A stretch of DNA of 32,523 nt from Prochlorococcus sp. AG-436-K22 (GTDB taxonomy: Bacteria; Cyanobacteriota; Cyanobacteriia; PCC-6307; Cyanobiaceae), in the NCBI GenBank assembly GCA_003212555.1, contig QCPK01000014.1:1-32523 (forward strand), read 5' to 3'. Positions within the stretch are counted from its first letter, which is position 1. Each line of letters begins with the position of its first letter. The translations under genes were made by a program, and so were the position numbers. The notes under the pieces were generated by a model. That model was not told where the DNA came from. It ran no database searches and was given only the letters and a program-made list of their open reading frames with translations. Positions 1 to 32,523 of the stretch are shown piece after piece.

Positions 1-375
1 ACCATCATCTCTGACTTTCTCGTAAGGAGTTTGAACACTGCTTATCAGTTGAATACTCAGGAGAGAATTACAGATGAAAGGTTTCTTTCCTTTTCTGAGA
101 ATATCAATGGAGGATGTTTTTCTTTACCAAACCTAAGAAGCTCAAAGCTATGACAATGGCAACTGCCAAGAAAGCAGTTTTATCTCATTTGTTCTCATGT
201 AGGAGCATTACTTATAAATAACAAGAGGTACATAGAAAGAGCTGAAATAGTTCGGAGCCGTGGTACAAATCGAAAACAATTCTTACAAGAAAAGGTAGAT
301 AAGTATATATGGAATTCACATCTATATGCTTTTAGTGAACTTCAACAGAAAAATATTATAAGATTAGCTTTGTAG
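1..375 (+). pseudogene. Remnant of a WecE-like sugar aminotransferase
   Basis: One frame runs through the whole interval and is interrupted by an in-frame TGA near 150. The part from 202 to the TAG at 373-375 reads GALLINNKRYIERAEIVRSR, then GTNR, KVDKYIW and FSELQ. This matches the block GGALxINxxxxxERAEIIREKGTNR...QVDKYTW of the DegT/DnrJ/EryC1 family member WecE (dTDP-4-amino-4,6-dideoxygalactose transaminase). The upstream half is too degenerate to align by eye, and the conserved Pro-Ser-Glu segment is altered to AFSE. The window starts inside the element, so more of it may lie to the left. It suggests an aminosugar pathway formerly encoded at this island. The WecE assignment of the 3' part is fairly sure; its extent is not. 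Confidence 0.7.
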
Positions 376-419
376 ATATGAATAGAAGAACATTTGTATC
401 TTGTAATAAATATTTTAAC

Positions 420-1109
420 TTAATATCTTAAGTAATCCCTAGAGTTGTTACCACAATTAAAAAGCAGATCAATTATAGATATCTTATGGTGAAAGTCATT
501 AGCTAATTGTGGATACTCCTTGTAATCATTATAATTGAACCAGGTTAGTTTTATATCATTATCCTCAAATTTTCTCTCATCTATATAAGCTTTAGCTGTT
601 GGACCAGAAACATATTCATCCCCCCCGGCCTTGATTGTAAGACTTATTAATTTATCAGTACTGCTTCCAGCAGCATTATAGTTAGAACTTTTGCTAATCT
701 TAGTGGAGATTGACAAGAAGTAAGATATCCTATCAATGAATAGATGATTTATGTCTGATAAGAGTTTGCTTTTATTATATATATATAATGGCTCTAACAA
801 ATTGGAAATCAAATCATAGTAATGTGCCTTGGAATAATTTTTCTTTATACAGTTCCAATGGTCGAAGTTCCAATTTTTATTTGACACTTCTATGTTTTTA
901 ATTAATTCAAGGTATTTCCCCTTTGTCTTGACAGGTATAGTCAACCAAGTCATACCTTTAGGTGTAATAATTTGATTTCTATTTCTCCAATCCCTTCGCG
1001 TATATTGAACATCATCTAGTAAAATAAATTCATCTACATAACTAATTAAATCAAAATATCCTTTCCAGGGGATGTAATTAGGTTGTAATATGGCAATTTT
1101 TTTACTCAT
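420..1109 (-). CDS. WbqC-like family protein
   Basis: A 229-residue protein that opens with KKIAILQPNYIPWKGYFDLI, the hallmark N-terminus of the WbqC-like family. The full length agrees with the family, and the segment ISLTIKAGGDEYVSGPTAKAY (near residues 155-175) fits its conserved middle. WbqC-like proteins occur in O-antigen and surface-glycan clusters; their reaction is not established. The gene lies 30 nt downstream of the methyltransferase at 1140-1823 on the same strand and is probably co-transcribed with it. Its place in a glycan island supports a role in sugar modification, but no substrate can be read from the sequence. Confidence 0.88.
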   Translation of the reverse strand: MSKKIAILQPNYIPWKGYFDLISYVDEFILLDDVQYTRRDWRNRNQIITPKGMTWLTIPVKTKGKYLELIKNIEVSNKNWNFDHWNCIKKNYSKAHYYDLISNLLEPLYIYNKSKLLSDINHLFIDRISYFLSISTKISKSSNYNAAGSSTDKLISLTIKAGGDEYVSGPTAKAYIDERKFEDNDIKLTWFNYNDYKEYPQLANDFHHKISIIDLLFNCGNNSRDYLRY

Positions 1110-1139
1110 AAACTACAGTAAGTTTCTTTACCAAGGGTT

Positions 1140-1823
1140 TTACTTTTTCGCTGTGAATAGAAACAATGTTTCTCTAGTCCCGAACCAATCTACATCATAG
1201 TCCGAGACATTTATGTTTTTAAAACCATTTCTAGTCAGGTCTCTCGTGACCTCTGCCTTTGATTTATGGATATAGTATAATTGCCCATCACGTAATTTAT
1301 AATAAGGATCTTTTAGTCTAATTATATTTTCAGATAAATATTCAGCATCTTTGGTTATATGCGAATCTGCTCTTGTAAATGATCCTAATAAATATCCTTC
1401 AGGTTTAAGTATAGCATATATATGAGAAATAATTTTATCAATTGTTGTTGTTTTATCTTTCAGGTACATAAGCGCAGCATTACTATAGATATAGTCAAAA
1501 TAATTTTCATTATACCCTGTATTATCATTAGTTCCTACTTTAAGATTTGATTGAATTCCAGCTTTTTTAAATTTATTTCTTGTATGAATTACAACTTGTT
1601 CATCTACCTCCACTCCATAAATATTTAACCCTAGTTCTGAAAAGAGTATAAGATCTCTACCGTCTCCGTATCCAACATCTAATATATTCTTACCCTTAAA
1701 ATCTACTCCTTGCATTGAGAAATTTGGATTTTTTCCAAGAAATAACTTTAGAGAGATAGATGAAGGAAAGACATTATTTATTTTTAAGTAGTGTTCTCTG
1801 TATTCCTTCTGGTAACTTACCAT
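1140..1823 (-). CDS. Class I SAM-dependent methyltransferase
   Basis: A 227-residue protein with the SAM-binding motif I ILDVGYGDGRDL at residues 47-58, the acidic end of strand beta2 in YGVEVDEQ (69-76), and a motif III-like YSNAALMYL block near 112-120. It has a single Rossmann-type methyltransferase domain with no transmembrane segment, so a cytoplasmic enzyme acting on a small molecule or sugar is likely. It precedes the WbqC-like gene by 30 nt. Between it and the next gene upstream (the glycosyltransferase at 2729) is a 905-nt stretch with only decayed ORFs. The acceptor is unknown; O-methylation of a surface-glycan sugar is a reasonable inference from context. Confidence 0.85.
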   Translation of the reverse strand: MVSYQKEYREHYLKINNVFPSSISLKLFLGKNPNFSMQGVDFKGKNILDVGYGDGRDLILFSELGLNIYGVEVDEQVVIHTRNKFKKAGIQSNLKVGTNDNTGYNENYFDYIYSNAALMYLKDKTTTIDKIISHIYAILKPEGYLLGSFTRADSHITKDAEYLSENIIRLKDPYYKLRDGQLYYIHKSKAEVTRDLTRNGFKNINVSDYDVDWFGTRETLFLFTAKK

Positions 1824-2728
1824 ACGTTTTTCTTAGCAACTCTATATATTCTACTGATATTAAATAGTTTATGTAATGTTAGTCTATCAATGGATATAAT
1901 CCCAAGAAAACCTTAGATCTCATATGATTTGGATCAAAAGACAGTGCTTTAAAAAGATCCACCTCCTCAACTCCATTCTTGCAGCTTCCATTAGAAAGTA
2001 TGATTAATTGAGATCTATCTGGAATTCTGTCCGTAAGCACCCTGTGATTTTGCTTTTATCAACTAAGTAACTGCAACCTGACGAACAATTGCGGCATCTT
2101 ATGCTTAATGATGCATTTTATATTATTGAATTGTAGTCTAAATACAGCTAAAATTTTATCTAATGTCAAATTATAATGTTCACTCATAATTACACCTTCT
2201 ATAGCATAGAGCTGAGTCCTTGTTCAATACCCAAAAGATTCTTTCATAGGAGAATAACCCAAAGCTGGATCTATTCATATAGATAATGGATTAAATAAAC
2301 TAGTATACTTTGGAATATAAATATTGCATTATCTTGCTTATTTATTTAATCAATTGCTTTTGTTATTCAGATGTTTTTACTAATTTAGCAATTGGCCCTC
2401 CGCTGCCTGCAGAACAGCCTATACAATATTTAGACAGTAAACTATTCTTTATGACTTCCAATTTGAATTTAGTAAAGGTGCCAATACCTTTTTAATTTGG
2501 GCATTACTAGATGCTTATTATCTACCAAATGAATTACTTAAGCTTAGCAAGTATTAGCCTTTTAGATCTATTGAATTAAATACTTTAGACTTTATAGATT
2601 TTCGCAACTCTTTAGTTATATAATATGACAATAGTAAAATTCTTTCAGAAATATCTTGAATTGCGGCAGTAATTATACTCATAACAATATAGTGAATTTC
2701 ATGTAAATTTATAATAAAATATTTATAG
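1824..2728. other. Gene-poor, AT-rich gap
   Basis: This 905-nt interval separates the methyltransferase from the GT2 gene. Apart from the decayed ORFs at 1879-2187 it holds a plus-strand 61-codon open frame (2310-2495) with a hydrophobic start but no ribosome-binding site or recognised domain. Its look is that of eroded island DNA. No RNA gene or terminator is evident. Confidence 0.5.
1879..2187 (-). pseudogene. Decayed ORF pair, origin not recognised
   Basis: Two minus-strand open stretches abut: 2059-2187 (42 aa, ATG start, begins MSEHYNLTLDKILAVF) and 1879-2055 (58 aa, contains LTDRIPDRSQLIILSNG and NHMRSKVFLGLYPLID). Both have ordinary protein composition and are separated only by a stop and frame change, which suggests one gene broken by a frameshift. 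I could not assign a family. The rest of the gap 1824-2728 is AT-rich and holds no convincing gene. Confidence 0.3.
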
Positions 2729-3658
2729 CTAAACTTGTTTGCTATAAATTTCTCTGATTATTGTATAAGGTCTATTTTTGGTTTCAATGAAGATTCTCGA
2801 GATATATATGCCTATAAGGCCTTGAATTGCTATCAGTATTCCTCCTATCATCCAAATTGAGACCATAACAGATGTCCAACCAGGGACAGGCGATGATTGT
2901 GATAGCCATCCATGTATGACATAAATAGTCCAGAGAATTGAAGCAATGAAAATGCTTATTCCAAAGTAAAATGTTGCTACTAATGGAAAAGCACTTAGTG
3001 ATGTTATTGCATCAATAATGAGTCTCATTTTAGTTATGAAAGTATAAGTACTAGGACTATTATTTTTCTTATTCACTTCATAAGGAATCTGCCTGTAGCC
3101 TGTAAGTGCATATAAACCTGATAGAACAAAGTTCTGCTCTTTATATTCGCATAGAGAATTCTTATACCTAGCTGACATTAAGGAAGATGTAGTTGTACCT
3201 TTTTGAGGGTGCTTAATATTCGAGATAAAGCTTATTAATGAATAGTATATTTTGCCTGTCACTCTATCGATAAGATTACCCCTTCTATTTTTTTGTACCC
3301 CATAGACAAGATCAACTTGATTACTTTTAAATTCTGCGTAGAAACCTTTAAGCCATTCTGGCTCTTCCTCTAAATCTGAATCTAGTAACCAAATTAGATC
3401 ACCTTGAGCATATGATAATCCTGTCATGATTGCTTTATGGTGACCAAAATTACGAGATAACTCAATTAATTTTATTCTAGGATCCTTGTTACATAAGTCT
3501 CGGACTATTGAACTAGACCTGTCTGGTGAACCATCATTTACAAAGATAATCTCTAGGTTATTAAAGTATTCTTCGGCAGTTTTTAGTGACCTCTTATAAA
3601 ACTCCAAAATATATTTCTCGGAATTGTATACCGTTGTCACAATGGAAAGATCTATCAA
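2729..3658 (-). CDS. GtrB/DPM1-like family 2 glycosyltransferase
   Basis: A 309-residue protein. The N-terminal GT-A domain has LSIVTTVYNSEKYI (residues 4-17), FVNDGSPDRS (39-48), ELSRNFGHHKA (66-76) and the metal-binding DSD in IWLLDSDLEEEPEW (89-102). Two hydrophobic segments follow near residues 222-248 and 262-290. This architecture is that of polyprenyl-phosphate sugar transferases such as GtrB and DPM1, which charge undecaprenyl phosphate with a single sugar at the cytoplasmic membrane face. A GtrA-like flippase at 13029-13466 could be its partner. A decayed relative lies at 11024-11218. The gene stands alone, with large AT-rich gaps on both sides. Confidence 0.9.
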   Translation of the reverse strand: MIDLSIVTTVYNSEKYILEFYKRSLKTAEEYFNNLEIIFVNDGSPDRSSSIVRDLCNKDPRIKLIELSRNFGHHKAIMTGLSYAQGDLIWLLDSDLEEEPEWLKGFYAEFKSNQVDLVYGVQKNRRGNLIDRVTGKIYYSLISFISNIKHPQKGTTTSSLMSARYKNSLCEYKEQNFVLSGLYALTGYRQIPYEVNKKNNSPSTYTFITKMRLIIDAITSLSAFPLVATFYFGISIFIASILWTIYVIHGWLSQSSPVPGWTSVMVSIWMIGGILIAIQGLIGIYISRIFIETKNRPYTIIREIYSKQV

Positions 3659-4005
3659 TTCTTTTCCTAGATGAGATATTCAAATATTCTATAACACTAT
3701 TTAGGTTATTGAAGAGAGTGATGTCTGATCTTTAAACTATTTAAAGATGCTAATATGCATAGTTTTTTTTTCAATCAGTTTATAGAAAACTCGTAAATTT
3801 TTCTTACTTGTATTTACTCTTACATTTAATATATAAATTTCAAGTAAAAGATAAGTGAAATTATTTAAAATAAATAAATAATCTAATAGATTTATCATTT
3901 AAAAGAAAAACTTTTTAAGCTCTCTTTAAAGAGTTTAATTAATTAAAAACCTTCAATATTAATAAAGCAAGAAATTGTTAGTTATTTTTTAAAGTTACTA
4001 AGTTA
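3659..4005. other. AT-rich intergenic gap
   Basis: This 347-nt, very AT-rich stretch lies between the 2OG oxygenase gene and the GT2 gene, with several A and T runs. No ORF with recognisable protein character and no stable hairpin were seen. It probably carries the promoter of the GT2 gene and the 3' end of the oxygenase transcript. Confidence 0.5.
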
Positions 4006-4803
4006 TCAGGAAATAAAAGGATAGGTGCTAGCAAATAATGCTGCTCTCATTTTTATTGGTTCAAATGTAAATACTTCTGAAGGATCAACTTCTTGAACAC
4101 CATGAAGGCCAGAACCATCAAAGATTGTTATTGAAGATGGAGATTCTAGTGTTCTGTCTGTAAATATCTGATTTTTATTTTGCTTATCAATTACGTAGCC
4201 TCCTCCTTGGAAATAGTCTCTAGATCGAATACTTAAAGATACACTCACTTGTAAGAATGGGATCATAGAACTCTTCATTATTTCTGGGAACTTTTCATCT
4301 AAATGCCTGCTCATGAAACCTCCACCAACTGGATAGTGATGAATTCTGCTGGCATTCCAAAACTTTTCTGTTTTTGGAGAATATCCAAATGAAATAGGCA
4401 AATCACTTAATAGATTTCTAAGAATTACTAAGAATCTAGAAAGTTTAAATATATTGGATTTAGATTTAGATAAGAATTCAATCGATGATGGTAAATAGGT
4501 AGTTTTTAGTAATTGGGCAATAGGGTAACCACCTCCATTAGTAGAGCCAATAGAGTACTTAGTAAAGTAATTCTCTTTTATATCTTCCCATCTAAAACTA
4601 GATGTTGAAGGATTTATGCGATATTTTTTATCTGTAATTAATCTTCTATATTCATTAAGTGAACTATCTAATAATTCTCCAAATGAATGATCCATTTGGA
4701 GAATATAGTACCCTTTTTTTTTGATTGTAGTTAATATTTCAGATTTTAAATCTTTGAATTGAGATTTTGAAATATATGGATCTAGAGGACTAGTTATTTT
4801 CAT
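4006..4803 (-). CDS. Probable 2-oxoglutarate/Fe(II) oxygenase
   Basis: A 265-residue protein whose C-terminal half has the layout of a 2OG-Fe(II) dioxygenase. RHLDE gives an HxD pair (H167, D169), GLHGVQEV gives a distal His (H234), and R253 in KMRAALFAS, 19 residues further on, is placed to bind 2-oxoglutarate. The segment HHYPVGGGFMSRH before the HxD pair is also typical of the fold. Such enzymes hydroxylate small molecules, sugars or carrier-bound amino acids. It sits 555 nt downstream of the adenylation-enzyme operon on the same strand, so it could modify the acyl group made there. That link is inferred. The substrate is unknown. Confidence 0.72.
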   Translation of the reverse strand: MKITSPLDPYISKSQFKDLKSEILTTIKKKGYYILQMDHSFGELLDSSLNEYRRLITDKKYRINPSTSSFRWEDIKENYFTKYSIGSTNGGGYPIAQLLKTTYLPSSIEFLSKSKSNIFKLSRFLVILRNLLSDLPISFGYSPKTEKFWNASRIHHYPVGGGFMSRHLDEKFPEIMKSSMIPFLQVSVSLSIRSRDYFQGGGYVIDKQNKNQIFTDRTLESPSSITIFDGSGLHGVQEVDPSEVFTFEPIKMRAALFASTYPFIS

Positions 4804-5358
4804 ATATAAAAGTACAGCTATTAATACGATTCTTTTTTATAATATAGCAGTAAATTCGTATAGCTATACTCTAAAATAAATTTTGTTAACCCATTAATTA
4901 CTATTCCATTAAGACAATCTAAATAAGTTGATTCTGCCAGAGGAAACTTGTAGATAAACCTAGAAATGCTTTCGTAGACCAATATACATCTCTATCCCAG
5001 CATCAATCAGAAAAAACTACAGTACGTATATTCATTAGGAAAATAAGTTAAGCCTTAGACGAGTAGGTAACTGAGTAAATCCTATTTTACACTCCTCTAT
5101 AAAGGTAACTTGGAATAGCCTGTTGCTTTGCAATTCGAGCCCGACCTTTTATTCTTGTATATCAACGACTCTAACCTCAAGAATGATTGCCTTGCTTATT
5201 TTTAATTTAGCAGGACGGCAATTGTTTTGTTTAATATTAAGTGTAAACCCTATCTCATATATATAGCCATTCTAGCTATTCTGATATTTCTTTAAGTTTT
5301 TTGCCTTGAATAATTGTATTTTTATACTATTGACTTAATTTTAATAATTCCTATTTAA
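4804..5358. other. Gap without a recognisable gene
   Basis: A 555-nt stretch between the adenylation-enzyme gene and the oxygenase gene. It contains short open stretches only, with stops in all frames. Around 5130 the sequence aattcgagcccgacc looks like a tRNA T-arm, but no acceptor or anticodon stem could be folded. It is likely eroded DNA plus the promoter of the oxygenase gene. Confidence 0.45.
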
Positions 5359-6930
5359 CTAGATAGAATGGATACGTTTCTCTATCATTTTTGTTATTAA
5401 ATTTCTGTTAATCTTTCCATTTTGATTTAGTGGGAAATTATTACATATAAAAATATCATTAACTCTCATTACTGAGGGAAGAATTTTTGATAGTTTTTGT
5501 AACAACAGATTTTCATTGGGCCATACACTTATACTCTGCTCAAAATCTAGTTTAGATATTCCTGAGCCTAGTAGTAATATTAACCTGTTAAAACCTCTAT
5601 CAGATATTGCAATTACTAAAACATTTTCTTCTTTTAGGTATATACTGATTCTACTTTCTATCTCCTCGATTTCTATTCTTTGCCCTTTAATTTTTATCTG
5701 ATTATCCTTTCTACCGTAGATATATAATAATTTATTTTCATACATAGAAACTATATCTCCAGTACTAAAGTACTTTTTACCATTTACTTTTATAAATGGA
5801 GAGTGTTTATTATCTAAGTATCCGATCATGACACATTCTCCACCTAAAAGTAATTCACCTTGAGATTCTTTTTTGTTGGTTATGTTTATCAAATAATTAA
5901 AATAATCAAATATTCTTCCTATTGGTAGCATCGCAGAGTTGACCTCGTGAATTTTTCGGATTTCATTAAATCTATTAGTATCTAACTCGAAGTAGGAACA
6001 CATGCAGGTGCATTCTGTGGGGCCATAGAAATTTACTAGCCTTGGGACCGAATTAAATTGAATTAAAAGATCGTTTGCCTGTTTCCAGGAAAATGGCTCA
6101 CCACCAAATCCTACAAAGATTTCTTTTTTTGAAAAATTTGATATGTTTTTGAAAAAGGATTTTTTCATTAAAATCTTTATTACAGAAGGTGCTGCATATA
6201 CAAAATCTATCTGTTCTAGTAGACTTTTTCCTATATTATTATTTGGTGTATTAATGACACTTACAAATTGATTCATGTTAAATAAGCATACTGTTGAATT
6301 GCTGATTATATGGGTAGCAAGATCAAATATAAAATTATCAAAATAAAGTGGACTTAAAGATAACATACATTTGTAGTATAATTTGTCATGAAATAATTCT
6401 TTTGATAAGTAGTTAATATAAATAGAAAGTGCTTTATTGCTAATAATCACACCCTTCGGAATACCTGTACTGCCAGATGTAAACATATAGTAGGCTACTT
6501 TATTTTTGTAACTATCAACATTATTAATATCTAATTTATCAATTAGAATTTTCAATTCATCTTTATCCTTTTCGTTAGATCTATTAATTACGTCTTTAAT
6601 CTTTTTCGTTGGGAAATGATAGTAATCACCTAGTTGATCCACAGTCTCTTCTATTCTATTTTGGGGCTGATCTTGATTAACATTTACGAATGCTTTTCCA
6701 GAAAGCAAGCATGCATAAATAGCCTCTATACAATATTGATTTTTTTCACCATTCATTAATATTATATTTGCTTTTATATTTTTAAACTCTTCGATAAGAA
6801 CAAATATATTAGAGACAAAAACTTCATTTGCTACTTTTCTAATATCATCATTCTTGCTATATATTATTGCATACTTGTAGGGAGACTCTATTCTTCTTAT
6901 AAGGCTTTTTCTAATTAGGCTAAATAACAT
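5359..6930 (-). CDS. Stand-alone amino-acid-type adenylating enzyme
   Basis: A 523-residue ANL-superfamily enzyme with a complete motif set: TSGSTGIPKG (151-160), SPLYFDNFIFDL (193-204), NFYGPTEC (300-307), STGDIV (389-394), GRKDNQIKIKGQRIEIEEIE (406-425) and NQNGKINRN (502-510, with the catalytic Lys at 507). It has no fused carrier domain. Overall size and the FD pair in the second motif resemble DltA and NRPS A domains, where that Asp binds the alpha-amino group, so activation of an amino acid is the best guess. It should form an acyl-AMP and load the carrier encoded at 8632-8886. Its start overlaps the end of the formyltransferase gene by 11 nt. It is last in the six-gene operon. Confidence 0.9.
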   Translation of the reverse strand: MLFSLIRKSLIRRIESPYKYAIIYSKNDDIRKVANEVFVSNIFVLIEEFKNIKANIILMNGEKNQYCIEAIYACLLSGKAFVNVNQDQPQNRIEETVDQLGDYYHFPTKKIKDVINRSNEKDKDELKILIDKLDINNVDSYKNKVAYYMFTSGSTGIPKGVIISNKALSIYINYLSKELFHDKLYYKCMLSLSPLYFDNFIFDLATHIISNSTVCLFNMNQFVSVINTPNNNIGKSLLEQIDFVYAAPSVIKILMKKSFFKNISNFSKKEIFVGFGGEPFSWKQANDLLIQFNSVPRLVNFYGPTECTCMCSYFELDTNRFNEIRKIHEVNSAMLPIGRIFDYFNYLINITNKKESQGELLLGGECVMIGYLDNKHSPFIKVNGKKYFSTGDIVSMYENKLLYIYGRKDNQIKIKGQRIEIEEIESRISIYLKEENVLVIAISDRGFNRLILLLGSGISKLDFEQSISVWPNENLLLQKLSKILPSVMRVNDIFICNNFPLNQNGKINRNLITKMIEKRIHSI

Positions 6931-7888
6931 ATTTTTTCTCTTTTAGTATTATTAGTTCATCATTATTAATAACATAACTTTTATTAAAGCAACCTCTAGT
7001 TGTAGTAAGTATTATTTCCTGGTTTCTATAAATTGCTATTCGATTTTCTAATATATATATAATTAAGTTATTGGGTAAAACCTTATTTCTTGTACAATTA
7101 TATATTAATTCTTTTAACTTCCCTTCTGAATCATTTAATATAGAAGCATTGAGCAAATATATTGCATCACCTAATTGTTTATTTGTTTTCTTTGTGTGAA
7201 TAATAGCTTCCATTCCATAATTTTTAAGAGAGCAGCAACGGATATGATTAACAAATTCACTATTGGAGAAATATTCCTTATATATGCCATAATCTTTAGG
7301 CCTATTAAAATAAGAGGATCCTTCTAATAATTTAACTTTTGACTCTGCTTTTATTTCATTGATAAAATTGTAGACTGTTTTTTTATCTGATATTTCTTTT
7401 GAAATATATTTACCTGCTTCTTTTTCGAGTAAAAAGCTCAAGGAGTAAATGTCTTTGATATCCATATTTCCTTCAATTGGAATAATTGTGGAAGTCCATA
7501 GTATCTTCCCACTATCAATTCTCATTGACATCGAATGAATCGTAACAGCTATATCTTCACCCTTTAGTATTGATCCTATACCAGGATCCCTTCCTCGAAG
7601 TTTTGGTAAATTAGAAGGATGAATATTTATAAACGATAGTATTTTATATTTATTAATATCTATTTTAAATGGTACACCACACGATATAAATAGCGTTTCT
7701 TCGTCTATAGCAACGAGCAATTCATTCAAATCATCTTTATTAGAAAAAGTAAGATGTTTTATTTTCTCCTTTTTGCAATAAGTTTCAAGAAATGAATTTG
7801 TTAAAGCGTATACTGTAAGTGATTCTTTCACACCTTCATTAATTGAAGAAAGTGCATGATGACGGTTACCAGCATAAATAAACTTCAT
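6920..7888 (-). CDS. Formyltransferase-fold enzyme
   Basis: A 322-residue protein related to methionyl-tRNA/sugar formyltransferases. The core INIHPSNLPKLRGRDPG (from residue 87) supplies N88 and H90, and SMRIDSGKI supplies D125, so the N-H-D catalytic triad is intact. The family transfers a formyl group from N10-formyl-tetrahydrofolate to an amine. The C-terminal 150 residues are not recognisable as the tRNA-binding domain of Fmt and may bind another substrate. It lies between an SDR gene (4-nt gap) and the adenylating enzyme (11-nt overlap), so the amine is plausibly on an aminoacyl carrier or an aminosugar, not on initiator tRNA. This is an inference from context. Confidence 0.85.
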   Translation of the reverse strand: MKFIYAGNRHHALSSINEGVKESLTVYALTNSFLETYCKKEKIKHLTFSNKDDLNELLVAIDEETLFISCGVPFKIDINKYKILSFINIHPSNLPKLRGRDPGIGSILKGEDIAVTIHSMSMRIDSGKILWTSTIIPIEGNMDIKDIYSLSFLLEKEAGKYISKEISDKKTVYNFINEIKAESKVKLLEGSSYFNRPKDYGIYKEYFSNSEFVNHIRCCSLKNYGMEAIIHTKKTNKQLGDAIYLLNASILNDSEGKLKELIYNCTRNKVLPNNLIIYILENRIAIYRNQEIILTTTRGCFNKSYVINNDELIILKEKKYVI

Positions 7889-7892
7889 TTAG

Positions 7893-8642
7893 CTATAAAA
7901 TCAGACCACCGTCAACTCTGATAGTTTGTCCATTTATATAATTGCAATTTATAAGCATTTTCAATGCTTCATATAAGTCGCTTGATCTGCCAAGTCTTCT
8001 TTGACTTGTCTTTCTAATTACCGCATCAATTGATTTATCAGTCATTTGTTTTCTCATTGACGTTGACTCAATAAAACCAGGGGCTATAGCATTAAAACTA
8101 ATATCTAATTGTCCATATTCCTTTGATAAAACTGACCCGGCTGTTTCTAGGGCAGCCTTCATAGCTGAATAACCTAGTTGGCCAGGATTCCCCATAGATG
8201 CTACAGAGCTGAATAAAATAGAAGTTCCAAAACCTCTTTTTCCAACCACTAAATTTGCAAATTGTGTTGAAAGTGTAATTGGAATTAAAAAATTCGTCTC
8301 GAAGTCAATTTTTAGACTTTCAATTTGATCATAATAGTATTTCTGATGGTTCTCCAAGTCAGCATCTAGTTTGAGAAATGACTTAGAGGAGATCAAACCT
8401 ATGCAATTAATCAATGCAATACCATCTTTGCAATTATCATTTATAAAAGAAATTGCTTTGTCTGGATATCCATTTGATAAGTCATCATTAATAAATTGTA
8501 TATCTTTTGAGTTTATTTCACAATTATCTTTGTCAATTGCCATTATATTTCTATAGTCCTTGGAAAGCAAATCTAAAAGATTTTTACCAATACTTCCAGC
8601 ACAACCCAGAACAAGTATACTTCTTATATGTTTATTTATCAT
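7893..8642 (-). CDS. FabG-like short-chain dehydrogenase/reductase
   Basis: A 249-residue classical SDR. The cofactor loop is GCAGSIGK (13-20), a variant of TGxxxGIG. NCIG replaces the usual NNAG. The catalytic Ser is in SSVASMG and the Tyr/Lys pair in YSAMK. The C-terminus ...NGQTIRVDGGLIL is the typical SDR ending. It is likely an NAD(P)H-dependent reductase in the cytoplasm. Its start overlaps the carrier-protein gene by 11 nt, which suggests translational coupling and a substrate that may be carrier-bound (as for FabG) or a sugar nucleotide. Which one cannot be decided from the sequence. Confidence 0.88.
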   Translation of the reverse strand: MINKHIRSILVLGCAGSIGKNLLDLLSKDYRNIMAIDKDNCEINSKDIQFINDDLSNGYPDKAISFINDNCKDGIALINCIGLISSKSFLKLDADLENHQKYYYDQIESLKIDFETNFLIPITLSTQFANLVVGKRGFGTSILFSSVASMGNPGQLGYSAMKAALETAGSVLSKEYGQLDISFNAIAPGFIESTSMRKQMTDKSIDAVIRKTSQRRLGRSSDLYEALKMLINCNYINGQTIRVDGGLIL

Positions 8643-8886
8643 ATTGACTATTAAGTATTTTTATCAAATCAGAGTAAATATTTATTGAATTTAGTTGATC
8701 TTTTGTGAGTCTTATATAATATTTTTTTTCTAGAAAAATAATGAATTGCATAACTTCTAATGAATCTAATATGCCTTGGGACTCTAATGGGAGTTCTTTA
8801 GAAATATCTTTTATATTTACTTCACGTCCCAAAAATTCTTCTATATCAGAATGTCCACCTGGGGTGTTTGAAAGCTCAAAACCCAT
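8632..8886 (-). CDS. Stand-alone acyl/aminoacyl carrier protein
   Basis: An 84-residue four-helix carrier. The phosphopantetheine site is in QGILDSLEVMQFIIFLE, with the modified Ser in the D-S-L motif. The pattern GILDSxxxxQFIxxLExxYxIxL is closer to DltC-type D-alanyl carriers and stand-alone PCPs than to the housekeeping AcpP. It should be loaded by the adenylating enzyme at 5359-6930. It starts directly after the end of the hexapeptide acyltransferase gene and overlaps the SDR gene, so four activities are produced from one tightly packed transcript. Confidence 0.88.
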   Translation of the reverse strand: MGFELSNTPGGHSDIEEFLGREVNIKDISKELPLESQGILDSLEVMQFIIFLEKKYYIRLTKDQLNSINIYSDLIKILNSQYDK

Positions 8887-9648
8887 CTATAGGAATCGTA
8901 TGAATTCATCTGATTCTAACATATGTGGATTAGAAGATTGTGGCAAGCGTGTTATGACCTGATTCCCTTTAGTAGAAGTAGGTGCAGTACTCCCAGCCAT
9001 AATTAATGTACCTTCGGAAATATTTGCTCCAGAAGGAATAATTGAACCGATACCTAAAAAACTTCTTGGGCCAACTTTGCATTTCGCTCCTATAACAGAT
9101 CCAGCAGCAATCCAATTAAATTCTTCTATATCACTATGATGGCAAACTTGAGCCCCAAACCAGGCTACAGTACCTTTCCCCAGGCTAACATCTGGCTCAA
9201 TAATTGATTTGGGCAAAACTAAACAACCATAATCTATTCGACTATTATTTCCAATATATGCTTTTGAGCTTATAAATGATCGTATCTTAAAGTTAGGAGA
9301 AATTTCTTCAATTAAGGTAAAAATTCTTTTACGATTTCTATTCATTTCGGAATAACCTATTGAAGGGTATATATCACATTTTTTATTTATACTTAAAATT
9401 TCCTTTTGGAAGTATTCTGTTATATCATCACCTTGAAAAGAAGTAACTTTTAAGGGATTTTTATTTTCAGATGAAGTATAGATTTCTATAAAACCAATAA
9501 ATAAATTATCTAAATATCCTTCTTCAATCATTAATGAATAAATTAATCCTGAAATTCCACCTTTACCTAAAATAGCCCACTTAGTAGATATTCTATCAGA
9601 TTTTTTTATAAGCGATTCTAAAACCTGTTTTCCCATAATGCAATCCAT
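8887..9648 (-). CDS. NeuD/PglD-like hexapeptide acyltransferase
   Basis: A 253-residue protein with an N-terminal mononucleotide-binding-like segment (KWAILGKGGISGLIYS), as in PglD and NeuD. It is followed by a left-handed beta-helix with hexapeptide repeats such as AYIGNNSRIDYGCLVLP, VSLGKGTVAWFGAQVCHHSDI and GPRSFLGIGSIIPSGANI. The HHSDIEEF stretch carries the His expected at the acetyl-CoA site. Family members acylate aminosugars. Two starts are possible, 9648 (MDC...) or 9636 (MGK...); both lie inside the upstream gene, giving a 41- to 53-nt coding overlap. The acyl donor could be acetyl-CoA or the neighbouring carrier protein. Confidence 0.85.
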   Translation of the reverse strand: MDCIMGKQVLESLIKKSDRISTKWAILGKGGISGLIYSLMIEEGYLDNLFIGFIEIYTSSENKNPLKVTSFQGDDITEYFQKEILSINKKCDIYPSIGYSEMNRNRKRIFTLIEEISPNFKIRSFISSKAYIGNNSRIDYGCLVLPKSIIEPDVSLGKGTVAWFGAQVCHHSDIEEFNWIAAGSVIGAKCKVGPRSFLGIGSIIPSGANISEGTLIMAGSTAPTSTKGNQVITRLPQSSNPHMLESDEFIRFL

Positions 9649-10543
9649 TATAAAAGAGAATTATATATTTATTATAAAGCATAAGATAAGGATAACATTG
9701 ACACTTCTCAAAGTTAGTATCATCAATTGATTTTATTTTAACGAGCTTATCGCTTGAATCTATTATTTGATCTAATCCATTATTAGAAGAACGTGAGAAG
9801 ATTAGGTAGTCATTTGAATACGAAGTTTCCCTTTTACAATAAAATACATATGTATTTTTTTTTATCTTTAATACCGCTGGTCTTGCTATCGCGTATTCTT
9901 TGCAAGAAGTTTGCTGGACTATATCAGTAGATTTTGTTGAGAAATACTCATGGCTAGAAGATTCACGGACTTTTATCGTATAGAAGTGATGAGGCTTGGA
10001 AAAGCCATTTGGTTTTTTATATTGTGAAGCTGAGGTATAAAGCATTTTAAAGATACCGCCCTCTTTATGAACAAATGGGCTTGCAGCCCAGCATGCATCA
10101 TTAGGCCCTCTATCTAAGACAGGTCCACCGAAATGCTTAATAAGCTTCAGATGCTCATCTAAAAGCACTAGACCACTTGAAGCATTAAAAATAGAATTAT
10201 TTCTTGAATCAAATCCAATTGTATAAAGAGCTCTTGAATTATTTAGCTTAATTGAACAACTAGGAATAATTCCATATTCACAATAAGAGCCTATTTCGCC
10301 TCTATCAACTAATGGTTGGTCTACAGATTGACTATGAACCTTGAAGTGCAAAGAACCTTCTTTCTCTTCAATTTTTAAAGCAATTAAAGCTATATAGGTC
10401 CTTTTATGGGTCTCGTATACTCCAATTGCAAGATCAATCAAGTTATTTGTTGCTCTTAAGACAACAGGAGTCCTTCCACCGAATAACCCCTTAGAGGAGA
10501 ATTGAGAGGCGCAAAACTTAAAACCTGAGTCGATAAAATCCAA
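9596..10543 (-). CDS. Five-bladed beta-propeller glycosidase-like protein
   Basis: A 315-residue protein resembling the GH43/GH32-type propeller proteins found in surface-glycan islands. Blade-like signatures can be read: GSYCEYGIIPSCSI, DACWAASPFV, IARPAVLKIKKNTYVFYCKR and KCQCYPYLMLYNKYIILFYNG, ending in YGKTGFRIAY. There is no signal peptide, so it is probably cytoplasmic. In related islands such proteins accompany formyltransferases and WbqC- or NeuD-type genes; their function is not proven and the catalytic acids cannot be assigned by eye. It is the first gene of the operon, and its 3' end overlaps the next gene by up to 53 nt in another frame. Confidence 0.75.
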   Translation of the reverse strand: MDFIDSGFKFCASQFSSKGLFGGRTPVVLRATNNLIDLAIGVYETHKRTYIALIALKIEEKEGSLHFKVHSQSVDQPLVDRGEIGSYCEYGIIPSCSIKLNNSRALYTIGFDSRNNSIFNASSGLVLLDEHLKLIKHFGGPVLDRGPNDACWAASPFVHKEGGIFKMLYTSASQYKKPNGFSKPHHFYTIKVRESSSHEYFSTKSTDIVQQTSCKEYAIARPAVLKIKKNTYVFYCKRETSYSNDYLIFSRSSNNGLDQIIDSSDKLVKIKSIDDTNFEKCQCYPYLMLYNKYIILFYNGLHYGKTGFRIAYKKI

Positions 10544-10751
10544 TTTTATTTAAACTAAAATTTAAATTTTCTATTATAGGGGTAGCATGAATAACAATAA
10601 TTTCATCTAAAATGCTAGATCTGAAACTATACTTATGCCATTTAATAAAATGAACTGCTGTAAAGCGCAGGAAAATAGCACCTACAATTGCTCCTGTAAT
10701 AACGAGAAGCAGTTGATAATTTGTAGCAAAAGCAGCAGTTACACTGTCAAC
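10518..10751 (-). pseudogene. C-terminal remnant of a TerC-family membrane protein
   Basis: The minus frame reads VDSVTAAFATNYQLLLVITG, then AIVGAIFLRFTAVHFIKW. This matches the TerC-family pattern DSVxAAFAxTxxxxxxxTGxxxGxxxxRFTAxxFIxW, where the Asp belongs to a conserved membrane site. Nothing upstream restores the N-terminal half, and the 3' tail diverges. The remnant overlaps the start of the propeller gene by 26 nt. It indicates that the operon was inserted next to, or replaced, a former TerC gene. Confidence 0.65.
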
Positions 10752-11431
10752 CTAAAAAGCCATTTCTGTAAATGACAGCATTGTTATCTATCATTTTTAT
10801 AAATTGACTGAGAATACTAAAAATTTAAAATTAATTGCATGACTTCTGCATATTTCAAATGACTTCAGATATAGAAAGTCTTACTTAAGCAAGGCTTCTG
10901 TAACTTTAACAATGAAGCTTTGTTCGAATTCCTCTGCTGAAAACCCTTTCTAAATTCCTTGTAAAATTAAGCAACAAGAGGGAATGAACTAAAGTAACTC
11001 ACCTTATAAAATACTAATCTCAATTATTTAATAAGAGATTGCATTAAATTGTGGTAAGAATATCTACTTAATTCCTTTATAATAGCAAATTTTCTTTTTC
11101 GTTTAATTCGATAGCAAATATCAGGCCTTTCTCTATTTACTTTTTTGTAGAATAGTTTTATCCTTTCAGCTTGATCTTCTAAGTCCACATCAATTAGCCA
11201 TATATTTTTTGAGCGATTGAATTGTTTCTACCTTATCAACCGTAATGAATAAATAGTCTCTTTATCTCTTAGACATTTTCTTATTCTTAGAAAGTTTATC
11301 TTTACATAAATATCATATATAGACATATGATTAGCATAGTTTATTTACTATTTAAATGTTAATTATTAATTAATTTCTTTGCTTAATACAAACGATTATT
11401 TCTTGTAGATAAATTGTAGTTTTAGCATAAA
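10752..11431. other. Eroded DNA between two glycan cassettes
   Basis: A 680-nt gap that holds only the GT2 remnant at 11024-11218 and scattered stops elsewhere. The part from 10752 to 11023 shows no gene. The part from 11230 to 11431 contains further minus-strand GT2-like debris (an LSKN-like piece) and then very AT-rich sequence that ends at the stop of the membrane glycosyltransferase gene. Confidence 0.5.
11024..11218 (-). pseudogene. Remnant of a GtrB-like glycosyltransferase
   Basis: The minus frame reads NRSKNIWLIDVDLEDQAERI, then KLFYKKVNRERPDICYRIKR. This aligns with the intact GT2 gene at 2729-3658, where LIWLLDSDLEEEPEWLKGFY is followed by DLVYGVQKNRR. The central DxD is kept as DVD, but everything upstream is frameshifted and the membrane helices are missing. 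It is a dead second copy of the same enzyme class, probably a relic of an earlier glycan cassette. Confidence 0.65.
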
Positions 11432-12919
11432 TTACTCTAAAGGAGTTTTATCTATTCTCAGCTTCTCATTAGGCCTAATTAAGTAATGTGAAATTACTGA
11501 TAACTCTATCCAGGGAGTCAAAAATATTAGATATCTTGTCTCAACAGCGTTTAGTAATATTGGAAATATAATAATATGTGAGATTATTAAAGCAAATGAA
11601 ACAAATATTAAATAACTTTTAAATGTGACTCTTTTAAGGTTATTTGATTGTTTCAAACTTATTAGTTTGGAAAATGTAGAGAGAACACAATTTAGATATA
11701 ATAAGTATAGTCCTATTCTGTAAAGAAATAGCAATACTTTAAAAACAACTTTATAGATTAAACTTGGGTTAATTTTAATATAATCTATGATAGAGTTATT
11801 TTCGATAATTTCTCCTATTTCTATATTATATCCCCATGACTGCAGTGGATTAGTAAAATATGAAACTGTTCTTAGGAAATATAGATTTAGCCTAATTAAT
11901 ATATTATATGAATCTAGTTGCTTCTCTTTTAAATTAATAAACTCTCTTATAGCTTTTTCTGAGAAACCATAAGACTTAGTGTCAAATTCTTTTTGTATTA
12001 AATCCTTAACGTATAAAGCATCTGACGATGAAAGGAAAATTCCTTTATTTAATACTACCTTGCTTGGTGAATTAGACCAAATTGGCCATGTTGCAAAATT
12101 CCTAGCGTATTCACTTACGCTCCAGCTAGCAACCCAGTCTTGATATTCTTTCATTCCTTTAGGGGAGTTACTTGCATAACCCGTCAAAGCACCGAGTGCA
12201 TTATCTGTTAGAGAATAACCCCTAACTAACCATGGAGATATAGTAATAGATACTATTAATATTACACTAGTAATTCCAATAAAAGATCTTTTAATTCCAT
12301 ATAGTATGTATAAACAACAAAAGATCAATGGTATAACCATTATTATACTTGGCTTGAAATAAAAACCAATAGATACAAGTACACATAGTCTTATTATAAA
12401 ATATATACTAGATCGTCTATTAAAATATATGTAGACAATTTCAGATAAAATAAATAGCCCTATGGCCGATAATATAGGCTCTATCAATATCATTCTTGAA
12501 TAGCCTAGGCTAAGTGGCGATAAGCCTATTAAAAGTCCAATAATAAAAGCATTCCCTTGGTTTCTTGTTAGAAAAAAAAGATTTCGCGACAGATGAGTTA
12601 CAGCATAACTAAAAACAATACTTGTAAAAATAGCTAAATTTAAGTTAGATAAGCCTAAATGATAAAATATTGCTAATAGAGTAGGATATGCTGGGAAATA
12701 TACTCCAGTTAAAGGCTCACATCCGGAAGTAGAAATAGATGCTGAGAAGCCACAACCATTTCTTATATTATTAGCAATACGCATATACAAATATGTATCG
12801 CCGGCCTCTAGCTCAGATGTGTATATGTAGATTAAACGGGGTATTAAAATCAGCAGAAAAAGTCCTAAATAAAATAGTAGAGCTTTATTCTTCTTATGAA
12901 AGCGTAAAATCAAAATCAT
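11432..12919 (-). CDS. GT-C type membrane glycosyltransferase
   Basis: A 495-residue polytopic protein with about ten hydrophobic segments. The first (residues about 13-33) is followed by a loop with ELEAGDTYLYMRIANN (36-51), where an acidic residue at the end of the first membrane span is typical of ArnT/PMT-type GT-C enzymes. The later loop has GCEPLTGVYFPAYPTLL. Such enzymes use polyprenyl-phosphate sugars on the periplasmic side. That fits with the GtrB-like transferase and the GtrA-like flippase, the latter being divergently transcribed 109 nt away. No acceptor can be inferred. The start at 12919 is the first Met before a short basic segment. Confidence 0.82.
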   Translation of the reverse strand: MILILRFHKKNKALLFYLGLFLLILIPRLIYIYTSELEAGDTYLYMRIANNIRNGCGFSASISTSGCEPLTGVYFPAYPTLLAIFYHLGLSNLNLAIFTSIVFSYAVTHLSRNLFFLTRNQGNAFIIGLLIGLSPLSLGYSRMILIEPILSAIGLFILSEIVYIYFNRRSSIYFIIRLCVLVSIGFYFKPSIIMVIPLIFCCLYILYGIKRSFIGITSVILIVSITISPWLVRGYSLTDNALGALTGYASNSPKGMKEYQDWVASWSVSEYARNFATWPIWSNSPSKVVLNKGIFLSSSDALYVKDLIQKEFDTKSYGFSEKAIREFINLKEKQLDSYNILIRLNLYFLRTVSYFTNPLQSWGYNIEIGEIIENNSIIDYIKINPSLIYKVVFKVLLFLYRIGLYLLYLNCVLSTFSKLISLKQSNNLKRVTFKSYLIFVSFALIISHIIIFPILLNAVETRYLIFLTPWIELSVISHYLIRPNEKLRIDKTPLE

Positions 12920-13028
12920 ATAATATTTTTAAAATAATACCATTTTCAATTTTATTGTTAGTAGCATAGTTTTATTCTTAATATTTCATTAGTCATACAG
13001 AATCATTCTATTTATACAAATTAGACTA

Positions 13029-13466
13029 TTGTTAAATCTAGTAACTCATAAAAGGAATCTAAAAAATTATTTCTCTCGCCATCAGAAGCTAAAACTAACC
13101 CGTTATTCGTTGATAGGACTATTTTTAAATGTAATCGGTTATAATGTTTACCTATTATTAACTTCTTTATATATTGATCCTAAGCTAGCAAGTGCCACAA
13201 TCTTTTTATTGGGAACTTTAGCAAGTTTTTATGGAAATAAAAAAATTACTTTCTTAAATAGAACCAGATCTTCATACTCTCTTTTAATATATTTCCTAAT
13301 ATTATCATTTGCTTTAGCATTTAGTCAATTTAATTTATACATCTTGGTGGACATATATGGATACCCCCATCAGTTGATTCAACTTCTTAATATTATACTA
13401 AATGTCCCACTCACCTTCACTATGGCAGATAAATTTGTATTTTCTAATCATATGAATAGTAAATAG
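13029..13466 (+). CDS. GtrA-like flippase
   Basis: A 145-residue protein with four predicted membrane spans. It shows the GtrA-family pattern: LTRYSLIGLFLNVIGYNVYL, then ASFYGNKKITFLN, and near the end LNIILNVPLTFTMADKFVF. GtrA proteins are thought to move polyprenyl-phosphate sugars across the cytoplasmic membrane for GtrB/GT-C pairs. The reading frame begins with TTG at 13029, because no ATG precedes the first conserved span. The gene is divergent from the GT-C gene, which suggests shared control of the 109-nt AT-rich region between them. Confidence 0.85.
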   Translation: MLNLVTHKRNLKNYFSRHQKLKLTRYSLIGLFLNVIGYNVYLLLTSLYIDPKLASATIFLLGTLASFYGNKKITFLNRTRSSYSLLIYFLILSFALAFSQFNLYILVDIYGYPHQLIQLLNIILNVPLTFTMADKFVFSNHMNSK

Positions 13467-13741
13467 CAATTCAAACCATAACTTGCAACTTATATTTTTA
13501 AGATCACCAAGTATATATAATATAAATTATCTGGACTTATATCATGAAACTTTTAATTTTAATAGCTCTAGTGAAATTAAATTATTTCCATTCCTAATTT
13601 TTACAGACAATAGGTCAATTGTCTAGTTACACTTTTTTTCTGAGTAAAACTTCTTTATTTTTTATTTTCTATATAAGCAGTTAAGTCTGCAGAAGGGCAT
13701 GGACTAAGAGGTTTTTCGAAAACCTCATCATCCTCTCCTAC

Positions 13742-13906
13742 ATGTTTATATCCATCGAGCCTTTTATACATAGCTTATTTCTGTATGGAATTTACCCAGA
13801 CGTGCTGATTCTTGAAAATAAAAATATTTTCCGAGAAGAAGCGATTGAAAAATGGGCCGAATTAATAAAAGAAAGCTGGCATAAAAGCCAGCCTTTAAGA
13901 CTATAG
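13742..13906 (+). CDS. DUF1651-like small protein, N-terminus degenerate
   Basis: A 54-codon ORF whose second half reads REEAIEKWAELIKESWHKSQP. This resembles the C-terminus of the picocyanobacterial DUF1651 family (pattern REEAIxxWxxLxxxGWxxxxP). The N-terminal residues (MFISIEPFIHSLFLYG) do not match the expected start of that family, so it may be a truncated member or a relic. No function is known. Confidence 0.45.
   Translation: MFISIEPFIHSLFLYGIYPDVLILENKNIFREEAIEKWAELIKESWHKSQPLRL
13872..13895 (-). terminator. Possible minus-strand terminator hairpin
   Basis: gctggc (13875-13880) and gccagc (13887-13892) form a 6-bp stem with a 6-nt loop. On the minus strand it is followed by a T-rich run (tttcttttatt). 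It lies inside the 3' end of the DUF1651-like ORF, so it could serve transcripts arriving from the right. Confidence 0.3.
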
Positions 13907-13982
13907 TAAAGATTACATCCAGCCAACTTTAGCCAGTTAAGCCACTTAAAGTATGTTTTGTGTTATTACAAAAAGGACTTTA

Positions 13983-14096
13983 ATGCCAAAAGGAAAAGCA
14001 GAAAATTCAGCGGTTGCTACATATAGCTTGATCTTGTTAATAGGCTCAACTCTTTATTTATTATGGATGTTCCAAAGTTTTTTTAGGAAGTATTAG
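13983..14096 (+). CDS. 37-aa membrane peptide, GSTLYL family copy 1
   Basis: The ORF starts with ATG after an AAAAAGGA ribosome-binding site. It encodes a short polar start (MPKGKAENSAVATYS), one hydrophobic span (LILLIGSTLYLLWMF) and a basic end (QSFFRKY). The second half is a paralogue of the peptide at 15002-15094; 47 of 50 bases agree between 14041-14090 and 15033-15082. The single span with positive C-terminus suggests a one-pass membrane peptide, possibly an accessory subunit of a photosynthetic or respiratory complex. No family was recognised. Confidence 0.65.
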   Translation: MPKGKAENSAVATYSLILLIGSTLYLLWMFQSFFRKY

Positions 14097-14130
14097 TAGC
14101 AGTTGTTATCTACCTTAAGGAGGAAGAGTA

Positions 14131-14181
14131 ATGCTCTTAACCCAATTGATAATTATTAGTAAAATTATCCTTTCAATTTAG
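14131..14181 (+). CDS. 16-aa hydrophobic micro-ORF
   Basis: A strong AAGGAGG Shine-Dalgarno (14117-14123) sits 7 nt before an ATG that opens a 16-codon ORF, MLLTQLIIISKIILSI. The strong ribosome site in a genome where such sites are usually weak is the only argument for translation. It could be a leader peptide or a membrane micro-peptide. Confidence 0.3.
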   Translation: MLLTQLIIISKIILSI

Positions 14182-14218
14182 CTAAAAGAGTGGTAGAAAT
14201 TAATTTATTTTTTGATAA

Positions 14219-14338
14219 ATGACACGAAAAGAATTTATGGATCAGTTCTTTGATTTGTGCAAGGAAGCCCAGGAAGAAATCCCACCGCAAGTAATTGCAG
14301 AAATTCTCCGAGATTATGCAGAGAGATTAGATGGCTGA
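14219..14338 (+). CDS. 39-aa acidic hypothetical protein
   Basis: The ORF encodes MTRKEFMDQFFDLCKEAQEE followed by IPPQVIAEILRDYAERLDG. It looks like two amphipathic helices joined by an IPP turn and has the composition of a real small cytoplasmic protein. The next ORF starts 8 nt before its end (14331), so translation may be coupled. No function is known. Confidence 0.6.
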   Translation: MTRKEFMDQFFDLCKEAQEEIPPQVIAEILRDYAERLDG

Positions 14339-14390
14339 AAATTTTTCACCTAAGGATCCTTTGAAGTTCAAGTTGCTTGAGAGACTGTAA
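14331..14390 (+). CDS. 19-aa ORF, probably 5' part of a broken gene
   Basis: MAENFSPKDPLKFKLLERL ends at TAA, whose last A is the first base of the ATG of the next ORF (TAATG). The peptide looks like the N-terminus of a longer protein that continues in the 14390-14539 frame, so this is either a frameshifted gene or a pair coupled by stop-start overlap. Confidence 0.4.
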   Translation: MAENFSPKDPLKFKLLERL

Positions 14391-14539
14391 TGACTGCAGT
14401 TGAAGGAATCAGAGAAGAAAAAATTGGCCTGATGAATATATTGCAAAAATGCTTTAGGAAGTTGCTTAAAGTCTTGAAGAAAAGCCTTGTTGCGAAGATC
14501 AATGAAAAAGCTATCCATAAAGAGCTGCCTTTTCGATGA
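14390..14539 (+). CDS. 49-aa basic ORF, probably 3' part of the same gene
   Basis: The ORF begins MTAVEGIREEKIGLMNI and ends HKELPFR, with a Lys-rich amphipathic middle. It follows 14331-14390 with a one-base overlap (TAATG). If joined to that ORF by a single frame change, it would make a protein of about 68 residues. Without homologues I cannot say whether the break is decay, recoding or a natural two-peptide arrangement. Confidence 0.4.
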   Translation: MTAVEGIREEKIGLMNILQKCFRKLLKVLKKSLVAKINEKAIHKELPFR

Positions 14540-14620
14540 TCCGAATATCGGCTGTCAACCAAAACTGTTATGCGTCTATCAAATGCTTGTTAGTTATTTT
14601 ATTCGGTGCAATCGCTCTAT

Positions 14621-14866
14621 TTACCTATTTTTGCCCCCATTGCAAAAGTGAACGGCATCAGATGCACTTTTCCCGCTTTCACTAACTTCTTCAACGCAGC
14701 TAGTAAAGATCTTCGCTCCCTGCTTCACTGAGCAGAAACTTAATGCGATTGCAGCAAGAGATAACGCAGATATAACGCTAGTACCTAATTGAACAACTCC
14801 GTAGGCAAGCATTGCTCCTTTCTTGTTCCCGCAATGCTTCTTGTCATTGTTGTTTTCTTCAGTCAT
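14621..14866 (-). CDS. 81-aa Cys-containing membrane protein
   Basis: The protein opens with a charged segment (MTEENNNDKKHCGNKKGA). One long hydrophobic stretch follows (MLAYGVVQLGTSVISALSLA, continuing to FCSV), then a soluble tail with FTSCVEEVSESGKSASDAVHFC. Four Cys residues (one N-terminal, one at the membrane edge, two in the tail) are spaced so that disulfides or metal binding is possible. It looks like a lineage-specific picocyanobacterial protein. Function is unknown. Confidence 0.7.
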   Translation of the reverse strand: MTEENNNDKKHCGNKKGAMLAYGVVQLGTSVISALSLAAIALSFCSVKQGAKIFTSCVEEVSESGKSASDAVHFCNGGKNR

Positions 14867-14913
14867 TGAACTTTGTAGCTAATGACTCGAACTCTATAGA
14901 ATATTTCCTTAGA

Positions 14914-14934
14914 CCGTGAGGGGAGGGATCACGG
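14914..14934. other. G-rich-loop hairpin
   Basis: ccgtga (14914-14919) and tcacgg (14929-14934) form a perfect 6-bp stem around the loop ggggaggga. It lies in the 135-nt space between the divergent genes 14621-14866 (minus) and 15002-15094 (plus), so it may be part of a 5' UTR structure that controls one of them. Confidence 0.3.
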
Positions 14935-15001
14935 AAAACCGTAAGGTGAAATCGTAGGAAAAAGTTGGGCATAATAAAGCTAAAGGAGATTTCAAGGATT
15001 T

Positions 15002-15094
15002 ATGGAAACAATTTTCCCAATGATGTTATTTGTAGGCTCAACTCTTTATTTAGTATGGATGTTCCAAAGGTTTTTTAAGAAGAAGGATTCGTAG
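15002..15094 (+). CDS. 30-aa membrane peptide, GSTLYL family copy 2
   Basis: METIFPMMLFVGSTLYLVWM followed by FQRFFKKKDS: a single hydrophobic span with a strongly basic tail, preceded by a GGAG/AAGGA-rich leader. Its second half is paralogous to 13983-14096 at both the protein and the DNA level, while the N-termini differ. A one-pass membrane peptide of this size would suit an accessory subunit of a membrane complex. No family was recognised. Confidence 0.65.
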   Translation: METIFPMMLFVGSTLYLVWMFQRFFKKKDS

Positions 15095-15144
15095 CAGTAT
15101 TGCTGGTTGATAAAGATTTGAGTTAGATCAGCTAGAAAGGGGAT

Positions 15145-15306
15145 ATGAAAAACTTTCTTGCTAGTGAGCGATCTAAATGGATATTTGTAATTGGATTAGT
15201 CGCAATCGGCTCATGCTTTGCAGCTAAGAATGTGATTTCTTCTCAAACTGAGTGCATACCTGATGAGGCTGTCGATCTAACCATGTTGATTAGACCTTTG
15301 GAGTGA
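15145..15306 (+). CDS. 53-aa protein with N-terminal membrane anchor or signal
   Basis: Preceded by GAAAGGGG, the ORF encodes MKNFLASERSKWIFVIGLVA, then IGSCFAAKNV and a tail with QTECIPDEAVDLTMLIRPLE. The basic start, hydrophobic core and Ala-rich exit look like an uncleaved signal anchor or a signal peptide. The mature part would be about 25 residues with one Cys. It starts 50 nt after copy 2 of the GSTLYL peptide and may be co-transcribed with it. Confidence 0.6.
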   Translation: MKNFLASERSKWIFVIGLVAIGSCFAAKNVISSQTECIPDEAVDLTMLIRPLE

Positions 15307-15355
15307 TCGATGCTTTAAGACTCAAGAAGAATTATTGGAGTCCTTTGAGTATGAA

Positions 15356-15448
15356 ATGATCGAAGACTTAGACGCAAATGCCAGATCTGCAAGAAGGTTT
15401 GAAACTTTTGCAAATGAGGATGAAAAGAATTGGATAAAGTTAAGTTAG
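15356..15448 (+). CDS. Doubtful 30-aa ORF
   Basis: The frame MIEDLDANARSARRFETFAN...WIKLS is open upstream to about 15286 without an ATG, so the start could also be a TTG at 15335. The composition is protein-like, but no ribosome site is visible. It may be the tail of a decayed gene. Confidence 0.25.
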   Translation: MIEDLDANARSARRFETFANEDEKNWIKLS

Positions 15449-15621
15449 GATGGAAATCAGATTAAAGTGATGGGGACGAAATAAATCAATCCGGCTTAGA
15501 CGTCTATGGCTGTACTAACGATTGCTGCCTGAAAAGTTGAGCTAAAGCAGTATTAATACTCTCTATCCATTGTTACCCTCAAAGGAGTAGATCTGGAAAA
15601 GGTTTTTCATGAGGCTAGATT

Positions 15622-15777
15622 ATGTCCTTGTCTTCTGAGGCGGTTGAAAATGCTGCTCAATCTGTTCTGAAACAACTTTCAGAAAGACTGAATTTTTCCA
15701 AACAACAAAGAAATGAAGAAGCAATGGAGTGCTTGCAGTTTGGTATTTGTACTGTTCCTATTCGCAATCATTTTTGA
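15622..15777 (+). CDS. 51-aa small protein with ECLQFGIC motif, copy 1
   Basis: The ORF encodes an amphipathic helix (MSLSSEAVENAAQSVLKQLS), a basic linker and the motif MECLQFGICTVPIRNHF at the end. The motif ECLQFGIC recurs in the 55-aa ORF at 22236-22403, also near the C-terminus after a charged linker. The two Cys are six residues apart (CLQFGIC), suited to a disulfide, metal or thioether site. A GAGG ribosome site lies 9 nt upstream. No function is known. Confidence 0.65.
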   Translation: MSLSSEAVENAAQSVLKQLSERLNFSKQQRNEEAMECLQFGICTVPIRNHF

Positions 15778-15867
15778 AGACTAATTCGTTAGTAAGATTT
15801 ACTTGTATATCAGACGAAAAAAAGTCCGCCCACTAATAGAGAGTGGCCTATAAGAGCTATCCTTTAA

Positions 15868-16266
15868 CTAAGCAATCTTTTCTTCTTCCTCATTGATCAC
15901 TGCAATTAGTTCGGGACTGAAGGAAGATAATTCGGTGTCCTCATCTTCCTTCACTGGAACCTCAACTGATGGAGATTCAATTGCTCCAAATGATTGAACT
16001 GGTTGAACAATTTTTAATAGTTGATCATCAGATTCTTTTGCCTCAGTAGGTGTTACCTCTCCTGATTCTGAAGAAAAGGAATGCTTTATTAGAACTTCTA
16101 TTAGGGTCCTTGTAGATACGAAAAACATCTTACAAGTATCAAACAAGTTCTTGAGTTCTTCTTTGATGAACTTCTGGGAATCTTCTTTGACTAAGTAAGT
16201 CGTGATAGTCCATCCTGTTAGACCAATAAAGAATAGAGAAAAAGATACCTTGATCAGAGTGAACAT
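15868..16266 (-). CDS. 132-aa single-span membrane protein with acidic tail
   Basis: Residues 5-25 (IKVSFSLFFIGLTGWTITTYL) form one membrane span. A charged helical region follows, then an acidic, Ser/Thr/Pro-rich tail that ends in DTELSSFSPELIAVINEEEE. There is no Cys pair and no enzymatic motif. It is probably a membrane-anchored cytoplasmic protein of the picocyanobacterial lineage. It is convergent with the ECLQFGIC gene at 15622-15777, with a 90-nt space between them. Confidence 0.72.
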   Translation of the reverse strand: MFTLIKVSFSLFFIGLTGWTITTYLVKEDSQKFIKEELKNLFDTCKMFFVSTRTLIEVLIKHSFSSESGEVTPTEAKESDDQLLKIVQPVQSFGAIESPSVEVPVKEDEDTELSSFSPELIAVINEEEEKIA

Positions 16267-16590
16267 TATTAGGTAAATACATCACCCTATATATATCTAT
16301 TTATTTTAGACATTGCAAGGAAGAGTCTATTCCCTCGATATAGGATCTTTTCTTTTCAGCGTTCCCTCATTTTATAGCGGTCAAATATGAAAGTGTTTCC
16401 AGAGTTTTAGAAAAGTCGAAACCAGAGGATTCTTTTCTGCAGTGCAGTTCTTCTACAATTGATGTCTTTTTCGGTAAAAATTATAGTTTAAACACCAATA
16501 TCTTTTTCAGTGCTAGAAGGATTTAGCCACTGGGTATTTATTTGTCAGGCATTGTTTAAGTTAGTTCTTCCTTGAATTATCATAGATTTC
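16267..16590. other. Gap without a recognisable gene
   Basis: A 324-nt stretch between two minus-strand genes. It should contain the promoter of 15868-16266; TTATTTTAGACATT near 16300 is AT-rich, but no clear -10/-35 pair can be fixed. Two short phrases similar to each other (tctttttcggt near 16467 and tctttttcagt near 16502) are the only internal repeat noticed. Confidence 0.4.
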
Positions 16591-16752
16591 TTAAAACACT
16601 TGCCTTTTAGCAAACCTATTGCTCACTATCGGATCAACTTGCGCTCTGAAATAAGTTGGCCAAGATTTTGGCTGATGCTGATGCTGATGCTGATGCTGAT
16701 ATTGATATTGATAAGTCACATTAGCTGAAATGGCAAAAGATTTGAGAGCCAT
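16591..16752 (-). CDS. 53-aa hypothetical protein with expanded Gln/His/Tyr repeat
   Basis: The start at 16752 is chosen because AAAGGA precedes it at a good distance. The protein reads MALKSFAISANV, then a YQYQYQHQHQHQHQ tract, then PKSWPTYFRAQVDPIVSNRF and AKRQVF. The C-terminal part looks like a conserved domain (pattern SWxxYFxxQVDPxVSxRF); the tract comes from a hexanucleotide repeat and is probably variable. The His-rich tract could bind metal. An upstream in-frame Met at 16791 is less likely. Confidence 0.5.
   Translation of the reverse strand: MALKSFAISANVTYQYQYQHQHQHQHQPKSWPTYFRAQVDPIVSNRFAKRQVF
16671..16712. repeat. Hexanucleotide repeat, 7 units
   Basis: gctgat is repeated five times (16671-16700) and is followed by attgat twice (16701-16712). 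It lies in frame within 16591-16752, so gains or losses of a unit would lengthen or shorten the Gln-His/Gln-Tyr tract without breaking the gene. Confidence 0.9.
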
Positions 16753-16903
16753 CTTGGTCCTTTGAAAGTAACAACCCTGCTTTCTAGTCATGCAACTAGA
16801 GAGTGAGCAGAATCACTCGTCACCTACGCCGAGACTAGCCAATTCGTATGACTTAACATTATTTATTGTGGTGTCTGAAAGGCGGAGTTTCTTATAGCAT
16901 GAG

Positions 16904-16921
16904 TAGCGCATAGTAGCGCTA
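16904..16921. other. Perfect hairpin in an intergenic gap
   Basis: tagcgc (16904-16909) and gcgcta (16916-16921) pair around a 6-nt loop. The hairpin sits in the 285-nt space 16753-17037, which has no ORF of note and is somewhat more GC-rich than its surroundings, so a small RNA or an untranslated leader of the gene at 17038 is possible. Confidence 0.3.
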
Positions 16922-17037
16922 GGTCTCACTTATGTAACACTGCATATAGCGTTTATACCTATGCCAATTAATTAGGTAAAAAGTCGGATATGCGTCCCGT
17001 TTTGAGTAGGTAAGTTTAGTGCCCTCATAAAATATCC

Positions 17038-17208
17038 ATGACAGAACAAGATGTGGAAATGGCTATGGAAAGTTTATTTGTTGGAGCATCGAGAGTTAGA
17101 GCTGAGAAGTACGCAAGAAAACTTCCCAAGGGTGTTCACAGACAGCTCGGTCCCAGAGTGGCAGCGGAATTGTGGAATCAAAAGAAGCGGCAGCTTAAGG
17201 CATCTTAA
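17038..17208 (+). CDS. 56-aa basic hypothetical protein
   Basis: The ORF encodes MTEQDVEMAMESLFVGASRV, then RAEKYARKLPKGVHRQLGPR and VAAELWNQKKRQLKAS. The N-terminal helix is acidic and the rest basic and helical, which would suit an RNA- or protein-binding role. The composition and codon use are those of a real gene, but no family was recognised. A terminator candidate lies about 160 nt downstream (17370-17406). Confidence 0.65.
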   Translation: MTEQDVEMAMESLFVGASRVRAEKYARKLPKGVHRQLGPRVAAELWNQKKRQLKAS

Positions 17209-17215
17209 TTAGTTA

Positions 17216-17341
17216 ATGTCTAGGAACTTTATTGCTCTTTCATGGAGTCTAAAAGCATTGATTCTGTACTGCACTCTGAATGAGCCATGCTATGAACTGC
17301 TGTTGTGTGACCAATCATTGAGCTTGCGTATTGGTGGTTAA
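17216..17341 (+). CDS. Doubtful 41-aa ORF
   Basis: MSRNFIALSWSLKALILYCT, then LNEPCYELLLCDQ and SLSLRIGG. It follows 17038-17208 after 7 nt on the same strand. Three Cys and a hydrophobic start give it some protein character, but no ribosome site is visible. It could equally be 3' UTR. Confidence 0.28.
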   Translation: MSRNFIALSWSLKALILYCTLNEPCYELLLCDQSLSLRIGG

Positions 17342-17369
17342 GTTTGTAGGGCCTATGAGCTCTTTTGGC

Positions 17370-17406
17370 AAGGCTGTAATTGAATTCTAGGTCACAGCTT
17401 TTTTTT
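17370..17406 (+). terminator. Rho-independent terminator candidate
   Basis: gctgt (17373-17377) pairs with acagc (17394-17398), extended by one G-T and two A-T pairs, and is followed directly by eight T (17399-17406). It probably ends the transcript that starts with 17038-17208. The loop of 16 nt is rather large. Confidence 0.5.
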
Positions 17407-17704
17407 CTATCTTTGAAGTCGATTCAAAACTTTATTTACTTAGCCTTAAATAACACTTGGAAATTTCTCCAGTTCTAATTGTTATTTTTGGAAGAGTATA
17501 TTCCCTTTTAAGCCTATTAATAATACTCCAGTTTACTTCCCACTTAGGTTACAAAAGGAAAAATCGCCTAGCCCAATTCGTTAAGTGTAGAAACAAAATA
17601 TATCTTCTTCGTTATTCTTTCTTCCTTCCTTCAGAGGATAATTTTATCAACAACGTAATGGAAGTTTAACTTGTGCTATCAGAACATAACGTTCCTCCAA
17701 ATCA

Positions 17705-18724
17705 CTATTCAAGTGAGAATTTCTTTAAAGAATTAGTCATATCCTTTAAAGTTTTTTCAAAAGGTATAGGCTCCCAATCATAAAGTGACATGGTCTCTGA
17801 TATATCTGCTCCATAGCAACCTCTTTTAATCAAAGAGGCAGTTTTTTTCATGTTTTTATTGAATATTGCTAAAGAATTTACCACTTGATTTGGAATTAAA
17901 CTCTTAGGAGACTTCTTAAACCCAAGCTCTCTTAGAATCTTTGCTATTTCTAGTAATGGTATACCTTGTTGAGAAGTGGCAATTATTCTTTTTTGGTTGC
18001 TTCTTTGATTTTTTAATGATTGTACATGTAATTTTGCCACATCTCTGACATCAACAACTGTAAAGTAGATGTCTGGCAAGGCTGGAAATTTACCGGTAAT
18101 CATTTTTGTGATTAAACTTGCAGAAATTCCATCTATATCCTTACTAAGTAATGGTCCAAAGACCATCCCAGGGTGAATGGTAGTCATTTTAAATGATTCA
18201 TTAGATTGATTATTAATAAAATCCCAGGCTGCCTTTTCAGCTATGGTCTTGCTTTTTATATAAGCCCCAACATCTTGTGAGATATCAGTCCAATCAGTAT
18301 GATCGCAAGTTCTTTTTTTATGACCATAAGCCATTGCACCCATGGAAGAAGTTAGAACTACTTTTTTGATTTTAGATTTTTGTGCAGCTTTTAATGCTCT
18401 TAATGTTCCTTCTAATGCGGGGCGAATTAGTTGTTTTTCATCTTTTGGCTCCTCAATAAAACATGGAGAGGCAATATGAAGAAGATAATCACAATCTGAA
18501 GAAGCAGCATCCCAACCTTCATCATCTAGAAGATCCAGTTTGCAAAATTCAAGTTTTTCATTTTCAACTTCAGCACCTAAAGATTTCCTTACTTCATCTT
18601 CTCGTTTCAGATTTCTGAGAGATCCTTTTACCTTGTATCCCTTTTCTATTAATTCTGAAATGCAATGCAGAGCTATATATCCGGATGCACCAGTTACTAA
18701 AACTTTTTCTTGATTGATTTTCAT
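17705..18724 (-). CDS. Dihydroflavonol-4-reductase-like extended SDR
   Basis: A 339-residue NAD(P)-dependent oxidoreductase. The Rossmann loop is VTGASGYIALH (10-20), a variant of TGxxGxxG in which the last Gly is replaced by Ala. LLHIASP (81-87) follows the beta4 pattern of DFR-like enzymes. The catalytic triad is S126 (LTSSMGAMAYG) with Y155 and K159 in AYIKSKTIAEKAAWDF. A further conserved block is IHPGMVFGP. The family reduces ketones or aldehydes such as dihydroflavonols and methylglyoxal; the bacterial substrate cannot be told. It stands alone among small ORFs. Confidence 0.88.
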   Translation of the reverse strand: MKINQEKVLVTGASGYIALHCISELIEKGYKVKGSLRNLKREDEVRKSLGAEVENEKLEFCKLDLLDDEGWDAASSDCDYLLHIASPCFIEEPKDEKQLIRPALEGTLRALKAAQKSKIKKVVLTSSMGAMAYGHKKRTCDHTDWTDISQDVGAYIKSKTIAEKAAWDFINNQSNESFKMTTIHPGMVFGPLLSKDIDGISASLITKMITGKFPALPDIYFTVVDVRDVAKLHVQSLKNQRSNQKRIIATSQQGIPLLEIAKILRELGFKKSPKSLIPNQVVNSLAIFNKNMKKTASLIKRGCYGADISETMSLYDWEPIPFEKTLKDMTNSLKKFSLE

Positions 18725-18800
18725 TCCGTTATCGTATCAATAAAAAAAAGACACCCCGATCTTTTAATGAACTTCGCCGAAAACTGGGAAGAGTTTTGTT

Positions 18801-18941
18801 GTGATTACTTTCTTAGGGTTTGGAGAAGCTCTAATCATTAGAGAAATAGCTCTAAACCTAATTGCCTTTTGAGTGTTTATGGGAGCAATTGGATACATTG
18901 CCTTTACTGAGGAAATGGTTGAAATGCTTGGTATGAAATAG
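18801..18941 (+). pseudogene. Broken small membrane-protein ORF
   Basis: One frame from GTG at 18801 reads VITFLGFGEALIIREIALNL, then IAF, an in-frame TGA, and VFMGAIGYIAFTEEMVEMLG with MK before the stop. A start in another frame at 18767 reads MNFAENWEEFCCDYFLRVW. Together these look like one small membrane protein broken by a frameshift and a nonsense change. No family was recognised. Confidence 0.3.
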
Positions 18942-19054
18942 TGCCCTGAATCAGAGGAATTTTCAAGTGATTGATCTTCACCATATTGGTTTAATGCCAG
19001 CCATTCCTCCCTTGATCGGCTAGAAAAGGAATAGTTTTTGCTTGAGAGAATAAG

Positions 19055-19240
19055 ATGTCAGAAGAAAAAGATCAAAAAGGCTTTCTCAAAAAATTTGGCA
19101 AGTTGGCCCCAATTATTGCTGGAGCCTGGATCGTTTTGAACATTGTTCTCCCTATAGCTCTATTGCGTATTCCTGCTGTTCAGAAATTCTTAGTAGCAAT
19201 AGGAGATAAGCTTCCTTTTGACATTCCAGGCATTGGATAG
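19055..19240 (+). CDS. 61-aa small membrane protein
   Basis: A charged start (MSEEKDQKGFLKKFGKLA) is followed by one long hydrophobic stretch (PIIAGAWIVLNIVLPIALL), an amphipathic segment (RIPAVQKFLVAIGDKLPFDI) and the end PGIG. The shape is a single-pass membrane protein with a cytoplasmic N-terminus. It looks like a lineage-specific picocyanobacterial gene. Nothing points to a partner or function. Confidence 0.7.
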   Translation: MSEEKDQKGFLKKFGKLAPIIAGAWIVLNIVLPIALLRIPAVQKFLVAIGDKLPFDIPGIG

Positions 19241-19409
19241 AAATAAGCACAGAACTTATTTGCTTTCCCTTGCTTCGTATCGCAGTACTGCTTCCAAATG
19301 CTGGACTTAGTCAATAAGTCTCTCTCTGACTGTAATTTAGACGAACCCAACAAAACTATAACTTATTTAAAATGCAATTTGCTAAGCTAGAAGGGTTCAA
19401 AGTAGAAAA

Positions 19410-20072
19410 ATGAAAGCAAAAGAAAAATTCATATCATCTATAAAAGACTTATATGGGAAATTTAATTCAAAAGATAAAATTTTATCTTCTGCAAAAGAGT
19501 TATATAAAAGATTTAGATCTTTGAGTAAGTCTAAACAGATTGGCATAGTATTTATTGCAATTATAATATTATTTTATTTTGGAAAGTCTAGTGGTAATCA
19601 ATCACCAAACTTTAAAAATCGTACTTCTTCTGAACCAGCTAGCTCATCAAATATCAATCAAAGAGTGGCTGATTCAAGACTTGCTCTAAGCTCAAAATTG
19701 ATAAATTTACCCTATAACATAGGCGGTATAACAATTACAAATATGAGTGCTTATAGATATATTTATAGTAGCGATATGCCTGGTGAGAAAAAACGAATAA
19801 CATGGCGCGTAGATCTAGAAAATAATACAAATTCAGAGATTCAGACGGTAATTAATATATGTGATTCTAACGCAACTGCAGTTGGTAACCTTCGCTTAAA
19901 ACAAGCTTACTTAGCGGATTGCAGTGGGATAGAACTTAGAATGCTTCCTAATAGTATTTCAACAAAGAATGACTTTGCAAAGTCTTATTCATGGTATTAT
20001 CCTGGCGATCCTTTGAGAATATGTATCCAAGGTAAAGGTTGTTATGTAGCAAATACTTTTGAGAGAGATTAG
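19410..20072 (+). CDS. 220-aa single-span protein with extracytoplasmic domain
   Basis: The basic N-terminal 42 residues contain two similar helices (SSIKDLYGKF and SSAKELYKRF). One membrane span follows (IGIVFIAIIILFYFG, about 44-58), then a Ser/Asn-rich linker and a soluble domain. The latter has the beta-sandwich-like run ITWRVDLENNTNSEIQTVIN and four Cys (in NICDS, YLADCSG and RICIQGKGCY) that could form two disulfides outside the cytoplasm. No family was recognised. The codon use is AT-rich like the island genes, so a transferred origin is possible. Confidence 0.75.
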   Translation: MKAKEKFISSIKDLYGKFNSKDKILSSAKELYKRFRSLSKSKQIGIVFIAIIILFYFGKSSGNQSPNFKNRTSSEPASSSNINQRVADSRLALSSKLINLPYNIGGITITNMSAYRYIYSSDMPGEKKRITWRVDLENNTNSEIQTVINICDSNATAVGNLRLKQAYLADCSGIELRMLPNSISTKNDFAKSYSWYYPGDPLRICIQGKGCYVANTFERD

Positions 20073-20722
20073 ATAATAGTAATCCTACAAAAAATAATTA
20101 CTAATACCAGACAGCTATTACTAGCATGACTTAATTTATTATTTTAATCGAATAACTAAGTAATAAGCCATTTACCCAAAGCTAAGAAAATATTCCCAAT
20201 AAAATGCATTGTTTTCACCATTGCTTCTAAATGCGACTTCCCTCTCCATTTCTTCTATTATTAGGAATAGCTAGAAAGGTATACCAAATCGACTAAGCAA
20301 TTTAAGAATGTTTGATGTTCTTTCCGATTTTCCTTGGATAGATAAGTTGCATTTACAGTACCTATGCGAGTTTTGAAACTTATTGGCAATTACTTATGTG
20401 AGTCGTTACCTTTTAAGAAATTACCCCCACTTGTCTAAACTATTATTAAAGAGGTATATGAAGCAGCTCTTGAAGCATCAAAGAATGGTGAACTTTGGGG
20501 TATAAGCAGAGCTCAAAAGTAATTACATTTGGCTAGCCATTGTTGCCTAGATTAGGACCTAGAGAAAAATTGTACTTGGAATACTTCTTCATTGCAAATG
20601 CTAATGAGATTCCTTGGCAGCATGATTTTTTATTTTAATTAATACTTATGGCTTAGGAACAAATGCAGATGCTAAGCATGTAATTACTGAATAAACTGTT
20701 ATTAGTTAGAAGAGGAAGCTTT
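20073..20722. other. Gap with gene debris
   Basis: A 650-nt stretch with no intact gene. The only protein-like piece is a 27-codon plus frame at 20439-20522, which reads TIIKEVYEAALEASKNGELW and ends GISRAQK. It resembles the end of the ORF at 21725-21907 (LEASKNGGLWFS), which hints at a shared small domain now broken here. No terminator with a T-run was found. Confidence 0.4.
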
Positions 20723-20875
20723 ATGGACAACACCTTTGATAAAAACAAGGATAAAAAGGAAAGGGAAGCTATCGATGAATATTTTGAATGCACGTCTTTC
20801 TGTTCAATTGACGAGAGCTTGAGTGATTGCCAAACAATCTGCATGGAAAGATTTCTTCAAGGAAATTATTTCTAA
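20723..20875 (+). CDS. 50-aa four-Cys small protein
   Basis: After AGAAGAGGAAG the ATG at 20723 opens a 50-codon ORF with a charged start (MDNTFDKNKDKKEREAIDEY). Then comes a Cys module, FECTSFCSIDESLSDCQTIC, whose two CxxxC pairs are eight residues apart. A twin CxxxC hairpin is typical of small disulfide or metal-binding proteins. It is transcribed towards the large hairpin at 20905-20962, only 29 nt downstream. Confidence 0.6.
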   Translation: MDNTFDKNKDKKEREAIDEYFECTSFCSIDESLSDCQTICMERFLQGNYF

Positions 20876-20904
20876 GGCTGATAAAATTTCAGTTTTTTTT
20901 ATTA

Positions 20905-20962
20905 GACCACTAACGACCTACAAAAGGGCTTGAGAAAGGCCTTTTGTAGGTCGTTAGTGGTC
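20905..20962. other. 58-nt near-perfect hairpin
   Basis: Arms of 23 bp pair perfectly (20905-20927 with 20940-20962). After one G-G mismatch, three more pairs (ctt/aag) close a GAGA tetraloop at 20932-20935. It lies between the convergent genes 20723-20875 and 20995-21243, so a bidirectional terminator is possible, but no T-run follows on either strand. The stem is far longer than a normal terminator needs. Confidence 0.9.
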
Positions 20963-20994
20963 CACATCACTCAGGACTAGAAAGCGTTATACCT

Positions 20995-21243
20995 TCACTT
21001 TTTTTCACCTGGGGCCAATGCTTTGAGTTCTTCCTGAAGTTCATGCTCACGTTCATCGAGGATTTTTATACGTGATTGATAGTTGGCCTCAAGACGCTTG
21101 CGTGATTCAACCAAGTTGTCGAGTTCTTCTTGATTTTGCCTCTGCTTAAGCTCCTCTAGTTGACTATCAGAGACAACATAAACAGTCCTATGAGGAGTTA
21201 GGAAAGAATCAGAAAAGAAGGTGTCAAATAGTGATGTATACAT
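20995..21243 (-). CDS. 82-aa coiled-coil protein
   Basis: The N-terminus MYTSLFDTFFSDSFLTPHRT is followed by VYVVSDSQLEELKQRQNQEE and then a long, highly charged helix rich in Glu, Leu, Arg and Lys with heptad character (residues about 28-76). There is no membrane span and no Cys. It looks like a small coiled-coil scaffold or assembly factor; no family was recognised. Its 3' end is 32 nt from the hairpin at 20905-20962. Confidence 0.68.
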   Translation of the reverse strand: MYTSLFDTFFSDSFLTPHRTVYVVSDSQLEELKQRQNQEELDNLVESRKRLEANYQSRIKILDEREHELQEELKALAPGEKK

Positions 21244-21411
21244 GGTGTAGTTCCTTTTTTAAGTACATAACTACTTTGCACTTATTTGTTTGAATTTAGA
21301 AGGATGTAAACCGAAGTTTCTTATACGGTCTCTACCAATCGGATCGGTTGCTACTACTATAATGTTGGGTTTGCCGACAATTAAAGTATAAGCACCTAGC
21401 AGAAGTACTGT

Positions 21412-21680
21412 TTATGCAGACCACCGGCATTGGTCGGCATAACGTTGATAGATTTGGGCAAATCTCTTTGCGACAAGTTCCTTTTGAATATTCAGGTGAC
21501 CTTTAGATAGCTCCCTAAATGCTCGCCCGCTAATAATTTATTGAGATAATTTCTAGCTGCTTTTGCTCGGATAGGATCAGCTTGAGAACCATGTAGTTCA
21601 GGTGTGTCGATGCAAGCTAATCGTATTTTTTCACCTTTTTTGCTTATGCATTTAATTAGCCTGGATATAACTACTCAAAG
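21412..21680 (-). pseudogene. Broken staphylococcal-nuclease-like (SNase) gene
   Basis: One minus frame reads ISKKGEKIRLACIDTPELHG, then SQADPIRAKAARNYLNKLLA. This matches the SNase pattern RLxxIDxPE followed by a helix with AKxYLxxLL. It ends at a TGA near 21495. A second frame resumes with ELVAKRFAQIYQRYADQCRW, the usual place of the NxxLVxxGxAxxYxxY element, and stops at 21412-21414. The N-terminal DGDT strand and the central R..GR segment are missing. The gene is therefore dead by deletion and frameshift. Confidence 0.62.
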
Positions 21681-21724
21681 TATTTAATCACTGTGCTTCT
21701 GACATCAAGTCTGTGAGCAGAGCC

Positions 21725-21907
21725 TTATGAGAACCACAATCCACCATTCTTACTTGCTTCTAAAAAGTTCTTCCTTTGCTCTTGATGTCTCTCAACAAGT
21801 TCTTTGGATTTTGCTAAATCAGTTGTATCATTCTTGATAGATTCAACTTTCTGAGGCCATAGAATTGCAATCCATGATCTTGTCCTTGCTCTAGCGTATG
21901 CAACCAT
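21725..21907 (-). CDS. 60-aa hypothetical ORF
   Basis: The ORF reads MVAYARARTRSWIAILWPQK, then a charged helix, and ends FLEASKNGGLWFS. It lies just upstream of the SNase remnant on the same strand. The ending is similar to a fragment at 20439-20522. Protein-like composition favours a real or recently dead gene, but there is no recognised family. Confidence 0.42.
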   Translation of the reverse strand: MVAYARARTRSWIAILWPQKVESIKNDTTDLAKSKELVERHQEQRKNFLEASKNGGLWFS

Positions 21908-22235
21908 GTCTCAGCAGAGAGATTGATTAGTAGGTAGGCAGCTATTTAACAGATACCTAATTTCCTTATAGCTTTGAATTAGAAACCAGCAATCAGTGAA
22001 GTCTTGAGATGAACACGCTGCAGTGGGAGGAATTTATGAAGGGAGAGTAATGCCAGTGTTTGATAACCAATAAGCTTGACCTTTAGTAGAGAAAAGAGAA
22101 AATCTATCAGTAAAAAAAGATATTAATTAGTTTTATGGTGCTCACTGCCTAGCAGTATAAATACCTGAGTGATCTTCCTCATTCATTCCTTGAGTAAAAG
22201 AATTAGAAAGAAAGAAGGCTATAGAAGTTTTAATC
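21908..22235. other. Gap upstream of the second ECLQFGIC gene
   Basis: A 328-nt stretch. A short plus frame from 22010 reads MNTLQWEEFMKGE and stops, which may be a truncated gene. The part after 22130 probably holds the promoter of 22236-22403; TATAAAT at 22157-22163 would fit a -10 element with a leader of about 70 nt. Confidence 0.35.
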
Positions 22236-22403
22236 ATGTCAAACCGTCTAGTTCAAAGCTTCAAGGAATCACTTCACCTAACTAATCTACTTTCTAGTAA
22301 CAAACCAAAATATGATGATGATGTAACTGAGTGTCTTCAATTTGGTATTTGCTCAGTACGTCCTAAACCCTTAAAAGAAATTCCTTATTATTATCATTTC
22401 TAA
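22236..22403 (+). CDS. 55-aa small protein with ECLQFGIC motif, copy 2
   Basis: The ORF encodes MSNRLVQSFKESLHLTNLLS, a charged linker (NKPKYDDDVT) and the motif ECLQFGICSVRPKP before a Tyr-rich end. It shares the motif and overall layout with 15622-15777, while the rest differs, so the two are old paralogues under constraint around the two Cys. It is 40 nt from the 3' end of znuB, on the opposite strand. No function is known. Confidence 0.65.
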   Translation: MSNRLVQSFKESLHLTNLLSSNKPKYDDDVTECLQFGICSVRPKPLKEIPYYYHF

Positions 22404-22443
22404 TTAAGCTATGCACACACCACCTATGTTTCTTGAGATCATT

Positions 22444-23238
22444 TCAGACAGAGGAACGTTCTGCTGGTATCAGTGCTAAGGAAGCAACACAGAGAATACT
22501 TATAAGAGGACCTGGTGCCAAATTAAAAAGAATTGCAAGAGAAAAACCTAAAACGGATATTACAACCCCAAATATTGAAGATCGAATCATAGCAACCCGT
22601 AAGCTTGAGGCTTGAACTAATCCCATCAAAGCTGGAGTCGAAAGTAGAGCAATTACAAGGATGACCCCAACTGCAGCCATTGAACTTACAATGACAAGAG
22701 CAGTTGTAACGCCAAGAGCTAAGTTTAAAGAAGACACATTTATGCCATTGGCATCAGCACCTTCTGGATCTAATCCAACATAAATAAGCTTGTCGTAACC
22801 AAAAATCATCAAACAAACAAACATTAAGAATGAAATCAAGGTTCTTAATAGATCTCCCCAATTTGCAGTCAATAGATCACCAAACAAAACAGCTTCTAAA
22901 TCAATTCTGATGCCAAGTAAATGTATGAGGATGATACCAAGCCCAAGTGATCCAGCAAGAATTGTATTCATAACTGCGGCATAGTTTTCGCTTCTTTTAT
23001 TAGTCAGTTTTTCGGCAAGAAGTGCTCCCAATAAACCACTGATAACTCCTCCAATAGAAGCATCTAAACCAAGAGCTACTGCCAACGCTAATCCGGGTAA
23101 AACACAATGAGAAATTAGATTGACCTGTAATAGTCGTTTATGCGTAATTAATACAGTACCCATAGCTGGGCACAGTGCTCCTGAAAAGCAAGTTATAAAT
23201 AGGGGAATTATCCACCAATTTGTATTTATAAAAGACAT
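22444..23238 (-). CDS. znuB: Zinc ABC transporter permease
   Basis: A 264-residue membrane protein with about eight hydrophobic segments, typical of ABC-3 family permeases. The conserved pieces are GTVLITHKRLLQVNLISHCV near the start, GLDPEGADANGI in the cytoplasmic loop that contacts the ATPase, and VGVILVIALLSTPA. With ZnuC and ZnuA it forms the inner-membrane zinc importer. Its partner znuC is also on the minus strand, but the fur-family gene lies between them on the plus strand, so znuB is either reached by read-through antisense to that gene or has its own promoter inside it. Confidence 0.92.
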   Translation of the reverse strand: MSFINTNWWIIPLFITCFSGALCPAMGTVLITHKRLLQVNLISHCVLPGLALAVALGLDASIGGVISGLLGALLAEKLTNKRSENYAAVMNTILAGSLGLGIILIHLLGIRIDLEAVLFGDLLTANWGDLLRTLISFLMFVCLMIFGYDKLIYVGLDPEGADANGINVSSLNLALGVTTALVIVSSMAAVGVILVIALLSTPALMGLVQASSLRVAMIRSSIFGVVISVLGFSLAILFNLAPGPLISILCVASLALIPAERSSV

Positions 23239-23249
23239 TAAGCAAATGA

Positions 23250-23693
23250 TTGAGTATGGTCAATAAAAAAGATCCACTGAAGATCTTGCAAATGAGTAGA
23301 AGAAGAACCGAAATTACTGATCGCCAAAAGCAACTGCTTGAGGAACTCAAAAAATGTGATGATGAATTGACTGGCCAAGAGTTGCATAGACAATTGCATC
23401 AGGGTGAGAAAATCATGGGGTTGGCGACGGTATATAGGAACTTACAAGTACTTGTAAAGCAAGGATTGGTTCGCTCTAGGCATCTTCCAACTGGTGAAGT
23501 TCTTTATACTCCAGTTGAAAGAGATATCCATCATTTAACTTGTGTTGACTGTGGAGAGACAACACGTTTGGATGGATGTCCTGTAAAAACAGTGAGCATT
23601 CCTAAGAAATCCTCTGTGAAATTCGAGTTGTTGTTTCATACTCTTGAGTTCTTTGGCCTTTGCCAAAATTGCCTTGAGCAACAAGAGTCTTGA
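23250..23693 (+). CDS. zur: Fur-family regulator, probably Zur
   Basis: A 147-residue Fur-family protein. The winged helix has LTGQELHRQL and MGLATVYRNLQVLVKQGLV (56-74). The hinge GEVLYTPVERDIHHLTCVDCG brings H94, H95, C98 and C101, and CQNC (138-141) completes a two-pair Cys site. Its position among znu genes and the Zur-like boxes nearby make zinc sensing the likely role (inference). The frame starts at 23250, 11 nt from divergent znuB; Met15 at 23292 (MSRRRTEITDRQ) is an equally good start and would leave 53 nt for promoters. Confidence 0.88.
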   Translation: MSMVNKKDPLKILQMSRRRTEITDRQKQLLEELKKCDDELTGQELHRQLHQGEKIMGLATVYRNLQVLVKQGLVRSRHLPTGEVLYTPVERDIHHLTCVDCGETTRLDGCPVKTVSIPKKSSVKFELLFHTLEFFGLCQNCLEQQES

Positions 23694-23709
23694 CGGAATT
23701 TGAATAATA

Positions 23710-24411
23710 TTAAGCACAGCAGTGATTACTCATACAACTTATAGATTCAAGTCTTTCTTGTACTTCTTGAGGCTTGCCTTTAGCCAAAACAATCTTATCA
23801 AGAGCGACAACCTTGTCATAAGCGTTTAAGGCTTTTCCCCATTCATGACTGCTAACAAACAGTGTTAGCCCAGAATCAGCTAGTTGACGAATAATAATCA
23901 AAAACTGTTCTCTAGTAGGTGGATCTAAGGAAGAACATGGCTCATCAAGAAGAAATATTTTTGCTGGCGTCATTAACGTTTTTGCTAATAATGCTTTTTG
24001 TTGTTGGCCGCCTGATAATGAATCAAGCCTCCTTTTTGCTAGATCAGTTATTCCTACTCGTTGTAGCGCAGCTTCTAATTCACAACAGGTTGATTTTGAG
24101 TGATTTGCACGACCTAAAGAAACCAGGCCTTCAACAGTAATTGGGAAACTCCAATTTAATAATGATCTTTGTGGCATGAGAGCAACATGATGCCGGACAT
24201 TATCCAAAGCAAAACCATCAACATTGATTTGGCCTTTATTTGGCTTATGTTGTCCTTGAAGAAGACGCAATAAAGTAGATTTGCCAGCTCCATTTGGACC
24301 AACAAGTGCTGTCAAAGTACCTCGCTCGAGTTCAACTGAAACATCATCCAAAGCAGAATAACCCTGCCCTGAATAGGAATACGTCAAATTCTCCGCAATC
24401 AAATTAGCCAT
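23710..24411 (-). CDS. znuC: Zinc ABC transporter ATPase
   Basis: A 233-residue ABC ATPase with Walker A GPNGAGKST (38-46), Q-loop MPQR (79-82), signature LSGGQ (132-136), Walker B KIFLLDEP (151-158) and switch His189. It energises zinc import with ZnuB. The last residues, SISCMSNHCCA, form an unusual Cys/His tail that may bind metal. It is divergent from znuA across an 80-nt space with a Zur box, and convergent with zur (16 nt apart). Confidence 0.93.
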   Translation of the reverse strand: MANLIAENLTYSYSGQGYSALDDVSVELERGTLTALVGPNGAGKSTLLRLLQGQHKPNKGQINVDGFALDNVRHHVALMPQRSLLNWSFPITVEGLVSLGRANHSKSTCCELEAALQRVGITDLAKRRLDSLSGGQQQKALLAKTLMTPAKIFLLDEPCSSLDPPTREQFLIIIRQLADSGLTLFVSSHEWGKALNAYDKVVALDKIVLAKGKPQEVQERLESISCMSNHCCA

Positions 24412-24445
24412 TAATCAAAGCATTTCCTAACAGAAGGATCCATAA

Positions 24446-24460
24446 TGATAACCATTCTCA
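24446..24460. promoter_or_regulatory. Zur-box-like operator between znuC and znuA
   Basis: tgataaccattctca is an imperfect 7-1-7 palindrome (five of seven pairs match) close to the cyanobacterial Zur consensus TGATAATNATTATCA as I recall it. It lies 34 nt from the znuC start and 29 nt from the znuA start, so one operator could repress both transcripts when zinc is sufficient. Confidence 0.65.
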
Positions 24461-24490
24461 TACGATAAATGGCATCGACTTGCTCGGCAC

Positions 24491-26002
24491 ATGTTTTTTA
24501 GATTATCCAAAGAAGAGAATAAGAAGTTCTCATCAAAAAAAACAATCTTCAACGTTTCTATTCTAGCTGGCGCAGTTTTGCTATTTGGAATTGATCATGG
24601 TGTTCAAGCTAAACCGAGTCCAATCGTTGCTGTAGAGCCATTGACTTGTGACCTGGTTAAGGCAATCGCTTTACCATCAAAATCAGTTAATTGTTTAATC
24701 GACAGGAAGCAAGATGTGCATGACGTCATAATTTCTCCTAGGCAAGCTCAATTTCTAAAGAATGCAAGTCAAGTATTTACTCTTGGGCAAGAGATGACTC
24801 CCGCAATGAGAAAATGGCTGGATAATCCCATAACGGTTGTTGTCGGTGTAAGTGCAATAGAAATTGACCCCCACGACGATCATTCAACTGCTATTCATGA
24901 TGGCCACGATGATCATTCGTCTGCGAAGCATGACGATCATTCAGCTGCTAAACAAGATGACCACGATGATCATGGAGATGAAGCTTTTGAATGGGCTGGT
25001 GTCTTTGAACTTTCACCAGGAACCTATAAATGGTCTTTTGCAAAAGTCGATGGAAACTATGCGGATCCTGCAATGAAAATGGTGATCCTTAAATCTGGGG
25101 ATATTGAAGCATCAGAAGATCTTGCTGAAGAATTATTAGAGTCCAAAAAATCAGAAGTTAAAAGTAACAATGACAAACTTGTTGCACAAGGAAAAGCCTA
25201 TCTTCTTACATTTAATGAGAGAAAAGATAGCACAACATTCAATGTAGAAATAAAAAAAGCTGGTAAATATGCATTCTTTACTGAGCATATGCCTTTTGAG
25301 TTTGAAGCCGATGAACATTTCTTTAAAGATGTTTCAGGCGATGATATTGAACCGATAGCCCAAGTTCCAAATGAAGACGGTGATCATCATCATCACCATG
25401 ATCATGGAGGACTAGATCCACATATTTGGCATGATCCTCATAACATCATCAAGATGGGAAATGTCATTTCTAAAGAGCTCAACAAGAAGATTTCATTCTT
25501 TGATAGAGAAACCAAAAAAGTTTTAAAAGAAAGAACTCAAGAGTTTAATTCTATTTTAGAAGATTTAGAGCAATGGACTCAAAAACAAGTAGCCACAATC
25601 CCTTCTAATCAAAGGACGATAGTTTCCAAGCATAAAGCTATGGAATACTTCGGGGATGCTTTTGGTTTGAAAACCATTAGCTTATTAGATTTTCTTGGTC
25701 ATTCATCGAGCCTTAGGCCTCAGACTCTTTCCAAAGTAATAACAGAGCTTAGACAAGAGAATGTACAAGTTATATTTCCAGAGCAAAACCCTCCTTCAAA
25801 GCTATTGAAAAACTTAAGTAGACAAACTTCTACCCCTCTAGCAAAACAACAGATTTTTGTTGATGGTTTAATGCCTACAGGAAATACTATTTCTGTAGCT
25901 GTTCATAACACATGTACCATCGTTAACTCTTTGGGTGGTTCCTGCAATAAGAAAGCAGGTAATCAACTAGAAAATAGGTGGGATTCATTAACTAAACGTT
26001 AA
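24491..26002 (+). CDS. znuA: His-rich zinc-binding lipoprotein/periplasmic protein ZnuA with inserted domain
   Basis: A 503-residue cluster A-I solute-binding protein, much longer than typical ZnuA (about 300). A signal sequence ends near residue 40 (GIDHGVQA/KPS). Likely zinc ligands are H77 (QDVHDV), H311 (LDPHIWHDP), H381 (SKHKAMEYF) and an acidic residue near E431. Two His-rich loops (128-161 and 299-306) flank an inserted domain at about 166-280 that starts FEWAGVFELSPGTYKW and ends FFTEHMPFEF. That domain recurs in the GTPase at 26382. No lipobox Cys is seen. It should capture periplasmic zinc and pass it to ZnuBC. It heads a run of five plus-strand genes. Confidence 0.93.
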   Translation: MFFRLSKEENKKFSSKKTIFNVSILAGAVLLFGIDHGVQAKPSPIVAVEPLTCDLVKAIALPSKSVNCLIDRKQDVHDVIISPRQAQFLKNASQVFTLGQEMTPAMRKWLDNPITVVVGVSAIEIDPHDDHSTAIHDGHDDHSSAKHDDHSAAKQDDHDDHGDEAFEWAGVFELSPGTYKWSFAKVDGNYADPAMKMVILKSGDIEASEDLAEELLESKKSEVKSNNDKLVAQGKAYLLTFNERKDSTTFNVEIKKAGKYAFFTEHMPFEFEADEHFFKDVSGDDIEPIAQVPNEDGDHHHHHDHGGLDPHIWHDPHNIIKMGNVISKELNKKISFFDRETKKVLKERTQEFNSILEDLEQWTQKQVATIPSNQRTIVSKHKAMEYFGDAFGLKTISLLDFLGHSSSLRPQTLSKVITELRQENVQVIFPEQNPPSKLLKNLSRQTSTPLAKQQIFVDGLMPTGNTISVAVHNTCTIVNSLGGSCNKKAGNQLENRWDSLTKR

Positions 26003-26052
26003 TTTAAAAATCCTAATCTTCTGTTGAAGGTTCACATCCAAATCTAATTAAA

Positions 26053-26385
26053 ATGTCTAAAGCTAAAGGTCTAGAAACTTATAAGAGATATTGGGAAGAT
26101 CAAGCAAGTTTCATGGATCAATCACCATGGAAGCAACAAAATATCTTAAAGTTAACTCTCTCAAATGATTTTGAGGAAAATATTGAAGAACTTAAATTTT
26201 CAGATCACTCCATTTCAAAAGAAGATGGGAAATTAATTTTACGATTAAAAGTTCCCTACAACTACTTTGAGCTTGATGACTTTGAGGGAAAGGCTATCGA
26301 ACTCTTGGGCATCGATAAAAATTACGTAATCGATATGAACGTGACCAATTCTAATTGTACTAAAGACTTAACAAAGACAAGATGA
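26053..26385 (+). CDS. 110-aa hypothetical protein of the zinc operon
   Basis: A soluble, acidic protein that starts SKAKGLETYKRYWEDQASFM and contains LKLTLSNDFEENIEELKFSD and LILRLKVPYNYFELDDFEG, so probably an alpha/beta fold. A single Cys and no membrane span are present. It begins 50 nt after znuA, and its stop overlaps the GTPase start (ATGA), so it is translated with that metallochaperone. Its function is unknown; a zinc-stress role is inferred from place only. Confidence 0.75.
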   Translation: MSKAKGLETYKRYWEDQASFMDQSPWKQQNILKLTLSNDFEENIEELKFSDHSISKEDGKLILRLKVPYNYFELDDFEGKAIELLGIDKNYVIDMNVTNSNCTKDLTKTR

Positions 26386-27764
26386 CTATCGAACAAAAAG
26401 TACCTGTCACCATCCTTACAGGCTTCCTCGGCTCTGGGAAAACAACTCTCCTTAATCGGATTCTGAGTGAAGAACACGGTAAAAGAATCGCAGTAATCGA
26501 AAATGAATATGGTGAAGTTGGTATAGATCAGGGTCTGGTCATTAATGCTGACGAAGAAGTCTTTGAAATGTCCAATGGTTGTATTTGCTGCACCGTTCGA
26601 GGAGATCTGATTCGCGTATTGGGCAATCTCATGAAGCGACGAGATAAATTCGACTATGTGTTGGTTGAGACAACAGGACTTGCTGATCCTGGCCCTGTTG
26701 CTCAGACATTTTTTATGGATGACGAAATCCGTAATGAATTTTCTCTTGATGGCATTGTTACTCTCGTTGATGCGGCTCATATTGATCAGCAACTCGGTCG
26801 CAGTGATGAAAGTTCTGAGCAGGTTGCCTTCGCAGATGTCCTTGTCCTAAACAAAACGGACTTAGTCACTGATGAATCTCTCAATATTCTTGAATCAAGA
26901 CTACGCGATATGAACCGGATGGCTCGTGTTGTTCGTAGTAAGCAAGCGGAGGTATCTATTGATAATGTGTTAAACCTGAGTGCGTTTGATCTAGATCAGG
27001 TTTTAAAGCGTCGCCCCACTTTCCTTGAGCCAGAATATCCATTCGAGTGGACAGGTGTTTTTTCTCTTGAGAAAGGTCGTTATGAACTTAGCCTTGAAGA
27101 AGGTCCTGATCCAACTATGTCACTAGTAGTTCTGGAAGATCAGGGGATTGATGAAGCAGCTCTTAATGCTGGTGCTGAGTCTTGCGTAAGACTTTACGCT
27201 GACTCTGCGGAACTTCTTCATCCGGGAAACACAGTCCCAATCGAAAAACATGTCAGTCTTCAGCTTCAGTCTAATGGGCGTAAATCTTTCTTTTTAGAAC
27301 TTGATAATCCTACTCATATTGGGCTTTTCACCCAGCACACAGCCGAGGAATTTGATATCAAAGTATCTCGAGTTGATACTTTAATTACTACAACTGAAAG
27401 TGATGGCAAAAATGATGTTTTGGTCAAACTTGAAACTGAGCGGACTTGGGTAGCAGAGCATGAACATGATGATGAAGTGGGCTCAATTGCTATCGAGCGA
27501 ATAGGTGATGTCGATCCAGAAAAACTCAATAAGTGGTTGAGTCGACTCCTGTCAGAAAAAGGTGTAGATATATTTAGGACAAAAGGGTTTATAAGTTACG
27601 CGGGTGAATCCAGGCGAATGGTTTTTCAAGGGGTTCATATGCTCTTCACTGCTCAGCCCGATAAAGAATGGGGGAATGAACCTCGCCATAATCAATTAGT
27701 GTTTATCGGTCGAAATCTTGATGAAGAAGAAATGTGTCGGGAGTTTGATAAGTGCCTGGTGTAG
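26382..27764 (+). CDS. COG0523 (CobW-like) GTPase metallochaperone with inserted domain
   Basis: A 460-residue G3E GTPase. Walker A GFLGSGKT (14-21), metal site CICC (67-70), ETTGLADP (96-103) and NKTD (157-160) are intact. Between the GTPase and the CobW C-terminal domain (about 370-460) lies an insert of about 110 residues (220-328) starting FEWTGVFSLEKGRYEL and ending LFTQHTAEEF, homologous to the insert in ZnuA. HEHDDE (360-365) adds a small His cluster. COG0523 proteins deliver zinc or other metals to client proteins using GTP; a zinc role fits the operon. The WD40 gene starts within or just after its end. Confidence 0.9.
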   Translation: MTIEQKVPVTILTGFLGSGKTTLLNRILSEEHGKRIAVIENEYGEVGIDQGLVINADEEVFEMSNGCICCTVRGDLIRVLGNLMKRRDKFDYVLVETTGLADPGPVAQTFFMDDEIRNEFSLDGIVTLVDAAHIDQQLGRSDESSEQVAFADVLVLNKTDLVTDESLNILESRLRDMNRMARVVRSKQAEVSIDNVLNLSAFDLDQVLKRRPTFLEPEYPFEWTGVFSLEKGRYELSLEEGPDPTMSLVVLEDQGIDEAALNAGAESCVRLYADSAELLHPGNTVPIEKHVSLQLQSNGRKSFFLELDNPTHIGLFTQHTAEEFDIKVSRVDTLITTTESDGKNDVLVKLETERTWVAEHEHDDEVGSIAIERIGDVDPEKLNKWLSRLLSEKGVDIFRTKGFISYAGESRRMVFQGVHMLFTAQPDKEWGNEPRHNQLVFIGRNLDEEEMCREFDKCLV

Positions 27765-28822
27765 AAGGATTTCCTCCCCAGGGGATGCTTCACGAGGGCT
27801 GGAGTGCTGAAGTTGAAGACTATGCCATAGTTTGTGGGTGGACCTTAGGTGGCAAAGCACTCTTAGTAGGTGATGTTGCAGGTGGGCTTTATTTATTTGA
27901 GGGTAAATCTGGAAGCCCCCTTTGGCAGAAAAAAGAGGTCCATAAAGGAGGACTACTCGCATTATCTATACACCCAGATGGAGATATTTTTGCAACTTCA
28001 GGACAGGATGGACGTGTTCTTATTTGGAATAGCGAAGAAGGGGAGTCAACTAAAGTAATAGAGCTTGGAGACGGTTGGGTCGAACACCTGAGATGGTCAC
28101 CAGATGGACTTTTCTTGGCTGTAGTCTTTTCTCGCAGAGTGCATGTATATGGGATTGACGGCCACGAGCATTGGAAATCAGGAGAACACCCAAGTACTGT
28201 TAGCTCGATCGCTTGGTCAAAGTCAAATGAATTAGCATCTGCATGCTATGGACGAGTAACTTTTTTTGATGTAGTTCGTGATGAGGTTAACCAGAAGTTT
28301 GAATGGCAAGGCTCACTTGTTTCTATGGCTCTTAGCCCTGACGGTGATGTTGTAGCCTGCGGTAGTCAGGATAATTCTATTCATTTTTGGCGTCGTTCAA
28401 CTGACCAAGACTCTGAGATGACTGGTTACCCAGGAAAGCCAAGCCAGTTATCGTTTGATCAAACCGGTACAGTCCTCGCTACCGGGGGAAGTGATGTCGT
28501 GACAGTTTGGAGCTTTGAAGGAAAGGGCCCTGAAGGCACTGTTCCTGGTCAATTAGCTCTTCATGCTGATGCGATTTCTAGTCTTGCTTTTTCTAATCAG
28601 GGAATGCTTCTTGCTTCAGGAGCTAGAGATGGTTCAGTTCTTGTTTGGTTTCTCAAGAGTAATGGTGATGGTGACCCACTTGGTGGAGCATTCGCAAGAG
28701 AGTTTGTCTCCGCAATTGCCTGGCGGCCTGATGACTGTGCTTTGGCAGCAGTGAATTCAAAAGGAGGCATTAACGTTTGGGATTTTAAAATCCGTATTAA
28801 ATCTTCCCCTAAAGGGTTCTGA
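27752..28822 (+). CDS. WD40-repeat protein
   Basis: A 356-residue beta-propeller with about seven WD-like repeats, for example LALSIHPDGDIFATSGQDGR...LIWN, MALSPDGDVVACGSQDNSI, LSFDQTGTVLATGGSDVV...VWS and LAFSNQGMLLASGARDGS...VWF. There is no signal peptide, so it is a cytoplasmic scaffold. GTG at 27752 gives a 13-nt overlap with the GTPase gene; ATG at 27785 is an alternative. The pairing with a COG0523 GTPase suggests it holds clients or partners for metal transfer (inference). Confidence 0.88.
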   Translation: MPGVEGFPPQGMLHEGWSAEVEDYAIVCGWTLGGKALLVGDVAGGLYLFEGKSGSPLWQKKEVHKGGLLALSIHPDGDIFATSGQDGRVLIWNSEEGESTKVIELGDGWVEHLRWSPDGLFLAVVFSRRVHVYGIDGHEHWKSGEHPSTVSSIAWSKSNELASACYGRVTFFDVVRDEVNQKFEWQGSLVSMALSPDGDVVACGSQDNSIHFWRRSTDQDSEMTGYPGKPSQLSFDQTGTVLATGGSDVVTVWSFEGKGPEGTVPGQLALHADAISSLAFSNQGMLLASGARDGSVLVWFLKSNGDGDPLGGAFAREFVSAIAWRPDDCALAAVNSKGGINVWDFKIRIKSSPKGF

Positions 28823-28859
28823 ACAGACCTTTTTAAAGAAAAAATTCCTAGATAATTCA

Positions 28860-29906
28860 ATGTCAAAATCAAGCAGTGATTTAAGTAAAAATGAGAAACT
28901 AGGTATTCCAGTGACAATTATTACAGGATTTCTAGGATCAGGGAAGACAACCCTTCTAAATCATATTTTGACTAATCAAGAGGGCTTAAAATCAGCCGTA
29001 TTAGTTAATGAATTTGGTGAAATAGGGATAGATAATGACTTAATAGTAAAATCAGATGAAGATATTATTGAACTTACTAATGGATGCATATGTTGCACAA
29101 TTAATGGAGAGCTGCTTGAAGCAATAAATAAAATCTTAGACACAAACAAAGATATTAAGTACTTGATTATTGAAACCACAGGTTTAGCTGATCCCTTACC
29201 AGTGGCAATGACAATTAATAGTGCTAGAGATCAGTTAAGGTTAGATTCTATTATTACTTTAGTTGATGCAGAAAACTTTAATAATGAAACTATTTCTAGT
29301 CAAATAGCAAGGTCTCAAATAATTTATGGAGATATTATTCTAATCAATAAATGTGACCTGGTAACTCAAGAAAAAATAGCTTCTATAGAATTAGAAATTT
29401 CCAATGTTAAAACTAATCCAAGAATTCTAAAAAGCATTAAAGGAGAGATCCCTTTGCCTCTTTTGATAAGTGTTGGACTATTCCAATCGGATTTAATAGC
29501 TGAGAGTATTGACCATAACCATAACCATAACCATAACCATAACCATAACCATGACCATGACCATGACCATGACCATGACCATGACCATGATGAGGAAGAA
29601 TCTTCTATAGAAGGATTTACTTCATTTTCATTCCAATCTAAATTCCCTTTCTCATTAAGAAAATTCCAAGATTTCTTAGATAATTATTTGCCTGATAGTG
29701 TTTATAGAGCAAAAGGATTACTTTGGTTTGAGGAAAGTGAACTAACGCATATTTTTCATTTGTCCGGGAAGAGATTTACAATGGATGATACTAAGAAATA
29801 TCGCAGTCAAGAGAATAAGGTTGTTCTAATTGGAAAAAATCTTGACCATAAAAAATTATATGAGCAACTTGATAAATGTATATTTTATGAAACTAAAAAG
29901 AATTAA
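28860..29906 (+). CDS. COG0523 GTPase with long His tract
   Basis: A 348-residue G3E GTPase, the second in this locus. It has Walker A GFLGSGKT (23-30), CICC (76-79), ETTGLADP (105-112) and NKCD (163-166). Residues 218-243 are thirteen Asp-His or Asn-His dipeptides encoded by a hexanucleotide repeat and could buffer many zinc ions. The C-terminal domain (about 252-345) has the usual RAKGLLWF. Unlike the first GTPase it lacks the inserted domain shared with ZnuA. It follows the WD40 gene by 37 nt and probably ends the znuA transcript. Confidence 0.92.
   Translation: MSKSSSDLSKNEKLGIPVTIITGFLGSGKTTLLNHILTNQEGLKSAVLVNEFGEIGIDNDLIVKSDEDIIELTNGCICCTINGELLEAINKILDTNKDIKYLIIETTGLADPLPVAMTINSARDQLRLDSIITLVDAENFNNETISSQIARSQIIYGDIILINKCDLVTQEKIASIELEISNVKTNPRILKSIKGEIPLPLLISVGLFQSDLIAESIDHNHNHNHNHNHNHDHDHDHDHDHDHDEEESSIEGFTSFSFQSKFPFSLRKFQDFLDNYLPDSVYRAKGLLWFEESELTHIFHLSGKRFTMDDTKKYRSQENKVVLIGKNLDHKKLYEQLDKCIFYETKKN
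29511..29588. repeat. In-frame hexanucleotide repeat, 13 units
   Basis: One gaccat, six aaccat (29517-29552) and six gaccat (29553-29588) in tandem encode the Asp/Asn-His tract of the second GTPase. The two blocks of identical units point to recent slippage. Each change of one unit adds or removes one His. Confidence 0.95.
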
Positions 29907-30263
29907 AAATAGATAAAAATACTATAGATAATCTAATCATTATTAATTCAAATTAACAATGAAATTAGCTCCTGTAATTCTTATCACTTATTGAACCTTG
30001 TAAAATTTTTCTGACCACATGAATGAATAGAACAAAGCTGTTAGATTTAATGCACTAGCAGTAGATAGTTAAGTTTTGATTTTTCAGCTAGCAGTCTAAA
30101 AACTTTGGAATGCATTCCAATGCCATCATTCTTTATAGGATTAAGCAGATAGAGAATACTTTAAGCAGTAAATAGAATACTTTTCATCTTCTTTTTTAAG
30201 TTGGATTTCTATAGTCAGTAAGATTTTTGGTTACTGAAAAGACAAGCGGAATGAAAGTCAGTA
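29907..30263. other. Gap between the GTPase and the lipoprotein gene
   Basis: A 357-nt AT-rich stretch without a convincing ORF. It holds the 3' end of the znuA-led transcript and the promoter of the His-rich lipoprotein. No canonical terminator was found. Confidence 0.45.
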
Positions 30264-30278
30264 TGATAATCATTATTA
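30264..30278. promoter_or_regulatory. Strong Zur-box-like operator upstream of the His-rich lipoprotein
   Basis: tgataatcattatta is a 7-1-7 palindrome with six of seven pairs matching and differs from the recalled consensus TGATAATNATTATCA by one base. It ends 14 nt before the GTG start of the lipoprotein gene, where it would overlap the transcription start or ribosome-binding region. It is a better match than the box between znuC and znuA. Confidence 0.7.
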
Positions 30279-30292
30279 TTTGAATCCCTTCT

Positions 30293-30436
30293 GTGCATAA
30301 ATCCCTTGTGACCTTGATTGCTGCATCATTTCTTTTCGTGCCAGTTCTCATAACTGGATGTGAACTGAACACGGGCGATCAAATAGAACATCATGATGAC
30401 GACGATCACCATGATCATCATGGACATGATCACTAA
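30293..30436 (+). CDS. 47-aa His-rich lipoprotein, GTG start
   Basis: The frame opens with GTG and encodes MHKSLVTLIAASFLFVPVLI, then TGCELNTGDQIE and a tail of alternating His and Asp (HHDDDDHHDHHGHDH). LITGC is a good lipobox, so the mature protein would begin at Cys23 and be about 25 residues, with nine His and nine acidic residues. It is probably anchored to a membrane facing the periplasm and able to bind zinc. The Zur box just upstream supports zinc-dependent expression. An in-frame TGA upstream rules out a longer start; a second GTG at 30308 is possible. I know of no named family. Confidence 0.75.
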   Translation: MHKSLVTLIAASFLFVPVLITGCELNTGDQIEHHDDDDHHDHHGHDH

Positions 30437-30862
30437 AGTGAGTAAAGATCAGGCGGGATTATCGGTAATAAATTAAAAAACTTTTGTTCTTTTTCCATTG
30501 AACTTCAAATAGTTAGAGCAAGAATTTGTTCTAACCAACCCTGGCGATTTTAGAACTAAAGTAGTTGCTCATAAGGACAAGGTGCATTGTGATTGTCATC
30601 TATACCAACTAGGCTTGGAACTCCTATTATAAAAGGGTTAGTGAGGTCATTCATTAATGGATTGTTTTTGAAGAACTAACTAAAAGAGTTGAATAAAGGA
30701 GAAGACGCTACTATCAGCTTTTAAAAGTCTTTTTGATTACAGTACTCATTAAGAAAATTATGAAGCTCAATACTTCATTTAGTGTTGCTAGAAATGGACC
30801 GAGTGAGGCGTCAAAGAAGCATGATGAAGTCAGAAAAAATTATTCCTGTAGCTTTTTAATTG
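30437..30862. other. Gap downstream of the lipoprotein gene
   Basis: A 426-nt stretch with no convincing gene. A plus frame open from 30733 overlaps the better small ORF at 30863 and lacks protein character. No clear terminator or RNA structure was seen. Confidence 0.4.
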
Positions 30863-31033
30863 ATGACCATTATTTTAATAACTCTAATTTTATTTTTCTT
30901 GGTTTCAAAGCAATTTCAAAAATCCAAGAAGCAGGTTGTTATCCCACTTTCACCTCGACCGGTTCCTAGTGTGGAGATACCATTACCATTAAAGATTGCC
31001 GTCTTAGATCAACATAGTGTGCAGTGGCCATAA
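30863..31033 (+). CDS. 56-aa single-span membrane protein
   Basis: MTIILITLILFFLVSKQFQK, then SKKQVVIPLSPRPVPSVEIP and LPLKIAVLDQHSVQWP. An N-terminal hydrophobic span with a basic cytoplasmic edge and a Pro-rich tail make a plausible small membrane protein. No ribosome-binding site is evident, so the confidence is moderate. Confidence 0.42.
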   Translation: MTIILITLILFFLVSKQFQKSKKQVVIPLSPRPVPSVEIPLPLKIAVLDQHSVQWP

Positions 31034-31108
31034 TTATATTCTTTCTGACAAAGGTTAGCGGTTGCCTCCTTAATTGGTTAATATCCAACGATCTATATAG
31101 CGTAAAAG

Positions 31109-31270
31109 ATGGATGTCCCTTTGATGCATGTAAATTTGTTTAATGCAATGGTTGCCTTATATTTGATTGGCTATCAAATAACAATATGTAGTGATTGGAG
31201 TTGGATTCCTCTTAACGAAGAGGATTACAAACTTCCTTATCAGAAGAAATGGAATATTTTGCAAAAATGA
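31109..31270 (+). CDS. 53-aa small protein, coupled to the next gene
   Basis: MDVPLMHVNLFNAMVALYLI, then GYQITICSDWSWIPLNEEDY and KLPYQKKWNILQK. A hydrophobic N-terminal half and a Trp/Tyr-rich polar tail suggest a membrane-associated protein. Its stop overlaps the start of the next ORF (ATGA at 31267-31270). Confidence 0.5.
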   Translation: MDVPLMHVNLFNAMVALYLIGYQITICSDWSWIPLNEEDYKLPYQKKWNILQK

Positions 31271-31413
31271 TTTCTGATATTTTCAATCAAGCAGCAACAG
31301 ACTCTAGGCAATTAGAATTGTGGCGGCCAGTTCTTGGAGTGATCATAGTTTTTATTGGAATGAATATGAGTGTAGAGATCAGAATTCAGAAGAATGACGA
31401 AGAAGATGATTAG
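31267..31413 (+). CDS. 48-aa single-span membrane protein with acidic tail
   Basis: MISDIFNQAATDSRQLELWR, then the span PVLGVIIVFIGMNMSV and a charged end EIRIQKNDEEDD. ATG at 31267 gives an ATGA overlap with the previous gene; an in-frame ATG at 31249 would add MEYFAK and increase the overlap. The clear amphipathic/span/charged layout supports a real protein. Confidence 0.55.
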   Translation: MISDIFNQAATDSRQLELWRPVLGVIIVFIGMNMSVEIRIQKNDEEDD

Positions 31414-31450
31414 CTAGATTTCTTTTGTTTTAATAGGTCATTAGAAGTCG

Positions 31451-31606
31451 ATGCTCTCCTTGGATAATCTCTTATATTCTTTAGACGATGTTATAACTTT
31501 GGTAGTCTTTCCAAGCACTTTGTTCTCAGTTAATGGACCTTTCTTCGAGACGTTCATTCTTCTATTCTTCCTATATTTGATAGTCATACTGATCAAGCAC
31601 TACTGA
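31451..31606 (+). CDS. 51-aa small membrane protein
   Basis: MLSLDNLLYSLDDVITLVVF, then PSTLFSVNGPFFETFILLFF and LYLIVILIKHY. One or two hydrophobic segments end in a basic tail. It follows 31267-31413 after 37 nt and may belong to the same transcript. Family unknown. Confidence 0.48.
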   Translation: MLSLDNLLYSLDDVITLVVFPSTLFSVNGPFFETFILLFFLYLIVILIKHY

Positions 31607-31854
31607 AATACAAGGAATGCACCTAAAATAAAAGCTTGTTCTAATGCCATTGCTTTATCAGATTTTTTTTTGTATTAGATTTAGGGGTATTAAGAGGAGC
31701 TCTTTAATCAAGAAAGAAATATCTCTTATACAGAGATAGTCTGTCTTTACTTGCTTGAAGGAAAGTTCTCATGATGCAGAATCATCCCACTTAAGAAAGC
31801 TAAGTCGACTAACATTCTAAGAATTAAAGACTCTTTTTTAATCTAAATCTTTCT

Positions 31855-31971
31855 TCAGATCATTAATATTTTAGGATCTATGAATCCACCAACTATCCCA
31901 ATCATCATGAGGAAAGCTGTAATAACGACTAGAGCAACAGGCCAGATAAACTTAAATTGCTGTTGATTCAT
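31855..31971 (-). CDS. 38-aa single-span membrane peptide
   Basis: MNQQQFKFIWPVALVVITAF, then LMMIGIVGGFIDPKILMI. A polar start and one long hydrophobic span; AAAAGG precedes the ATG by 7 nt. It is on the same strand as the YjbQ gene, about 50 nt downstream of it. The stretch 31607-31854 before it has no clear gene, only a 16-codon minus frame (MALEQAFILGAFLVFQ) and a T-run at 31669-31677. Confidence 0.55.
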   Translation of the reverse strand: MNQQQFKFIWPVALVVITAFLMMIGIVGGFIDPKILMI

Positions 31972-32020
31972 AATTAGCCTTTTGTATTAATTATGGTGCT
32001 TCTTCGATTGTTTTTCATTA

Positions 32021-32449
32021 CTATTGAATATTAATTACGATATTTCTATCCCTAGGACCATCTAGCTCAACCATAATTATTTCTTGGTATTTACCTAATT
32101 GAAGTTTTCCATTTTTAAAAGGCACATTTACATGATTCCCTAAAAGCAATGCCCTTAGATGAGAATGAGCATTCTTTGGTTCATCCTCTGGGATGTTCTC
32201 CCTAAGATGTAAATCATCATGTTTATAGCCTTGAGCTATGGGAGCCATTTCTTCTAACCATTTACCTAGATCTAATATCAACCTTTCTTCCATCTCATTA
32301 ACGATTATCCCAACGGTTGAATGTTGACTGAAAGCGCAAACAACACCTTCCAGCTGTTGAGATGTATCTAAAAAGCTTTGTATGTGCTCAGTAATGGGGT
32401 GACAACTAAAAGAGGAAGTTGATTGAACTTGAATTGTCTCTGTAAGCAT
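32021..32449 (-). CDS. yjbQ: YjbQ/UPF0047 family protein
   Basis: A 142-residue protein covering the whole YjbQ fold. Signature pieces are CAFSQHSTVGIIVNEMEERL (38-57), the His-containing loop HDDLHLRENIPEDEPKNAHS (77-96), HLRALLLGNHVNVPFKNGKL and the end QEIIMVELDGPRDRNIVINI. Some members have weak thiamine-phosphate synthase activity, but the physiological role is not settled. The conserved His and acidic residues of the putative active site are present. It starts at the first Met and seems to be monocistronic or coupled with the small ORF downstream. Confidence 0.93.
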   Translation of the reverse strand: MLTETIQVQSTSSFSCHPITEHIQSFLDTSQQLEGVVCAFSQHSTVGIIVNEMEERLILDLGKWLEEMAPIAQGYKHDDLHLRENIPEDEPKNAHSHLRALLLGNHVNVPFKNGKLQLGKYQEIIMVELDGPRDRNIVINIQ

Positions 32450-32523
32450 TGTTTTGGAGAAATAAAACTAAAACTAGTCTTTGCCTTCCCTATTTATCTT
32501 GCTGATATATCAGAGATAGGCTA

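Follow-up and report, generated by a model that had tools for sequence, protein, structure and literature searches.

The window analysed here, the whole stretch of 32,523 nucleotides, raises the question of what is made by a block of six minus-strand genes in which an adenylating enzyme and a carrier protein lie among a NeuD-like acyltransferase, an SDR, a formyltransferase-fold enzyme and a propeller protein. The sequence-only reading had taken the block for a candidate undescribed carrier-protein pathway that decorates a surface glycan. Our own reading, to which we give an even chance, is that an N-capped aminoacyl group is built on the carrier and then, in the cytoplasm, joined to the 4-amine of a 4-amino-4,6-dideoxyhexose that is linked to a nucleotide.

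The gene block and its recurrence

The claimed order of six packed minus-strand genes at 5359-10543 was borne out, all six reading frames being open and intact. The spacing, given earlier as 4- to 53-nt overlaps, holds as far as tight packing is concerned, but the overlaps measure 53, 11 and 11 nt and the gaps 0 and 4 nt. The promoter scan gave no signal above chance.

Homologues of these genes were found clustered in other genomes and not only apart from each other. With the adenylating enzyme (A), 80 genome loci were retrieved, comprising 26 module loci and 54 other A loci that served as controls. A, the carrier (ACP), SDR, NeuD, propeller and a WbqC gene lie within 10 kb in 21 of the 80. 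The search for the same six-gene order elsewhere succeeded: propeller, NeuD, ACP, SDR, formyltransferase (FT) and A follow one another identically in L022 (Desulfovibrionaceae), L041 (Thiocapsa) and L118, the last retrieved via FT and not via A. The same order with a GNAT acetyltransferase in the FT slot is seen in L023, L024 and L044 (Neorhizobium, Variovorax and a Desulfovibrionaceae genome). Since the gene set and its order recur in other phyla, the block is not a product of chance, and the locus survey supports co-inheritance of a carrier-protein gene set in a glycan context, in line with the earlier reading. The exact FT-containing arrangement recurs in Thiocapsa and two genomes of another order. 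As a set, the genes occur in about six phyla of bacteria and also on a contig classified as viral.

Conservation extends beyond the six genes to WbqC and, often, to an ArnC-like GT2, a methyltransferase, GtrA and a transaminase for 4-amino sugars. The window encodes the first four of these, WbqC, GT2, the methyltransferase and GtrA; WecE and RmlB are encoded elsewhere in the same genome, which is a single assembly, 72% complete. The gene set is rare in picocyanobacteria: among the sampled relatives, an A enzyme of this kind occurs in one other genome and FT in none.

The propeller gene (9596..10543, minus strand, TTG start) gave no match in Pfam. Its AlphaFold2 model (pLDDT 89.4) is a five-bladed propeller resembling GH43, GH117 and GH130, with PDB matches at TM 0.6-0.67. 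The gene is present in 23 of the 26 module loci and in none of the 54 controls. The WbqC family protein (420..1109, minus strand; PF08889, 8.2e-74), a conserved core member, is encoded in 21 of the 26 module loci and in one of the 54 controls. Its model is confident (pLDDT 92.8) yet without a match to a solved structure. Weak class I tRNA-synthetase-like matches of WbqC were discounted as evidence.

Enzymes of the proposed carrier route

The A enzyme (5359..6930, minus strand) is a stand-alone NRPS-type adenylating protein of 523 aa (PF00501, 1.3e-29), which scores 175.7 bits against TIGR01733, below the cut-off of 317.4. The core motifs, reported earlier as complete, are kept (TSGSTGIPKG, YGPTE, STGD, GRKDNQIKIKGQR and the A10 lysine). 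In the alignment of 25 A enzymes, the amine-binding aspartate (GrsA D235) and the A10 lysine are retained in every one. The pocket code of the window enzyme reads D N F Y G G F C M K, that of the relatives D N F F (I) G V C I K; 4 of 10 pocket residues differ. A probably activates an acid, likely an amino acid, and then loads ACP. The plasmid matches of A (Vibrio, Agrobacterium), which belong to polyketide or other clusters, were disregarded.

The stand-alone carrier of 84 aa (8632..8886, minus strand) matches PF00550 at 20.0 bits against a cut-off of 20.8 (8e-4); the serine of its DSL motif, S42, is invariant in the alignment with relatives. The genome of the window encodes one ACPS-type phosphopantetheinyl transferase. 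The two proteins had been called DltA- and DltC-like, which is acceptable as a resemblance but fails as an identification, both scores lying far under the equivalog cut-offs (156.5 bits against 559.85 for A as DltA; 16.6 against 68 for ACP as DltC).

The SDR (7893..8642, minus strand; PF13561/PF00106, SDR match 1.8e-15) is a FabG-like oxidoreductase with invariant S145, Y158 and K162. ACP immediately precedes SDR in 26 of 28 loci, and the two stay paired even in L035, L039 and L045, in which both are inverted with respect to A. The SDR probably acts on an ACP-bound group. The gene at 8887..9648 (minus strand; Hexapep 1e-10) encodes a NeuD/PglD/VioB-like left-handed beta-helix acyltransferase of 253 aa. 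It reaches 94.3 bits against TIGR03570 (NeuD_NnaD), under the cut-off of 160.8, the Thiocapsa copy reaching 148.5. The catalytic-type His170 is invariant, and PglD is the best solved match. NeuD-family enzymes typically N-acylate 4-amino sugars.

FT (6920..7888, minus strand; 322 aa, PF00551) is a formyltransferase-fold enzyme predicted to cap an amine. Its score against Formyl_trans_N is 29.5 bits (7.8e-7), over the cut-off of 26.1, and N88, H90 and D125 are kept in the family alignment. Among solved structures, the sugar N-formyltransferases FdtF, WlaRD and VioF come closest; the phmmer alignment to FdtF and WlaRD extends to about residue 230 at low identity. With these three and with the formylation domain of LgrA, which formylates a carrier-bound amino acid, FT shares the formyltransferase fold and the N-H-D catalytic set, the sequence similarity being only distant. 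The FT gene is missing from the genomes of L023, L024 and L044, where GNAT holds the slot, and this interchange supports N-capping of one and the same amine. FT and GNAT do not form single branches on the A tree (five changes each, with clustering no stronger than for shuffled labels), which indicates repeated exchange or transfer; on this quickly built tree, the long branch makes the placement of the window enzyme unsure. Several module loci contain no recognised cap gene. Scanning viral contigs with FT and with A, each as a single query, gave no useful relatives, nor did the FT alignment, and tblastn of FT against plasmids and phages returned only a distant Alteromonas enzyme.

Probable acceptor sugar and proposed transfer to the surface

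In L041 and L024, a transaminase encoded beside the operon scores above the WecE-type equivalog cut-off. In the genome of the window, a WecE-type gene is found on contig C5 (558.5 bits, cut-off 375), and RmlB is also present, over its cut-off. A dTDP-4-amino-4,6-dideoxyhexose is the probable acceptor. O-antigens are known to contain amino-acid amides of Qui4N and Fuc4N, and several of these amides bear N-acyl caps (PMC10609480; PMC3210612).

The GT2 gene (2729..3658, minus strand; PF00535) encodes an ArnC/PgfS-like glycosyltransferase (PgfS 159 bits, ArnC-type 106.7 bits, both under cut-off), which probably transfers to undecaprenyl phosphate; homologues lie within the operons of L022, L023, L024, L041 and L044. 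The SAM methyltransferase (1140..1823, minus strand; Pfam methyltransferases), another member of the conserved set, has homologues within the operons of L024, L041, L044 and L118. The GtrA-type membrane protein (13029..13466, plus strand; PF04138, 51.7 bits, cut-off 26.1) is a probable flippase for a lipid-linked sugar, and its homologue comes after the A gene in L023, L024, L041 and L044. A large membrane protein (11432..12919, minus strand) gave no Pfam match and is tentatively included as a candidate periplasmic glycosyltransferase of GT-C type; a 40% identical relative adjoins WecE on contig C5. Immediately upstream of the propeller lies the remnant of a second GT2 gene (11027..11227, minus strand; profile match 5.3e-14), which covers GT2 positions 86-147 without a full open frame.

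The reactions proposed here are read from gene content, recurrence, order, motifs, the FT/GNAT exchange and the presence of WecE, RmlB and the phosphopantetheinyl transferase. An alpha-amino acid, probably small and aliphatic, would be adenylated by A and put on ACP, as the fold, motifs and gene pairing suggest. The SDR, to judge from its pairing with ACP, would oxidise or reduce the carrier-bound group, and, as the slot exchange suggests, the alpha-amine would be formylated by FT or, in relatives, acetylated by GNAT. The NeuD-like enzyme would then move the acyl group onto the sugar 4-amine made by WecE, while WbqC and the propeller may assist or may shape the acceptor or product. The methyltransferase would methylate the sugar or the acyl group. 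The sugar would finally be transferred to undecaprenyl phosphate by GT2, flipped by GtrA and attached to a surface glycan by the membrane transferase. The catalytic residues are intact, and the carrier-to-sugar transfer envisaged earlier fits the recurring neighbours, but the part suggested for a 2OG oxygenase finds no support: no homologue occurs in the related loci. Of a second 2OG copy in the window only a ruin remains.

Alternative readings and known systems

FT or GNAT might cap the amine of the sugar itself, as VioF and WlaRD do, the carrier-bound group being attached elsewhere, such as to a hydroxyl, by NeuD or WbqC. Since FT is closest to sugar N-formyltransferases and L119 combines FT, DegT and WbqC without A, ACP or SDR, FT may indeed formylate a sugar. 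However, the 4-amine is the usual target of the NeuD family, and the slot of FT and GNAT lies among the carrier genes, flanked by SDR and A. The 4-N-(N-acyl-aminoacyl) products are also of the kind seen chemically (PMC10609480), and we consider capping of the sugar unlikely. Against the aminoacyl model, it is hard to see what a FabG-like SDR would do to a simple aliphatic aminoacyl group. The pairing of the SDR with ACP would suit an A enzyme that activates a hydroxy or keto acid, which the SDR reduces on ACP to give a hydroxyacyl amide as in the modified-viosamine (mVio) island, FT or GNAT acting on another amine; in that island, a ketosynthase takes the place of A (PMC3927599). This is quite improbable, as the amine-binding aspartate is kept in all aligned A enzymes and the capping enzymes require an amine.

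The window copy itself is strongly divergent. Its A enzyme has an end branch of 5.24 against a median of 0.53, and its six proteins are about 21-27% identical to relatives that share 50-61% among themselves. Together with the changed pocket and the ruined GT2 and 2OG copies nearby, this could indicate a fast-decaying relic or a block with a changed job, the pathway being run by the relatives and not by the window. Against such decay stand reading frames that stay open over about 5 kb at about 30% G+C, the retained catalytic residues and the 39-54% of the relatives' invariant columns kept in the window copies, well above the overall identity, and we regard it as decidedly improbable.

One close counterpart of the gene set is the mVio island of Pseudomonas syringae, vioA-M-T-S-B-R-acp (PMC3927599). 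It likewise combines a sugar 4-aminotransferase, NeuD-like VioB, FabG-like VioR, ACP, a methyltransferase and a glycosyltransferase, with a dTDP-4-amino-4,6-dideoxyhexose as the sugar. Its acyl group comes from the ketosynthase III VioS, whereas here an adenylating enzyme is present and no VioS-type ketosynthase was found among the proteins of the set; FT or GNAT, WbqC, the propeller and GtrA are additional. The mVio-type combination occurs in one operon in L041 and L024, and the window has all of it but the transaminase, encoded on contig C5. SerRS-like amino acid:[carrier protein] ligase clusters (Mocibob 2010, as discussed in PMC2922099) also load an amino acid on a free-standing ACP and include glycan genes and a redox enzyme; an amide to an amino sugar was predicted for them in 2010. 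Their ligase is a class II tRNA-synthetase homologue, unlike the ANL-fold AMP-binding A enzyme (PF00501), and that discussion mentions no FT or GNAT slot. Dlt D-alanylation similarly feeds a surface polymer from a stand-alone A enzyme and a carrier; it uses the MBOAT protein DltB, in contrast to the soluble hexapeptide acyltransferase with SDR, FT and WbqC found here. The Gtr (GtrA-GtrB-GtrC) and ArnC/ArnT systems resemble the set in GtrA and the ArnC/GtrB-like GT2, with a large membrane protein nearby as candidate transferase; here they would serve an acylated amino sugar.

The description of the pathway as novel therefore stands for the gene set but not for the principle, which has precedents (PMC3927599, PMC2922099). 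In the literature searched, no paper was found that assigns N-acyl-aminoacyl amides of 4-amino sugars to this gene set. It is tentatively proposed, at somewhat less than even chances, that an unnamed operon in about six phyla builds a formyl- or acetyl-capped aminoacyl group onto dTDP-4-amino-4,6-dideoxyhexoses and that the picocyanobacterial copy has been re-specialised for another amino acid. Amino-acid-amide sugars have been known mainly from chemistry, and the gene set is a candidate for their genetic basis. The set offers two natural experiments, a formyl versus an acetyl cap in one slot and a conserved pocket in the relatives versus a changed one in the picocyanobacterial copy. Phages and grazers probably target the surface sugars of picocyanobacteria, and an island trait so rare among the sampled relatives could alter recognition.

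The gene set and its recurrence

The sequence-only reading placed six minus-strand genes at 5359-10543, and all six are present with every frame open. The junctions between the genes of the propeller, the NeuD-like acyltransferase, the carrier protein (ACP), the SDR, the formyltransferase (FT) and the adenylating enzyme (A) are, in this order, -53, 0, -11, +4 and -11 nt. In family scans the proteins matched AMP-binding, formyltransferase and SDR families, a NeuD-type hexapeptide protein and, weakly, a phosphopantetheine domain. No family matched the propeller, whose predicted structure is five-bladed, of the GH43/GH117/GH130 kind (27 sequences, pLDDT 89.4). Key residues of ACP, SDR and NeuD are kept in the alignments.

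When 84,980 species were scanned once with an alignment of three A sequences, 80 loci emerged. An SDR together with ACP or NeuD was found in 26 of them, accompanied by NeuD (24), propeller (23), WbqC (21) and DegT transaminase (22). The remaining 54 loci contain A domains of other clusters, with NeuD in 1, WbqC in 1, DegT transaminase in 3 and propeller in none. The complete core of A, ACP, SDR, NeuD, propeller and WbqC occurs in 21/80 loci.

Two architectures are found. The first, WbqC-GT2-(methyltransferases)-propeller-NeuD-ACP-SDR-[FT or GNAT]-A-(GtrA)-(WecE), occurs in L022 (Desulfovibrionaceae), L041 (Thiocapsa) and L023, L024 and L044 (between them Neorhizobium, Variovorax and one Desulfovibrionaceae). 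The window has its six-gene order, followed by a 2OG-oxygenase-like gene (4006-4803), GT2, methyltransferase and WbqC, with GtrA on the opposite strand. The second, DegT-WbqC-ACP-SDR-A-NeuD-(GNAT)-methyltransferase-propeller, belongs mostly to Bacteroidota. The 80 loci had been picked for their resemblance in A, so a second search started from FT; it covered 507 genomes in the orders to which the Thiocapsa and Desulfovibrionaceae genomes belong, and added four FT genes. L118 has the identical six-gene order, in the first architecture but lacking a GT2 between WbqC and methyltransferase; L116 has the second. L117 is an FT by itself with an internal stop. L119 (7327-10110, minus strand) holds FT, DegT and WbqC together without A, ACP and SDR, a grouping suggestive of a simpler form of the pathway for a formyl-amino sugar.

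NeuD adjoins or neighbours the propeller in L005, L007, L015 and L017 (Bernardetia, Peteryoungia and two genomes related to the window's), with A not detected nearby; the NeuD-propeller pair is wider than the carrier module. A Rhizobium plasmid (L006, 8874-10810) carries two propeller genes in tandem beside DegT and WbqC. The order ACP-SDR-A-NeuD-methyltransferase-propeller-TylF-DegT is found on a contig that IMG/VR classifies as viral (L019, IMGVR_UViG_3300037246_001176, 6800-13800), a record with no Terminase_6N match and little PHROG support nearby; L020 is its near-copy.

Rarity and divergence in the window's genome

FT was found in 0/148 other relatives (E <= 1e-10) of the window's genome, itself 1.27 Mb and 72% complete, with the window as its contig C14. 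An A enzyme of the window type (E <= 1e-40) is present in only one other relative, G016, again the sole match when the Thiocapsa enzyme was the query against 300 genomes of the family (E <= 1e-60). The gene order around A in G016 is MaoC-like, AAC(3)-like, A, ACP, methyltransferase, the first two labels being our own reading of the sequences.

The end branch of the window A is 5.24 changes per site versus a median of 0.53. The six genes and the methyltransferase are about 21-28% identical to relatives, which share 50-64% among themselves; WbqC (51%) and GT2 (41%) show normal-looking identity. A GT2 remnant lies directly upstream of the propeller, the position of GT2 in L022 and L023. A second 2OG-oxygenase-like copy at about 1882-2733 (minus strand) is a ruin with internal stops, colinear with the intact gene at 23% identity. 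Either the window core has evolved fast, or its source differs from that of WbqC and GT2, or its function is being lost. The open frames and the invariant sites kept (39-54%) argue against simple decay.

Elsewhere in the window, a ZnuA-like protein (24491-26002, plus strand) and the adjacent CobW-like GTPase (26382-27764, plus strand) have a stretch similar by eye, EWAGVFELSPGTYKW... and EWTGVFSLEKGRYEL..., which may be a metal-related domain common to both. The window also contains a roughly 78-bp direct repeat (14029-14103 and 15021-15098, 85% identity) and a 58-bp near-palindrome (20905-20962).

Putative acid, amine cap and sugar

Pocket positions of A were set by hand from GrsA numbering, with position 299, an alignment gap, taken from sequence; the code is a lead. 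Judged from the alignment, the pocket has the Asp and Lys typical of enzymes that adenylate amino acids. The code is almost invariably D-N-F-F-(I)-G-V-C-I-K in relatives, which suggests one shared substrate, and D-N-F-Y-G-G-F-C-M-K in the window, whose enzyme may use another. The closest known published code is an isoleucine code, which is no test of the substrate.

PF12746 acetyltransferases occupy the FT slot in L023 and L024, and members of the same family do so in L044; FT was not found anywhere in these three whole genomes. FT and GNAT therefore seem exchangeable, which suggests that both N-cap the same amine.

In both L041 and L024 the transaminase scores above the curated threshold for dTDP-4-amino-4,6-dideoxygalactose transaminase; the L027 enzyme scores best with DesI, below cut-off. 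The window's genome has a WecE-type gene (558.5 bits versus a cut-off of 375) on contig C5, adjoining the gene of a membrane protein that shares 40% identity with the window protein 11432-12919, and RmlB above cut-off on contig C40. GtrA and the ArnC/PgfS-like GT2 suggest transfer via undecaprenyl phosphate.

Relation to known systems

N-acetylglycyl, N-acetyl-alanyl, N-acetyl-allothreonyl and N-hydroxybutyryl-alanyl Qui4N and aspartyl Fuc4N are documented (PMC3210612; PMC10609480). Closest in logic to the window's set are the modified-viosamine island (PMC3927599) and, as far as it is discussed in PMC2922099, the 2010 prediction of SerRS-like ligases feeding an ACP. A description of this gene set was not found in the full-text literature, partially covered, on glycan genes, WbqC, carrier proteins and adenylating enzymes. 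The sequence-only reading holds in outline, and no support was found for the 2OG oxygenase as a member hydroxylating the same group. The set, undescribed as far as could be searched, is a real, conserved variant of carrier-protein-dependent sugar acylation, the chemistry of which we infer.
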